Source of the DNA: Desulfatibacillum sp.
GTDB lineage: Bacteria; Desulfobacterota; Desulfobacteria; Desulfobacterales; Desulfatibacillaceae
Direction of reading: 5' to 3'
Length of the DNA stretch: 57,702 nucleotides
NCBI GenBank assembly: GCA_016342355.1
Contig: JAEINP010000035.1
Span: 1 to 57,702 of the forward strand
Shown here: one piece after another, positions 1 through 57,702 of the stretch
How positions within the stretch are numbered: position 1 is the stretch's first letter
Layout: each line of letters begins with the position of its first letter
The notes under the pieces: model-generated
Told to the model about the DNA's origin: nothing
Seen by the model: the letters and a program-made list of their open reading frames with translations, nothing else
Databases searched by the model: none
Program-made: the position numbers and the translations under genes

Positions 1-90
1 CCTTTGTCGAGTGAAGGAAGGACAAATTACCTGGATGCCGCCCTAATAAACAAAATTGTTTCGGGCGGCATTGAAGGCAGCACACAACGT

Positions 91-1008
91 TTAGTTTTTA
101 GCCAAATCATCTATGATTTTCCACAACTGTTTATCGCCAGTCAAGTCAAGTTTTGGTTTGATCAAATCATTGTTGCATATTTCATTGCCGTGGTTGTCCT
201 TTTTACACCTTATGCTCCTGACCCTGGCAGCAGCAACTTTGCATACTGTTTTTGCCTCGAGGCGCCTCTTTACCTCTGTCCAAGACACTTTGCAGTTCTT
301 GTTTGTGCAGAGAGTCAGAGATTCAGCATCGAGAGAATCCTGGCTAATTATTTTCTCCACAGCCAGTAGGTCATCATTAGTGAAAATTTTCCCATAATCT
401 TTTAGACCATTTTCAAAGGCTTTTTCAGCTTGCGCCTCGGTATTTTCATTTTTGATGGCGTCCAGAACCAAATACATTCTTAGTTCAGCAAGATAGTCAC
501 GTATAGCCGGGGACTTTGTTAAAATTGAAATTTGGTCGTCAAAGGTTTTCAGGCGTTTACCTTCTATGTTGTCCCAGTATACTCCCTCCCTGTCTTTATA
601 CCACCACACGAGCGTATCACCTACTGCGCACAAAGCCTGGTCTCTGGGCGAAAGAGGTTTGGGATCCACAGTTTTAAAAGCTGCCAGCGCAAGGTTAAAC
701 TGTTTTTCTTTTAGATATAGCATGGCTTGGCGGATCCTCAGGGCTCCGTTAGTTGCTTCCTGGTCAGGATGGGTTGCAATAAAGGCGTCAATTTTCTGGG
801 CAGTAACCTGCCACTCAGTCGGCGCTCCATCCAGCAAGAAATCGGGTCCCAACAACTGCTCAGATATGAGCAGCGTATTGGATTCATCTACAATGGCCCG
901 AACCTTGCCCTCCGTAACACACCCGGAGACCAGAAGTGCGCCAGCCATAACCATCAGGGCAACCAGAACCAGCACCCTGGCGCGTTGTGCAATAAACGTT
1001 TTATGCAT
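91..1008 (-). CDS. Predicted lipoprotein, third gene of an envelope-type operon
   Basis: The 305-residue product starts with a basic N-terminus, a hydrophobic stretch and a lipobox (LVSGC, Cys at about residue 30), so it should be exported, lipidated and anchored to a membrane. The mature part is mostly helical and has a TPR-like segment (about residues 85-125), and the C-terminal third carries several Cys residues (for example LCTNKNCK and IRCKKDN). The ATG is preceded by AAAGGAAAAACGACC. It lies 21 bp downstream of the 658-residue helical protein and is last in a three-gene minus-strand run headed by a peptidoglycan hydrolase. I do not recognise the family; the envelope role is inferred from the signal and the neighbours. 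Confidence 0.8.
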   Translation of the reverse strand: MHKTFIAQRARVLVLVALMVMAGALLVSGCVTEGKVRAIVDESNTLLISEQLLGPDFLLDGAPTEWQVTAQKIDAFIATHPDQEATNGALRIRQAMLYLKEKQFNLALAAFKTVDPKPLSPRDQALCAVGDTLVWWYKDREGVYWDNIEGKRLKTFDDQISILTKSPAIRDYLAELRMYLVLDAIKNENTEAQAEKAFENGLKDYGKIFTNDDLLAVEKIISQDSLDAESLTLCTNKNCKVSWTEVKRRLEAKTVCKVAAARVRSIRCKKDNHGNEICNNDLIKPKLDLTGDKQLWKIIDDLAKN

Positions 1009-1029
1009 GGTCGTTTTTCCTTTCTTTGT

Positions 1030-3006
1030 TTAGGCGCTCTGGGCCAGAGACAGGAACAGAGCGATAAATATCTCATCGTCGGCGGAGACAGCGTCGTCCG
1101 TAAGCCGTCCGCTCGCCAAATCGGCCAGGAGCCCCGCTATAATTTGGGGCATAGCCGAGATGTTCATGGTCTTTCCCAATTGCTTTCCGGCCAATGCAAG
1201 GCCCTGTGTCAGGACCTTGGCTGTCCGGTCCAGCAGCTTGTCAACGGAACTCGTAGAGCCGTCCTGCATCAGGGAGAGTCCTTGTGCGGAAACCACCTCC
1301 AGAACATCCCCCACAACACTCACCAAGGCGCCGCCCGCCAGGAGTCTATGGGGATCGGTGCCTGCAATCCGGATGACCTTTTCCATAACGGCGGATGCCA
1401 GTGTATTTTGGGCCATAGTGTAAATGGCGGGATTCAAAAGGACGGACTTCATGATGGATTCCATGATTTGGGAAGCCTGACCGCCCGAGATTTTTCCAGT
1501 CTTGGCCAGTACGGCCAGCCTGGAGGCGGCGGCCTTGACAATATCCTTGTACTGGGTGTCCACTAGGGCCGGGTTAGCGGCAATGGCCTCCAAGGCTCCT
1601 GCAATGGCCGCGCCGGCGATTTTTTCTGCATTGAAACAACCGCCGCTTTCACTGACGGCTTCAAGCACCCCTTTCACCACCTCCTGGGCCAAGCCCGGTT
1701 GGGCGATAATTAATTCCGGGTGCTCGGCCATAGTCGCCGCCATGTTGGTCAGGATGGTCTCCAGGCCCTGCTTGCTGAAGGAACTTCTGATTCCAGCGTC
1801 TGCAGCCGTGGAAACCAGGGAGGAGAGCAATTGTTTTAGCCACGGCTCGGAAACGGAGTCGTCCAACAGAGACGAATCCTTGGCAATGGCGCCAATGGCC
1901 GCGTCGGCGATTTTGTATACAAGGTCCTGGCTCAGGAAATGGGCGTTCGTTGTGGTGGAAAGTTCCGTCACAATTGCCAGCAGGCTTTGTTTGAGCAGAG
2001 GAGACTCCCCTTCCAGCATGGCAGGACCGTGTTTGCTCAATGAGGCCAACCCCGCCCGCAGAAGGTCTCCCCAGTGGTCCTCAAAGAAGTTCCTGAAGCT
2101 GGCATCGTTTTTAGACAACTCCCCGGCCTTGATGAGTACTTCAGCGGCGATTAATTCAAATTGGCTGGCGTCACTGCTGTTCAGGGTCTTTCCTGCTGCG
2201 CTCATGACCTCGTTCAGGAGCAGGGGATAGCCCTTGCCCATGAACAATCCCAATATGTAGTCATCGCCGGAGATAGTCCGGGCCTTTGCAAGGGCTCCCA
2301 ACAAGGCCTGAACCCACTCATCATTCCCCTGGTATGCCTCTCTGGCGTCCAAGGCCCCGTTTAGCGTGGCGCTGATGGCGTGCCTCAACAGCGGGCTCCA
2401 TTGATTGAAAGTGTCCAGGTCCGGTTTGGAAAATTTGGAGAGAACCGCCTGGACGACGGAGCGTACACCCTCATCCCGCACAAAGAGGGATGTGTTTTCC
2501 GCGCCGAATTCCGCCAGCACATCCACCACCAGAAGCGCCAGCTTTCCATAATAATTGATGCCAGGATCATTTTGGCCTGGACCTATTGCGAAAACTGCTT
2601 GACAGGTGCCTTTATCTCGAACATCAAGTCCCGGGAACGCAGTCTGCAAGGCCTTCGCGTACTCAATATCTGGATTGATGTACGCAACAATTGCCTGTTC
2701 GGGATAAATCATGCGATACCATTTCATCACATGGGAATAACGAGGCGGGGGATCGGTTTGAGCAAGCAATGATCGTATTTCATCTTCATGGGGTTTTATT
2801 AAGGGAGAGGCCGATACTTCCTCATCGTTGAGATAGGTAAGAATTTCATTACGCATCTGAATAGTCGTAGGGCCGAGACTTTGTTCGGGTAAAGAAAGTA
2901 TTAATCCAGAAGTGACAGCAGCTTTTTCTGCAAAAAGCCTGTCCGCCCGGGTTCCCAACTTGATCAGGCCCCTGGCGATGGAAATGACTAAAGTGGGATC
3001 AATCAT
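1030..3006 (-). CDS. Uncharacterised all-helical repeat protein (658 aa)
   Basis: The start is well supported (AGGAGGCCATT before ATG). No signal peptide or membrane segment is seen, so it is probably cytoplasmic. From about residue 210 the sequence is a chain of amphipathic helical pairs. From about 340 these become a visible degenerate repeat with a core like ANPALV, EHPELI or LNPAIY followed by a Leu/Val/Ala-rich helix, at least four times. About residues 85-190 form a separate N-terminal region with an alpha/beta look. I recognise no catalytic motif or named family. It sits between a secreted-type peptidoglycan hydrolase gene and a lipoprotein gene, so the three may work together, but this is inference only. 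Confidence 0.75.
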   Translation of the reverse strand: MIDPTLVISIARGLIKLGTRADRLFAEKAAVTSGLILSLPEQSLGPTTIQMRNEILTYLNDEEVSASPLIKPHEDEIRSLLAQTDPPPRYSHVMKWYRMIYPEQAIVAYINPDIEYAKALQTAFPGLDVRDKGTCQAVFAIGPGQNDPGINYYGKLALLVVDVLAEFGAENTSLFVRDEGVRSVVQAVLSKFSKPDLDTFNQWSPLLRHAISATLNGALDAREAYQGNDEWVQALLGALAKARTISGDDYILGLFMGKGYPLLLNEVMSAAGKTLNSSDASQFELIAAEVLIKAGELSKNDASFRNFFEDHWGDLLRAGLASLSKHGPAMLEGESPLLKQSLLAIVTELSTTTNAHFLSQDLVYKIADAAIGAIAKDSSLLDDSVSEPWLKQLLSSLVSTAADAGIRSSFSKQGLETILTNMAATMAEHPELIIAQPGLAQEVVKGVLEAVSESGGCFNAEKIAGAAIAGALEAIAANPALVDTQYKDIVKAAASRLAVLAKTGKISGGQASQIMESIMKSVLLNPAIYTMAQNTLASAVMEKVIRIAGTDPHRLLAGGALVSVVGDVLEVVSAQGLSLMQDGSTSSVDKLLDRTAKVLTQGLALAGKQLGKTMNISAMPQIIAGLLADLASGRLTDDAVSADDEIFIALFLSLAQSA

Positions 3007-3074
3007 AATGGCCTCCTGACATCTGTTTTAATGAAGTGGTAAGCTGCCTTGCTTGTGAGGAATGGATCAAACTA

Positions 3075-3707
3075 TCACGGCAACTGGTACGAGATAAGCC
3101 TTGATTTCGGATAATTAGAAATGCAAACCGAGTTCTTTTGGTTGCCTCCAAGAAGCTCAATATGTGTGGCTGTTTCGTTCATATAAAAGCCTACGTGTCC
3201 GCCCTTTTCGCGAGTGAAAACTGTAATACACCCCCGCACTGGTGTATTGATTGTATGTCCCCATTTAGCCCAACTTCTGGCCCATGCCGAATCAGTTCCC
3301 TCATATCCTGCCTTTTCAACACACCAGTTGACAAAGGCCGAACACCATGGGGTTTCATCCTTTGAGTTGAACGGGTCACCCAATGCAGTAGAACGTAAAT
3401 ACTCAACTATTCGGGGGTTGTTTGCCGCTCCAACGTATTCGTGAATCCCTATCTCCCGGATGGCAATGGGCAACCAGGGCAAATCATCCTCATCAATCTT
3501 GTCGTCATTTTCCATGCTGGCAAGATACTTATGAGACGACCATCCAGTTAGGCCATCCTCCCTGGAAATGGAATACCAGTATTTGTCTTCGGACGTTTGA
3601 AGAACATTCACAACATCTCCGTGGTGCAGAACGCCCACGATTACTCCGTCAACTTTTGGTTCCTTACGGACATTTAACCTGCTCGCCGAGACTATGCGCC
3701 TGCCCAT
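3075..3707 (-). CDS. SH3 plus CHAP-type (TIGR02594-like) cell-wall hydrolase
   Basis: I start the gene at the ATG giving MGRRIVSASRLNVR because AGGAGAACGTC lies just upstream; a longer frame begins 30 bp earlier without such a site. Residues 1-65 look like a bacterial SH3 domain (LNVRKEP, GDVVNVL, YWYSI, GWSSHKYL). Residues 75-210 match the TIGR02594/CHAP-like amidase family: LPIAIREIGIHEYVG, NPRIVEYL, the nucleophile motif TPWCSAFVNWC and the His motif GGHVGFY. The product (210 residues) should cleave peptidoglycan peptides. No signal peptide is visible, so export would need another route or lysis. It heads the three-gene operon. The function is well supported, the biological role is open. 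Confidence 0.85.
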   Translation of the reverse strand: MGRRIVSASRLNVRKEPKVDGVIVGVLHHGDVVNVLQTSEDKYWYSISREDGLTGWSSHKYLASMENDDKIDEDDLPWLPIAIREIGIHEYVGAANNPRIVEYLRSTALGDPFNSKDETPWCSAFVNWCVEKAGYEGTDSAWARSWAKWGHTINTPVRGCITVFTREKGGHVGFYMNETATHIELLGGNQKNSVCISNYPKSRLISYQLP

Positions 3708-3848
3708 GACGTTCTCCTTTCCTCTGTCGGAAAACAATAGAAAACGCTACTAAAAATTCATAAAATAGAGATTAGCTATGGGTTGTTTGCTCAAAATTTT
3801 ACATATTTATTGATCCGTATTACAACAAAATTTTAATGTCAAATAAAA

Positions 3849-3873
3849 AAGCCTGAATGCTCGATTCAGGCTT
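3849..3873 (-). terminator. Rho-independent terminator of the MetF/Nuo-like operon
   Basis: A perfect 10-bp stem (AAGCCTGAAT / ATTCAGGCTT) with a 5-base loop lies 40 bp past the metF stop. Reading on the minus strand it is followed by a T-rich run (complement of AAATAAAAAA at 3841-3850). It closes the leftward operon. Confidence 0.8.
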
Positions 3874-3913
3874 CGTTAATGTATTTAAAATTTAGTCACT
3901 GCTTTGTTGCCGG

Positions 3914-4801
3914 TTACAAAAGCCCTCCCGCAGCCATGATATCCGGCACCAGTTCCTCCTTGCCGATGGCCATGATGTGTACGCCGTCGCATATTTTTTC
4001 GTCCACGATCTGCCGGATCTGGCGGCCTGCGATTTCGATCCCCTTTTTGATGGCGCCGCCCTTGGGGGCCGAGGCCATTTCGTCAATAAACTCCTGGGGA
4101 ACAGTCACCCCGGCCACATTCTTGTTCATGAACCGGGCCATGGGCGCAGAAGTGAGGAGGATGATGCCAGCCAGGATCTTTACGGGAAACTGGCGGGCGT
4201 ACTCCATGAAATTCTTGAAATTTTCCAGGTCATAGACCGCCTGGGTCTGGATGAACTCGGCCCCGGCTTCAATCTTCTTTTCGAACTTGATCAACTGGGG
4301 CTGGATGGGGTTGGCCTCGGGCGTGACAATGGCGCCCGCGCAAAAGGATACGGCGCCGTCCAGTTCGTTCCCGGCCATGTCTTTGCCTTTTTCCATTTTG
4401 CGCACCGCCGCCACCAACTGGCTGGAGTCCAGGTCGAATACGCCTTTTGCGGTTTTATGATCCCCCAGCACCACGGAGTCACCCGTGAGGCACAGCACAT
4501 TGTGTATGCCGCGCTGGTGGGCGAAGAGCAAATCCGCCTGGAGGGCCAGCCGGTTCCGGTCCCGGCAGGTCATTTGCAAAATGGGTTCTCCCCCCATTTC
4601 CTTGACCATCAGGGCCGCGCCCAGGGAGGGAAAACGCATGACCGAACTCTGGTGGTCGGTTACGTTCATGGCATCCACCTTATCCTTGAGCAATTCGATG
4701 TGGTGGGCCATTTTTTCAAGATTTACGCCCTTGGGCGGTGCGACCTCGCTGGTGACCACAAATTTACCCTGGTCCAGTGCTTGTTTGAATTTGGACGCCA
4801 T
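3914..4801 (-). CDS. metF: Methylene-tetrahydrofolate reductase catalytic subunit
   Basis: A 295-residue MetF-family FAD protein of the usual length. Conserved positions are visible: the proton-relay Glu in TSEVAPPKG (near residue 18), TCRDRNR (79-84), LTGDS (105-109, the Asp that tunes FAD) and the folate-contacting Gln in IQTQAVYD (Q187). It interconverts methylene-THF and methyl-THF in the Wood-Ljungdahl pathway. The start has AGGAGTCCGCTC upstream. It is the last gene of an operon with metV just upstream and NuoEFG-like redox proteins beyond, so its electrons probably pass to that complex and not directly to NAD(P)H. Strong family call; partner use is inferred. Confidence 0.93.
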   Translation of the reverse strand: MASKFKQALDQGKFVVTSEVAPPKGVNLEKMAHHIELLKDKVDAMNVTDHQSSVMRFPSLGAALMVKEMGGEPILQMTCRDRNRLALQADLLFAHQRGIHNVLCLTGDSVVLGDHKTAKGVFDLDSSQLVAAVRKMEKGKDMAGNELDGAVSFCAGAIVTPEANPIQPQLIKFEKKIEAGAEFIQTQAVYDLENFKNFMEYARQFPVKILAGIILLTSAPMARFMNKNVAGVTVPQEFIDEMASAPKGGAIKKGIEIAGRQIRQIVDEKICDGVHIMAIGKEELVPDIMAAGGLL

Positions 4802-4880
4802 GAGCGGACTCCTTTTTCGTCAGGTTTGAAAAACCGTTGGGTCAGGTTGGCTGATTAACGCCGGACATGCCCTAATCGCC

Positions 4881-5531
4881 TTAATCTCCCAGAAGTATCT
4901 TGCCCGGGGAAGGCTCGCCCTGGTGGTTTCTGGGGGGCTGGAAGCGTTTCATCAGGTCCAGCCTGTCCAGTTCCGCCAAACGGTTGTAAATCAATGTCCA
5001 GGCGCAATCCTTGTTGGTGTCGATTTCGCATTTGCCGTTGTTGGTGCCGCCGCAAGGGCCGTTAATCAACCCCTTGTGGCAGGCTGTCACCGGGCAAATG
5101 CCGCCGGTTTCGCCCAGTACGCAGGTTCCGCACTGGGTGCAGACCTCGTTAAAAACACCCACGCCGGTTTCCTTGCCGATAAACAGGGTGTCCAGGGCCG
5201 GGACCACCATTTTTTTCAACTGGCTGGCTATGTTCTGGACCCCGTAGGCGCAGGACATGATAACCAGGGCCCTGGCCTGGTTGATCTGGCCGGAAAACTC
5301 CCGGACAGCCTCGTGGGTGATGTTGTCGCAGGCCACGGGCAGGACGGTGGCGCCTGTGACCAGTTTGCCCTTGGAGGCCAGGTATTCCTGCATGGCCTGC
5401 ACCTGCTCGGCCCCGCCGGTGTTGGTGAGGGTGGTGCAGGTTCCGCACCCGAAAATGAACACCCTGTCCTGGTTTTCCAATAACCTGTCCAGTTCCTCGT
5501 CAGGTTTTTTCCGTGTAATAGACCGGATCAT
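4881..5531 (-). CDS. metV: MetV-type zinc/iron-sulfur partner of MetF
   Basis: The 216-residue protein matches the MTHFR C-terminal zinc-binding family (MetV). It has a flavodoxin-like N-terminal part with IFGCGTCTTLTNTGG and a Cys-rich C-terminal part (CTQCGTCVLGETGGICP, then INGPCGGTNNGKCEID). In acetogens MetV carries Fe-S and zinc and links MetF to its electron partner. Its ATG overlaps the stop of the upstream NuoF/GltD fusion by 4 bp, so the two are translationally coupled, which supports a physical complex. The family call is firm; the exact cofactors here are inferred from relatives. Confidence 0.92.
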   Translation of the reverse strand: MIRSITRKKPDEELDRLLENQDRVFIFGCGTCTTLTNTGGAEQVQAMQEYLASKGKLVTGATVLPVACDNITHEAVREFSGQINQARALVIMSCAYGVQNIASQLKKMVVPALDTLFIGKETGVGVFNEVCTQCGTCVLGETGGICPVTACHKGLINGPCGGTNNGKCEIDTNKDCAWTLIYNRLAELDRLDLMKRFQPPRNHQGEPSPGKILLGD

Positions 5532-8500
5532 GAGGCTTCCTCCTCTCTTTCCAGATCACACCTGAGGCAGCGGGTGGCTTCCCGCAATGCCTGTTCTTGG
5601 GTGAAACCCTTCTCGATTTCCCTGAAATCCCGCGCCCTTTCCAGGGTGTCTTCCATCTCAGCCCGGACCCGGGGAGCTTCCTTGCCGCCTTCCTCATCTT
5701 CCAGGGCAAGGCCTGTATCCTGGAGCAGGTGGGTCTTGCGGTCCGGGGTGTACACCCGGCCCGTATCGCCGGAAAGATACTTGTCAATGGCGATGGCGGC
5801 CCTTCGGCCTGATGATATGGCCCGGATGACAAAGGTGGGGCCTGTGGTAAAGTCGCCGCCCGCAAAGATGCCGGGAATGTTGGTAGCCAGGGTGTTTTCG
5901 TTTACGGCCAGAGTGCCCCAGAGCGCCCTTTCCAGTTGTTCGTCCTGGGACAAAAAGGACATGTCCGCAGCCTGGCCGATGGATACGATCACGTTTTCCG
6001 CCTCCACCATCTGAACCGTGTTTTCATCGCAGGTGGGGTTGAATTTGCCGTTTTCGTCAAACACGGACTCGCACCGGGTGAACTCAACACCCCGGACCTT
6101 GCCGCTTTCGCTCACAATTTGGCGGGGACTCCAGGCGGGATTGATCACAATCCCTTCCTCCATGGCCTCCTCCACCTCCTTATCCCAGGCAGGCATCTGA
6201 TCAAAGGGCTCCAGGCAGAAAACCTGGACGTCCGAAGCGCCCACCCTGAGAGCCGAGCGGGCCACGTCAATGGCCACGTTGCCGCCGCCAATCACTACGG
6301 TCCTGCCGGACATGGACGCGGATTTTTCATCCTTGACCCGGGAAAGGAATTGCAGACCATAGTACAGGCCCTCCAAATCCTCTTCCTCTCCGGGGATGCC
6401 AATGGTTTTGCTGGCCTGGGCGCCCGCCGCAATGAACACGGCCTTATATCCCGAGGCCATGAGATCGTTTACGGTGCGGTTGGCGTCAATGGGGGAGTCA
6501 TATAAAATCTCCACGCCCCGGTTCTGGATGTACTGGATTTCCTGCTCAATAACATGCCGGGGAAGGCGGAACTCGGGAACAGTGATGCCCAACATGCCTC
6601 CGCCCTTGGGGGCGGCTTCGAACACCGTGGTCTTGTATCCCATTTCAGCCAGGAAGTACGCGCAGGTCAGCCCCGCCGGGCCAGCGCCCACGACAGCCAC
6701 TTTTTCCTCCTGGATTACGGGAAAAGGCTCGGCGTCCGCTCCGATATTTTCAAAATACCAGTCCGTGGCGAAGCGTTTGAGTAAGCGAATAGCCACGGGC
6801 TCGTCCAATTCTCCCCGGCGGCATTTGAATTCGCAGGGATGGATGCAAATCCTTCCGCAAACCGCCGGGAAGGGGTTGCGCTCCCTAATGATGTCCACGG
6901 CGTCCTGGTACCTGCCCCGGGCGATGGCGGCCACATAGTTGGGCACGTCGATTCCGGCGGGACAGGCGTGCTGGCAGGCGGAAATGACCATGGACTGGCA
7001 CACGGCGCCCGCGCACCGGCCTTCCAGGATGTGGTCTTCGTATTCCTTTAAAAAATATTGGAGCGTGGAAATGGCGGGTTTGGCGCAGTTTTGGCCCAGA
7101 CCGCACAGGGATGTCTCGGTCATGGTTTCACCGATATCCCGGATGGTGGCGATGTCCTCCATGCGGCCCTGGCCTCGGGTGATGCGGTTTAATATCTCCA
7201 GCATCTGGGTGGTGCCCAACCGGCATGGCGCGCATTTTCCGCAGGATTCCGACTGGGTGAAGGCCAGGAAGAACCGGGCGATTTCCACCATGCAGTTGTT
7301 TTCGTCCATGACCACCATGCCGCCGGAGCCCATGATGGCTCCGATTTTCTGCAGGGTGTCGTAGTCTATGGGCAGATTCAGGAATTGCGATGCCACGCAG
7401 CCGCCTGAGGGGCCGCCCATCTGCACTGCTTTGAACTTTCTTCCTTTGGGAATGCCCCCGCCGATGTCAAACACCACTTCCCGAATAGTAGTGCCAATGG
7501 GCACCTCCACCAGACCCGTGTTGTTCACCTTGCCCGCCAGGGAGAAAATCTTGGTGCCCTTGCTGTTTTCCGTCCCCACCTGGGCGTACCATTTGGCCCC
7601 GTTTTTCAAAATCAGGGGAACATTGGCGAAGGTTTCCACATTGTTGATGTTGGAAGGCTTGCCGTCCACGCCGGATTGGGCCGGAAAGGGCGGTCTGGCC
7701 CGGGGCATGCCCCTTTTGCCCTCAATGGATGCCATGAGGGCGGTTTCCTCGCCGCACACAAAGGCGCCGGCCCCCATTTTCAGGGAAAGGCCAAAGCAGA
7801 ATCCCGTACCCAGGATGTTTTCGCCCAAAAGCCCCAGCTCCCTGGCTTGGGCGATGGCGCAATTCAGGTGATCCACGGCAATGGGATATTCCTCTCGGAC
7901 ATAGATAAAGCCGAACCGGGCGCCCATGGCGAAGGCGCCTATGATCATGCCTTCGATGACCGAATGGGGGTCGCCCTCCAGGATGGCCCTATCCATGAAC
8001 GCGCCGGGGTCTCCCTCGTCGGCGTTGCAGATGATGTACTTGGGATTGGCCGAAGACTGGCGGGCGAATTTCCATTTGAGTCCGGCGGGAAAACCGGCGC
8101 CGCCCCGACCCCGGAGTTTGGCGTCGATGACTTCCTGGGCCACCTGCTCCGGCTCCATGCCTGAAAGCACGCGGACCAGGGCCTGATAGCCGCCCCCGGC
8201 GATATAGTGTTCTATGCGGGTGGGGTCGATCCGTCCGCATAAGGCCAGAACCCGGCGTTCCTGCTTCATGTAAAAGGGTATCTGGTCCCGGTAGTAAATG
8301 GGCTTGTTGGTTTTTGGCTCTTTGTAAGCAAGGCGGTCGATCAGCCGGTTTTGCCGGATGGTGAGATCCACGATTTCCGCGGCGTCTTCCGGGTCCACCT
8401 CCTGGTACTGGACCCCCAAGGGCTCCAGAGCGATCACCGGCGCCCGGGCGCAAAAGCCATGGCATCCTGTGGACCGGATTTCCACCTCTTTGCCCAGGCC

Positions 8501-8662
8501 CTGGCGCTTGACCTCGTCCTGGAGGGACTGCAGCACCTCGGCAGCCCCGTAGGCTCTGCACCCGGTCATGCACACATGGACCACGTTCCGGGCCTGCCCC
8601 ACGGCAGCCTGCGTCTTATTCCGGAGCCATTCCATCTGCCCGATGGAAGTGAGTTTATCCAT
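5528..8662 (-). CDS. NuoF-like flavoprotein fused to a GltD-like NAD(P)H oxidoreductase
   Basis: This 1044-residue fusion has, in order: a thioredoxin-like [2Fe-2S] domain (about 27-115; CMTGC and STGCHGFC); a NuoF FMN/NADH domain (about 155-350; GRGGAGFPAGLKW near 185, ICNADEGDPGAFMDR); an SLBB-like region; a [4Fe-4S] N3 domain (ESCGKCAPCRLG plus C520); a dihydropyrimidine-dehydrogenase-type Fe-S linker (about 563-625; CQHACPAGIDVP, CGRICIHPCEFKC); and a GltD-like domain with an FAD motif (VGAGPAGL, about 658) and an NAD(P) motif (IGGGNVAIDVA, about 792). It therefore has two flavins and two potential pyridine-nucleotide sites. It is coupled to nuoE-like and metV genes by overlaps. It is probably the NAD(P)H-reactive core of a MetFV complex; bifurcation is a hypothesis. 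Confidence 0.92.
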   Translation of the reverse strand: MDKLTSIGQMEWLRNKTQAAVGQARNVVHVCMTGCRAYGAAEVLQSLQDEVKRQGLGKEVEIRSTGCHGFCARAPVIALEPLGVQYQEVDPEDAAEIVDLTIRQNRLIDRLAYKEPKTNKPIYYRDQIPFYMKQERRVLALCGRIDPTRIEHYIAGGGYQALVRVLSGMEPEQVAQEVIDAKLRGRGGAGFPAGLKWKFARQSSANPKYIICNADEGDPGAFMDRAILEGDPHSVIEGMIIGAFAMGARFGFIYVREEYPIAVDHLNCAIAQARELGLLGENILGTGFCFGLSLKMGAGAFVCGEETALMASIEGKRGMPRARPPFPAQSGVDGKPSNINNVETFANVPLILKNGAKWYAQVGTENSKGTKIFSLAGKVNNTGLVEVPIGTTIREVVFDIGGGIPKGRKFKAVQMGGPSGGCVASQFLNLPIDYDTLQKIGAIMGSGGMVVMDENNCMVEIARFFLAFTQSESCGKCAPCRLGTTQMLEILNRITRGQGRMEDIATIRDIGETMTETSLCGLGQNCAKPAISTLQYFLKEYEDHILEGRCAGAVCQSMVISACQHACPAGIDVPNYVAAIARGRYQDAVDIIRERNPFPAVCGRICIHPCEFKCRRGELDEPVAIRLLKRFATDWYFENIGADAEPFPVIQEEKVAVVGAGPAGLTCAYFLAEMGYKTTVFEAAPKGGGMLGITVPEFRLPRHVIEQEIQYIQNRGVEILYDSPIDANRTVNDLMASGYKAVFIAAGAQASKTIGIPGEEEDLEGLYYGLQFLSRVKDEKSASMSGRTVVIGGGNVAIDVARSALRVGASDVQVFCLEPFDQMPAWDKEVEEAMEEGIVINPAWSPRQIVSESGKVRGVEFTRCESVFDENGKFNPTCDENTVQMVEAENVIVSIGQAADMSFLSQDEQLERALWGTLAVNENTLATNIPGIFAGGDFTTGPTFVIRAISSGRRAAIAIDKYLSGDTGRVYTPDRKTHLLQDTGLALEDEEGGKEAPRVRAEMEDTLERARDFREIEKGFTQEQALREATRCLRCDLEREEEAS

Positions 8663-9147
8663 TACCCATCCCCCTCGGTTTTCTCGTATTGTTCGATGAC
8701 GTTATTGACCTTGTTCGGAGACAGCTTGCCGTAATAGGTGCGATTGACCATCATGGCAGGGGCGACAAAGCACGCCCCCAGGCATGCCACGGTTTCCAGG
8801 CTGAACTGGAAGTCCTCGCTGGTCTCCCCTTCCTGCAGGCTCAAATGCTTTTTGACGCTGGACAAAATGCTCTGGCCTCCCTTTACATGGCAGGCCGTGC
8901 CCCGGCATACCCTGAGCACATACCGACCCTTGGGTTTGAGGCTGAACCCGGCGTAAAAGGTCACCACGCCCTGAACCGTGGCCGGGCATATGTTCATAGC
9001 TTCGGAGACAGGTTCGATGGATTCCGGAGGCACATATCCGAACTCCTCCTGGACCGCCTGGAGTAGCGGGATAAGGCCCCATTTCACATCTTTGAATTCT
9101 CCGATGATGGCGTGCAGTTTTACCATGTCGATTTCTTTAGGTTTCAT
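8662..9147 (-). CDS. NuoE-like [2Fe-2S] subunit
   Basis: A protein of 161 residues when begun at MKPKEIDMV. GGAGAAAAGCA precedes this ATG, and the upstream in-frame ATG has no comparable site. It belongs to the 24-kDa subunit family of NADH dehydrogenases and Fe-hydrogenases: YVPPESIEPVSEAMNICPATVQGVVTFYAGF, then the thioredoxin-like [2Fe-2S] ligands in VCRGTACHVKG and VACLGACFVAP. It passes electrons between the NuoF-type flavin site and other centres. Its stop overlaps the ATG of the NuoF/GltD fusion, and its start overlaps the end of the NuoG-like gene, so all three are tightly coupled. Confidence 0.9.
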   Translation of the reverse strand: MKPKEIDMVKLHAIIGEFKDVKWGLIPLLQAVQEEFGYVPPESIEPVSEAMNICPATVQGVVTFYAGFSLKPKGRYVLRVCRGTACHVKGGQSILSSVKKHLSLQEGETSEDFQFSLETVACLGACFVAPAMMVNRTYYGKLSPNKVNNVIEQYEKTEGDG

Positions 9148-11773
9148 TGCTTTTCTCCACATTCACCGGAAAGGATTTCTGGCCGCAATAAATGGCCCCG
9201 GGAGTTTGGGGAATATCCAGCAATCCCGCCAAGGCGTGGCCTTCCACTCCGGCGGGAACCCGAACCAGACCCTCGGCAATGCCATGCACCAGCCTTGCAG
9301 CGCCTTGCATGCGTCCGGTTTTGGAAACCACAGTCACCGGGTCTCCGTTTTCAATACCCAGGCTGGCTGCGTCTGTTTGCGACATTTCAATGGAGACTTG
9401 GCCATCCCATGCCCGTACCCGGGGAGACTGGCTGGTGCGGGTGCCAGAGCCCAGGTGGAGCCTGACCGAGCCGGTAACGGCGGTGAAAGCGTACCCTGCA
9501 GATGGATCTTCTCCGTCCCAGCAGACAGGCGTGGTAAGGGCCATGGGGTCGCCGTTCTGCACGGCGTCCCCCACCCAGGAAACCTTGGCGTTGAGGATTG
9601 TTTCACCGTATGGGAGAATAAGGCGGGCCATTTCCTTTTGAAGGTCCCCGATTTCGGAATACCGGGGTTCCATGCCCAGTTTGTGGGCGAGCATTCCAAG
9701 GATTTCCCAGTCAGGCCGCGCCGACCCCGGCAGGGGCAGGACAGGGTGGAAGGGCTGGATGCGGCCTTCCATGTTGGTAAAGGCCCCTTGTTTTTCAGCA
9801 AACGCTGCCCCGGGGAGAATCATGTGGGCCAGTTGGGCGGTTTCGGTCATGAGCACATCCTGGACCACCACAAAATCCACCGTTTCCAGGGCGCTTTTTA
9901 CCAGGGGCGGATTGGGAAGGCTGCGCGCCGGATTTTCCCCCATGATGTAAAGGGCTTTCAGGTTGCCCTTGTCAGCCTCTCGGATCATTTGAACCAAGGA
10001 GAGGCCCGGGTCCGGGGAAATCTTGGAAGCCCAGGCGCAGCCCCAGGTTTTGCGGGCGTTTTCGTCAGAGAGGGAATCCCGGCCTGGAAGGCCGTTTGGC
10101 ACGCAGCCCATATCGAGGGCGCCTACCTGATTATTTTCACGGTGGAGCAGGTAAATGCCCGAGGATCCGTTGTCCAGGCTTCCGGTTATGAGAGCCATGT
10201 TGATGATGGCGTCCAGGGTTTCCATTCCCTTAGGCTGTTGGAGGACGCCCTGGCCCACCACAAAGGCAATCTTTTTGCCAGCCAGGATCGTGGCGGCCTG
10301 TTCCAGTTTTTCCGGCTTGAGTCCCGTAATTTTTGCGGCGCGCTGGAAATCCAGAGAACCCAGCCCGGCCCGGAAAAAAGAGAACCCCTGGGTGTGTTCC
10401 GCCATATAGGAAGCATCGTAGGCCTTTTTCTCCACCAGCATGGCGGAGATGGCGTTGACCATATCCAGATCCCTGCCCGGGATGACATCCAGGCGGAGGC
10501 TGGCGAACCGGCGCAGGTCCGTGGGCAGGGGATCGGCAAGGATTAGGGGCGTTCCGTTTTGGGCAGCTCTTTTAATATGGTATCCGGCCACGGGAACGGA
10601 ATTGCCCGGGTTGGCCCCTATGACAAAGATGGCCTGGGCCTGCTCCAGGCCGCTGAGGGGGCGGGAGCGAAACCTTCCCCCCAGCCTTTGGTCCAGGCGG
10701 GCGGCAAGGGGCAGGCCATAGAGGTGGCCGCCGTTGTCGATATTGTTGGTTTCCAGGGCGGTGCGGGCGATTTTCTGGAACAGGTAGTTTTCCTCATTGG
10801 AACATTTGGACGAGCCCATGAAACCGATAGTCCGGGATCCGTGCTCCTTCTTGGCGGTCAGCAGGTTCTGGCTCAGGGTATCTATGGCTTCCTTCCATGA
10901 GATTTCCACCCATTCCCCATCCTTTTTAATCATGGGGGCGGTAAGGCGTTGTTCCGATTTTAAATAGTCGTGGGCGAAATGGCCCCGGACGCACAGGGTG
11001 ACCCCGTTGACCGTCCCATTTTGGGGAGAAGGAGTTACCTCGGTCACCTGGCCATCCGTGACCCCCAGGCGGATAGCGCAGCCTGCGGCGCAGAATCCGC
11101 AAATGGATTCGTGTTCCTCCTGAGGCGTGCCCACATACCGGACATTTTTCATGGATAACGCCCCGGTGGGGCACAGGGACACGCAAGTGCCGCAAAAGGT
11201 GCACTCGGATTTTTCCAGGGGTTGTTCAAACAGGGTGGAGGGCCGGGCCTCGAATCCCCGGTGATTGTAGTCAATGGCCCCGGCGGCCACCAGTTCGTGG
11301 TCGGCCCGGATGCATTTGCCGCACAGGATGCACTTGGTCAGGTCGCGAACGATAAAAGGGTTGGCCTGCTCAATGCCATTATAATTGTGCATGGGGTAAA
11401 GCCGGGTTTGGCCCACACCCAACTGGGCCGCAATCATGCGAAGCTGGCAGTGATTTCCCTTGGAGCAGACAAGGCAGGATTCGGGGTGCTCGGCCATCAT
11501 GAGCCTTATAATGTTGCGGCGATGGCGCAAGACCCGGTCCGAATGGGTTTGGATGTCCATGTCCTGGGACGCGGGGGTAACGCACGAGGCGAAGATCCGC
11601 CCGCTTTTTTTGTCCTCCACAATGCACAGCCTGCATGCCCCGAATGGCTTTAGCTGGGGGTGGTGGCACAGGGTGGGAATCTTGATGCCCTGGGCCGTGC
11701 AGGCGTCCAGGAGGGAGGTTCCCGTGGGACAGCGCACGGTTTTCCCGTTGATGGTAAGGGTGACGTTTCTCAA
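9137..11773 (-). CDS. NuoG/FdhA-like molybdopterin-fold Fe-S protein lacking the catalytic Cys/Sec
   Basis: Annotation by similarity would call this formate dehydrogenase alpha. The 878 residues contain an N-terminal [2Fe-2S] domain (C36, C47, C50, C64), a His-Cys3 cluster (H96, C100, C103, C109), a two-[4Fe-4S] ferredoxin part (CILCGKC, CTFCGTC..CP) and the Mo/W-bisPGD-type [4Fe-4S] site (CGFCAAGC...LCVRGHF). At the position of the active-site Sec/Cys-His of FdhF (TNNVDHCARVUH) it reads TNNIDNGGHLYG, so the ligand is Tyr352 and the following His is Gly. That is like NuoG and argues against formate oxidation. The start is TTG with AAAGGAG six bases upstream. It is probably an electron-wiring subunit of the MetFV complex. 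Confidence 0.88.
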   Translation of the reverse strand: MRNVTLTINGKTVRCPTGTSLLDACTAQGIKIPTLCHHPQLKPFGACRLCIVEDKKSGRIFASCVTPASQDMDIQTHSDRVLRHRRNIIRLMMAEHPESCLVCSKGNHCQLRMIAAQLGVGQTRLYPMHNYNGIEQANPFIVRDLTKCILCGKCIRADHELVAAGAIDYNHRGFEARPSTLFEQPLEKSECTFCGTCVSLCPTGALSMKNVRYVGTPQEEHESICGFCAAGCAIRLGVTDGQVTEVTPSPQNGTVNGVTLCVRGHFAHDYLKSEQRLTAPMIKKDGEWVEISWKEAIDTLSQNLLTAKKEHGSRTIGFMGSSKCSNEENYLFQKIARTALETNNIDNGGHLYGLPLAARLDQRLGGRFRSRPLSGLEQAQAIFVIGANPGNSVPVAGYHIKRAAQNGTPLILADPLPTDLRRFASLRLDVIPGRDLDMVNAISAMLVEKKAYDASYMAEHTQGFSFFRAGLGSLDFQRAAKITGLKPEKLEQAATILAGKKIAFVVGQGVLQQPKGMETLDAIINMALITGSLDNGSSGIYLLHRENNQVGALDMGCVPNGLPGRDSLSDENARKTWGCAWASKISPDPGLSLVQMIREADKGNLKALYIMGENPARSLPNPPLVKSALETVDFVVVQDVLMTETAQLAHMILPGAAFAEKQGAFTNMEGRIQPFHPVLPLPGSARPDWEILGMLAHKLGMEPRYSEIGDLQKEMARLILPYGETILNAKVSWVGDAVQNGDPMALTTPVCWDGEDPSAGYAFTAVTGSVRLHLGSGTRTSQSPRVRAWDGQVSIEMSQTDAASLGIENGDPVTVVSKTGRMQGAARLVHGIAEGLVRVPAGVEGHALAGLLDIPQTPGAIYCGQKSFPVNVEKSNET

Positions 11774-11868
11774 GACTCACTCCTTTCCATGTTCGGCAGC
11801 TTTGGGGCGGCCGCCTGAAGGATCAGGTTGCATGTTGTGGAAATGTGAGTACTATTTTTGGGCTCGCC

Positions 11869-12744
11869 TTAGCGTAGCTTGGCGGCGTCCAGGTAATTCT
11901 TGAGTTTGTCGGTTCCACCGATGCTGATGATATGGACCCCGTTGCACAGGTCCTTGAGTCCTTTAACCAGATCGGCGAAGAGTTCCACGCTGGCTTTTTG
12001 TTTGTCCGGAGCCTGGGCCAGTTTTTTGATGACCCAGTCAGGCACCAATCCTGAGCGGATATGGCGGTTAAGAAAGCGAGCCATGCCAGCGGTGCGGAGG
12101 ATCATGACCTCGGCAATGACGGGCACGCCAAAGGTATTGGCGTGTTTGAGAAATTTTTCGAATTGTTCCAGGTCAAAAACCGGGGTGGTGAGAAAATACC
12201 CTGTGCCCACGCTGGTCATCTGCTCCATTTCCTTGAGTTCCAGTTCCGGGACGTTTTTGCCCCAGCCGGATTCCACGCCCGAACCCAGGAGGAAATCCGC
12301 CTGCTTGCCCAGGGGCTTGCCTTCCACGGTATGGCCCTGGCGCATGCTTTGGAGTACGGAGTCCAGCTTGCCCGCGTCCACATGGAAGAACATCATTTCC
12401 TGGAGGCTGTCGCCGGTGATGCGGTAGTCCTCGGTAAAGACCAGGAGGTTGTCCACCCCGGCGTCGTGGGCCGTAAGGAGGTCTTTTTGGAGTTGGATGC
12501 GGTTTTTATCCCGGGTGGTGGTTTGGTAAATGGCGTCAAACCGATTTAGGTTGAGGATTTCACAGGTTTTGACGGTGTCGCCCACAATACCCTGGATGTC
12601 GGATTCGGCAATGGAAACACCGTCGACCCGACCCCGGATCTGTTTTAGATTGTCCACAAGCTCCTGGGGATTATCGTCAAAAGGCGCCTGTACTTCCGAG
12701 GTGACCACGAACAGTTTTTTGTCCAATGCTTCCTTGAGTTTCAT
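11869..12744 (-). CDS. Divergent MetF-like protein without the folate-binding Gln
   Basis: This 291-residue protein is a second MetF-family member in the same operon as metF. It keeps the Glu motif (TSEVQAPF), TTTRDKNR and a form of the FAD motif (FTEDY in place of LTGDS). It lacks the Gln that contacts the pterin: the segment aligned with IQTQAVYD reads FLTTPVFD (T187). The conserved ANP stretch after the TGD motif is also replaced. AGGAGGCAGGC lies before the ATG. It may be a flavin-binding, electron-relaying or regulatory paralog, or have a changed substrate. It is the first structural gene after the HTH-receiver regulator. Confidence 0.85.
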   Translation of the reverse strand: MKLKEALDKKLFVVTSEVQAPFDDNPQELVDNLKQIRGRVDGVSIAESDIQGIVGDTVKTCEILNLNRFDAIYQTTTRDKNRIQLQKDLLTAHDAGVDNLLVFTEDYRITGDSLQEMMFFHVDAGKLDSVLQSMRQGHTVEGKPLGKQADFLLGSGVESGWGKNVPELELKEMEQMTSVGTGYFLTTPVFDLEQFEKFLKHANTFGVPVIAEVMILRTAGMARFLNRHIRSGLVPDWVIKKLAQAPDKQKASVELFADLVKGLKDLCNGVHIISIGGTDKLKNYLDAAKLR

Positions 12745-12827
12745 GCCTGCCTCCTTCCGGTCCGAGGGTCTGGCCGGGGTACGTCGCGGGTCCCGGCGTT
12801 GGCCGGGATCAGCCGGTTGGCGGATTT

Positions 12828-13400
12828 TTACTCAAGCCCGAGCAGGCGGGCCACCTCTCCCTTGAGTTGAGACAGGGGCAGGGGTTTGGAAAAGCACACG
12901 TCTGCGCCGTATTCCTTCATCTTGGCGAATTTTTCTTCATCAAGATAGGCTGACAGCACAATGATTTTGGTGTTTTTGGTTTCCTCGCCGGTTTTGATTT
13001 TCCGGCAGACCTCGTAGCCCTTGATATCGGGCATCATGATGTCCAGGATCAGGATATGGGGTTTGAAATGATTGACCTGCAGCCCGGCCTCGAATCCGTC
13101 GGAAGCGGAAATGACCTCGTAGTCGTAGGTATCCTCTTCCAGGGCCTGGACAATGGTTTCCACGATAATCGGATCATCATCCACCACCAGAATGCGCTTT
13201 TTCACGTCCTCGGGCTCCGTTTCGGGAATGGGGATCCCTTGCTTGCGCATAAACGTTTCCAGGTCCTCTTGTTTGATGCGCCGATGTCCGCCTACGGTTT
13301 TATAGGCCGGGATATGACCGGACTCAATCCAGTTGATGATGGTTTTGGGGGACACGTTACAGATTTGGCTGGCTTTGAAAACAGTCAGTATGTCTTCCAT
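12828..13400 (-). CDS. MerR/excisionase-type HTH fused to a response-regulator receiver
   Basis: The 190-residue protein has an N-terminal winged-helix of the excisionase/BldC type (residues 5-55: FKASQICNVSPKTIINWI, then KTVGGHRRIKQEDLETFM) followed by a full receiver domain (about 68-188) with the acidic pocket VVDDD, the phospho-acceptor Asp120 in ILDIMMPD and Lys172 in FSKPLP. This order, DNA-binding domain first, is unusual for response regulators. AGGAGG precedes the ATG. It lies 84 bp upstream of the divergent metF paralog on the same strand, so it is a good candidate regulator of that operon. No partner kinase gene is adjacent. Confidence 0.9.
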   Translation of the reverse strand: MEDILTVFKASQICNVSPKTIINWIESGHIPAYKTVGGHRRIKQEDLETFMRKQGIPIPETEPEDVKKRILVVDDDPIIVETIVQALEEDTYDYEVISASDGFEAGLQVNHFKPHILILDIMMPDIKGYEVCRKIKTGEETKNTKIIVLSAYLDEEKFAKMKEYGADVCFSKPLPLSQLKGEVARLLGLE

Positions 13401-13799
13401 GGGCGGCCTCCTTCTGCCATTGCAGGCTTGTTACTTTCTATTTATTATAGTTTTTATAGTTAAGTCAAGAAATTTTTTAAAGGGAAGAATAATTTTTGAA
13501 TTTTTATATAGTGACATGTAATTAAACATAATTTGCACTAATTATATTTAACTTATAGGGTTTTTTCTGGATTATGATCAAATCTAAAATCTATAAATTC
13601 TATAATAAGTATAGTACGGGGTCTGGTCCGCTCCCCGGCCAAAACAGACCCCTGCAAAATGGAAAACTTGAAAATCGCGCGCGGGATTTTAAAAAATTGA
13701 ACAATAGTTGAAAAAAATCCCCCCTGGCCATACTTCTCCTTGAAAAAAATCGCTGGGAAGAGTAAGATACGCCCAAACCTCTGGGGGGGAGAGTCCCAA
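13401..13799. other. AT-rich intergenic region between divergent genes
   Basis: About 400 bp separates the HTH-receiver gene (leftward) from the PAS-GGDEF gene (rightward). The 13,430-13,620 part is markedly AT-rich compared with the flanking coding DNA and should hold both promoters. I see no convincing gene, RNA or repeat, and no promoter hexamer pair that I would defend. Confidence 0.5.
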
Positions 13800-14738
13800 A
13801 TGCACCTGTTCAAAAAAACCGACCTGACAGACACCGTTGAGTTCTATAAAAGCCTGCTGGATAAAATGCTGGAGGGGGTTTATTTCGTCACCCCGGACCG
13901 CGTCATCACCTATTGGAACTCCGGGGCTGAAAAGCTGACCGGGTACAAGGCTTCTGAAGTCATCGGTAAAACATGCTCTCACAACATCATCATGCATGTG
14001 GACCGATGGGGCCATAACCTGTGCGGCACAGGCTCGTGCCCCGCCCAAAAGACCATGCAGGACGGCAAGGCCCGGGAAGTGGCCGTGTCGTACCACCATA
14101 AGGACGGACACCTGGTGCCCGCCGTGGCCCGGTTTATCCCTTTTCGGGACGCCAACGGGGCCATTGTGGGGGCTGTGGAGGTCTTCCATGACACCACGCC
14201 CCTCATGTGCGAACGGGACAAGGCCGACCACCTGCGCCGCCTTTCCCTGGTGGACCCCCTCACCAACCTGGCCAACCGACGATTCGCCGAAATCCGCATG
14301 GCCGCCAAACTCAACGAGTTTTCCCGCTACGGATGGCCCTTTGGCATCCTTTTTTGCGATGTGGATGATTTGAAACAGGTCAACACCCTGTACGGGCGGG
14401 CCGTGGGGGACAATGTGCTCAAGGCCATTGGCAAGACCCTGGAAGGCAACCTGCGCACCTCGGATTTTATTTCCAGGTGGGGGGATGACGAGTTTTTGAT
14501 CATCCTGGCCAATGTGGACAAGCAAACTCTGGGCAGGGTCGCCCAAAAGGTGGAGCGGCTGGTGGCCAACACCAAGGTCCACCTGGACCCTGTGGATCGG
14601 GGCAAGGTGGTGAACGTGACCAATTCCATAGGCGGGGTCATCGCCCAGTCAGACGACACCGTGGAAAGACTGCTCCAACGGGCCGACGAACTCATGTACC
14701 GCAGCCGTCACGCGGGCGTCAACCAGGTTTCCGAGTAG
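13800..14738 (+). CDS. PAS-GGDEF protein, putative diguanylate cyclase with GDDEF signature
   Basis: I start at MHLFKKTD because GGGGGAGAG lies directly upstream (312 residues). Residues about 15-135 form a PAS domain (YFVTPDRVITYWNSGAEKLTGY) with a His/Cys-rich insert (CSHNIIMHVDRWGHNLCGTGSC) that could bind a metal, haem or a redox signal. Residues 145-305 are a GGDEF domain (LVDPLTNLANRR). The signature reads RWGDDEF, so the second Gly is Asp. An inhibitory-site RxxD (RTSD) sits exactly five residues before it. The enzyme would make c-di-GMP, but the substitution makes activity uncertain. A PilZ effector is encoded at 37,147. Confidence 0.85.
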   Translation: MHLFKKTDLTDTVEFYKSLLDKMLEGVYFVTPDRVITYWNSGAEKLTGYKASEVIGKTCSHNIIMHVDRWGHNLCGTGSCPAQKTMQDGKAREVAVSYHHKDGHLVPAVARFIPFRDANGAIVGAVEVFHDTTPLMCERDKADHLRRLSLVDPLTNLANRRFAEIRMAAKLNEFSRYGWPFGILFCDVDDLKQVNTLYGRAVGDNVLKAIGKTLEGNLRTSDFISRWGDDEFLIILANVDKQTLGRVAQKVERLVANTKVHLDPVDRGKVVNVTNSIGGVIAQSDDTVERLLQRADELMYRSRHAGVNQVSE

Positions 14739-14819
14739 CAATTATCCCTTGGCAGAGGGATTGCGGCAAAATGAAAACTCGGGAGCCTGACAATTTCCAC
14801 CATGCTCAATGGCAAACAC

Positions 14820-17800
14820 CTATCTTATGGAAAAACGGGATAGAGATAAGCCTTTTGCCTCGTCCAGCACACTCCTGATCATTTGCGCCATTTCGGATCT
14901 GATGATGGGCTTCATCAGCAGCCCTTTGATTCCGGCGGCTTCCGCGTTTTCCTTATTGATCCTTTCGCTGAAACCCGTGCAAATAATAATGGGAATGTCA
15001 GGCCTTATGGAAATCAACTTCAGGGCAAGCAGGTCTCCGGTCATGTGAGGCATGGTCATGTCGGAAATCACCAAATCAAAAGCCGAGGGATTTGCCTGGA
15101 AAGCCTTGAGGGCATCGGAACTGCTCGTGCGCTCTGTGACATGATACCCCAGGCGTTCCAGCATTTGTTTTTCCAGGCGGACAACGGGTTCTTCATCGTC
15201 AACCAGCAGAATACGCTCGTTGCCTTTGGGATCATCTCTGATGAGTTCAATTGGTATTGATGCGATAGTTTTTTCCATCAATGGCAGATAAATAGTGAAG
15301 GTGGTCCCTTTTCCCACTTCGCTGTAAACCCTCACATCCCCGTTATGCTCCTTGATGATGCCGTAGGCCACGGCAAGCCCCAGGCCCGTACCCTTGCCCT
15401 GGGCCTTGGTGGTAAAATACGGCTCAAAGATTTGGTCCATTATGCCCGGATCAATGCCCGAGCCCGTGTCGGAAATCCGCATCACCGCATATTTGCCGGG
15501 CGCAAGAGGGCTGCCCGACACATCCTCGGCCTCCAAAACCGTTTCCTTCAGCTCCACGTCAATTTTTCCGCCGTGCTGGTCCATGGCATGATAGGCGTTG
15601 GTGATCAGATTCATGACAATCTGGTGGATTTGCGTCGGGTCCGCCATTACCAAGCCGCAATCCATTTGGATGTCGTGAGAGATGTCAATGTCCGATGGGA
15701 TGGTGGACCGGCTCAGTTTGAGAACTTCCTTCAGGACCTGTTGAACCCTGACCGGTATTTTTGTCTGCTCTGATTGGCGACTGAATGCGAGAATCTGTTT
15801 AACCAGATCGCTGGCTCTTTTTCCTGCTATAAAAATTTCCCGTGCGTTCTCATGTTCATTGCTGCCTTCGGGCAGATCTTCCAAAAGCAGTTCCGACATA
15901 CCCACGATTGGGGATAACAGATTGTTGAAGTCATGGGCAATGCCCCCGGCCAGATTGCCGATGGATTCCATCCTTTGCGCCTTTTGTAGTTGAACAATGA
16001 GGAATTCCTTTTCCTTTTCCATCCGCCTGCGTTGAATCTGTTCCCACGCACCGCTCATCAGCAGACTCAGTTGGTTAAGATCGGCCTCATTATATGGATT
16101 GAGCTTATTGGACACCGCTGCAACCAGCACAATGCGGCCTCCGTCGAACACCGGAACAGACATGAATCGGGAAACCGCAATATGCCCTTCTGGATATCCT
16201 TTCTTGGCCGGGTGCGGAGCGCTGTAATCATTAAAGATAATTGCTTTTCGATTGCGTACCGGCTCTCCCCAAAGGCCGGCCTGATCAATGGGAAAAGTGA
16301 TGGGTTTGTCTTGGATGGCGCATTTTTCCATGGCCGCCGAAGACCACGCATGAATATGCATGACCTGCTCGTCGTCTGTAATGAATCCCAAAAACCCTAT
16401 TTCGCTATCCAATAGAGCAACCATCTTTTCCAGAATAATATCACAGATTTCCTTTTCCGAGGCATCGACCATATTTTGGACAATATGAATGATTTCCAGC
16501 CGCATTTTGTTGAGCCGGTCCTCCCGTTGTGCGCCCTTTCGTTCCGTGATATCCCGGGAAACCCCGATGACGGACTGCACCACCCCGCCCTCGCCGAACT
16601 CGGGGTTCATTTGAAGTTCAAGCGTAATCCAGCCATCATGCGATTCTATGTCGAACTCAATTAGCCGTACTTCCCCGGTTGCAAAAACCTCGTCGATATT
16701 TTTTTCCCACAACTCACACAAATGGCCGGGAAAACCCATTTCCCGATAGGTCTTGCCCAGAAACTGTGCGGGAGGTAGCCCTGTAGATTCAATTGCTTTG
16801 TGATTGGCGAAAATATGCCGGTGGTTCCTGTCATAGCGCATAATATAGTCGCCGGAATTTTCCACGATGGCGTTGTATTGGGATTCCCTTTGCCGCAGTT
16901 CTTCTTCAGCCCGTTTGCGTTCGGTGATGTCGAGGAAAACAACAATCCCGGCGGTGACGTTTCCCTCCGTATTGGTGACGGGGGAAGCATTGGCCCACAC
17001 GATGCGGTCGTCATTTTCCATGCGGCGAATGATAAATTCGCGACTGCATGTCTCGCCAAACTGGATGGCTCGCGCCAGGGGTACTTCATCGGCCGCCAAT
17101 GGCCTGCCGTCAAGATCCAAGAGATTCCAGCTTGCCACATACTGATCGATTCCAACCCCGTTCACCATGCTTTCCCGTGTGCCGCCACGGATAAGCAGGC
17201 CCGCGTCGTTCACATAGCGCAGGGCGCCCCCGGGGGCTTCCGCAATGGCGATACCTGCTTGGCTGTTGTCCATGGCCGCTCCTAAAAGGGCCTGGGTTTC
17301 TATCAGTTCCGCTGTTCTGACAGCAACCTGCTTGCGTAAAGACCAGGACCACAGGAACGAGGCCAAGACCAGCAGAAACAACGGGACGGCGGCCATGGCC
17401 ACATAACGAAGAATAGTGGAAAGGTTGGTATGCGATTCCTCATAGATTCCAAGCCACTTATTATGGATACGCCGGTATTCGCCGGTTTCTTCGAGAATCT
17501 TCAACCCTTCGCTGAACTGCGCCAGAAGAGCCTTATGGTTGTTGGGTACGGCATAGCAATATTCCGTGGACAGAAGCGGACGATGTCCCAAGTCCAGACT
17601 CGTCCATTTGTTTTTTTTGATTAAGTAGAGTGCAGTAACTCTAGACGACAGCGCACAATAGTACTTCCCCTCGGCCACAGCCTTCAGTGCGTCTTCCTGG
17701 GTTTCGACGAGAGACAGTTGGTCTGTAAGCCCATGTTTTAATGCATAGTCATATATTATGTCGCCCTTTTGGATGACGATGCGTTTGTCCTTCAATTTCT

Positions 17801-18926
17801 CCATTGTCGCCGGAGGAGCGCCTTCCCCTTTGCGCACAGCGCTGACATAATGGTTCATGGTATGCGGAGGTGTGAAGTCGAATTTCAGGTCTCTTTCCGT
17901 GGAGTAAAACATGCCTTGCAAAGCGTCTATCCGGCCATTTTCAAGCTCTTCCACGGCTTCCGACCAGGGACCCAAACGAATCTCTATATCCAGGCCCATC
18001 TCCCGGGCTATGGCCCGCGTTAAATCCACATTGAAACCGGCAGGTTGTCCGTTTTCATCCAGGAATTCATAGGGTGGGTAGTTGTAATCCCCTCCTACTA
18101 TTATTCGGCGATTAGTGTGCAGCTCCAAAGCGGCAAACCATTTGGCGTGGAGGTGGCGGTAGGTTCCGTCCGCCATGACCAGGGCAAGTCCCTCGTTCAG
18201 GAGCGCCAGGGTGTCCCGGTCGCCTTCCTTGACGGCAAAGCTCCAATCCTGGCGGAATTCAACAATGGGTTGGTTGACAATTTGCAGGTTGGTAAGCCCG
18301 GTTTCCTGGATGAGGCGCAGTGCCACAAGCCGCTGAATAACCACGGCGTCGTAACGGCCTTGAGAAAGATCGTCAAGCGCTTTTTGAAACGTATCCGTGG
18401 TATGGATATTGATTCCAAGGTTTTTTCTCCGTAAAAATTCTTCGGCGTTGTCGCCTTTCATGACAGCGACCTCGCGCCCTTTCAGGTCCTTCATGTCCCG
18501 GATGTCAGTCGAATCTTTTCGAACCACAATGGCCCCATGAAGCGACATGTACGGGAAGGTGAAATCAAAAATATCTTCCCGCTCAGGAGTTCGGCCAACA
18601 AGAGGCAGAGCCTGGACCTCACCCTGTTCCAGCCACTGTTTAACCTCAGCCCATGGCCCGGTTCGAAATGTGACATCGCGCCCCATGGATTTAAGCGCTG
18701 CTCGCATAAGCTCTACTGAAAAACCCATGGCCCGGCCGTCCTCATCGACCGAACAAAAAGGAGGATAGTCGATTTCAGAGCCGGAGGTGATGATCGGTGT
18801 CCTGTTCAAGGGGAATTCAGCCGCGCAGACGGAATCCCCCCAAAAAAGGAAAAGGGCCAGAAACGTCAAAAAGATGGCAAAGGAGATGGGGTATTGCGTG
18901 GAAGAAAACTTGGAATGAATAGTCAT
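14820..18926 (-). CDS. Hybrid sensor histidine kinase with two periplasmic solute-binding domains
   Basis: The 1368-residue protein (start chosen at MTIHSKFSS, which opens a signal peptide ending near CAAEF) has two tandem SBP_bac_3 domains (about 45-265 and 275-495; SGSEIDYPPF and GGDYNYPPYEF), one membrane helix (507-528), two PAS domains (545-670, 680-795), a GAF domain (820-965), HisKA with His998 (GGIAHDFNNLL), an HATPase (about 1095-1210) and a C-terminal receiver (ILLVDDEEP, VISDMTMP). The layout resembles BvgS but with a GAF domain and no Hpt. The tandem domains suggest sensing of an amino acid or similar small ligand. The ribosome binding site is weak (GAAAAGCGACC). The output partner is not encoded nearby. 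Confidence 0.9.
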   Translation of the reverse strand: MTIHSKFSSTQYPISFAIFLTFLALFLFWGDSVCAAEFPLNRTPIITSGSEIDYPPFCSVDEDGRAMGFSVELMRAALKSMGRDVTFRTGPWAEVKQWLEQGEVQALPLVGRTPEREDIFDFTFPYMSLHGAIVVRKDSTDIRDMKDLKGREVAVMKGDNAEEFLRRKNLGINIHTTDTFQKALDDLSQGRYDAVVIQRLVALRLIQETGLTNLQIVNQPIVEFRQDWSFAVKEGDRDTLALLNEGLALVMADGTYRHLHAKWFAALELHTNRRIIVGGDYNYPPYEFLDENGQPAGFNVDLTRAIAREMGLDIEIRLGPWSEAVEELENGRIDALQGMFYSTERDLKFDFTPPHTMNHYVSAVRKGEGAPPATMEKLKDKRIVIQKGDIIYDYALKHGLTDQLSLVETQEDALKAVAEGKYYCALSSRVTALYLIKKNKWTSLDLGHRPLLSTEYCYAVPNNHKALLAQFSEGLKILEETGEYRRIHNKWLGIYEESHTNLSTILRYVAMAAVPLFLLVLASFLWSWSLRKQVAVRTAELIETQALLGAAMDNSQAGIAIAEAPGGALRYVNDAGLLIRGGTRESMVNGVGIDQYVASWNLLDLDGRPLAADEVPLARAIQFGETCSREFIIRRMENDDRIVWANASPVTNTEGNVTAGIVVFLDITERKRAEEELRQRESQYNAIVENSGDYIMRYDRNHRHIFANHKAIESTGLPPAQFLGKTYREMGFPGHLCELWEKNIDEVFATGEVRLIEFDIESHDGWITLELQMNPEFGEGGVVQSVIGVSRDITERKGAQREDRLNKMRLEIIHIVQNMVDASEKEICDIILEKMVALLDSEIGFLGFITDDEQVMHIHAWSSAAMEKCAIQDKPITFPIDQAGLWGEPVRNRKAIIFNDYSAPHPAKKGYPEGHIAVSRFMSVPVFDGGRIVLVAAVSNKLNPYNEADLNQLSLLMSGAWEQIQRRRMEKEKEFLIVQLQKAQRMESIGNLAGGIAHDFNNLLSPIVGMSELLLEDLPEGSNEHENAREIFIAGKRASDLVKQILAFSRQSEQTKIPVRVQQVLKEVLKLSRSTIPSDIDISHDIQMDCGLVMADPTQIHQIVMNLITNAYHAMDQHGGKIDVELKETVLEAEDVSGSPLAPGKYAVMRISDTGSGIDPGIMDQIFEPYFTTKAQGKGTGLGLAVAYGIIKEHNGDVRVYSEVGKGTTFTIYLPLMEKTIASIPIELIRDDPKGNERILLVDDEEPVVRLEKQMLERLGYHVTERTSSSDALKAFQANPSAFDLVISDMTMPHMTGDLLALKLISIRPDIPIIICTGFSERINKENAEAAGIKGLLMKPIIRSEMAQMIRSVLDEAKGLSLSRFSIR

Positions 18927-19409
18927 GGTCGCTTTTCCGTCTATGGTCTTAAGAAGTCGCTCATTACTTTTACGATGCCAGGGATTTTCTGACAAACTGA
19001 ACCAGCCCATCCTTGTGTGGAGAACATACTGGAAAATGTACACTATTAAGTGTTCTCTTGCCATGCAAATTATGTTCCAAATCATTTACCCAAATTGGCG
19101 TCCCGCGCCCATTGACGGCTTATACGATGGCTGCTGAGGACATCCAAGTTAGTGAGGATTTATTCCAAGAAGGCATTGTGTGGCATCGGAAAGAAGAATC
19201 CAAATCGAACGCCTGGCGTTCCAAAGAGATTCCCGGAAGGATGTGTGAATGGAAATGGCAACAGATATTCTGCTTGTGTATGGCCGTTTGGGCAAAGAAG
19301 GCTGATCGCCCACAGCCTTCCACTTCATGATGATGGACGTCAGCAGAAAAACGCTCAATGTTTTTTGGGACGGCGAGTTTCCGGAAAGGATTCCCGCCGG
19401 ATAAATTTC
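18927..19409. other. Intergenic region without a recognisable gene
   Basis: About 480 bp between the hybrid kinase and the cohesin-like lipoprotein gene. Short frames on both strands lack ribosome binding sites and family features. The kinase promoter should lie in the left part. I see no RNA gene or repeat here. Confidence 0.45.
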
Positions 19410-20006
19410 CTATAACGTTTGCCCCGGGCACAGCACCATGCCGGAAAACCCATCCTCTGCATCGCAAGAGGAAACCAGGCTGGGCCAATCCTGAATATCA
19501 TCCTTGAAATTCCTGAAACCAAAATCCGGCGTCCCCTGGCCGATCACCTTGAAGTGCAGGATAAAAAGGTCTCCATTTGCCCCGGTGGCCAAAGGCGTGA
19601 TTCCTGCTTCAATGCCGCCCATACGCAGTTTTCCGGGCTTAACCACATTGGCGCCAAACATGGCGAATCCCTTGTTCATAAGCCCTGTCCGTTCATACTT
19701 TTCAAATTTTAGAACAGCCGGGTTGAACCAAATCTCATAGCCCATTGCCCGAACGCCGGATGGGGCGTTTTGAACCCCCAACGTCGCAGTCAGTGAAGTT
19801 CCAGGGATTAGCTGCTTTTTATTTTCTTCGGGACGCAGAAGGCTGGAGGCAGCCTTGGCGGGCGCCGCCGTTTGGACGACGGGTTTCTCCAAGACAGATG
19901 CCGGGGACGCTTCGGCCCGAGGCTGGCTACCGGCTGAAAGGCTTTGGCACCCGGTCACAAGTATGATCAACAAGACTGAAAGAATCCATTGATAAAACGT
20001 TTTCAT
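19410..20006 (-). CDS. Lipoprotein with a cohesin-like domain
   Basis: The 198-residue product has a lipoprotein signal (ILVTGC, Cys at about residue 20), a Pro/Ala-rich linker and a cohesin-like beta-sandwich from about residue 60 (TSLTATLGVQNAPSGVRAMGYEIWFNPAVLKFEKYERT ... RMGGIEA ... GDLFILHFKV). It ends in FKDDIQDW, which matches the DDLxGW motif ending the cohesin domains of the two upstream neighbours. AGGAGAAAACA precedes the ATG. It is likely anchored in the envelope and may bind dockerin-bearing proteins. The fold is inferred from motif pattern and neighbours. Confidence 0.75.
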   Translation of the reverse strand: MKTFYQWILSVLLIILVTGCQSLSAGSQPRAEASPASVLEKPVVQTAAPAKAASSLLRPEENKKQLIPGTSLTATLGVQNAPSGVRAMGYEIWFNPAVLKFEKYERTGLMNKGFAMFGANVVKPGKLRMGGIEAGITPLATGANGDLFILHFKVIGQGTPDFGFRNFKDDIQDWPSLVSSCDAEDGFSGMVLCPGQTL

Positions 20007-20090
20007 TGTTTTCTCCTAAACACACTCAAACCATGTATGAGCAACTATTGATGGAATCCTTTGCGGACCATCGACTTTTTGGGATACCTG

Positions 20091-21302
20091 CTAACTGGCA
20101 TCATGCTCCCGAGACGCAGGATGCAATTCCTTTCCGGGATTGGACCATGTGAAAACCGGCCCCTGCACCACCAGGCTGCCAGATTTTTCCAGGAACCGGA
20201 GCTTCCGATAAATCAGGACCAACATAAAAAGAATGGCGGACAAGACTGCAATCAGCACAATAACCAACACCAGAACAACCACCAGAAGCGTTACCACCAA
20301 GGAAGGCATCCAGTCCGAGATGCCGGACATTCCGGATACAGGGGGGCGATTCAAGTCGTCTGAAGTACTGGAAGATTGAGAACCCCTCCCGGGAAAAGCC
20401 CGGGGTTTTCGGGAAATCAAAGAACCTGCAGAATCCGACTTATTGAACATGCCGCCCGGTTGGCTTACAGAAGGGTTGCCATTCCGGAAGCTGTTGATTT
20501 CGGCGATTTTGTCCTTTATGGGTACAAAATTCTCTGGTGCGTTTCTCTCTGCGTCAGGAGAGATTGCGTCCTTGGATGGCGTGGAGGCATCTTCCACCCG
20601 TCCGAAGCCTTTCCCGGCAACAACCGATGTTACGGATGCCCGATCCACAGTGCTCGCCGGGTCGTTTGTACTCTCTTCACCGGTTTCGTCCTGCTCCGGA
20701 GCCGCCGCACTGGAAATTGCGCCGCCGCCTCCGGAAGTCGAATCATTCTGTCCAGCGTCCTGCTGATCAGCCTCGTCTTGTTTTCTGCTGTTGTTTTGGG
20801 TGTCCGATTCCGTTTGGGTTTCCTCTTCCTCAACCTCGGGTTCCTCGGTCAGGTCGTCCCGGGTAAGATACCCCGGGCTGGCGCGCCACCCTGCCAAGTC
20901 GTCTTTGAGAACCCCAAAAGAAATAGGGCTATCCCGGTCTCCGGTTATCCGGAAGGTCAGGTGAAGGAAGGCTCCGGCATCCCCCTGGGCTATCCCCAAC
21001 TCCATGGGGTCCACGGCTCCAACCCGGATAATTCCTGGCTGGTATTCGTTTACAATCATCATGGGATATCCCGAATCCCCCAGCGGCCCGCGCTTATATC
21101 CCGCATAGGTAAGCGCCGCAGGATCATACTTGATATCCATGATCAGCGCCTTGACATCATTGGGTGCGCTATCCACAGACACGGTGAATGAAACCGTGCC
21201 TCCCTGCCTCCCATGGAGGGAGTCAATGGCAAGACCTCCTGCATGACAGAAAGAGACTGCACAAAGAAGCAGTAGGACAGCGTATCGGGCAATAATTTTC
21301 AT
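20091..21302 (-). CDS. Membrane-anchored cohesin-like protein
   Basis: I start at MKIIARYAV (403 residues); a TTG two codons upstream is possible. A signal peptide ends near CHAGG. Residues about 22-155 form a cohesin-like domain (GRQGGTVSFTVSVDSAPNDVKALIMDIKYDPAALTYAGY, RVGAVDP, FLHLTFRI, KDDLAGWRASPGYLTRDD). A long acidic, Ser/Thr/Gln-rich linker (about 155-325) follows. A strong membrane helix near residues 335-370 (SLVVTLLVVVLVLVIVLIAV) is followed by a short tail beginning with basic residues. The layout is that of a surface anchor: cohesin outside, flexible stalk, membrane anchor. Its neighbours carry a dockerin and related cohesin-like domains. Confidence 0.8.
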   Translation of the reverse strand: MKIIARYAVLLLLCAVSFCHAGGLAIDSLHGRQGGTVSFTVSVDSAPNDVKALIMDIKYDPAALTYAGYKRGPLGDSGYPMMIVNEYQPGIIRVGAVDPMELGIAQGDAGAFLHLTFRITGDRDSPISFGVLKDDLAGWRASPGYLTRDDLTEEPEVEEEETQTESDTQNNSRKQDEADQQDAGQNDSTSGGGGAISSAAAPEQDETGEESTNDPASTVDRASVTSVVAGKGFGRVEDASTPSKDAISPDAERNAPENFVPIKDKIAEINSFRNGNPSVSQPGGMFNKSDSAGSLISRKPRAFPGRGSQSSSTSDDLNRPPVSGMSGISDWMPSLVVTLLVVVLVLVIVLIAVLSAILFMLVLIYRKLRFLEKSGSLVVQGPVFTWSNPGKELHPASREHDAS

Positions 21303-21325
21303 GATCAAGGCCTTTTTGCTGAAGG

Positions 21326-21365
21326 ACCGGGCGGCAGGGGCTTGAAAAAGCCCCTGCCGCCCGGT
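21326..21365. promoter_or_regulatory. Perfect 18-bp hairpin between the dockerin and cohesin genes
   Basis: An 18-bp uninterrupted GC-rich stem with a GAAA loop lies between the dockerin gene stop (21,388) and the next start (21,302). Its U-run (TTTT) is on the plus-strand side, so for the minus-strand genes it is not a standard terminator. It could stabilise the upstream mRNA, act as a processing site or partly terminate. Confidence 0.6.
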
Positions 21366-21387
21366 TTTATCGCTGAATCAACCTGAT

Positions 21388-24222
21388 CTATAACACATCA
21401 TCCAGGCAACTGGGTAATTCAAGGTATTTATTCAGCATGCACATGCTGTCTGCGGCCGTGCAGTCGCAGTCCATGTTCACGTCGCAGGGCGTGCTTTCGC
21501 AGGGGCTGCAGGTTGTGTCGCACACCAGCGTGGCTTTTTCCAGGGCGCACAGGGCGTCGGAAGGCGACACATCGCCATCCAGGTTGATGTCTCCGTCAGC
21601 CCTGGTCAGGCAGCCCGGCGTGGCGGTCCAGCCCTCCAGGTCGTCGATGAGGTTTTGGAGCCCCACCCGTGTCACCTGGGCGGTTATGGGCGTGAAACGG
21701 ATAAAGGCCAGGATGCCATCAGCGCCCGACTGGATTGCGTTACCAAGGGTGTAGGCGCCTATACGCACCACGCCAGGGGCCACCAAATTGGCATCCCAGT
21801 AGTCAAAGGTCCCCAGGATTTCACCGTCAATGCCGATAACGTCCGTGATCACGCTGTCAAACTGGAGGATTGCAGGATCAAAAGTGACTTCAAAACCCAG
21901 GGCATCCACCACATTGGGGGCGTCCTTAATCCTGATAGGCACGTCCAGGGTTCCGCCGGTGCAGTAGGGCTGGCCCATCACGTCCAGGTCGCCGTTGTCG
22001 TTTTCCAGGCACCCTTCTTCAGGCGTCAAGACCACTCCGACGGGAATTCCGTCTGATTTGTAAGCCATAGTGACAATCTGGCCGTTGTTGTTGATTTTTG
22101 GGTGATACGCGCTCCATATAACGCCCACCACGTCATGCGCCATCTGCTCAAGGAGCAATTCTGTGGTGGTCAGTACCTGCTCCGTTTGGAGCGGAGAGTA
22201 TGCCGCCGGAACAAAATTGTGTTCCGCGCCCATAACAAGGTCCAGGTTCACCGGGTTATTGTTGTAGGCTCCGTCGGCTCTCTGCCACATAACCAGATGC
22301 CAATTCATGAAGTTCGTGTCATTATAGGCATAACCCACGATTTCTCCATCGTCATTCACATCGGTGGCTATGGCATAGGAATATCCGGGCAACGGGTTTA
22401 ACGGGGTTGGAGTTCCACCAGGTTCGCGAACAAAGGCCCGACTGGTCTCCTGAGTAACCGCCCACTCAATCATTGTTCCGCAAACCAGACCACTGTTGTT
22501 TATTCCCGTGGGCATGCATACATAGTTCTCATATTTCATAGTCCTGGCCGGAGGATCATCCTTATCCCAAATGACGCCTTCCGCGCCGAATGTTAATAGA
22601 AAAATTGTATTTATGCCCGTTCCCACTACCTGTCCGTACTCATTCAGGTCCGCAGCGGAGTTATAGACACCGCCATTAAAACCGGCAATGGTCTCCAATA
22701 AACGGCCTCTCTCCCACAAAGATCCGGGCATTCCCATGCTGCTGGCCATTTCACCCTGGTTGTTTATGAGCACCCTGTTAGCAATATAGAACGGGTTCCC
22801 AAACGTCATAAATCCCGTACTGGATTCATATTCCACACTCATGGTCCCGGTAATGGGGCCGGAAAACGGGGTGTAACCAAATTGTGCAAAATGATCCTCA
22901 TCCCCCTGCATTGCCAGTCCAGCCACAATGCCATGATCATTGATATCCGTCGCAACTCCGGTGTCATACTCAGGAAACAGCAGGACCGGGTCACCGCTTC
23001 CCTCCCAAACAAAAGGCCTTAAATAATGGGTGTTAGACACGGGATCGGACATGCCTCCCACAACTATCCCCTGGTTGTTGATTTCCCTTGGCATGAAAAA
23101 AGCACCGGATTCGCCGCCACTCTCGCCCCCCTCCGGAATCACGTTGGGAGTTGGAATTTCAGCCAATCCATAGCTGGTGCGATCAGGAGAATCGGCTGTC
23201 TGGGCAGGACTATCAGGCCCATCGGCAAAATCAACTGTGCTTATACTTGCGATACAGGGACCGTTTTGGCCCGTTCCTACAAGGATCTTGCCGTCGTTGC
23301 CAATTGCATGAATACGGGTATCTTGTCCAATTTCCAAAACGACCCCATTTCCTTCTGGATCGACGATTAGGCCTGCAAGATAGCTGGAATAGGCGTTTGG
23401 CAACGTGCCGCACAAGTATTCCGCCACATGTTCCAGGCCCTTAGCTTCCTTCCCAAGCCGGGTATAACCCGACGCAAGATTATTGTTGCTTGCTCCCGTA
23501 ACCCAAGTGTCACACCGCGCATTATGGGATAAGTAATCCAGGGGACCTATAAATTGCCAGGGATCTGCATCTGCAATAAGCATGAATCCGTGCCAACCAT
23601 CCCCATCCTGGTATGACCCCACAATAATGTTATTATCATTGATATCAAAAGCAATGGTCTGGCTAACCACGCGATTGATGTCATCCGGGAAACTCACATC
23701 CCTATAAGTGGTCCCGTCCCAAAAGAAACTTTCCAGCACCGTACCAGTGGAAATCAGTTCAGTTCCAGTCACCGGGATGGTTACTCCGACATATTTGCCG
23801 CTATCATTTATGCCGTTGATTATGGTTCGTTGTCCGGAACGGGTGACCGTTTGGGTGGTAAATAGTCCCGTATCGTAAATAAATCCGTACTCGAAGTTGG
23901 GATCTGTAGCGCTGTCCACGTAATAGCCAGCAATGAATTCACCGCTGTTGGTTATATCCATGGGGCGTGTTGAAGCCTGATCCGCCAGCGAGGGCAAAGA
24001 AAAGGCGCTGATCACCTCATTTTCCATTGTGATACCGCCAATCTCGGTAAACCCCACAATGAGCCCTGCATCGCTAACTCCTTGCAAATTCATGGACTCA
24101 TATCCTGAATCCATGAACATCTGGTGTTCAAATTCCAGGGCGCTTGCAATCCCAACGCCCCATAGCAAAAAGATAAGACACACCACCATTGTCCCAAAAC
24201 CATTTTTACATTTTCTTTCCAT
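21388..24222 (-). CDS. HAF-repeat extracellular protein with cohesin-like and dockerin domains
   Basis: I start at MERKCKNGFG because AGGAGATGTT lies directly before this ATG (944 residues). A signal peptide ends near GIASALEF. The body (about 30-725) is a series of HAF-type repeats (INDSGKYVGV, INDNNIIVGSY, INNQGIVVGG, INDHGIVAGL, VNDDGEIVGYAY), a beta-propeller-like pattern. A cohesin-like domain follows (about 745-885, ending DDLEGWTATPGCLTRAD), then a C-terminal type-I-like dockerin with two calcium loops (DINLDGDVSPSDALCALEKA and DVNMDCDCTAADSM). Having cohesin and dockerin in one chain allows self-assembly or scaffold building. The organism shows no cellulase genes here, so a non-cellulosomal role is likely. 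Confidence 0.82.
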   Translation of the reverse strand: MERKCKNGFGTMVVCLIFLLWGVGIASALEFEHQMFMDSGYESMNLQGVSDAGLIVGFTEIGGITMENEVISAFSLPSLADQASTRPMDITNSGEFIAGYYVDSATDPNFEYGFIYDTGLFTTQTVTRSGQRTIINGINDSGKYVGVTIPVTGTELISTGTVLESFFWDGTTYRDVSFPDDINRVVSQTIAFDINDNNIIVGSYQDGDGWHGFMLIADADPWQFIGPLDYLSHNARCDTWVTGASNNNLASGYTRLGKEAKGLEHVAEYLCGTLPNAYSSYLAGLIVDPEGNGVVLEIGQDTRIHAIGNDGKILVGTGQNGPCIASISTVDFADGPDSPAQTADSPDRTSYGLAEIPTPNVIPEGGESGGESGAFFMPREINNQGIVVGGMSDPVSNTHYLRPFVWEGSGDPVLLFPEYDTGVATDINDHGIVAGLAMQGDEDHFAQFGYTPFSGPITGTMSVEYESSTGFMTFGNPFYIANRVLINNQGEMASSMGMPGSLWERGRLLETIAGFNGGVYNSAADLNEYGQVVGTGINTIFLLTFGAEGVIWDKDDPPARTMKYENYVCMPTGINNSGLVCGTMIEWAVTQETSRAFVREPGGTPTPLNPLPGYSYAIATDVNDDGEIVGYAYNDTNFMNWHLVMWQRADGAYNNNPVNLDLVMGAEHNFVPAAYSPLQTEQVLTTTELLLEQMAHDVVGVIWSAYHPKINNNGQIVTMAYKSDGIPVGVVLTPEEGCLENDNGDLDVMGQPYCTGGTLDVPIRIKDAPNVVDALGFEVTFDPAILQFDSVITDVIGIDGEILGTFDYWDANLVAPGVVRIGAYTLGNAIQSGADGILAFIRFTPITAQVTRVGLQNLIDDLEGWTATPGCLTRADGDINLDGDVSPSDALCALEKATLVCDTTCSPCESTPCDVNMDCDCTAADSMCMLNKYLELPSCLDDVL

Positions 24223-24829
24223 AACATCTCCTGTCATTGGATGGTTGAACAGTAAACTCCTGCCAATAATCAAGAAGCCCTGCCATTATAGACGGCATGA
24301 TGGCGAAGGCTCCATGCTCCGCGCCCAGTTCTTCCAGGGTTGGTGAACGCCAACAAACACATATGTATTTGGTAAAAGTCAGTAATGTCTTGATTGAACT
24401 ACGATAGATTCGCGCCTGATACGAAGGCGACGCATTTGGCGCAAATCTTGGGGAATTGCATCCCCCCCCAGGCATAACGGTAGTAATTGTGCAAAGATAC
24501 ATTGACGCTTTGTACAAGTCAAGAATAGATTGCCTTTAGGGTCAACGTCCCGTTATGTTGGTAATTTTTATAATTTTTTTAGGTATTTGTACACATGGCT
24601 GGCAGCGGGTCTTTTCGCTTGGGGCTTTGTTTACAGGAGGATTCGTGTATCAGGTGGTTAAGGGTATGCGTCTGATGTACGCCTGGGCTGCGGGGATGCT
24701 GCCTTTATTCCAACATAAAAAACCTTGCTCTCTGAGCAAGGTCAGAGTGCAGTGGCTTTGCCATCTGAACGACTCATTTGCTACAACCGAGGCCGAGTTG
24801 TCCCCACAACTGTAGCCAAGGAGTAACAA
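24223..24829. other. Intergenic region holding the left end of a broken IS
   Basis: The right part holds two hairpins typical of IS200/IS605-like ends: 24722-24742 (ACCTTGCTC / GAGCAAGGT) and 24796-24811 (AGTTGT / ACAACT), just before the transposase start. The left part should contain the promoter of the dockerin gene. A frame of 86 codons at 24,555-24,815 has no ribosome binding site or homology and is not counted as a gene. Confidence 0.5.
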
Positions 24830-25258
24830 ATGAGTCGATTCAAGAAGTTATCACAAACAATTTGGCATTGCCAGTATCACATAGTATGGACGCCCAAGTA
24901 TCGTTACAAAATACTCAAGGGCAAGATTGCCGATGAGGTGGAAAACTGCGTCCGGGCGTTTTCCGCCCAGCAAGGGTTGGAAATCATAGAGCTGAATGTG
25001 CAGATAGACCATGTTCACCTTCTGGTGATGATTCCGCCCAAAGTGTCTGTTTCAGGCTTTGTGGGTACGGTCAAAGGGCGAACGGCTACATTCATTGTAA
25101 GGCGGGTGGGGCGGGCAGACCATGCAAACATTTTGGTTCGTGTTGAAGTCCTTTGCGGGGTTCCTTACCCGCATCGTAACGGAAATGAAGGGCCTGAAAA
25201 ACCTTCAAGCGCAAGAAGAAACCCGCACCCGTCCATCCGGGCCTGTTTGGGGTACTAA
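24830..25258 (+). pseudogene. IS200/IS605-type Y1 transposase, C-terminus replaced
   Basis: The first about 88 residues match the REP/IS200 Y1 transposase family: TIWHCQYHIVWTPKYRYKIL, the HUH metal motif in QIDHVHLLVMIPPKVSVS, and VKGRTA. After about position 25,095 the similarity stops, and the part that should carry the catalytic Tyr is replaced by unrelated sequence in a shifted frame (RVGRADHANILVRVEVLC...). AAGGAG precedes the ATG and the left-end hairpins are present. The element is therefore immobile by itself. It could be a recombination between two elements. Confidence 0.8.
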
Positions 25259-25286
25259 CCCGGCCAAAGGCAAAAAAGCATTTTAA
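25122..25286 (+). other. 54-codon open frame replacing the transposase tail
   Basis: In a different frame from the transposase, ATG to TAA encodes a 54-residue basic sequence (begins MQTFWFVLKSFAGFL, ends NPAKGKKAF). It starts where transposase similarity ends and may be the C-terminal remnant of another transposase or host gene. I do not recognise it. No ribosome binding site is evident. Confidence 0.3.
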
Positions 25287-25504
25287 ATTCAATCATACCA
25301 TGATATTAAAGCAGCAACATCTCCACTGAAAATCAGACAATCCCAAACTTTCGAAAAAGGCCTTGGACGAATATTTGGGATGAAAACCGTCTGCCTCTGC
25401 CGCGCCGTTCACTCTTCTAAAGGAGAAAGTGGACCGTGGCGAAACTCTTATTCTCACATTTTTTTTGGGGGGTTCCCGATATTGGGGAAAGGGAGGAAAA
25501 AACC

Positions 25505-26323
25505 ATGTCCAGATCGCGTTGGATGCTTACGCTTGTAGACAAAACTTTTCCAAGGGATATGCGTTGGGCCTGGCTGACCAAAGTCCCGGGCCTTCGGCAA
25601 ATCATCGAGTTTATGTTTTTCCAGGGGGATCACCTGATTATTCTCCCCCGAAACAAGACGGTGGCGGTGGGCCAGGAGGTGGATCAGCCCGGCCAGATGG
25701 CTCTGCCCACGGAATTGGCGGACCAGCTCATCGACAGCATGGACTACCATGTGATCATGAATTTTTGTTTATGCCGAACCTACATGCCCTGCCACGATTA
25801 CCCCAGGGACCTGGGATGCATCTTTATGGGCGAGGCGGCCCGGGGGATCAACCCGGAATGGGGCCGCGCCGTATCCAAGGCAGAAGCCAAGGAACATATC
25901 CAAAAATGCGAGGAAGCAGGGCTGGTCCATGTGGTGGGCAAAAGCAAGCTGGACACGGTGTGGCTTGGCATAGGTCCGGGTGAAAAGCTCCTAACAATCT
26001 GCAACTGCTGCCCGTGCTGCTGCATCACGCGGATCATACCCCACTCCCACAAAATATTCGGCGAAAAGCTGGTGAGGGCGCCGGGAGTGGAAGTGTTTGT
26101 CCGGGAGGACGATTGCGTGGGATGCGGCACATGCACGGAGAACATGTGCATTATGGGAGCCATTTCCATGGAGGACGGCAAAGCGGCAATCGATCAGGAT
26201 GCATGCCGCGGGTGCGGACGCTGCGTTGAGGCCTGCCCTGCCGACGCCATTTCCCTGACCATAGACAGCAAATTTTTCATGGAGGAGTCGGTCCGTCAGA
26301 TTGGGGCGATCGTGTCCATGTGA
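25505..26323 (+). CDS. 4Fe-4S ferredoxin-type protein
   Basis: I start at MSRSRWMLT because AGGGAGGAAAAAACC lies just upstream (272 residues). The N-terminal two thirds contain a Cys-rich region (NFCLCRTYMPCHDYPRDLGCIFMG and TICNCCPCCCITR) typical of a group of anaerobe ferredoxin-associated proteins. Residues about 200-260 are a classical two-[4Fe-4S] ferredoxin domain (CVGCGTCTENMCIMGAI and CRGCGRCVEACPADAI). It is probably a cytoplasmic electron carrier or redox sensor. It stands alone on the plus strand, converging on the M48 protease gene. The partner is unknown. Confidence 0.88.
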   Translation: MSRSRWMLTLVDKTFPRDMRWAWLTKVPGLRQIIEFMFFQGDHLIILPRNKTVAVGQEVDQPGQMALPTELADQLIDSMDYHVIMNFCLCRTYMPCHDYPRDLGCIFMGEAARGINPEWGRAVSKAEAKEHIQKCEEAGLVHVVGKSKLDTVWLGIGPGEKLLTICNCCPCCCITRIIPHSHKIFGEKLVRAPGVEVFVREDDCVGCGTCTENMCIMGAISMEDGKAAIDQDACRGCGRCVEACPADAISLTIDSKFFMEESVRQIGAIVSM

Positions 26324-26367
26324 CAGGATATTGGCCGCAATCTGTTTTGTTTGGGGCCGTTCCCGGC

Positions 26368-27912
26368 TTACTTGAATTCCTTGGAGCGCCAGTCTATGGG
26401 GCCGAACCCTGTCTTCTGGCGCTCTTCCACACGCCATGTGATTGAGGAGCCCCAGCCGTACAGGGGATTAAAGGATGCATCCGGGTCTTTTTCCTGATCC
26501 TTATCCTTGTTGTCACCGTCCTTGCCTTTTTTCTTGCCCCCCCGGTCTGCCATTTTTTCCAAGGCATTTTTAATTTTTTCTTCAAGCTCCGGGTTGTTCG
26601 CGGCAAGGCTTAGGGCCTTTTTCAGGTGAAAGTCGGCGTTCCGTGTGTCGTGCCGCCTCATGTGATAAACGCCCAGAAAATAATGGGCTTTATCCAGGGT
26701 ATTCATACGTCCGTAAACTTGGCCCAGGTAGTAGTATATATCGTCGTCTTTGTTGTTTATCTCCCTGGCTTTTTCCAGGGATCGGGCTGCGTTTTCCAGG
26801 TTCCCGGATTCCATTTGCACCCTGCCCAGCCATAAAAATCCCGAGACGCCCCTGGGGGCGGCCTCCGTCGCGCTAGTGAGCGAGGCCAGGGCCTCAGAAA
26901 CCTGACCAGCCTCAAACTGGGCTTTACCGAGTTCCGTCAGGATATCGGGATCGAATGGCGACAGGGCGAGAGCCTTTTTCAGTTCTTCCACAGCCAGGCT
27001 GCGGTTGTTTGTCCGGGCAAGGATGGTGCCGTATCCGTAGTGCAGCAGGGGGAGGTCGGGATTGTTCTGCACGGATTTGGCGAGTTTATCCAGGGCAAAA
27101 TCCGGGTCGCCATAAAGAGCCGACAGCCTGATTCTCATTTTGTTGTAGGGGTAAGGGTCGATCTGCCGTTTCACATGTTGGGCTTGGGGATTGGCCTGGA
27201 GCCACGTGTTGAGGTTGACAAAGCGGTCCTCCACAGCCGGATGGGTGGAAAGATAGTCCGGGATCTGATCCTTGCCAAACCATGTTTTGGAGCGCATGAC
27301 CTGCATGGCTTCCACAAGGCCCTGGCCGCTGTATCCAGCCTTGAGAAGGTATTGTACGCCAATTTCATCGGCCTGGGATTCGTCGGCCCTGCTGTACGCC
27401 AGCATGGTGCTGGTGGCGCCTGCCGAGGAAAGCACGGCTCCTGCGGGAAACCCGGCTATGAGGCTGGCTATCATGCCCACGGCCGAAGCCGCCGAGACCT
27501 TTTTGTTTTTATCTATCTTCTCCGAAATATGGCGGCAGGTGACATGGGCGATTTCATGGGCCATGATTCCCGCCAACTGATCCTCGTTGGTCAGGGCTTC
27601 GATGAGCCCGGCATTGATCACCACAAATCCGCCAGGACCTGCAAATGCATTGTAAACGCTTTCGTTAGCCACAAAAAAACGGAACTCAAAGGGCTGGGCA
27701 GGAACGCCTTGCAGCAGTATCGCCCCGATTCTCCGGACCGGCTCCACAATAACCGGGTCCTCGATGAACTGCATGTGCTGCTGGAGGTAGTCCATGTATT
27801 TCTCCCCCAGTTCCTTTTCCTCTGAAACGGAAAGGGCCAGACAGGGGGTTGCCAGGGGGCCGAGCGTCAACACAAAGACGAGCAGGCACAGTGCTTTTTT
27901 AAGGCGGGTCAT
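26368..27912 (-). CDS. BepA-type M48 metalloprotease with TPR repeats
   Basis: The 514-residue protein has a signal peptide (MTRLKKALCLLVFVLTLGPLATPCLA), an M48 peptidase domain with the zinc motif H119-E-I-A-H123 (MAHEIAHVTCRH) and the third ligand Glu178 (RADESQAD), then TPR repeats from about residue 285 to 455 and a Lys/Asp-rich tail. This matches the periplasmic BepA/YfgC family, which helps assemble or degrade outer-membrane proteins. The C-terminal extension after the TPRs is longer than in E. coli BepA. It is a single transcription unit converging with the ferredoxin gene. Confidence 0.9.
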   Translation of the reverse strand: MTRLKKALCLLVFVLTLGPLATPCLALSVSEEKELGEKYMDYLQQHMQFIEDPVIVEPVRRIGAILLQGVPAQPFEFRFFVANESVYNAFAGPGGFVVINAGLIEALTNEDQLAGIMAHEIAHVTCRHISEKIDKNKKVSAASAVGMIASLIAGFPAGAVLSSAGATSTMLAYSRADESQADEIGVQYLLKAGYSGQGLVEAMQVMRSKTWFGKDQIPDYLSTHPAVEDRFVNLNTWLQANPQAQHVKRQIDPYPYNKMRIRLSALYGDPDFALDKLAKSVQNNPDLPLLHYGYGTILARTNNRSLAVEELKKALALSPFDPDILTELGKAQFEAGQVSEALASLTSATEAAPRGVSGFLWLGRVQMESGNLENAARSLEKAREINNKDDDIYYYLGQVYGRMNTLDKAHYFLGVYHMRRHDTRNADFHLKKALSLAANNPELEEKIKNALEKMADRGGKKKGKDGDNKDKDQEKDPDASFNPLYGWGSSITWRVEERQKTGFGPIDWRSKEFK

Positions 27913-28082
27913 GGTATCCTTTCAAAGACAACTATTGGAACAATTGGAACTTCTAATATTTTTTTTCATTTTCTCTCATTATATTAATCATCTGTCTTGG
28001 CATTGTCGAGGTTTTTATTCCCGAAACAGCCGACAGGGTTTAGACTGGCCTTTGGATGATTGGGTTATTTACTCCCGGCAAA

Positions 28083-28167
28083 CCCCTGCAAAAGGCCTCG
28101 CCCCCTTGATCTGACCCGCCTGTTAGGGCATAGTAAATCATCAAGAACCATCAACCTTTTGCAGGGG
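28083..28167 (+). promoter_or_regulatory. Leader hairpin overlapping the glpK ribosome binding site
   Basis: A perfect 13-bp inverted repeat, CCCCTGCAAAAGG (28083-28095) and CCTTTTGCAGGGG (28155-28167), lies in the 5-prime leader of glpK. The right arm runs into the G-rich Shine-Dalgarno tract that ends just before the ATG at 28,173. If both arms are in the transcript, pairing would hide the ribosome binding site, so translation could be controlled by an RNA, protein or ligand. The promoter position is not known. Confidence 0.5.
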
Positions 28168-28172
28168 GGGGC

Positions 28173-29651
28173 ATGAGCGATTACATACTTGCCATAGACC
28201 AGGGAACCACCGGTTCCACCGTATTGCTCCTGGACGGGGAGCTTAATCTTGTTTCCCGGGGATACCGGGAGTTCCGCCAGATTTACCCCAAACCGGGCTG
28301 GGTGGAACACGATCCCGGAGACATCTGGAATTCCGTGACGGGCGCCATTGCCGACGCCCTGAAGGAATGGGGCATGGAAAGCCCGGCCATCAAGGCCATT
28401 GGCATCACCAACCAGCGGGAAACCTCCATCATCTGGGATAGGCAGACAGGCCGTCCCTTGCATAACGCCATTGTGTGGCAATGCCGGAGAACTGCGGACA
28501 TCTGCCAAAAACTGAAAGCAGCCGGACACGAGGACCTGTTCCGGCAAAAAACCGGTTTGGTCCTGGACCCCTATTTTTCCGGCACCAAATACAAATGGAT
28601 ACTGGACCATGTGGCGGGCCTTCGGGAGTCGGCCCTGGCCGGAAAAGTCGCCGCAGGCACGGTGGACTCCTATTTGGTCTATCGCCTGACCAACCGACAA
28701 AGCCATGTGACGGATGTTTCCAATGCATCCCGGACCCTGCTCATGGACATCCACAAGGGATGCTGGGACCCGGAGCTCTGCTCCATCCTGGACGTTCCCC
28801 AGTCCATCCTGCCTAAGATAGTCGGTTCGGCTGAAGTGTATGGTTACACCAAAGGCGTACCCGGCCTGGCGGACGGCATTCCGGTCAGCGGCATGGCAGG
28901 GGATCAACAGGCGGCCTTGTTCGGGCAAGCCTGCTTTTCGCCCGGGGAAGCCAAGTGCACTTATGGCACCGGGGCTTTTCTCCTGATGAACACGGGCGAT
29001 ACACCGGCCATTGGCACAGGCGGCCTGTTAGGAACCATCGCCTGGAACCTGGACGGGACCATGCAATACGCCTCGGAGGGTTCCGCCTTTATAGCCGGCG
29101 CTGCGGTGCAGTGGCTGCGGGACAGCCTGGGATTCATCGAAAGCGCCTCCCAGGTGGAAGCCCTGGCAGCCAGCGTGCCCGATTCGGAAGGGGTGATTGT
29201 GGTGCCTGCCTTTGTGGGCCTGGGCGCTCCCCACTGGAGGCCCGAAGCCCGGGGGATTATCACCGGCCTGACCCGGGGCACCTCCCGCGCCCACATCGCC
29301 CGGGCCACCCTGGAAGGCATCGCCCTCCAGAACGTGGATATCCTGAAGCTCATGGAGCATGAAAGCGGCAGGGAGATCAAGGCCCTCAAAGTGGACGGCG
29401 GGGCTTGCGCCAATAACCTGCTCATGCAAATGCAGGCGGATTTTCTGGGCTGCACCATTGTCCGGCCCAAGCTGGTGGAAACCACGGCTTTAGGCGCGGC
29501 GTTTTTGGCAGGCCTGGGCGCCGGGTTGTTTTCCGGGGTGGAGGATATCCGCGCATCGTGGAAAGAAGACCGGGTGTTCGAGCCGAAAATGAAAGAGGAC
29601 CAACGCGAGGAAATCCTGGCCAAATGGCGTGAGGCGGTAGGCAAGGCGTAA
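28173..29651 (+). CDS. glpK: Glycerol kinase
   Basis: A 492-residue FGGY-family kinase close to the usual length of about 500. Hallmarks of glycerol kinases are present: DQGTTGSTVLLLD (phosphate 1), ITNQRETSIIWDRQTG, NAIVWQCRRT, and GMAGDQQAALFGQ with TYGTGAFLLMNTG (nucleotide site). It phosphorylates glycerol to glycerol 3-phosphate for lipid synthesis or catabolism. No glpF or glpD is next to it. The G-rich leader (GGGGGGGC before ATG) can fold with an upstream arm. Confidence 0.95.
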   Translation: MSDYILAIDQGTTGSTVLLLDGELNLVSRGYREFRQIYPKPGWVEHDPGDIWNSVTGAIADALKEWGMESPAIKAIGITNQRETSIIWDRQTGRPLHNAIVWQCRRTADICQKLKAAGHEDLFRQKTGLVLDPYFSGTKYKWILDHVAGLRESALAGKVAAGTVDSYLVYRLTNRQSHVTDVSNASRTLLMDIHKGCWDPELCSILDVPQSILPKIVGSAEVYGYTKGVPGLADGIPVSGMAGDQQAALFGQACFSPGEAKCTYGTGAFLLMNTGDTPAIGTGGLLGTIAWNLDGTMQYASEGSAFIAGAAVQWLRDSLGFIESASQVEALAASVPDSEGVIVVPAFVGLGAPHWRPEARGIITGLTRGTSRAHIARATLEGIALQNVDILKLMEHESGREIKALKVDGGACANNLLMQMQADFLGCTIVRPKLVETTALGAAFLAGLGAGLFSGVEDIRASWKEDRVFEPKMKEDQREEILAKWREAVGKA

Positions 29652-29699
29652 ACCCGGAGTTTCGAGGCTTTCCAACCTTTGTCAAAGGAGGACCCGGAG

Positions 29700-30605
29700 A
29701 TGAAAGCGCTGCTTGTTGTTTTTTCACAGACCGGCAACACCATGAAGTTGGCCAAAAGGATTCAGGAAGGCGTTGCTGAGGAATGGGGAATCTGTGAGTT
29801 GGTCACCCTGCACGAAGCACAGGGGATGGCTTTTGAGGGTTACGACTTGGTGGGCCTGGGTTGCCCCGCTTTTTTTTACAAAGAGCCTTTTAATGTGGCT
29901 GATTTTATAGAGGCCCTGCCCAACCTCGCGGGAAAGCGCTGGTTTGTTTTTGCCTCCCATGGGTCGGAAATGGGCACGACCCTGGTTTCCATGGCGAACA
30001 AGCTGACCGCCAAGGGGATAGAGGTCATCGGCTCCACCCATGTTTACGCCGACGCCTTTTTGCCATTTTACCCCCATCCCACGGTGACCACCGGGCATCC
30101 TTTGGAAAAAGACCTGGACCTTGCCTGTGACTTTGGGAAAAGGATGGCCAGGAACAGCGTGGCCATAGCTGGGGGGCAAAAGGACCTGATCGACCCTCCG
30201 GCTTTGACATACGCTCCTGACTGGTCGAAAAAGGAAGCCGCCGTGCTCAACCGGGAAGTCCTGGCCAAGGCCATGCCCAAATTTTCCATCAACCAGGATA
30301 ATTGCATTGAATGCGGGCTGTGCGAGGAACTGTGCCCGGTGGACGGGATTGATATTTCCGCCGATCCTCCCAGAATTCAAGAGCCGTGCATTTATTGTTT
30401 TATGTGCGCCAAGTCGTGCCCGGAATGCGCCATTGAGGCGGACTGGTCTAAGTTGGTGCAGCTTGCTCCGGCCAATTACGCCCGGTATCTCGACACTTTG
30501 AACGCAGCGGAAGCCCGGGGGGAATTCCAATGGATGATGGACCCCGAGACCCTGGATTTTGATGATCCCATGTACATCCAGCAGGCCAGGAAAAAGAAGT
30601 CCTGA
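29700..30605 (+). CDS. EFR1-type flavodoxin-ferredoxin protein
   Basis: I start at MKALLVVFSQTGNT, where AGGAGG lies 8 bp upstream (301 residues). Residues 1-170 are a flavodoxin-like domain with the FMN phosphate loop SQTGNTMK. Residues about 195-255 are a two-[4Fe-4S] ferredoxin domain (CIECGLCEELCPVDGI and CIYCFMCAKSCPECAI). Such fusions shuttle low-potential electrons in anaerobes. It starts 49 bp after glpK on the same strand and may share its transcript, which ends at the terminator at 30,655. Confidence 0.9.
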   Translation: MKALLVVFSQTGNTMKLAKRIQEGVAEEWGICELVTLHEAQGMAFEGYDLVGLGCPAFFYKEPFNVADFIEALPNLAGKRWFVFASHGSEMGTTLVSMANKLTAKGIEVIGSTHVYADAFLPFYPHPTVTTGHPLEKDLDLACDFGKRMARNSVAIAGGQKDLIDPPALTYAPDWSKKEAAVLNREVLAKAMPKFSINQDNCIECGLCEELCPVDGIDISADPPRIQEPCIYCFMCAKSCPECAIEADWSKLVQLAPANYARYLDTLNAAEARGEFQWMMDPETLDFDDPMYIQQARKKKS

Positions 30606-30654
30606 TTATTGGCGTAAAGTAGCATAAGTTTGAATAGTAGAATCACGGAAACTA

Positions 30655-30682
30655 AAAAGGGGAACCTTTCGGCTCCCCTTTT
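30655..30682 (+). terminator. Rho-independent terminator after the flavodoxin-ferredoxin gene
   Basis: A stem of about 12 bp with one mismatch (AAAAGGGGAACC, loop TTTC, GGCTCCCCTTTT) ends in a T-rich run. Its right arm is part of the repeat copied at 33,296. Confidence 0.75.
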
Positions 30683-30717
30683 CTAATCATCTCGATCCCA
30701 TGCTCTGCGCGGGAGTG
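30671..30717 (+). repeat. Direct repeat, copy 1 (terminator arm plus hairpin)
   Basis: About 46 bp matching copy 2 at 33,296-33,342 with only a few substitutions. It consists of a terminator right arm, AATCATCTCG, and a small imperfect hairpin around TGCTCTGCG with TCCC/GGGA arms. The two copies are in the same orientation and flank the AAA ATPase/DUF4276 segment. Confidence 0.75.
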
Positions 30718-30839
30718 TATCCATGAGCGCTGTTTTGTCCATTAAGGAACAATGGAACGAAAATTTTTCTGTTTGAAACCAATTATTGTTGTGGTAATTC
30801 ATTAGGATAACATTTTTCTTAAGCCAAGGAGTCTAGGGG

Positions 30840-31988
30840 ATGCATAAGGTTAGCCGGATCAGCATAGGAGGCTTCAGGCGGTTGCACAGCCTGGACATGG
30901 AAATGCGCCCTTTGATGGTGATGATTGGAGCCAATGGCGTAGGAAAGACTTCCTTCCTGGAAGCTCTATCCCTGCTTGCCGCCTCGGCGGAGGGCTCCAT
31001 GAACCGCAAGCTGAGCGAGATGGGCGGGATAGCCGATGTCCTTACCCGTGGCAGCGTGGGGGGGATTCGGTTCCAGGCCAAGATGGATATCCCCGGACAT
31101 GAGCCTTTGAAGTACGATTTGAGTCTGGACCCCAAAGGGCAATCATACAGTATATCCAGTGAGTTGCTGACTCAGCAAAAAACCGGGTTTGAAGAGCCTT
31201 TCAAACATATAGAATCGGAGCATTCGGACATTCGGTTTTTTGATACGGAAACAGGGAGACTGTTGAGGCCTGACTGGGAACACAATCCCCTGGAAACCTC
31301 CCTGGCCCAGGTCCCCAGGATGTACAAGCAGCCTGAAGAGTTGCGGAAGGTATTGAGTTCCGTAGTTCAATATCATGTATTGGACGTAGGCCTTCGTGCT
31401 CCTGTCAAGCTGCCCCAACAGATGAAGCCAGCAAATTTTCCGGGGGAAAACGGGGAGGATCTGATTCCATTTCTGTACAACCTCCGGGAAAGCAATCCTG
31501 ACCGGTATGAAATGATTGAAGACACCTTGAAGGCAGCGTTCCCTGGTTTTGAGTCCCTGAGCTTTCCTCCGGTGGCGGCTGGGATGCTTTCCATGACATG
31601 GCGGGAGAAATATTTCAGGGACCCGGTTTTCATGCATCAACTTTCGGAAGGAACCCTCCGTTTTCTCTGGCTTATATCCCTTTTGCAAAGCCCGGGGCTT
31701 TCCACCATCACCATGATAGATGAGCCCGAGGTGAGCCTGCATCCTGAGTTGCTGTCCCTGCTTGCCGACCTGATGCGGGAGGCCTCCCAAAGAACCCAGG
31801 TGATTGTTGCCACCCATTCGGATCGGCTGATTCGGTTCCTTGAACCCAAGGAAGTGGTTGTCATGGATATGAACGAGGAGGGCTTGGCCGAGGCACACTG
31901 GGCCGACACCCTGGACCTGGAAGAATGGTTGAAAGAATATACTCTGGATGAGGTTTGGAGGCTTGGCCGGATGGGGGGACGCGCATGA
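30840..31988 (+). CDS. AAA ATPase (AAA_21/OLD-like), defence candidate
   Basis: A 382-residue ABC/SMC-like ATPase with Walker A GANGVGKTSF (near residue 32), a signature-like LSEGTLRFLWL (about 278), Walker B ITMIDEPEVSLHPELL (about 302) and an H-loop region ATHSDRL. AAGGAG precedes the ATG. It matches the AAA_21/RecF-like group used as the ATPase of several two-gene phage-defence systems. Its stop overlaps the start of a Toprim-like DUF4276 gene (ATGA), so the two products almost surely work together. The segment is bounded by direct repeats. The defence role is inferred from architecture only. Confidence 0.88.
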   Translation: MHKVSRISIGGFRRLHSLDMEMRPLMVMIGANGVGKTSFLEALSLLAASAEGSMNRKLSEMGGIADVLTRGSVGGIRFQAKMDIPGHEPLKYDLSLDPKGQSYSISSELLTQQKTGFEEPFKHIESEHSDIRFFDTETGRLLRPDWEHNPLETSLAQVPRMYKQPEELRKVLSSVVQYHVLDVGLRAPVKLPQQMKPANFPGENGEDLIPFLYNLRESNPDRYEMIEDTLKAAFPGFESLSFPPVAAGMLSMTWREKYFRDPVFMHQLSEGTLRFLWLISLLQSPGLSTITMIDEPEVSLHPELLSLLADLMREASQRTQVIVATHSDRLIRFLEPKEVVVMDMNEEGLAEAHWADTLDLEEWLKEYTLDEVWRLGRMGGRA

Positions 31989-32605
31989 AGATTTCCATTA
32001 TCGTGGAGGGCAGGACGGAAAGAGCATTTATGCCCTTTCTCCGGGAATTCCTCAAAACCAGACTTGCGGGCCAGATGCCTGCCCTGGACCCGGTTCCCTA
32101 TGACGGTCACATTCCCACGGGGGATAAATTGAAGCGGGTGGTACAAAACCTGCTTGGCGGCAAACGCAAGCCCTCGGACCACGTCATTGCCCTGTCTGAC
32201 GTTTATACGGGAACCAAGCCCGTCGAATTCAAAGACGCCACAGACGCTATGAACAAGATGCGTCAATGGGTGGGAGATGAAGAACGCTTCCATCCCCATG
32301 CAGCCCAACATGATTTTGAGGCATGGCTGCTTCCTTATTGGCCCACCATCCAACGCCTTGCCAAACATAACCAATCAGCGCCTTCAGGCCACCCGGAATC
32401 CATCAATCACGACAATCCGCCCGCCTATCGGATTAAGTCCATTTTTGAAATCGGCAAATGCCGGGACAGCTATGTCAAACCCCGGGACGCCGGTAGAATC
32501 CTGCGGGATAACGATCTGAAAATCGCCGTTGACGCCTGCCCGGAATTAAGGGCGTTTGTGAACACTATCCTTACAATCAGCGGCGGTGAAGTTTTTTCGG
32601 CTTAG
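31985..32605 (+). CDS. DUF4276 family protein with Toprim-like motifs
   Basis: I start at MKISIIVEGRTE (206 residues), which overlaps the ATPase stop by 4 bp. The N-terminus has the Toprim-like Glu motif IVEGRTE and later ALSDVYTG, the second acidic motif. A conserved HAAQHDFEAWLLPYW follows. DUF4276 proteins are widely found next to AAA_21 ATPases, like the ATPase/Toprim pairs of OLD and related systems. It probably acts as a nuclease or nucleotide-processing effector controlled by the ATPase. The nuclease activity is a hypothesis. Confidence 0.85.
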   Translation: MKISIIVEGRTERAFMPFLREFLKTRLAGQMPALDPVPYDGHIPTGDKLKRVVQNLLGGKRKPSDHVIALSDVYTGTKPVEFKDATDAMNKMRQWVGDEERFHPHAAQHDFEAWLLPYWPTIQRLAKHNQSAPSGHPESINHDNPPAYRIKSIFEIGKCRDSYVKPRDAGRILRDNDLKIAVDACPELRAFVNTILTISGGEVFSA

Positions 32606-32689
32606 GTTTGCTTGCTGGTTCCATTTTCTTAAGATCCCAAATCGGAAATCATACAATTTTATCATGGTGCAGATAGGATTGGAGGAATT

Positions 32690-33259
32690 GTGAACGTCAT
32701 GGATATTTTTGATTCTATGGACAAGGCCATGGCCGTTTCTTTTTGCGCGCTTCTGGTTTCAATCCTTGGAGCCCTGTACTCCCGTCGATGTGCTGTTGAA
32801 GCGGCAAAAGCCAATAAAATTGCAAATGAAGCGAACGGGATATCCAAAGAAGCCAACCATATGTCCAGGCAAACCATATTCCGTCCAGCAAGGTTGTCAG
32901 GGTACCAATATCTATTGAATTTTCTTGATTTTTGTTCAAACTATTCGACAAAGCATAGCCATAAATTTGTCCAAGGCACAAGGCAACTCATGGAAAGAGT
33001 TGATAAATTCGAGAAGGATATTGAGGAGCTTGGTCCTATGGAAATGCCGGAAGTGGAAATGCTTATAAATGAGGCTGTGACCCAAGCACAGAATCTTCAA
33101 AGAGTTCTGGATCTAAAGAAAGGACAAAATCCTAAAGCGTTCGACGTGAAATTTAATACCGCAGAGGAAAAACGTTGGGCAATTGAAGATTGGTTCACTG
33201 ATAAAAAAAGTGAGCTGAAAATGACTGTTGAGCCATATTTGGGGAACGTAAAACGTTAA
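32690..33259 (+). CDS. Small membrane/coiled-coil protein in the ATPase cassette
   Basis: A GTG start with GGAGGAATT upstream gives 189 residues. Residues about 12-30 form a possible N-terminal membrane helix (AVSFCALLVSILGALY) followed by an Ala/Asn/Lys-rich coiled coil (VEAAKANKIANEANGISKEAN) and a helical C-terminal part. I do not recognise the family. It follows DUF4276 after 84 bp and ends at a strong terminator, so it may be the third gene of the cassette or an independent gene. It is less GC-rich than the genes before it. Confidence 0.7.
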   Translation: MNVMDIFDSMDKAMAVSFCALLVSILGALYSRRCAVEAAKANKIANEANGISKEANHMSRQTIFRPARLSGYQYLLNFLDFCSNYSTKHSHKFVQGTRQLMERVDKFEKDIEELGPMEMPEVEMLINEAVTQAQNLQRVLDLKKGQNPKAFDVKFNTAEEKRWAIEDWFTDKKSELKMTVEPYLGNVKR

Positions 33260-33280
33260 AATCTTGATAAGTTATATTAA

Positions 33281-33309
33281 AAAGGGGAGCCGATTGGCTC
33301 CCCTTTTTT
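33281..33309 (+). terminator. Strong rho-independent terminator
   Basis: An 11-bp perfect stem (AAAGGGGAGCC / GGCTCCCCTTT) with a GATT loop and a six-T run lies 22 bp after the stop of the coiled-coil gene. Confidence 0.9.
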
Positions 33310-33342
33310 AATCATCTCGCTCCCGTGCTCTGCGTGGGAGTA
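33296..33342 (+). repeat. Direct repeat, copy 2
   Basis: Second copy of the repeat at 30,671-30,717, in the same orientation: terminator arm, AATCATCTCG, and a CTCCC...GGGAG hairpin around TGCTCTGCG. Together the copies bracket about 2.6 kb holding the AAA/DUF4276 genes. Confidence 0.75.
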
Positions 33343-33487
33343 AATTTTTCAGGAGGCCGCAAAAGCAGCCTCCTGTTTTGCCCGATTCGGCTTTGGCAAG
33401 GCGCACAAACCCCCTCGTCTGAGCCTTCTTACCTATCTGGATTTGCAGGGGATATCCTTTCGAACGCAAAAATGCTGCGAGACGATA

Positions 33488-33622
33488 ATGAAAAATTTTT
33501 GGACCTACCAGGACTATGTGGACCATCTCGGCCACGCCAAACCCCTTGTGCGCCGTTGGGCGATTAGCGGCCTAAATCAGGGCCTTCATACCAGTGTGTT
33601 TCCGTTCGAATTCCCGTCCTAA
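33488..33622 (+). pseudogene. Truncated 5-prime copy of the HEAT/SEC-C gene
   Basis: The frame encodes 44 residues beginning MKNFWTYQDYVDHLGHAKPL then VRRWA. The intact gene at 53,991-55,817 begins MKKLWTYQDYVERLGHANPL then VRRWA. Upstream DNA also matches (CCTTTCG, then a run of A and GCTGCGAG before the ATG). After WA the sequence diverges and soon stops. It is a remnant of a duplicated gene, facing the FGE gene to its right. Confidence 0.8.
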
Positions 33623-33721
33623 GATTGGCAGGCCTGCGGTCAATGGTCAATAAAACAGGTATTGATTGCAGTCAGTCAAAAGGAATCTGCGTTTTACCCG
33701 GAACGGGAAAGTTGTGTTGAT

Positions 33722-34633
33722 TTAGCGGATGCGGACCACGCGAAAACCGTTATTATAGCGTTCAAACCCGATGGTGGCGTAACTCCGGTTGCCGGAACGG
33801 ATTCCGTTGACCGCATTGTCCCAGCTTCCGCCCCTGACGATTTTTCCCAATTCGGACGAGGACGGCCCCATGGGGTTGGTTTCGTCCTTTTCAGGGTATT
33901 TGCCTTTCCAGTCCCGGCACCATTCCCAGGTATTGCCGAGCATGTCGTACAAGCCAAAGGCATTGGGCTTAAAAGAACCCACGGGCGCGGATACGGCGTA
34001 GCCGTCGTCGCATTCGTTGGGGGTCCAGCTTTTCCATTCTTCCCGGGCGGTGCGGTCTGACATATTGGCGAAATTACAGGCGGTAACCGCGCTGTTTCCC
34101 CAGTACCGGGAGGTGGTGGAACCGGCGCGGCAGGCGTATTCCCACTGGCCTTCGGTGGGAAGCGTAAAGGTGCGCTCGGCTCCGTTTTTTTGAGTCAGCC
34201 ACTCGCAAAAGGCCATGGCTTCCTGCCAGCTTACATAAACAACCGGTTGCTGGTCTCCGTTCAAGGAATGGCCCTTGAAGGTGAGGCTGTCATGGGTAAT
34301 ACGAAAATGCCGGAACTGTAGATTGGTAACCTCGGTTTTACCCATCCAAAAACCGTCCACGCACACTTTCCGCTGGGCGCCCTCATCGTGGTAACGGCCC
34401 CGTTCCGTGGTGGGTGTGCCTTGGGTGTAGCAGCCTTGGGGAATCCAGACAAATTCCATGCCCGTGGAAGGTTCGGTCCAGGTTTGCCCGGGTTTTTCCG
34501 GGTCAGGGGGAAGAAGGGAACTGGACTCCGCTCCGGGGACAGGCTCCCATTCCACGCTGATTCCCACTTCTGCAGCCATGGCGGGCAGTACAAGGCAAAG
34601 CATCATAAACAAACAAAGTCCGGCTTTTTTCAT
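33722..34633 (-). CDS. Secreted FGE-sulfatase-domain protein 1
   Basis: I start at MKKAGLCLFMM because GGAGGAATAAGGCC precedes it (303 residues). A signal peptide ends at PAMAA. The rest is a formylglycine-generating-enzyme/C-lectin-type domain (GMEFVWIPQGCY, VCVDGFWMGKTEVTN, YVSWQEAMAFCEWLT, TLPTEGQWEYACRAG, LYDMLGNTWEWCRDW, IVRGGSWDN, GFRVVRIR). The copper-binding Cys pair after RGGS of true FGE is absent (RGGSWDNAVNGIRSGN), so it is probably a binding module and not an oxidase. It is the last gene of the TetR-FGE-TPR-FGE operon. A relic of the same C-terminus is at 53,885. Confidence 0.88.
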   Translation of the reverse strand: MKKAGLCLFMMLCLVLPAMAAEVGISVEWEPVPGAESSSLLPPDPEKPGQTWTEPSTGMEFVWIPQGCYTQGTPTTERGRYHDEGAQRKVCVDGFWMGKTEVTNLQFRHFRITHDSLTFKGHSLNGDQQPVVYVSWQEAMAFCEWLTQKNGAERTFTLPTEGQWEYACRAGSTTSRYWGNSAVTACNFANMSDRTAREEWKSWTPNECDDGYAVSAPVGSFKPNAFGLYDMLGNTWEWCRDWKGKYPEKDETNPMGPSSSELGKIVRGGSWDNAVNGIRSGNRSYATIGFERYNNGFRVVRIR

Positions 34634-34637
34634 GGCC

Positions 34638-35315
34638 TTATTCCTCCGCCCCGGACATTTCAACTTTTCGGTCGAAAAACAAAATACGCATGAGGTCTCG
34701 GGCGCTCTGGAGCTTTTTTATCTCCGGATACTCCCGGATAGCGTCCTTCAACTGGACCGCGGCCTCGGACTTGTCCCCATCCTGGCAGGCCTGCCAGATG
34801 CCATCTGTAACCTTTTCCAGGTGTTCCCTGGAAATATTAAAGGGCACCCGTCCCTTGTTCAGGGCCGCAATATCCAGGGCTTGTTTGGGCTTGTTCATGG
34901 CAAAGAGAATTTCCACCTGCAAGGCCACGGCATTGGGATCGGAAGGATTATGCTCCTCGGACTTTTGTCGCCATTGCTCGGCTTCTGCGGGATTGCCAAG
35001 CTCCAGGGCCAGCCACCCCAGATTCACCAGGAGCCGGGAGTTCGTATGGTTCCGGGCCAGGCCGGACCATGTTTCGTAGGCATCTCCGGGCCTGCCTGTT
35101 AAATACAAGGCCAGCCCCAGGTTGTATTGGATTGCATAATCATCGGGACAAAGCTGGTTTGCCTCATGGAGGAGTTTCAGGCTTCCCCGGGGATGTTCCT
35201 TGAACAGGGCCCGGGCTTGGGTGGCCATGGTGCGCGCCTGTTGGCAATCACACAGGCCTGGAGGAGGAAGCAGAACAAGACCAAACAAGAGCATGGGGAC
35301 AAAAACTATTTTCAT
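34638..35315 (-). CDS. Exported TPR-type protein
   Basis: I start at MKIVFVPMLL (225 residues), which gives a clean signal peptide (ends near GLCDCQ). The remainder is tetratricopeptide-like (HPRGSLKLLHEANQLCPDDYAIQYNLGLALYLTGRPGDAYETW, NLGWLALELGNPAEAEQW, VALQVEILFAMNKPKQAL). TPRs usually hold protein complexes together. It ends 4 bp before the start of FGE protein 1 and follows FGE protein 2, so it may bridge the two FGE-domain proteins in the periplasm. Confidence 0.8.
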   Translation of the reverse strand: MKIVFVPMLLFGLVLLPPPGLCDCQQARTMATQARALFKEHPRGSLKLLHEANQLCPDDYAIQYNLGLALYLTGRPGDAYETWSGLARNHTNSRLLVNLGWLALELGNPAEAEQWRQKSEEHNPSDPNAVALQVEILFAMNKPKQALDIAALNKGRVPFNISREHLEKVTDGIWQACQDGDKSEAAVQLKDAIREYPEIKKLQSARDLMRILFFDRKVEMSGAEE

Positions 35316-35381
35316 GGTCAACGGATTTCCGATATTTTCTTTTGTCTTTCCTGGCTGGAAAACCTGATACACAAAACGGGT

Positions 35382-36200
35382 TTAATAGGTTCTTACCAGG
35401 CGAAAACCAATGTCGAAATAAGCGTCTCCCGGGGCGCTGTCATTGCGGACTCCGCACCGGACGTTAAAGGCGTTGGAATTAAAAGCCCCTCCGCGAATCA
35501 CATGATAGGGCTCTTCTCCACGAAAAACAGGATCATTGGGTTCGTGGCTGGAATAGGCTTTCACATCGTATTGGTCCCGGCACCACTCCCACACATTTCC
35601 GGACATGTCGTAAATCCCAAGCGCGTTGGGCGCCTTGGTTGCCACAGGATGGGTTGTGTCCATGCTGTTTTCCATAAACCAAGCCACATCCGGCGGATTG
35701 GGGGCGCCTGCGAAGATTTCCTTGTTTCCCCCATTGCGGCACACATATTCCCATTGGGCTTCCGAGGGCATTTCGAACCAATATTTCATATCATTGGTTG
35801 TGGCAAGCCTGCGAACAAATTCTTTGGCGTTGGTCCAGGACACATTTTCAACCGGGTGACTATCCCCCATGTTAAAATGGGACGGGTTGAACCCCATGAT
35901 TTTTTTCCACTGGCCCTGGGTGACTTCGGTCTTGGCGATCCAGAATCCCTGCAACTGAACCGTATGGACCGGTTCTTCATCCAGGTCGCAATCCCCGGTC
36001 CAGTCCGCACACCCCATAAAAAAAGATCCCCCGGGAATCCAGACGAACTCCATGCCTGTGACCGGCTCGGTAAAATCCTTTCCAATCCCTGTTTTGGCTT
36101 CCTCCACCTTAGGCCGGGGTCCCATGGCAAAAGCGGGGACAAGCCACAACACAAGGAGAAAAAAACAGATGCCAGTCCTTGCCGATTGACCGGGTTTCAT
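35382..36200 (-). CDS. Secreted FGE-sulfatase-domain protein 2
   Basis: I start at MKPGQSARTG (272 residues); its ATG overlaps the TetR stop by a few bases. A signal peptide (ICFFLLVLWLVPAFA) precedes an FGE-type domain (GMEFVWIPGGSFFMGC, HTVQLQGFWIAKTEVTQGQW, PVENVSWTNAKEF, EMPSEAQWEYVCRNGG, YDMSGNVWEWCRDQY, IRGGAFNSNAF, IGFRLVRTY). As in protein 1, the catalytic Cys pair after RGG is missing. It is the first structural gene of the operon. Role unknown; ligand or glycan binding in the periplasm is possible. Confidence 0.88.
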   Translation of the reverse strand: MKPGQSARTGICFFLLVLWLVPAFAMGPRPKVEEAKTGIGKDFTEPVTGMEFVWIPGGSFFMGCADWTGDCDLDEEPVHTVQLQGFWIAKTEVTQGQWKKIMGFNPSHFNMGDSHPVENVSWTNAKEFVRRLATTNDMKYWFEMPSEAQWEYVCRNGGNKEIFAGAPNPPDVAWFMENSMDTTHPVATKAPNALGIYDMSGNVWEWCRDQYDVKAYSSHEPNDPVFRGEEPYHVIRGGAFNSNAFNVRCGVRNDSAPGDAYFDIGFRLVRTY

Positions 36201-36841
36201 GCGTCCGTACTCATCAAGCCGGGAAAAAACAAGGCCATCATTTCTTCGGTAATCTTTATGCACGAGGCCTTTACATCCGGGACCACATAGGCAGCCACCT
36301 TGGAATTGTGCAGGCTAACCATGCCGTGGAGCGTGCTCCAAAATGCCAGCAGCCTGTTGGACACCGTCTCCTGGTCCAGGTTGTCCTCGGCATTCCGGAT
36401 GGCCTTTTCAATCAGGGCTACGATATCCATGGATATCTTAAGCTCTATGGCCGAAAGATCCTGGAAGGGCGTACCCACATAATCATTATATTTGGGTGTG
36501 GGCTGGGTAAACATAATATCGTAATGGCTGGCGTTTTCCATCCCGAATTCCAAATAGGTCCTGATGAGAGCCCGGCCCTTTTCCACGATGCCTTCTGCGG
36601 ATTCCGTAGCGTCCACGAGTTCCTTGTACAGCTTTTCAAAACCCTGTATCACAAGGGTGATATATATCTCGTCCTTCCCGGCAAAATAATTGTAAATGTT
36701 GGGCGCTGTCATCCCTATGCCGGAGGCGATGGCCCGCATGGTCAATGATGGAAAGCCTTTTTGCGTTATGATTTCAAGGGCTTCATCCAATATGTGCCTT
36801 TTGACCTGATCGATTTCCTCTTGCGCTCTGGGCTTTTTCAT
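36197..36841 (-). CDS. TetR-family regulator
   Basis: I start at MKKPRAQEEID (214 residues). Residues about 8-60 are a TetR helix-turn-helix (ILDEALEIITQKGFPSLTMRAIASGIGMTAPNIYNYFAGKDEIY); the rest is a ligand-binding region. The gene leads the operon with the FGE and TPR genes and overlaps the next start. A 20-bp near-palindrome about 95 bp upstream (36,936-36,955) is a good operator candidate, suggesting autoregulation. The inducer is unknown. Confidence 0.9.
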   Translation of the reverse strand: MKKPRAQEEIDQVKRHILDEALEIITQKGFPSLTMRAIASGIGMTAPNIYNYFAGKDEIYITLVIQGFEKLYKELVDATESAEGIVEKGRALIRTYLEFGMENASHYDIMFTQPTPKYNDYVGTPFQDLSAIELKISMDIVALIEKAIRNAEDNLDQETVSNRLLAFWSTLHGMVSLHNSKVAAYVVPDVKASCIKITEEMMALFFPGLMSTDA

Positions 36842-36935
36842 TAGTTTTGTCCCGGAAGGAAAAAATTCTGGCCCACGCCCCGGTTTGTTTTCACTGCGGA
36901 TACAAATACCCTCAAAAACAACGGGGGAGGACATG

Positions 36936-36955
36936 TTAATTTTAGCTATAATTAA
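36936..36955. promoter_or_regulatory. Candidate TetR operator palindrome
   Basis: TTAATTTTAGCTATAATTAA is a 20-bp inverted repeat with a single mismatched pair position (18 of 20 bases symmetric). It lies upstream of the TetR gene and contains a TATAAT-like element on the plus strand, so a bound dimer could block transcription. About 300 bp (36,842-37,146) between TetR and the PilZ gene hold nothing else I can identify. Confidence 0.55.
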
Positions 36956-37146
36956 ACCGAGTTCCGCCCAAAGTCAAGGCTCGAACGCAAAGGTCGTTTG
37001 CTTGCGCCAATTCCTGAAAGCAATTCCTTGTACCAAAGGCCATGGTTATAGTATGTTTATATTCATACCCCTGCAATGATCATTCATATTGGGGCAACCT
37101 ATTTGACATGAAAGGATGGTCGTAGCCGGCCCTCCCCACGGAGTGA

Positions 37147-37542
37147 ATGATGGACGATTTCAACGCTGACAGGAGGCGCTTCCCCCGGTTTTCCAAAATG
37201 ATATCCGTGGATATCAACGGGAAGGTCTTTCCGGTTTCAGAAAAATTGGAACAGGAGGCCGAAGGCAAGGACATCAGCGTGAGCGGCCTTTGCTTCAACT
37301 CTCCAACACCTTATGAAATTGGGGCCAAACTCATCATGGATGTCCGGATCACCACTCCGGAATCCATTGACAATCAAAGCGGCGTGACCATTTCCAGGGC
37401 CTCCAATCCAATTTCCTGCGTGGCCGAGGTTGTCAGGATTATCCACAATCCAGAAGTCGGGGAGTTTGAAATAGCGGTAAGATTCCTGGATGTCACAGAC
37501 GAAGATTACCGGGTGCTGATCCGGCATTTAGCCGAAGACTAA
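37147..37542 (+). CDS. PilZ-domain c-di-GMP effector
   Basis: The 131-residue protein (possibly one residue shorter; two ATGs are adjacent) is a single PilZ domain. It has the N-terminal Arg motif RRRFPRF and the second motif DISVSGLCF (D/NxSxxG), which together bind c-di-GMP. The DGC at 13,800 could supply the ligand. GGAG precedes the start. Downstream function unknown; such single-domain proteins regulate motility, exopolysaccharide or surface behaviour. Confidence 0.88.
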   Translation: MMDDFNADRRRFPRFSKMISVDINGKVFPVSEKLEQEAEGKDISVSGLCFNSPTPYEIGAKLIMDVRITTPESIDNQSGVTISRASNPISCVAEVVRIIHNPEVGEFEIAVRFLDVTDEDYRVLIRHLAED

Positions 37543-39071
37543 AACTCCCTGGCTTTGCCCCTGTTTATTGTTTTAATAAACAACACACATCCCCTGTCCT
37601 GATAAACCGGACTCCAGTCAGGCGCCTGCATCAGCAACCAGTGTGCTCTGCCACCAGCCGTGGCAATTATCATACTTGTGGGATGCTTTTCCAAATAGGC
37701 GAAAAAGGCCTCTTGCCCCACTTGGGGATTTTCAAAGCACAAAAAATGCTCATGCACCACGCCCTCGGGGTATACGGTTTCGTACCGGCCATCCACAGCC
37801 ACTTTGCATTCAGGATACAAATTCCACATCAGGTACTCACCCCAATGAAAATCCGCCAGCACATTGCCTTCAAGCCCGGACTGACGGATGGTCTCCACCG
37901 CACCTGACGGATAATAAAGCGCATTGAAGGGGGCCTGATCCAAGGCCGGTGTCTTAAGGGCGAAAGGGGACCCCGAAAACAAAAAAACGCCCTGATACCC
38001 CCCGAGCAAACCATTGGCCAAAAGGCACACAGCAATCAGACCCGCACCCATCCATTCATGGAACCGGCCCGGTTTTTTCCATTTGGTATAGGGCGGGACC
38101 AGGGCCACAAAACCCAGGGCAAAAAACACCCCATGACGATGGTGCATAAACCCCAATAGCCCCAGAATCACCAAAGCAACGCCTGCTGAAATATTTGATT
38201 TGAGTATTTTTCCAAGCATTGCTGCAACCCAAAAAACCATACCCAAAAACAAAAAGGATGCGGGAAGGTAAAATCCCTGGATCATTGTTTTTGGCAGGGA
38301 CCACCATTCCACAATAAACGGCCGGGGCATGAATAGGGAGCGGCAAAGATAAACCCAGTAATCCAGGCCATATGGGTTGCACAGGGTTATAAGTACGGAC
38401 AGACCAAAAACAATTCCGTAAGTCCGAACAGGACGCTTTTCAGCCTTATACGGAATTCCCTGACCGCCTTCAATCCATTGACAGCAACCATATATTAAAA
38501 AAATGCCCAGACCCGCCAAAAAGCCGCCATGGAGGTTACTCCAAAATCCAAAAACAGGAACAAGCATCCACAACACTTTTGGGTTGCCACCGCGCCGGGT
38601 TCTCTCCAGGATATACAAAACCAAAGAAAAGAAAAAATAAGTAAAAGCCTGGGCTCTAATCGGGCTCCATCCCTGGGCTGCGACCCAAACCGCCATGAGC
38701 ATGCACATCGCCGCGGCCCGCTTGTCCGCCCCGTTAAGGCGCGCTGTTTTCCAGGCAAGCCCCATGCATCCCAATGCCAAAAAGTATTTCAACGCCTGCA
38801 AGGCCCAGGGGCCAACCAAGACGTACATTTTATAAAAAACCACCCCGGTCAGCCATTCGTGGTAAACCCACGGATTTTTGACCGGATAATAGGAAAAAAC
38901 ATCCACATAGGGAAAAGCAGGGCTTTCAAAAAACAACCGGCCAAAGGCCAGATACCCGAAGAGGTCCGGGTCCGCCACGTTTTGCGCGGTGGCCCCCAAA
39001 AAGGCCAGCCAGGGCAAAAGCAACCAGGCGTTTGTTGAAGATACCGTCAATCTGGCTTTGGATTGGTTCAA
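37539..39071 (-). CDS. Multi-pass membrane protein, GT-C-like glycosyltransferase candidate
   Basis: The 510-residue protein has about ten hydrophobic helices. The N-terminal loop DPDLFGYLAFGRLFF ... DVFSYYPVKNPWVYHEWLTGVVFY has the acidic-loop pattern seen in polyprenyl-phosphate-sugar mannosyltransferase-like (GT-C) proteins. The C-terminal 120 residues are soluble and contain FHWGEYLMWNLYPECKVAVDGRYETVYPE, a motif seen in this uncharacterised group. It would add a sugar to a protein or lipid outside the membrane. It converges with the PilZ gene with a short overlap. Substrate unknown. Confidence 0.75.
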   Translation of the reverse strand: MNQSKARLTVSSTNAWLLLPWLAFLGATAQNVADPDLFGYLAFGRLFFESPAFPYVDVFSYYPVKNPWVYHEWLTGVVFYKMYVLVGPWALQALKYFLALGCMGLAWKTARLNGADKRAAAMCMLMAVWVAAQGWSPIRAQAFTYFFFSLVLYILERTRRGGNPKVLWMLVPVFGFWSNLHGGFLAGLGIFLIYGCCQWIEGGQGIPYKAEKRPVRTYGIVFGLSVLITLCNPYGLDYWVYLCRSLFMPRPFIVEWWSLPKTMIQGFYLPASFLFLGMVFWVAAMLGKILKSNISAGVALVILGLLGFMHHRHGVFFALGFVALVPPYTKWKKPGRFHEWMGAGLIAVCLLANGLLGGYQGVFLFSGSPFALKTPALDQAPFNALYYPSGAVETIRQSGLEGNVLADFHWGEYLMWNLYPECKVAVDGRYETVYPEGVVHEHFLCFENPQVGQEAFFAYLEKHPTSMIIATAGGRAHWLLMQAPDWSPVYQDRGCVLFIKTINRGKAREF

Positions 39072-39225
39072 GGCGTCTCCCTGGAAATGCCAAAGGAAGG
39101 ATGGAATTTGCCGTTATTATGGCTGTATCATTCCGGAGGTCAAGGCTTTTTACACGCAAGGTGCAGGCTTGGTCTTGAAAATGCCTCACAAAATAACTAT
39201 ACCCTGTTTTAATGGAGGCTTTTCA

Positions 39226-40875
39226 ATGAAAATAGCATTGGCTCAAATTAATCCGATCATCGGCGATTTTATAGGAAACGGGAACAAGATCCGGGCCTTT
39301 GCCCTAAGGGCAAAAAACCTTTCCTGCGACCTGGTTATATTCCCCGAACTCTCTGTCTGCGGCTACCCCCCCCGGGACCTGCTGGAGCGAAAAAGTTTTA
39401 TCCGGGCTTGTCAAAAAGCCACCCAAAGCCTTGTGGACGACATTCTGGGCATTGGGGTGATCCTGGGTTTTGTGGATCAACTTGCCGAAGCTCCCGGCAA
39501 ACCCATTGCCAACGGGGCCATGCTCTTTGAGGATGGCAAAATCCTGGAGGTGGTGCATAAAAGGCTTTTGCCTACCTACGACGTGTTTGACGAATCCCGG
39601 TATTTTTCCCCGGGCGCAAAGGCCGAACCCTTTGCCTATAAGGGGCATAACATAGGCCTGACCATTTGCGAGGACGCGTGGAACGACCTGGACCTGTTTC
39701 CGGTCCAGGCATACGACTGGGACCCGGTGCAGACCCTGGCGGAGAAGAAGGCGGACCTGCTCATTAATATTGCGGCCTCCCCGTTTCATGCAGGCAAAAG
39801 GGCCATTCGCGGCAACATCATGGCCCATCTGGCGAAGAAATACCATTTGCCCTGCGTGTACGTGAATCAGGTGGGAGGCAACGACCATCTTTTGTTCGAC
39901 GGTACAAGCACCGCTCATACACCCGGAGGAACCCTGGCGGCCCTGGCCGGAGAATTCGAAGAAGACCTGGTGACCTTCGACACCTCCACCGGCCAAGGCG
40001 ACATCCACCCTGTATGCGAAAACGAAGTGGAATCCCTAGCCAGGGCGTTAGTCGTGGGCGTGGGAGACTACGTGCGCAAATGCGGGTTTTCCAAGGTGGT
40101 GGTGGGGCTTTCCGGCGGCATCGACTCGGCCCTCACCCTGGCTGCGGCTGCCAAGGCCCTGGGGCCGGAAAACACCCTGGGCGTGTTTATGCCCTCTGAA
40201 TACACCTCCCAACAGAATTTTACGGACACCAAAGAACTGGCGGACAACCTGGGCTGCGGGTACGAGATTGTCCCCATTATGCCCATTTTCGAGGCATTTC
40301 TGACCAGCCTCAGTTCCTTTTGCGACAAGGAAAATTTCGGAGTCACCGAACAGAACATCCAGGCCCGCGCCCGGGGAACCATCCTCATGGCCTATTCAAA
40401 CAAGACCGGCGCCATGGTTTTGTCCACGGGCAACAAGTCCGAGGTGGCAGTGGGGTACTGCACCTTATACGGAGACATGAGCGGCGGACTTTCCGTGATT
40501 TCCGACCTGCCCAAAGACATGGTTTATGCGGTGTCGCGGTACTTCAACAGGGAACGGGAAATCATCCCGGAAAGCATCCTGACCAAGGCCCCTTCCGCAG
40601 AACTGAGGCCGGACCAGAAAGACCAGGACGACCTTCCGCCATACGAAATCCTGGATCCCATCCTCCATGCCTATATCGAGGACTTAAAAGATCCCGAAGA
40701 AATTGTGGACATGGGTTATGATCGCGATGTGGTGGAGGATATCGTGCGAAGGGTGGTCCGCAACGAGTATAAAAGACGGCAGGCGGCGCCGGGCCTTAAG
40801 CTGACCTCCAAGGCTTTTGGGGAAGGCAGGCGTTATCCCGTGGCCCAAAAGTTTAAGGATCAGGACGGTTCGTAA
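39226..40875 (+). CDS. nadE: Glutamine-dependent NAD+ synthetase
   Basis: The true start is MKIALAQINPIIGDF, preceded by TGGAGGCTTTTCA; a longer in-frame extension lacks sense. The 549 residues carry an N-terminal nitrilase-type amidase domain with the Glu-Lys-Cys triad (FPELSVCGYPP, HKRLLPTYDVFDE, TICEDAWND) and a C-terminal ATP-pyrophosphatase synthetase domain (VVGLSGGIDSALTLAAA, STGNKSEVAVGY). It makes NAD+ from nicotinic acid adenine dinucleotide with glutamine as nitrogen donor. It converges with a radical SAM gene, overlapping by 16 bp. Confidence 0.95.
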   Translation: MKIALAQINPIIGDFIGNGNKIRAFALRAKNLSCDLVIFPELSVCGYPPRDLLERKSFIRACQKATQSLVDDILGIGVILGFVDQLAEAPGKPIANGAMLFEDGKILEVVHKRLLPTYDVFDESRYFSPGAKAEPFAYKGHNIGLTICEDAWNDLDLFPVQAYDWDPVQTLAEKKADLLINIAASPFHAGKRAIRGNIMAHLAKKYHLPCVYVNQVGGNDHLLFDGTSTAHTPGGTLAALAGEFEEDLVTFDTSTGQGDIHPVCENEVESLARALVVGVGDYVRKCGFSKVVVGLSGGIDSALTLAAAAKALGPENTLGVFMPSEYTSQQNFTDTKELADNLGCGYEIVPIMPIFEAFLTSLSSFCDKENFGVTEQNIQARARGTILMAYSNKTGAMVLSTGNKSEVAVGYCTLYGDMSGGLSVISDLPKDMVYAVSRYFNREREIIPESILTKAPSAELRPDQKDQDDLPPYEILDPILHAYIEDLKDPEEIVDMGYDRDVVEDIVRRVVRNEYKRRQAAPGLKLTSKAFGEGRRYPVAQKFKDQDGS

Positions 40876-41780
40876 CAAAGCCCCTGGCGGGAGTTTTCCC
40901 GGGCCATGGCCTCGTGGATAAGAAGAAAGGTTTTTCCCTTTTCCAGGGACCACTCCGGGGCCACCAGCTCGTCCTTGTTGGGATCGCCGGTCAGTCGCTG
41001 GATCATCATGTCCGGGGGAAGCAATTCAATAAACCGGCGGACGGTTTCCACGTATTCCGCCTGCTCCATGCACTGGTACCGGCCCTGGTCATACATCCTG
41101 TGGAGGGCCGTGCCCCGGATTACATAAAGCAGGTGGATCTTTACGCCGTCCACGGGCAGGGCCGCAATAAACCGGGCCGTATCCAGCATGTCCTGCCGGG
41201 TTTCTCCGGGCAGACCCAAAATTACATGGGCGCAGGTGAGTATGTTCCTGCCTGCGGTTTCCTTGACGGTTTTGGCGAAACAGGCGGCGTCATGCCCCCG
41301 GTTGATGGTTCGAAGGGTTTTATCGTTGGAGGACTGGAGGCCGTATTCAACCCAGATCATGGCATCGGCGGCCAGGTTCTCCAATAAGGCAAGAACCTCT
41401 TTGCCAACGCAGTCCGGCCGGGTTCCTATGCACAGCCCCACCACGTCCGGTACGGAAAGGGCCTCCCGGTACAAGGCTTCCAGGCGGTCCACCGGGGCGT
41501 AAGTGTTTGTGTGCGCCTGGAAATAGGCCAGGAATTTTTTGGCCTTGTAGCGTTTTCCATAAGTTCCCTTGCCCCGTTCAATCTGCTGGGTTATGGAAAG
41601 GCCCTGGGCGGCGGCCCCGGTGCCAGAGCCTCTTTCGTTGCAGTAAATGCAACCGCCGACACCCAGGGTTCCGTCCCTGTTGGGGCACGAAAGCCCGGCG
41701 TCTATGGTGATTTTTTGCACCCTGCAACCGTATCGGGACCGGAGAAAACCGGCAAGGTCTTTATAAGGTTTTTCGTTCAT
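40860..41780 (-). CDS. Radical SAM protein of the TIGR01212 (YhcC-like) family
   Basis: I start at MNEKPYKDLAGF, preceded by AGGCGG (306 residues). The family hallmark is visible: KITIDAGLSCPNRDGTLGVGGCIYCNERGSGTG (the [4Fe-4S]/SAM Cys set), followed by FLAYFQAHTNTYAP, LCIGTRPDC, WVEYGLQSSNDKTLRTINRGHD, HVILGLPGET and KIHLLYVIRGT. The family is conserved but its reaction is unsettled. It overlaps the end of nadE on the opposite strand. Confidence 0.9.
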   Translation of the reverse strand: MNEKPYKDLAGFLRSRYGCRVQKITIDAGLSCPNRDGTLGVGGCIYCNERGSGTGAAAQGLSITQQIERGKGTYGKRYKAKKFLAYFQAHTNTYAPVDRLEALYREALSVPDVVGLCIGTRPDCVGKEVLALLENLAADAMIWVEYGLQSSNDKTLRTINRGHDAACFAKTVKETAGRNILTCAHVILGLPGETRQDMLDTARFIAALPVDGVKIHLLYVIRGTALHRMYDQGRYQCMEQAEYVETVRRFIELLPPDMMIQRLTGDPNKDELVAPEWSLEKGKTFLLIHEAMARENSRQGLCYEPS

Positions 41781-41842
41781 GGCCGCCTGCATGCTAAAAA
41801 ATAGTTAAACACCCAACACGGGTTTATACACGGTCAAACAAA

Positions 41843-43717
<1,875 letters not shown>

Positions 43718-43752
43718 ACTCCTATAACGACAGGTTGGAGGGTCTTTAAACA

Positions 43753-45519
43753 ATGCCTGAAGAAAAATTCCAACATGACATGGAACAACTCCTGGCCCGT
43801 GTCACACGCGAACGGGACGCTCTCCTGACCGTTTTTCGCGAAATTGAAGACGGTTACGTGGAGTGCGATCTGGCGGGAACCACCCAGTATTTCAATAAGG
43901 CTTTGTGCCGCATTGTGGGCTACCCTCCCAAGGAGCTGAAGGGAATGGGGTACAAAACCTACCTGGACGAAGCCAACGCAAACAGGGTCTTCAAAGTGTT
44001 CAACGAGGTGTATCGCACGGGCGAGCCGAAAAAGGCCTTTAACTACGAAATCACCCGCAAGGACGGCACAACACGCATTGTTGAAATTTCCATAACTCTC
44101 AGGAAGAACGAGCAGGGCCACCCGGACGGATATCGGTGCATCATGCGTGATGTCACGGAACGCCGTCACACGGAACTGGAGCTGTCCCGGCACAAAACCC
44201 GGCTGGAAGCAATTTTCCGAAGCGTCAAGGACGCCATTGTCACCGTGGACCAGGACCTCAAGGTCATCGACGCCAATAAAGCCGCAGAAACCATCTGCGG
44301 GATATCTTCCCGCGATGTCAAGAACACCCCCTTCTCCTCCTGTCCCACCCTGTGTTGCCAGGCCTGCCGGGACGTCCTGGCCGAAACCCTCAAGCGAAAA
44401 ACAGCCATCCGGGAATTCCAGGTGGAATGCAATCACCAGCAACGGCCCCAACAAAAAGTCAGCCTGTCCAGCGCCCCCCTGGAAAACCAGGATGGGGAGT
44501 TCCTGGGCGCGGTGCTGGTCATCCGGGATATCACCCGGCTCCTGGACCTGGAAAAGGAATTGCAGGAACGGAACCAGTTTCATAACATCATTGGCACAAG
44601 CCACAAAATGCAGGCCGTCTATCAACTCCTGGAAAACCTGGCGGACTTTGAAACCACCGTGCTCATAACCGGGGAAAGCGGCACCGGCAAGGAACTGGTG
44701 GCCAAAGCCCTCCACCATACAGGCAACCGGGCCTTCAAGCCCTTTGTGTCCGTCAACTGCTCGGCCCTGGCTGAAAACCTGCTGGAAAGCGAACTGTTCG
44801 GCCACGTAAAAGGTTCGTTCACCGGCGCCATTCGGGATTATCAGGGCCGTTTTCTGGCAGCCCACACAGGCACCCTGTTGCTGGACGAAATCGGCGACAT
44901 ATCGCCCCGCCTCCAGTTGAAGCTGCTCCGGGTGCTTCAGGAACGGGAATTCGAACGGGTGGGGGACGTAAAACCCGTCAAGGTGGACGTGCGGATCATC
45001 GCCTGCACCAACCAGGACCTGAAGGAAAAAGTCCAGCTGGGGGAATTCAGGGAAGACCTGTACTACCGCCTGAATGTCATGGAGATCAAACTCCCCCCCC
45101 TCCGGGACCGCCTGGAAGACCTGCCCCTGCTCATAAACCATTTTGTGGCCCGGTTTGAAAAAAAATTCAATATCACCATTCCCGGCATCACGGCCCAGGT
45201 GATGAACGCCTTCATGAACTACCATTGGCCCGGAAATGTGAGGGAACTGGAACATAGCATCGAACGGGCCGCCGTGCTTTGCCGGGATCAAATCATCTCC
45301 CTGGAACACATTCCCACTGAAATCGCCGAGTCTTTTTCCAATGCCGGATCCCGCTTGAAAACCCAGTCGACCTCCAGTGAACCCTCTGAAATCATTGATG
45401 CATTAAACCGCACCGCATGGAACAAGGCCAAGGCCGCCCGTTTGCTTGGCGTCAACCGGAAGACCATCTACCGGAAGATGGCGAGGTTCGGGATCGAGCC
45501 TCCCCCGGAAAACATGTGA
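43753..45519 (+). CDS. PAS-containing sigma-54 activator of the adjacent beta-oxidation operon
   Basis: The 588-residue protein has two PAS domains (about 20-140 and 150-265), the second with a Cys-rich insert (SCPTLCCQAC, residues 196-205). An AAA+ domain (275-510) follows with Walker A TGESGTGKE, the sigma-54 contact loop GSFTGA (GAFTGA variant, 354-359) and Walker B TLLLDEIGD. A Fis-type HTH (about 540-580; NKAKAARLLGVNRKTIYRKM) ends it. Immediately downstream are palindromes and a -24/-12 promoter for the fatty-acid genes, so it probably activates them. The PAS ligand is unknown; a redox or metal signal is possible through the Cys residues. Confidence 0.92.
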   Translation: MPEEKFQHDMEQLLARVTRERDALLTVFREIEDGYVECDLAGTTQYFNKALCRIVGYPPKELKGMGYKTYLDEANANRVFKVFNEVYRTGEPKKAFNYEITRKDGTTRIVEISITLRKNEQGHPDGYRCIMRDVTERRHTELELSRHKTRLEAIFRSVKDAIVTVDQDLKVIDANKAAETICGISSRDVKNTPFSSCPTLCCQACRDVLAETLKRKTAIREFQVECNHQQRPQQKVSLSSAPLENQDGEFLGAVLVIRDITRLLDLEKELQERNQFHNIIGTSHKMQAVYQLLENLADFETTVLITGESGTGKELVAKALHHTGNRAFKPFVSVNCSALAENLLESELFGHVKGSFTGAIRDYQGRFLAAHTGTLLLDEIGDISPRLQLKLLRVLQEREFERVGDVKPVKVDVRIIACTNQDLKEKVQLGEFREDLYYRLNVMEIKLPPLRDRLEDLPLLINHFVARFEKKFNITIPGITAQVMNAFMNYHWPGNVRELEHSIERAAVLCRDQIISLEHIPTEIAESFSNAGSRLKTQSTSSEPSEIIDALNRTAWNKAKAARLLGVNRKTIYRKMARFGIEPPPENM

Positions 45520-45554
45520 CATGTCACACTTTTGACCCGCCACACAAGTGTGAC
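45515..45554 (+). promoter_or_regulatory. Candidate upstream activator sites for the sigma-54 activator
   Basis: The stretch contains a perfect 14-bp palindrome TGTGACATGTCACA (45515-45528) and an inverted pair GTCACACTT (45523-45531) and AAGTGTGAC (45546-45554). The repeated GTCACACTT half-site, about 110-150 bp before the -24/-12 promoter, fits an enhancer. The first palindrome overlaps the activator stop codon. Confidence 0.6.
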
Positions 45555-45663
45555 TCGTCCCACTTTTGGACCTTTTTTCACCCGGCCGCGCTTTTCATAC
45601 ACAATCGTGTAAAACCCTGTTTTTGAAATACTTACAAACTATTATCCACCATAGCACAAAGGT

Positions 45664-45679
45664 TGGCACACTGTTTGAT
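45664..45679 (+). promoter_or_regulatory. Sigma-54 (-24/-12) promoter
   Basis: TGGCACA-CTGT-TTGAT matches the consensus TGGCACG-N4-TTGCW with one change (GA instead of GC at -12). The GG-N10-GA spacing is correct. The predicted transcription start is near 45,690, just before the AGGAG of the thioredoxin-like gene. Confidence 0.75.
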
Positions 45680-45708
45680 ATCCATAAGAGAAGAAACAGG
45701 AGCGAACC

Positions 45709-46095
45709 TTGAGCAATTCTTTTGACAAAACAGACAATTCCAGAGAACCCGGGACCGGACCGGTTGTGGTCCAAAGCCTGGAGGAACTGAAACCCATCAT
45801 GTTCAGTCAACACGCCCCCTATCTTATGGCCTGCGTCGTGAAAAACGAAATTTTTCGCGAGCAGATGGACGCCATAGAAGGGGTGGCCAGGCAGTTTGAA
45901 AACACGCTGGGAACCTTGGTCATTTCCGGGGAGCTCGTTGGGTGTTTTTGCAAAAAATTCAATGTAAAGGGAACGCCGACCTTTCTGTTCTTCATGAACG
46001 GAAAGGAAAGGGACAGGATACTCGGCTGCATCAGCCGGGAATCACTTACGGAATTTGTCGCCAGAAACCTGCAAACAATTAACCGGAAAACTTAA
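45709..46095 (+). CDS. Thioredoxin-fold protein without CxxC
   Basis: A TTG start preceded by AGGAG gives 128 residues. The C-terminal half is clearly thioredoxin-like (FNVKGTPTFLFFMNGKERDRILGCISRESLTEFV, including the cis-Pro), but the active-site segment reads YLMACVVKNEI, so the CxxC pair is missing. It is the first gene of the sigma-54-dependent beta-oxidation operon. It may bind or chaperone an enzyme of the operon instead of catalysing disulfide exchange. Confidence 0.8.
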   Translation: MSNSFDKTDNSREPGTGPVVVQSLEELKPIMFSQHAPYLMACVVKNEIFREQMDAIEGVARQFENTLGTLVISGELVGCFCKKFNVKGTPTFLFFMNGKERDRILGCISRESLTEFVARNLQTINRKT

Positions 46096-46108
46096 AGGGA
46101 GACTTAAA

Positions 46109-47317
46109 ATGGCTGAAAGAGAAGTGGTATTTGTAGATGCTATGCGCACCGCCTTTGGACGCATGGGGGGAACCATACGTGACATCACGGCGTCCGAGCT
46201 TGCAGGCCTGTGCATCAAGGGCCTTTTGGAAAAAACCCAGGTCAAGGAAAAAGCCCTGGTCAACAGCGTGTTCATGGGGTGCGCCGCCCATTGCTCCAAG
46301 GCCATGAATCCGGCCCGTTGGGCTGCCCTGTATTCCGGACTTGGTTACGAAACCTCCGCCTCTTACGTGGAAATGCAGTGCGGTTCCGCCATTGACAGCA
46401 TCAACCATGCTGCCTGGAAAATCAAATGCAATCAGGCGGATATCATCATTGCAGGCGGCTCCGAGTCTTATAGCCAGATCCCGGCCAAATTCTCCATGTC
46501 CACCCCTCCTTACAAGCTGATTCCGCCCATGCCCATAGCCGGGACCCTGTCTCCGGTGGAAGCGGAAAACATCGGCATGGGCCTGACAGCTGAAAATCTC
46601 CAGAAAATGTACGACATTCCCAGGGAAGCCTCGGACGAATTCGCCTACAACAGCCAAATGCGGGCCAAGATGGCGTGGGAAAAAGGCTATTTTGAGGGTG
46701 AAATCGTGCCGGTGACCATTCCTGGCGGCCGCAAAAACCCCGACATCGTTTTCGACAAGGACGAGCATGTCCGCTTTGACACCACCCTGGAAGGCCTTGC
46801 CAAACTCAGGCCCGCTTTTACCAAGGACGGAACAGTCACCGCGGGTAACGCCTCCGGCCGGAACGACGGCGCCGCCTTTGTACTGATGATGAGCGCTGAA
46901 AAGGCCAAGGAACTGGGTTACGAGCCCATGGCCCGCTGGGTGTGCGGCGCGGATTACGGCGTGGATCCAAGAATCATGGGTATCGGCCCTGCCTACTCCA
47001 TGGCCCAGGCCCTGGTTCGCGCCGGACTTAAATTGGACGACATGGATGTCATGGAATGCAACGAAGCATTCGCCGTACAGAACCTGGCTGTTATCAAGGA
47101 GCTGGAAAAGCAGATGGACGGCAAGGTGAACATGGACAACTGGAACCCCCTGGGAGGCGCCATTGCATACGGCCATCCCAATGGAGCTTCCGGCGCACGC
47201 ATTGGCATGTTCACCATGCGGGAACTCATTCGCAGGGGAGGCCGCTACGGCATGTTCGGCTCCTGCTGCGGCGGCGGGCTGGGCGTCACCACTCTCATCG
47301 AAAACTTGCAAAGATAA
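46109..47317 (+). CDS. Thiolase (acetyl-CoA C-acyltransferase)
   Basis: I start at MAEREVVFVDAMRTAFG because GGGAGAC precedes it (402 residues). The thiolase catalytic residues are visible: the acylated Cys in VEMQCGSAIDSI, the His in GHPNGASGARIG and the second Cys in GSCCGGGLG. It cleaves 3-ketoacyl-CoA or condenses two acetyl-CoA. It follows the thioredoxin-like gene by 14 bp and precedes a 3-hydroxyacyl-CoA dehydrogenase and a crotonase, giving a complete last part of a beta-oxidation round. Chain-length preference is unknown. Confidence 0.94.
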   Translation: MAEREVVFVDAMRTAFGRMGGTIRDITASELAGLCIKGLLEKTQVKEKALVNSVFMGCAAHCSKAMNPARWAALYSGLGYETSASYVEMQCGSAIDSINHAAWKIKCNQADIIIAGGSESYSQIPAKFSMSTPPYKLIPPMPIAGTLSPVEAENIGMGLTAENLQKMYDIPREASDEFAYNSQMRAKMAWEKGYFEGEIVPVTIPGGRKNPDIVFDKDEHVRFDTTLEGLAKLRPAFTKDGTVTAGNASGRNDGAAFVLMMSAEKAKELGYEPMARWVCGADYGVDPRIMGIGPAYSMAQALVRAGLKLDDMDVMECNEAFAVQNLAVIKELEKQMDGKVNMDNWNPLGGAIAYGHPNGASGARIGMFTMRELIRRGGRYGMFGSCCGGGLGVTTLIENLQR

Positions 47318-47357
47318 ACCACGAGCTTAGGGTCGCCATGCCTTAAGGCGTCATACC

Positions 47358-47412
47358 GGCCGCCTCGCGTGTTCCAAGGTTTTTTGAAGACCGTGAAACC
47401 TGCGGGGCGGCC
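47358..47412 (+). promoter_or_regulatory. Inverted repeat between thiolase and dehydrogenase genes
   Basis: GGCCGCCTCGC (47358-47368) pairs with GCGGGGCGGCC (47402-47412) over 11 bp with one mismatch. It sits in the 135-bp gap and may be an mRNA stabiliser or a weak attenuator inside the operon. No U-run follows. Confidence 0.45.
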
Positions 47413-47452
47413 CTCCTAATTCCCGGGAACAAAAATTCATGGAGGAAATACA

Positions 47453-48325
47453 ATGACGATTGATGATATTAAAAACATTTGTGTGATCGGCGCCGGAAAT
47501 ATGGGGCATCAGATTTCCGTGCAATGCGCCATGAAAGGCTACAACACGGTTTGCACCGACATCAGCGCCGAACAATTGAAAAAGGCCGAAGCATTCGCCG
47601 ACGCCTATCTCCCGGGCCGTGTGGCCAAAGGTAAACTGACTGAGGACGAAGCCAAGGCCGCCCGCGCCCGGCTGCGTTTTACCAATGACCTGGCCGACGC
47701 CGCCAAGGACGCCGACTATGTGATCGAGGCCGCCGTGGAAGTCCTGGCCCTCAAACGCAAGATCTTCGCCGATCTGGACAAAATGGCGCCCCCTCACGCC
47801 ATCCTGGCCACCAATTCCTCCGCTATCGTAAGCTCCAAGATCGCCGATGTAACCACCCGTCCGGACAAGGTCCTCAACCTCCATTTTTTCAATCCCGCCC
47901 TGGTCATGAAACTGGTGGAAGTGGTCCAGGGGCCCCATGTGTCCGACGAAACCTGCCGGATCTCCATGGAGCTTTGCACCAAGCTCGATAAAATCGCCGT
48001 GCACGTTAAAAAGGAAGTCAAGGGCTTTCTCCTCAACCGCATTTTTCTCAGAATCTACGAAGAAGCCCAGTGGATGCTGGAAATGGACGTGGCTTCCGTG
48101 GAGGATATCGACAAGGCGTGCGTTTACGGCGCGGGCCACCCCATGGGTCCGTTCACCCTCATGGACCTCACCGGCATCGACCTGGCCTACACCATGTGCA
48201 AGGAAACCTTCATGGATACCGGCGACCCGGCGGACCTTCCCAGGCCCCACCTTGTGGAGCATTACGTCAAAGGCGAATACGGCCAGAAAACCGGCAAGGG
48301 ATGGTACGACTACACAAAAAAATAG
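47453..48325 (+). CDS. 3-hydroxyacyl-CoA (3-hydroxybutyryl-CoA) dehydrogenase
   Basis: A 290-residue protein of the usual single-function length. The NAD motif is VIGAGNMGHQISVQCAMKGYNTVCTDIS; later come ATNSSAIVSSKIADVTTRPDKVLNLHFFNPALVMKLVEV (catalytic Ser/His region) and FLLNRIFLRIYEEAQ. AGGAAATACA precedes the ATG. It oxidises L-3-hydroxyacyl-CoA with NAD+. It lies between thiolase and crotonase genes in one operon. Confidence 0.94.
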   Translation: MTIDDIKNICVIGAGNMGHQISVQCAMKGYNTVCTDISAEQLKKAEAFADAYLPGRVAKGKLTEDEAKAARARLRFTNDLADAAKDADYVIEAAVEVLALKRKIFADLDKMAPPHAILATNSSAIVSSKIADVTTRPDKVLNLHFFNPALVMKLVEVVQGPHVSDETCRISMELCTKLDKIAVHVKKEVKGFLLNRIFLRIYEEAQWMLEMDVASVEDIDKACVYGAGHPMGPFTLMDLTGIDLAYTMCKETFMDTGDPADLPRPHLVEHYVKGEYGQKTGKGWYDYTKK

Positions 48326-48353
48326 CCTAACCTAAACCAGCATGGGGAAAATC

Positions 48354-49133
48354 ATGGACCTCAAATATGTTCTGTTTAGCAAGGAAGACGGCATAGCCTG
48401 GATTCGCCTGAATCGACCGGACAAACTCAACGCCTTGAACCATGAAGTGTTCGGGGAAATCGGCGAAGCCGTCGCCAAATGCGCGGCCGATGATGAAGTG
48501 CGGGTGGTGGTGCTGACCGGCTCGGACAGGGTTTTTGCGGCGGGCGCTGACATCGAGCACATGTCCAAGGGGCAAATCGCCGACGCCTTTACCCTTACGG
48601 ACGCCTCCACACGGACCCAGGAAAGCCTGGCCGACCTGCCCAAGCCAACCATCGCCGCCATTTCGGGCTATGCCTTGGGCGGAGGCCTGGAACTGGCCCT
48701 GTGCTGCGATTTCAGGATCGCATCGGAAAACGCCGTGGTGGGCCTGCCTGAAATCAACCTGGGCATCATCCCCGGCGGAGGCGGCACCCAGCGCCTTCCC
48801 AGGCTGATCAACTACAGCATGGCTGCGGAAATGATCATGACAGGCGGCATGGTCAAGGCTGAAAGGGCCGAGCGCCTGGGCATCCTGAACCGGGTGGTCC
48901 CCCAGGACCAGCTGGAAACGGAAGTCAAAAAACTTGCCGGAAAGCTCATGAGCAAGTCCTCCATCGCCTTGCGTGCGGCCAAAACCGCTATGCGCAAGGG
49001 GCTCAATGTATCCCTTAAGGACGGGCTCCAGATCGAGCAGGACCTGTTCTGCATGCTATTCGGCACCGAAGATCAAAAAGAAGGCATGGCCGCTTTTCTG
49101 GAAAAGCGCAAGGCCAGCTTCAAAGGCCAATAA
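48354..49133 (+). CDS. Enoyl-CoA hydratase (crotonase)
   Basis: I start at MDLKYVLFSKED because GGGGAAA lies upstream; an ATG four codons earlier has no site. The 259 residues show the crotonase pattern: RPDKLNALNHEVFGEI, GSDRVFAAGADIEHM (oxyanion hole), GYALGGGLELALCCDFRIAS with the first catalytic Glu region, and PEINLGIIPGGGGTQRLPR with the second Glu. It hydrates trans-2-enoyl-CoA. It ends the operon, followed by a GC-rich hairpin. Confidence 0.94.
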   Translation: MDLKYVLFSKEDGIAWIRLNRPDKLNALNHEVFGEIGEAVAKCAADDEVRVVVLTGSDRVFAAGADIEHMSKGQIADAFTLTDASTRTQESLADLPKPTIAAISGYALGGGLELALCCDFRIASENAVVGLPEINLGIIPGGGGTQRLPRLINYSMAAEMIMTGGMVKAERAERLGILNRVVPQDQLETEVKKLAGKLMSKSSIALRAAKTAMRKGLNVSLKDGLQIEQDLFCMLFGTEDQKEGMAAFLEKRKASFKGQ

Positions 49134-49503
49134 ACACCTCCGGCGGCCCTTGGGCCGCCGGGTTTCCTTAAAAACTCAATTATTGGGAATTAGTGGAAGA
49201 TGACGCCATAAACTGCGCAATCTGCAAGCTGGGCGGTTCTCGGAGGTCGAGATCCTGTATTCTTCGTCCCTTCCCCCCTTGCGGGGGAAGGACAGGATGG
49301 GGGGTAAGGGAATAAGAACAAAGACTAAATTTCAGCACTCTGAGACGCATTTCCAAAAATTGAACAACTCATGGATCAACAACTGGTTACGGAATCATCC
49401 GGTTCCGCCCGTGTGAACGGTTACCCAACCTCCGCGCAGAGGATTTTAACATCGGCCCGGGCGAATGAGTAATCGGTTGATATAATATTAAAAGGAGTGA
49501 CTT
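49134..49503 (+). other. Intergenic region with a terminator-like hairpin and a REP-like repeat
   Basis: At 49141-49160 a perfect 9-bp stem (CGGCGGCCC / GGGCCGCCG, TT loop) followed by GGTTTCCTT should end the crotonase transcript. Around 49,270-49,292 CCTTCCCCCC...GGGGGAAGG forms another hairpin of a type common as intergenic repeats. The right end should contain the promoter of the acyl-CoA dehydrogenase gene; GGAG lies before its ATG. Confidence 0.6.
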
Positions 49504-51312
49504 ATGGCGCAGATTCTTGCGGATAGAAGAGATATCGACTTTGTTCTTTACGAACAATTGGATGTGAATAAACTCGCGGAGCAGGATGCGTTCAAGGGTC
49601 TGAATAAAAAGATGTTCGACATGGTGATCTCCGAGGCCAGGAACCTTTCCATCAAGGAAATCCTGCCCACCAACGCCGAAGGCGATACTCTGGGCGTCAC
49701 CTTTGATAATGGCGTGGTCACGGTTCCCGAGTCCTTTAAAAGGCCTTTCCAACTGCTCCGGGACGGAGACTGGACCTCCATGAGCAAAAGCCCCGACCTG
49801 GGGGGCCAGGGCATGCCCTATATGGTCAATATTGCAGTTCTGGAATACCTCTGGGGCGGTAACTACTGCCTGGTGAATTACGGGACCATGGGGCTGGGCA
49901 CCGGCATGATGATCGAGATTTTTGGAACGCAGCAACAAAAGGACATGTTCCTGGAAAAACTTTACACGGCCCAATGGGGCGGCACCATGCTGCTGACCGA
50001 AGCCGATGCGGGCTCCGACGTGGGCGCGCTCACCACCACCGCCAAAAAGAATGACGACAGCACCTATACCATCACGGGCAACAAGATTTTTATCACCAAC
50101 GGCGAGCACAATCTGACGGAAAACATTGTCCATCCTGTCCTGGCCAGGGTGGAAGGAGCGCCGGCGGGCACCAAGGGCATTTCCATCTTTATCGTGCCCA
50201 AGATTTGGGTGAACGAAGACGGCTCCCTGGCCGAGTCTAATGACGTGGTCTGCACAGGCACGGAAGAAAAAATGGGCATCCACGCCAGCGCCACGTGCAG
50301 CATGGCCCTGGGCGGCCAGGGAAAATGCCGGGGGCTTCTTCTTGGCGAAGAAAATCAGGGCATGAAAATCATGTTCCACATGATGAACGACGCCCGGTTC
50401 AACGTGGGTTTCCAGGGTTTCACCTATGCGTCTTCCGCCTATCTGTACGCCTGCAATTACGCCAAAGAAAGAATCCAGGGTAAGGATCTTACTGCGGGAA
50501 AAGACAGCGCCAGCGTGGCCATTATCAACCACCCGGACGTAAGGCGCATGCTCACATGGATGAAAGCCCATGTGGACGGCATGCGGAGTTTCATATACTA
50601 CGCCGCGTCCTTGTTTGACTGGTTAAAGGTGGAACCCAACGCCGAAGCCGCCCAAAACCGCCAGGATCTCATCGATTTTTTCATACCCCTGGTCAAGGCC
50701 TATTCCACCCAACGTAGTTTCGATATCTGCACCCAGGCCATGCAGGTCTATGGGGGGTACGGCTACATCAAGGAATATCCCATCGAACAACTCCTGCGCG
50801 ATTGCAAAATCACCTCCATCTATGAGGGAACCGACGGCATCCAGGCCATGGACCTCCTGGGCCGAAAACTGCAAATGCGCGGCGGCGCCCTGTTCAAGGC
50901 CTTTATAAAGGAAATCCGTAACGGCATCACCGCCACCCAGGACGACCCGGTTCTTACCGTTCTGGCAGGCCGGGTATCCAAGGCGGTTGACCGGCTGGAA
51001 GAAGTGGCCGCCCATTTGTCCAAAACCTCCGCTTCCCCCCAGGTGAAAACCGCCTTTGCCTTCGCCTTCCCGTTCCTGGAAGTCACCGGCGATGTGATCA
51101 TGGCGTGGATGCTTTTCTGGCGCGCTTCCGTGGCCGTACAGGCCCTCGCCAAGGGCGCCAAAGCCAAGGATCAGGCCTTTTACACCGGCATGGTCAAAAC
51201 AGCGGAGTTCTTCATCCATAATGTGCTGCCGGTCGCCCTGGGCAAAATGGATACCATCGCGGACGGCAACAGTGCGGCCATTGACATACCGGATGATTGT
51301 TTCGGCGGCTGA
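49504..51312 (+). CDS. Acyl-CoA dehydrogenase (long form)
   Basis: The 602-residue protein belongs to the longer acyl-CoA dehydrogenase group with an extra C-terminal helical domain. Visible motifs are LGGQGMPYMVNIAVLEYL, GTMLLTEADAGSDVGAL (FAD/substrate), GNKIFITNGEHNLTEN, and YGGYGYIKEYPIEQLLRDCKITSIYEGTDGIQAMDLLGRKL, where the catalytic Glu is in IYEGTDGIQ. AGGAG precedes the ATG. It makes the first double bond in beta-oxidation and hands electrons to ETF. It lies after the beta-oxidation operon but with its own upstream region. Confidence 0.95.
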   Translation: MAQILADRRDIDFVLYEQLDVNKLAEQDAFKGLNKKMFDMVISEARNLSIKEILPTNAEGDTLGVTFDNGVVTVPESFKRPFQLLRDGDWTSMSKSPDLGGQGMPYMVNIAVLEYLWGGNYCLVNYGTMGLGTGMMIEIFGTQQQKDMFLEKLYTAQWGGTMLLTEADAGSDVGALTTTAKKNDDSTYTITGNKIFITNGEHNLTENIVHPVLARVEGAPAGTKGISIFIVPKIWVNEDGSLAESNDVVCTGTEEKMGIHASATCSMALGGQGKCRGLLLGEENQGMKIMFHMMNDARFNVGFQGFTYASSAYLYACNYAKERIQGKDLTAGKDSASVAIINHPDVRRMLTWMKAHVDGMRSFIYYAASLFDWLKVEPNAEAAQNRQDLIDFFIPLVKAYSTQRSFDICTQAMQVYGGYGYIKEYPIEQLLRDCKITSIYEGTDGIQAMDLLGRKLQMRGGALFKAFIKEIRNGITATQDDPVLTVLAGRVSKAVDRLEEVAAHLSKTSASPQVKTAFAFAFPFLEVTGDVIMAWMLFWRASVAVQALAKGAKAKDQAFYTGMVKTAEFFIHNVLPVALGKMDTIADGNSAAIDIPDDCFGG

Positions 51313-51399
51313 TGTTTTTTCTATCGATCCTCCAAGACTTTCTGGTTTTGGGGGATTGACTTTATATAGAACCTTCAAGGCTTGATATGCGGAGGGGCA

Positions 51400-52278
51400 A
51401 TGACCACGCAGTATATAGCGGAAAATATTTGGGAGGACCGGTCATCCCCCCAAGCCTTGATTGTCGAGGGCGGGGCCATGCGGGGAGTCTTTTCCACGGG
51501 TGTGTTGGATGGATTCCTGGAGGCCCGATTCAATCCCTTTGATCTGTGCGTGGGCGTTTCCGCCGGGGCCGCCAACATGGCGGCGTTCCTGGCTGAAATG
51601 CCCCAGCGCAATTTGAAAATCTATACGGATTACTCCCTCCGGCCCCAGTTCATCAACTTCTGGCGCTTTTTGCGCGGAGGACATTTGATGGACCTGGACT
51701 GGCTATGGGATATCACCATTGAAGAAATCCGCCTGGACCTGAAAACCATATTTGCGTCGGGCAAATGCTTTGTGGTGTGCCTGACGGACGTGGCCACGGG
51801 CCAGGCCCTGTATAAGCACCCCCATTCCGGGGACCTGGAAGATATATTAAAGGCCTCCAGCGCCCTACCTATCCTGTATCGGGGTTTCCCCCTCATTGAC
51901 GGCCATCCCGCTGTGGACGGGGGAATCGCTGATCCCATCCCCGTCAGACAGGCCCTGAAAATGGGCGCCCGGAAAATCATGGTTATCCGGTCCCGTCCCA
52001 AGAGCTACGAAAAAAAGGAGAAATTCTCCCAGGCGATCATGCTCAATAAAATGAAGCCTTTTCCGGCCCTTAGCCAGGCCATTTCCTACCGGATAAAAAG
52101 ATATAACGAGGCTGTATCCCTGATTCGCAATCCCCCTTCCTGCGTTTCCATTACGGAAATCTGCCCGCCGGAAAATTTCAAGCCAGGCCGCCTGGGCAAA
52201 AACAAAAAGGTGCTCATGGAAGGCTACGAACAAGGCAGGAACATATCCCGGGAAGCCATGGAAGCCTGGGCGCGTTAA
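51400..52278 (+). CDS. Patatin-like phospholipase
   Basis: I start at MTTQYIAENIWE because GGAGGGGCA precedes it (292 residues). It has the patatin oxyanion loop GGAMRGVFSTG, the nucleophile elbow GVSAGAAN (catalytic Ser) and the catalytic Asp in AVDGGIADPIPV. It would release fatty acids from lipids. Its position just after the acyl-CoA dehydrogenase suggests it feeds beta-oxidation. No signal peptide, so it probably acts in the cytoplasm. Confidence 0.93.
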   Translation: MTTQYIAENIWEDRSSPQALIVEGGAMRGVFSTGVLDGFLEARFNPFDLCVGVSAGAANMAAFLAEMPQRNLKIYTDYSLRPQFINFWRFLRGGHLMDLDWLWDITIEEIRLDLKTIFASGKCFVVCLTDVATGQALYKHPHSGDLEDILKASSALPILYRGFPLIDGHPAVDGGIADPIPVRQALKMGARKIMVIRSRPKSYEKKEKFSQAIMLNKMKPFPALSQAISYRIKRYNEAVSLIRNPPSCVSITEICPPENFKPGRLGKNKKVLMEGYEQGRNISREAMEAWAR

Positions 52279-52514
52279 AACAATTAGAGCGGTGGTCAAA
52301 ATTATAACATCTTTATTTTAAAGCTAAAAATTAGTGTAAAACGAACCATGTCAATCGGAAAATTAGCCTTACAAGCGCTCTATCCCGGAAATCCTGGGCG
52401 AAAAAAGCAAAAAGGATTATGATATGATTACCATGCCAACGGTCGTTTAAAAAGGAGCCATTTTCGGCCGTGAGAATTGAGCCGCCTTTAAGAGCCTAAA
52501 AAAATTCGAAAACA

Positions 52515-52802
52515 ATGGATAAAGACCTCACGACATCGGACATTGATCGTCAGAATATTCTCAACAACCCCCACGCGCTTCAGGAGATAGAGAATGCAGT
52601 AAGCATTCGCGGAATACCTTTTGAGGGTAAAAGTGTGGTGCTAAAGGAGCAATCTGCGGCTTTCTTTGAGGTTTCTGTTCGGACAATTGAAAATTATCTT
52701 CTGAAGCACCAAGAAGAACTGGCTCAAAACGGTTACGAGGTCATAACAGGTAAACAGCTGAAAGAACTAATAAACACAATTTCCACAATTGATGATCTAT
52801 AA
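52515..52802 (+). CDS. Short HTH-type protein, possibly truncated
   Basis: The 95 residues contain IPFEGKSVVLKEQSAAFFEVSVRTIENYLLKHQEELAQNGYEVITGKQLKEL. This looks like the N-terminal HTH part of a widely distributed family of longer proteins (roughly 250-300 residues) that continue with a KilA-N/RhuM-like region. Here the frame stops at STIDDL, so the C-terminus is missing. The gene may be a remnant or a natural short form. The 235 bp upstream of it (after the patatin gene) hold nothing recognisable. Confidence 0.55.
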   Translation: MDKDLTTSDIDRQNILNNPHALQEIENAVSIRGIPFEGKSVVLKEQSAAFFEVSVRTIENYLLKHQEELAQNGYEVITGKQLKELINTISTIDDL

Positions 52803-52894
52803 ACAGATTTCGGGATCATAGCAAAAACCGCTCGCATGGGCATTTTCAAATACCGCAGACCGGAATGCCTTTCATGAAACCTGAGCAGGAGCCC

Positions 52895-53270
52895 TCAATC
52901 TCCACTTGGCAAAATCACCTCCACCAAGCCGCCTGCTTCCCGATCCCCCAGCCCAAGCTCCCTTTTCACTCCTGGCAATACCTTCGCCCAGGTTTTCGCC
53001 GAAGTGGGCGAGTGGGGATCATCAGCGAAATACACATTCGCCAGCCAAGCCGGTATCCGGCAAATCTCCCGGAAGAAATACAAATGGGCCAACCTATTGG
53101 CGGACTGATACAAAGGCCCGGTCCAATCTGTTTCCTGGGGAATGTCAAAAAAATCCTTAACCTCACTCAGAGCCTTATCAATGAGTTTTCGGGATTTGGG
53201 CGAGGCTTGGCACCCGTTTCCGTACATCTCATGCACATGGCTCTTTGCTTCGACCAGAATGGCCGAGCCG
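52895..53270 (-). pseudogene. 5-prime-truncated gene with a PD-(D/E)XK-like segment
   Basis: The frame encodes about 125 residues starting GSAILVEAKSHVHEM and including DWTGPLYQSANRLAHLYFFRE and IPAWLANVYFADDP. The EAK motif after a beta strand suggests a restriction-type nuclease fold, but this is a guess. The 5-prime part is missing: at about 53,261-53,270 it joins the start of a HEAT-gene copy in another frame, with shared GGCTCGGCCA at the junction. Confidence 0.6.
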
Positions 53271-53306
53271 GTCCACATAATCCTGGTAGGTCCAAAGTTT
53301 TTTCAT
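53229..53306 (-). pseudogene. Truncated 5-prime end of a HEAT/SEC-C gene copy
   Basis: The frame begins MKKLWTYQDYVDRLGH, like the intact gene at 55,817, with the same upstream DNA (AAAAAAGCAGCGAGGC before the ATG). After 16 residues it runs into the nuclease-like gene and stops after 25 codons. Confidence 0.8.
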
Positions 53307-53344
53307 GGGCGCCTCGCTGCTTTTTTAAGTCCGTAGGGATGGTA

Positions 53345-53449
53345 TCAGTCATAGCCGTCGAACAAATAACAGATGCCGTCCGGGTCGTGCAGGCAGTTGG
53401 TGGGGCATTGCGGACACAGGGCGACCAGTTCCTGCCAGGCCTTTTTCAT
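53345..53449 (-). pseudogene. 3-prime fragment of the Cys-rich 137-residue protein
   Basis: The frame encodes a 34-residue end (MKKAWQELVALCPQCPTN, then CLHDPDGICYLFDGYD) nearly identical to the C-terminus of the protein at 55,856-56,269. DNA similarity stops just upstream, where it joins sequence belonging to the kinase leader. It is part of the decayed module copy. Confidence 0.8.
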
Positions 53450-53619
53450 TATGGATAACCCGGGAATGGTATTAACTTTTTATTGGCTCCGATTTTTCTC
53501 TATTGCTCAGGCCCTGCAAGATTTAGCTTGCCAAAACCCGATGAAAATTGAAAGATTAAAGGAAATCATGGCCATCAAGGCGGGCCGTCTCCGGTGTTGG
53601 TGGAGGAAGGAAAACTGAA

Positions 53620-53805
53620 ATGACTGAGCAATCCCAGGATTCCCCCCAAAGGCGCAAGGAACGCGATCCGGACTTGGCAGGCGTGGAAGCCGCTCTGATC
53701 CGGGCTGGAAAAAGGGCTCGGGAACGGGCTCGCCAAGCTGGAATCGGTGTTATTGTGATGAAAGACGGTAAAATCGTGGAGGAGTTCCCTGAAAATCCAG
53801 TCTGA
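53620..53805 (+). CDS. 61-residue partner (antitoxin candidate), orphan copy
   Basis: The protein differs from the copy at 57,222 by one residue only (Arg11 for Ser11). It is charged, with an Arg/Ala-rich helix (ALIRAGKRARERARQAGIG) and a beta hairpin end (VIVMKDGKIVEEFPENPV). It keeps the ATGA overlap arrangement with the remains of the kinase gene. Intact retention next to a gutted kinase fits an antitoxin or immunity role, but it is unproven. Confidence 0.7.
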   Translation: MTEQSQDSPQRRKERDPDLAGVEAALIRAGKRARERARQAGIGVIVMKDGKIVEEFPENPV

Positions 53806-53884
53806 GAAAGCCTTCTGCGACATTCTTCAGTCTTGGCCTTCCGCAAAATCGCGTCCCTCATGGCCGCCGGCACAAGGCGGCTGA

Positions 53885-53953
53885 AACCGGAGTTACGCCA
53901 CCAGCGGTTTTGAGCGCTACAACAACGGATTTCGCGTGGTCCGCATCCGATGA
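53885..53953 (+). pseudogene. C-terminal relic of an FGE-sulfatase gene
   Basis: The frame encodes NRSYATSGFERYNNGF then RVVRIR and a stop, matching the last residues of FGE protein 1 (33,722) with one residue change and several silent changes. It begins abruptly at the end of the decayed module copy. Its stop is 38 bp from the stop of the HEAT/SEC-C gene, in convergent orientation. Confidence 0.8.
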
Positions 53954-53990
53954 ATTCTCCGGGTTTATAATTGGCCCGGACCGTTGATTG

Positions 53991-55817
53991 TCAGCCTTCC
54001 TTGTTCATACAGCACTTCTTGTACTTTTTCCCGCTTCCGCAAGGGCATTTGGCGTTCTTTCCGATTTTTGGCGATTCCCTTTTTTCCGCCTCCAATCGGC
54101 CATCGCTCGGAAATCCCTGGCTGTCCTTTAATATCGGAAGCTGTTTTTCCTGAATATGGGAATAAACTCTCTCGTTATGGAGCCACATCAGCCGCTGTTC
54201 TTCCTTTTTCAGCCTGTACTTCTCAATCAAGGGCCACTCCGGAATCTCCCGGTTGTGTAGGGCGGCCAGGGTTTCCAGGGGGCCATCCACCCCGGCCACC
54301 ACGCCGTTGCGAACCATTTCCCTCAGGACATCCACCCCCCTTTCATCCCCGGTTCCTTCCAGGCAACCGGCAAAAAATTCGGTATCCATATCCTTTTCAT
54401 GGACGTTTTCCCATAAATGGACCGCCAGATCAAAAGCCTCGGTATAGGGGAGGTTTTCCAGGAAGCTCAACACATCAATCTGCAGGCCCCCTGCCTCGTT
54501 GTTCCTGATGGCTTCCAGGATGGCTTCATGGGCTGATTCGTCGAGCCTTTGGATGGCGAGGATGGCGTCGCAATACACGTATTCTTCGAAGTGTGAGGTT
54601 TTGAGAACCCGGACCAAGCAGGGGAAAAAAGCCTTATGCCCAATTCGGCCCATTATCCTGACCGCCCAGACATCTCCCCAGGAGTAAAGATCCTTGGTCA
54701 GTATGCCCATAAGTTCTTGAACCGGAGCGATTTCAACAAGCCTGTCCTGGATGGACTCAGAAAAATTATCGGTAGCCGTTTTAAGGGCGTTCAAAAGGGC
54801 GGGAAGCGGGGCCTGGGGCGCCAGGGCTTCCATCCAGCTGCCTCTTGCCTGGATGGATACGCAGCAGGCCAGGGCGGCGCACAGGACTGTTTTTATCCCG
54901 ATGGCGGATTTCTCCGCCAACTCCCAGCAATCCCGTTTCATGGTAAAGTAATCCAGAAAGGCCAGGGCCATTTTGTCCTTATCGTAGACCTCCCTGTGAC
55001 ACTCCTGGCAGGTACCGGCGGGAAAGCGGGATTTGAACGCGGCCTGGGCCTTGAAGAGAAGCAGAGAGGCGGCATCCGTATACCTTTCATTGCGTATCAG
55101 CGGCCAGATATCTTCAAAACTAGTATCCATGCCTTCCATGCCAGGGTTGACATCCGCCACACTTTGGAAAACCTTTTCAGGCGTTTCCAGTATGGACCAG
55201 TCTTTGACTTCCGTAAAATCGTCCAGGAGGCTGTTGGCCCCGGCGGATTTCAGCAGACGGGAAATTTTCCTGACAGGCCACCTGGTGTCAATTAATTGCA
55301 GAAAGAACACATTTAACGCTTTGAGCACATCCCGAGGGTGGGCATGGAGAAGCAGATGCTCTATGACGTGCACCAGTACTTCCTGACCCATTGATCGAAA
55401 AAACAGGTCTGTAAGGGCCTTATGGGCTTGTTCATTTCGGATTTTTGAAAGATAAGTCAATAATCCTATTTGGGAATCAAGACCCTGGGATTCAGGAATT
55501 TTTTCCGCAATGACGTCTATTGCCTGAGAATAACCCAGGTCACCCAGAGCCTTTGCAAGATTGCCAACCTCCGAGCCCTTGTTTTTCAGTAAGGCCTCTA
55601 GGATTAAAGGACCGGCTTCCAAGGCTTTGTGCCCGGACAAATACCTGGCCGCCCTGCTGGCCAACCATTCATCTGAATCCTCTATTAGAACCTTAACTTC
55701 CTTAGTATATGTACGGCTATATTGTGTTTCAAGGGCATGAAACGCCCAACGGCGCACAAGGGGGTTGGCGTGGCCAAGCCGCTCCACATAGTCCTGGTAG
55801 GTCCAAAGTTTTTTCAT
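53991..55817 (-). CDS. HEAT-repeat protein with a C-terminal SEC-C motif
   Basis: The 608-residue protein starts MKKLWTYQDYVERLGHANPL and is built of helical HEAT-like pairs (PLVRRWAFHALE, EWLASRAARYLSG, LAKALGDLGYSQAIDVI, WAVRIMGRIGHKAFFPCLVRVL, YCDAILAIQRLDESAHEAILEAI). A CQECHREVYD pair of Cys is in the middle. It ends with a SEC-C zinc motif (NAKCPCGSGKKYKKCC). SEC-C tails bind zinc and mediate protein contacts. Two truncated copies of its 5-prime end exist in the window. Function unknown; it is next to a Cys-rich small protein and a zeta-like kinase. Confidence 0.85.
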   Translation of the reverse strand: MKKLWTYQDYVERLGHANPLVRRWAFHALETQYSRTYTKEVKVLIEDSDEWLASRAARYLSGHKALEAGPLILEALLKNKGSEVGNLAKALGDLGYSQAIDVIAEKIPESQGLDSQIGLLTYLSKIRNEQAHKALTDLFFRSMGQEVLVHVIEHLLLHAHPRDVLKALNVFFLQLIDTRWPVRKISRLLKSAGANSLLDDFTEVKDWSILETPEKVFQSVADVNPGMEGMDTSFEDIWPLIRNERYTDAASLLLFKAQAAFKSRFPAGTCQECHREVYDKDKMALAFLDYFTMKRDCWELAEKSAIGIKTVLCAALACCVSIQARGSWMEALAPQAPLPALLNALKTATDNFSESIQDRLVEIAPVQELMGILTKDLYSWGDVWAVRIMGRIGHKAFFPCLVRVLKTSHFEEYVYCDAILAIQRLDESAHEAILEAIRNNEAGGLQIDVLSFLENLPYTEAFDLAVHLWENVHEKDMDTEFFAGCLEGTGDERGVDVLREMVRNGVVAGVDGPLETLAALHNREIPEWPLIEKYRLKKEEQRLMWLHNERVYSHIQEKQLPILKDSQGFPSDGRLEAEKRESPKIGKNAKCPCGSGKKYKKCCMNKEG

Positions 55818-55855
55818 GATTGCCTCGCTGCTTTTTTATATCCGAAAGGATGGTG

Positions 55856-56269
55856 TCATTCATAGACGTCGAACAAATAACAGATGCCGTCCGGGTCGTG
55901 CAGGCAGTTGGTGGGGCATTGCGGACAATGGGCGACCAGTTCCTGCCAGGCCTTTTTCATTATGGATAAAACCTTTTTTTGGGTTTTGGGGCCAAGGGGA
56001 GGAAGATAATTCTCCAGGAGACCGGGCGGGATTGACAGGGACTTGGTTTGACCGCCGCACCTGCGGATTGCCTCCTTAAGCTCCAGGGCCGCATAAACCG
56101 AAAAGGTTGCGGTTTGCAGCTTCTCAATGCGGTGGCGTGACTTTCTCAAGGGTTTTTCAAGGTCATCGTAAAAAGCCATGGCCAGTTCATAACATAGCCA
56201 GTTCAGCTTGGTCTTCTCCGCATTACTGGAATAAAACAAACTGCGGTCTATCATGTCCATTGCAGGCAT
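55856..56269 (-). CDS. Small Cys-rich protein next to the HEAT gene
   Basis: The 137-residue protein (possibly from an internal Met, MDMIDRSLFY) is helical with a C-terminal Cys cluster (HCPQCPTNCLHDPDGICYLFD) that may bind a metal. The N-terminal half (LNWLCYELAMAFYDDLEKPLRKSRHRIEKLQTATFSVYAALELKEAIRRCGG) is HEPN-like at most by impression. It lies just upstream of the HEAT/SEC-C gene on the same strand (38 bp gap) and is probably co-transcribed. A 34-residue copy of its C-terminus is at 53,345-53,449. I do not know its function. Confidence 0.65.
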   Translation of the reverse strand: MPAMDMIDRSLFYSSNAEKTKLNWLCYELAMAFYDDLEKPLRKSRHRIEKLQTATFSVYAALELKEAIRRCGGQTKSLSIPPGLLENYLPPLGPKTQKKVLSIMKKAWQELVAHCPQCPTNCLHDPDGICYLFDVYE

Positions 56270-56355
56270 ATCACACGCTCCCGATAATCAAAGCTATGCA
56301 GGTCAGGGTGGTCCGCATTGGTCAGGATGGCCCGCCTCAAGGCCTCTATCCTGCT
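56251..56355 (-). pseudogene. Possible 3-prime remnant upstream of the Cys-rich gene
   Basis: After a stop codon the frame reads SRIEALRRAILTNADHPDL then HSFDYRERVICLQWT and a stop that overlaps the start of the Cys-rich gene. It looks like the end of a lost gene that was translationally coupled to it. The call is weak; the family is not recognised. Confidence 0.3.
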
Positions 56356-56691
56356 TTAAAACCACAAACCTATCCCTCGTCAGTTTTTAGGATTTCTATA
56401 TCAGGATGCGCCCTGCTTGACAATTGGGAATAAGAATCGGCCTGCAAGGGATTGGGAAAGATCATCAAATCCGCCTGCGCCAAGGCCCGGGAGCGGAAGA
56501 AAGGGACCGTGCAAGGCAGGCATTAGCGGCATAGGGAATAACGCATCATGGATGTTCCCGGAACCCGGGAATGATATAAACATTTTATTGGCTCCGATTT
56601 TTTCCATTGCTCAGGCCCTGCAAGATTTTGCTTGCTAAAACTCGATGAAAATTGAAAGATTAAAGGAAATCATGGAGCAAGAGGGGATAGC
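56270..56691. other. Intergenic region between divergent genes of the module
   Basis: About 420 bp between the Cys-rich gene and the kinase. Apart from the possible remnant at 56,251-56,355 and the stretch 56,565-56,675 repeated at 53,460-53,570, I see no gene. The promoter of the kinase pair should lie in the right part. Confidence 0.45.
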
Positions 56692-57225
56692 ATGATCCTG
56701 GACCGGCAAGAAAAAAAGATCATTATTATTGCAGGACCCAACGGCGCGGGAAAAACCACCTTTGCAGAGGAGTTCCTGCCCAAGGAGGCGGGATGCTCCT
56801 TTTTCGTGAACGCCGATCTCATTGCAGCGGGCCTTGCCCCCTTTGTCCCGGAAAGCATGGCCATCAAGGCGGGCCGCCTCATGCTCCAGGAAATCCATGA
56901 ATATGTCCGGAAAGGCCAAAATTTTGCTTTTGAAACCACCCTGGCCGGGAAAGGCTATGCGCGGCTGATACCCGCTTGGCGCAAAAGCGGTTATTTGGCG
57001 CAGATTGTATTCTTGAGGCTATCCTCTCCGGAGCTTGCCTTGTTGCGTGTGCGGCAACGGGTGCGGGTAGGCGGCCACAACGTGCCCGAGCAGACTGTCA
57101 GAAGGCGTTTTAAGGCGGGCTTGACCAATTTTGAAACCATCTATAAACCCCTGGCTGACAAGTGGGCCTTGTACGATAATTCGGGGCCGTCTCCGGTGTT
57201 GGTGGAGGAAGGAAAACTGAAATGA
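56692..57225 (+). CDS. Zeta-toxin-like AAA_33 kinase
   Basis: The 177-residue protein has a P-loop IIIIAGPNGAGKTTFAEEFL, then FVNADLIAAGLAPF, FAFETTLAGKGYARLI and VRVGGHNVPEQTVRRRF (the basic lid region). This is the Zeta toxin/AAA_33 group seen in chromosomes, which phosphorylates small molecules; UDP-GlcNAc is the known substrate of classic zeta toxins. Its stop overlaps the start of the 61-residue gene (ATGA). Typical partners of classic zeta (epsilon) are absent. A second copy in the window is gutted by deletions. Confidence 0.85.
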   Translation: MILDRQEKKIIIIAGPNGAGKTTFAEEFLPKEAGCSFFVNADLIAAGLAPFVPESMAIKAGRLMLQEIHEYVRKGQNFAFETTLAGKGYARLIPAWRKSGYLAQIVFLRLSSPELALLRVRQRVRVGGHNVPEQTVRRRFKAGLTNFETIYKPLADKWALYDNSGPSPVLVEEGKLK

Positions 57226-57407
57226 CTGAGCAGTCCCAGGATTCCCCCCAAAGTCGCAAGGAACGCGATCCGGACTTGGCAGGCGTGGAAGCCGCTCTGA
57301 TCCGGGCTGGAAAAAGGGCCCGGGAGCGGGCTCGCCAAGCTGGAATCGGCGTTATTGTGATGAAAGACGGCAAGATCGTGGAGGAGTTCCCTGAAAATCC
57401 AGTCTGA
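57222..57407 (+). CDS. 61-residue partner (antitoxin candidate) of the kinase
   Basis: The protein (MTEQSQDSPQSRKERD..., ending EEFPENPV) is nearly identical to the orphan copy at 53,620. It overlaps the kinase stop by 4 bp, so the two are translated together. The pair looks like a toxin-antitoxin or enzyme-regulator unit. I do not recognise a named family. Confidence 0.75.
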   Translation: MTEQSQDSPQSRKERDPDLAGVEAALIRAGKRARERARQAGIGVIVMKDGKIVEEFPENPV

Positions 57408-57702
57408 GAAATCCTTCAGCGACATTCTTCAGCCTTGGTCCTCCGCAATATTGCGTCTCTCATAGCCGCCGGCAAATGGCGGATGACGCCAAAGCCGGGG
57501 CTGCACAGGGCTTTGAAACATTTCTCTCAATACATGGGAGCGAAATGTTTTAAAGCATCCTCGGAATTCTCCCAATCATGTTGAAATACAGTAAAAAATA
57601 ATCTATTATTTCAAGATAATATAAAGTTGATGGCCAGGTAAAAAGTCATATGGCGGAATGAGTCGGGCATAGGGGCTCAATAGGCCAAAAACTGCCCGGA
57701 AA
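57408..57702. other. Right end of window, no gene seen
   Basis: The first 80 bp match the tail of the decayed module copy. The remaining part becomes AT-rich near 57,590-57,640. No frame, RNA or repeat can be supported. Confidence 0.4.

Follow-up and report, generated by a model that had tools for sequence, protein, structure and literature searches.

A recurrent three-gene cohesin–dockerin set in Desulfatibacillum that may form a docking scaffold in the cell envelope

The question raised by a locus of Desulfatibacillum sp. (contig JAEINP010000035.1, positions 1 to 57,702; this whole stretch of 57,702 nucleotides is the window) is what three neighbouring cohesin genes do in a bacterium in which no GH5 or GH9 cellulase is found. 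On the minus strand, where all features described here lie, are gene A (21388..24222; signal peptide, HAF/DUF3466-like repeats, cohesin and C-terminal Cys-rich dockerin), gene B (20091..21302; signal peptide, cohesin, tether, transmembrane helix and basic tail) and gene C (19410..20006; lipoprotein with a single cohesin). The open frame of A begins at 24273 with a likely start at ATG 24222, where the preliminary description of this DNA also ended the locus, and that of B begins at 21308 (TTG) with a likely start at ATG 21302. All three proteins exceed the Pfam Cohesin cut-off (PF00963, 24.1 bits; A 31.2, B 38.8, C 27.4), and the three adjacent cohesin-like genes of the preliminary description are positioned as it had them. 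Its remark that there is no cellulase here holds, for families GH5 and GH9, in the organism's own genome, which has no match to either at E ≤ 0.001 and shows no multi-cohesin protein; a cellulosome is thereby rejected. The reading that we favour, at a probability of about 0.55 and drawn from sequence, is that the trio forms a plug-and-socket scaffold devoted to docking in the envelope of anaerobic, Gram-negative cells.

The cohesins of A (21595..21990, assigned by Pfam, profile and model), B (20853..21236) and C (19452..19844; both by Pfam and by subfamily alignment and profile) share the ending earlier noticed as DDLxGW: DDLEGW in A (21628-21645), DDLAGW in B (20886-20903) and DDIQDW in C (19485-19502), that is, DD(L/I)xxW. 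Because all ten aligned subfamily cohesins have the DD and nine of them the W, this motif is, as judged from the alignment, a signature of the subfamily by homology, chance being excluded. The xASPGxLTR-like ends said to occur in two genes are likewise found, as TATPGCLTR in A and RASPGYLTR in B, and C has none. The C cohesin was missed by the Pfam model in a six-frame search of the whole genome and detected by a scan of the protein itself and by the subfamily profile. Besides C, the genome shows cohesin matches at six separate sites, and each open frame concerned, that of C included, carries one. Structure models without a cohesin fold had been named as a refutation; the model of the A module has the nine-stranded cohesin fold (pLDDT 88.2; Z 14.8 and 2.3 Å over 125 residues against the type I cohesin 5nrm), which leaves the proposal standing; B and C are assigned as cohesins through profile homology.

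A profile comparison with solved structures indicates that N-C-D of 4ums, which we take to be the residues forming the known type I contact, are replaced by A/L/G in the subfamily of the trio, so that dockerin binding by these cohesins is not assured. This loss would be in keeping with a reading of the cohesins as adhesion modules for a polysaccharide or protein other than a dockerin, in an adhesin cluster like those of sulfate reducers partnering methane-oxidising archaea; an aggregation role for the cohesin/dockerin proteins of syntrophic sulfate reducers is indeed proposed in passages of PMC10553843. Such a role is quite unlikely here, however, since the dockerin loops are complete and are conserved together with the cohesins, and B, apparently an inner-membrane protein, would make a poor adhesin.

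The A dockerin (21421..21594; loop pattern, Pfam and profile) contains two complete calcium loops, DINLDGDVSPSD and DVNMDCDCTAAD, with ligands at positions 1, 3, 5, 9 and 12. Its Pfam score (Dockerin type I, PF00404, 20.5 bits) falls just below the cut-off of 22.9, as do those of other related tails (19.5-21.2), whereas three related tails exceed it (27.3, 27.9 and 29.1), and a profile of 14 A-like tails retrieved solved dockerins. Cohesin and dockerin are adjacent, separated by a short linker, in all 14 aligned tails. With such proximity it is conceivable that the dockerin caps its own neighbouring cohesin as an intramolecular lock, B and C working apart from A, but the few residues between the last strand (139-142) and the first calcium loop (about 146) should hinder its reach to the cohesin's own face, and the recurrence of B and C alongside A would go unexplained; we regard the lock as highly improbable.

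The front of A (22009..24156) consists of HAF/DUF3466-like repeats. Of the HAF repeats and dockerin previously claimed for this protein, the dockerin is sustained by its complete loops, and the repeats are matched above the cut-off by DUF3466 (40.6 versus 25.1 bits) and below it by HAF itself (15.4 versus 22.65 bits). The front is likely a beta-propeller, as suggested by a predicted structure of low confidence (pLDDT 56.4, pTM 0.49) whose best 50 Foldseek matches, at TM-scores of 0.05-0.38, are presumably for the most part propeller-bearing proteins. A front built of repeats points to a binding function more than to an enzymatic one.

Membrane anchoring by a long stalk, as had been proposed for one of the three proteins, is borne out by B, in which a low-complexity tether of 184 residues (20301..20852) leads to a single transmembrane helix (20226..20300) followed by a basic tail. 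The helix is strongly hydrophobic (score 3.72). Among nine B proteins the tether maintains its length (181 ± 16 aa) and has a mean pairwise identity of 15.5%, versus 35.1% for the cohesins of the same proteins. Sortase-like C-terminal sorting signals of the GlyGly-CTERM or PEP-CTERM type comprise a fixed motif, then a terminal helix and a basic tail of very few residues; as judged by eye, the nine B proteins have tails of approximately 10 to 50 residues after the helix and no common preceding motif, and a sorting signal is rejected. Because the anchor is an α-helical segment with a basic tail in a Gram-negative cell, B is most likely situated in the inner membrane, with its cohesin in the periplasm. 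The preliminary term "surface complex" is therefore supported in part, for its components (a lipoprotein, a tethered membrane protein and a HAF-like dockerin protein), the surface being the less likely site for the cohesin of B. The lipoprotein is C, with the lipobox LVTGC|Q. A lipobox pattern is found in two of seven C-type proteins (G000 and G117), and visual inspection adds G069 as a third; the remaining four resemble plain secreted proteins, and a fixed outer-membrane anchor is consequently not general.

An initial scan of genome contigs with A alone as the query gave zero matches. The subfamily profile, applied to 291 genomes, matched 20, and regions were examined for 12 genomes of the order. 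B-type proteins are encoded in nine of these 12, belonging to seven families; a cohesin-plus-dockerin passenger is present in all nine, on the same contig as B in seven, and B and C adjoin in five genomes. C is absent among the subfamily-profile matches of G032, G083 and G047. A DDxxW ending and a calcium loop occur in one frame in L101 (G493) and in L152, the latter matched only loosely, in a Methanophagales contig, and left out of the counts, and in none of L103-L107, L110, L168, L172 and L150; the distant matches L142, L145 and L141 are cohesins without the DDxxW ending. With similar sets in distant relatives, the genes look like a dedicated docking system.

A tree of 49 cohesins, bearing labels (N, NA and B2 included) assigned in this analysis, groups them by role over genome: 13 label changes are required, compared with 28.7 in shuffles, none of 200 of which was as low, a count to be read with the bootstrap not settled and with near-copies (three tails of G100) favouring clustering. 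No role forms one clade (3, 4 and 4 changes for A, B and C, respectively). The B cohesins of G000, G117, G077 and G147 form a set at 97/91, and the C cohesins of the same four genomes at 94/81; the four-genome C and A sets are not starred on the tree. Left out of the tree were a 446-residue cohesin protein of G083, G121, eight of the 20 matching genomes (those without examined regions), and the single matches of G047 and G170.

A search of the genome for other dockerins, as the preliminary description had advised, yielded 17 matches, with the Cys-rich class represented only by A and its paralogue; 12 proteins belong to an ordinary class with the motif ...GLxEAIYILQxVAG. These 12 proteins, set against few other cohesins in the genome, give some reason to regard B and C as general receptors for ordinary dockerins, of which A would be just one client or none, and same-subfamily cohesins are in fact fused to ordinary dockerins in G032, G083 and G047. 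Against this, a Cys-rich dockerin (by motif) accompanies B in eight of nine genomes, the ninth, G047, having a related type, and the two classes differ at recognition position 10, where Pro occupies 27 of 32 loops in 17 Cys-rich dockerins versus one of 22 in 12 ordinary ones (the Cys-rich class having been chosen by a mostly Cys-containing motif, so that a count of Cys is circular and the count of Pro less so). A general receptor function thus appears unlikely.

The paralogue of A is located on contig C84, with neither B nor C adjoining, and would have to share the B and C of the trio. Calling the complex "compact" was accordingly too modest, given this second A-type gene and similar sets in other families. 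The two proteins are 41% identical in the front, 78.8% in the cohesin and 89.7% in the dockerin, with dN/dS of about 0.12 and 0.10 in the cohesin and dockerin, respectively. Recent gene conversion of the tails is not favoured because of the divergence at their synonymous sites (pS 0.56 and 0.40); the higher value of the front (0.77) is compatible with an old conversion.

The gap between A and B contains a non-coding, perfect, GC-rich hairpin of 18 bp (21326..21365), and a similar hairpin, by position and folding, lies 3' of the A paralogue. The 17-base arm has four matches in the genome with at most two mismatches (two are the hairpin itself, one lies behind the paralogue with one mismatch, and one is elsewhere with two mismatches); a reversed control pattern has two, so the count proves little alone, and position and folding are what matter. 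Hairpins of this kind are not rare, stems of at least 14 pairs numbering 16 in 288,926 bases of the genome, and no such stem is present in L128, L052, L051 and L130. Two genomes, G000 and G117, show the order A-hairpin-B. Scans for promoters and terminators gave counts close to those from shuffled sequence (9 versus a mean of 6.3, and 12 versus a mean of 7.6, respectively).

A foreign origin of the trio was considered. The flanks are split in a genome of the same genus, G001, in which window positions 25505-29647 and 12803-14733 match a single contig at sites some 59 kb from each other; upstream is an IS200-like transposase, copies of which in G001 are 93-97% identical; and a profile search of the eight other family genomes detected the subfamily in none. 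In its G+C content (52.5%, versus 53.6% for the window), by contrast, the trio bears no foreign mark.

For the favoured scaffold we infer the following binding partners, dependence on calcium, membrane for each anchor and capacity for chains. A would be exported via its signal peptide and fold outside the cytoplasm, its C-terminus serving as a fixed cassette of a cohesin followed directly by a Cys-rich, calcium-binding dockerin. This dockerin would bind the B cohesin, which a tether of near-constant length would hold at the inner membrane, and also that of the lipoprotein C. The A cohesin could accept a dockerin from a second A molecule or from the C84 paralogue, making chains possible. The variable front of A would be the cargo (HAF/DUF3466-like repeats here, other repeats elsewhere) and the cassette its constant attachment part. 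It is possible, if doubtful, that the sequence features reflect a relay across the periplasm, in which inner-membrane B, its cohesin on a tether that would match the periplasm in length, would catch folded, calcium-loaded A, outer-membrane C would take over, and the hairpin would set an excess of A over its anchors; were this true, the exchangeable cargo front would make a modular envelope-assembly system from cellulosome-type parts. A recurrent passenger, tethered anchor and short cohesin make up a minimal system open to experiment, with three proteins, one dockerin and, in the genome, four cohesins. The trio could also yield orthogonal plug-and-socket pairs that are new and whose contact surface differs.

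The A-B hairpin, known from sequence and folding, resembles the stem-loop described in PMC4423207 as controlling the subunit ratio in the cip-cel operon: each is a strong hairpin lacking a long T run, placed after the gene for one subunit, a putative one in the case of A, and before the next gene. The adhesins of syntrophic sulfate reducers and ANME archaea, as presented in passages of PMC10553843 and PMC9012536, are comparable in kind of module, in their occurrence in sulfate reducers and in a patchy distribution probably due to transfer between clades; these passages give domains and expression, and the A-B-C set, the tether and the dockerin classes are absent from them. The review (PMC9012536) states, in the passage concerned, that the presence of cohesin/dockerin modules alone does not reveal function. 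With the cellulosome the trio shares the cohesin fold (Z 14.8 to 5nrm and 14.3 to 1ohz) and duplicated calcium loops, but its genome shows no multi-cohesin protein and no GH5/GH9 match, its contact residues are changed, and it belongs to a Gram-negative envelope. Bacterial and archaeal cohesin and dockerin modules outside cellulosomes, reportedly surveyed by Peer and colleagues in 2009 and catalogued over the years with no function assigned, are a further parallel: here too cohesins and dockerins occur singly, in this case where the genome has no GH5/GH9 match, and the A cohesin fold is near that of the non-cellulosomal cohesin 2xdh of Archaeoglobus fulgidus (Z 14.3). The trio differs from them in its recurrent three-gene set, role-specific cohesins, Cys-rich dockerin class and tethered membrane form. 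It is a variant of the known non-cellulosomal cohesin–dockerin systems, and the new part is the recurrence of the gene set.

The three adjacent minus-strand genes A (21388-24222), B (20091-21302) and C (19410-20006) each encode a cohesin that exceeds the Pfam cut-off and ends in a common DD(L/I)xxW motif, of which the DD is invariant and the W present in all but one of ten aligned cohesins of this DDxxW subfamily. The product of A also contains DUF3466, a weakly scoring HAF repeat match and a dockerin that scores slightly below the Pfam cut-off, with both calcium loops complete. Profile searches with the two modules retrieved cohesin structures (4ums at 2e-9, and 2xdh from Archaeoglobus) and dockerin structures, respectively. 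In an AlphaFold model of the last 213 residues of A (pLDDT 88.2, pTM 0.76), the first part resembles the type I cohesin 5nrm (Z 14.8, 2.3 Å over 125 residues) and 2xdh (Z 14.3), and type II cohesins fit less well (Z about 10-11) than type I. Upstream of A is an IS200-like Y1 transposase (24830-25258, by Pfam), of which a same-genus genome has four copies (93-97% identity; coding flanks about 75-81%). Downstream of C, after a gap of 324 bases, is a large hybrid sensor kinase (14820-19085; two solute-binding domains, PAS, GAF, kinase and receiver by Pfam), the counterpart of which is located elsewhere in the same-genus genome.

The window's own genome (G000; 5.26 Mb in 142 contigs) encodes cohesins in six places by the Pfam model and seven with C added; the DDxxW subfamily accounts for four of these, namely A, B, C and a solitary paralogue of A on another contig (C84), flanked by unrelated genes. 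Identity between A and its paralogue rises from 41% in the front to 78.8% in the cohesin and 89.7% in the dockerin; dN/dS is about 0.12 (cohesin) and about 0.10 (dockerin). The attachment cassette is thus kept while the cargo varies. The dockerin model matches 17 places at E <= 1 (six above the cut-off), comprising A and its paralogue, 12 ordinary dockerins (10 of them C-terminal) and three without the look of a dockerin. The 12 ordinary dockerin proteins are dispersed across the genome (regions L057-L069, L055), with no evident cohesin partner. GH9 and GH5 have no match in G000.

Of 291 genomes from the order, 20 matched the subfamily profile (E <= 1e-6); the eight other genomes of the window's family gave no match. 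In 395 genomes sampled from the phylum, the subfamily profile matched 10 (E <= 1e-8; G000 and some genomes of the order counted again) and the tail profile eight (E <= 1e-12). Open frames were called and profile-scored in regions of 12 of the 20 matching genomes plus G493 and G469. A protein with the architecture of B (signal peptide, cohesin, tether, helix and basic tail) is encoded by nine of the 12, from seven families (G000, G032, G083, G100, G047, G069, G077, G117 and G147), and was not found in the fetched stretches of G081, G170 (53% complete) and G121. All nine also encode a cohesin-plus-dockerin passenger, on the same contig as B in seven (separate contigs in G032 and G147); its dockerin has the Cys-rich motif in eight and a related motif in G047, whose passenger has an internal cassette. 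The passengers carry different fronts: that of the window has DUF3466, that of G100 FG-GAP repeats and that of G047 PKD. Proteins like C (143-198 aa, one cohesin) are encoded in G000, G100, G069, G077, G117, G147 and G081, adjoining B in five genomes; the three genes run A-B-C in G000 and G117, B-C-A in G077 and C-B-A in G069. G493, from a different family of the phylum, has two A-type genes; after each comes a gene for a cohesin protein whose spacer is rich in Thr and in which the helix is replaced by a different C-terminal part.

Adjoining cohesin genes in G032 (L051:6709-12083), G083 (L116:3832-9351) and G100 (L118:1603-6562) is a repeated cluster of a TPR lipoprotein, a sigma factor, a short possible anti-sigma protein and a CHAT-domain protease-like protein, with a FadL-like porin in G032 and, by eye, G083 (Pfam was applied to the members from G032 and to the CHAT protein of G100; the remainder was judged by eye). 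Cohesin proteins in three other regions (L052:12328-14016, L127:5852-7207, L056:6715-11925) have GGCFI/GCFL-like or CF...hydrophobic tails resembling C-terminal surface-sorting signals.

In a tree of 49 cohesins, role labels need 13 changes versus 28.7 in shuffles (none of 200 as low), a clustering that near-copies favour. The cohesins of G000, G117, G077 and G147 group together for B (97/91), for C (94/81) and for A (86/96, nested in a set with G100, 81/84), as would be expected if the three genes had kept separate jobs. No role forms a single clade (A 3, B 4 and C 4 changes), most deep forks being open in a tree whose bootstrap had not settled.

From cohesin to helix, the nine B proteins span 158-212 residues (mean 181, sd 16; ends assigned by hand), with mean pairwise identity of 15.5% in the tether versus 35.1% in the cohesin; the tether keeps its length, not its sequence, as for a spacer. 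The alpha-helical anchor and basic tail of B point to the inner membrane, so that its cohesin would be periplasmic. In E. coli, Gln at Cys+2 sends a lipoprotein to the outer membrane; the Cys+2 residue of C is Gln, and by this rule C would be destined for the outer membrane. Among the seven C-type proteins, two are lipoproteins by pattern and a third by eye, and the other four look plainly secreted. Most likely, A is exported and then folds, and its dockerin would plug into a cohesin, whether that of B, of C or of another A. The cassette would be the constant part and the cargo the exchangeable part. At its most speculative, the system could be a relay from inner to outer membrane.

Loop position 10 (tallied by hand, overlapping false loops excluded) is Pro in 27 of the 32 loops of 17 Cys-rich dockerins; in the 12 ordinary dockerins it is Pro in one of 22 loops and L, M, F or I in 20. 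The A-L-G of the subfamily cohesins aligns with the N-C-D of a type I cohesin. Because both differences fall at the known Clostridium thermocellum contact, of dockerin positions 10-11 with cohesin N37/D39, they are suggestive of the two sides having changed together.

Between A and B is a perfect 18-bp hairpin (21326-21365), within an 86-base stretch predicted to fold at -49 kcal/mol (z -7.2) and with no long T run after it. A nearly identical hairpin follows the A paralogue (z -3.7), and the A-B gap of G117 has one of unrelated sequence (z -6.5); comparable stems occur about once per 18 kb in the examined parts of G000. Such stem-loops reportedly set subunit ratios in the cip-cel operon (PMC4423207), and the A-B hairpin could possibly do likewise.

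Cohesin/dockerin proteins, some highly expressed, are already known from sulfate reducers that partner methane-oxidising archaea, with adhesion as their suggested role (PMC10553843; PMC9012536). No description of the A-B-C set was found in the open-licence literature as judged by titles or abstract starts, and for that reason we count it as a new form of a known system.
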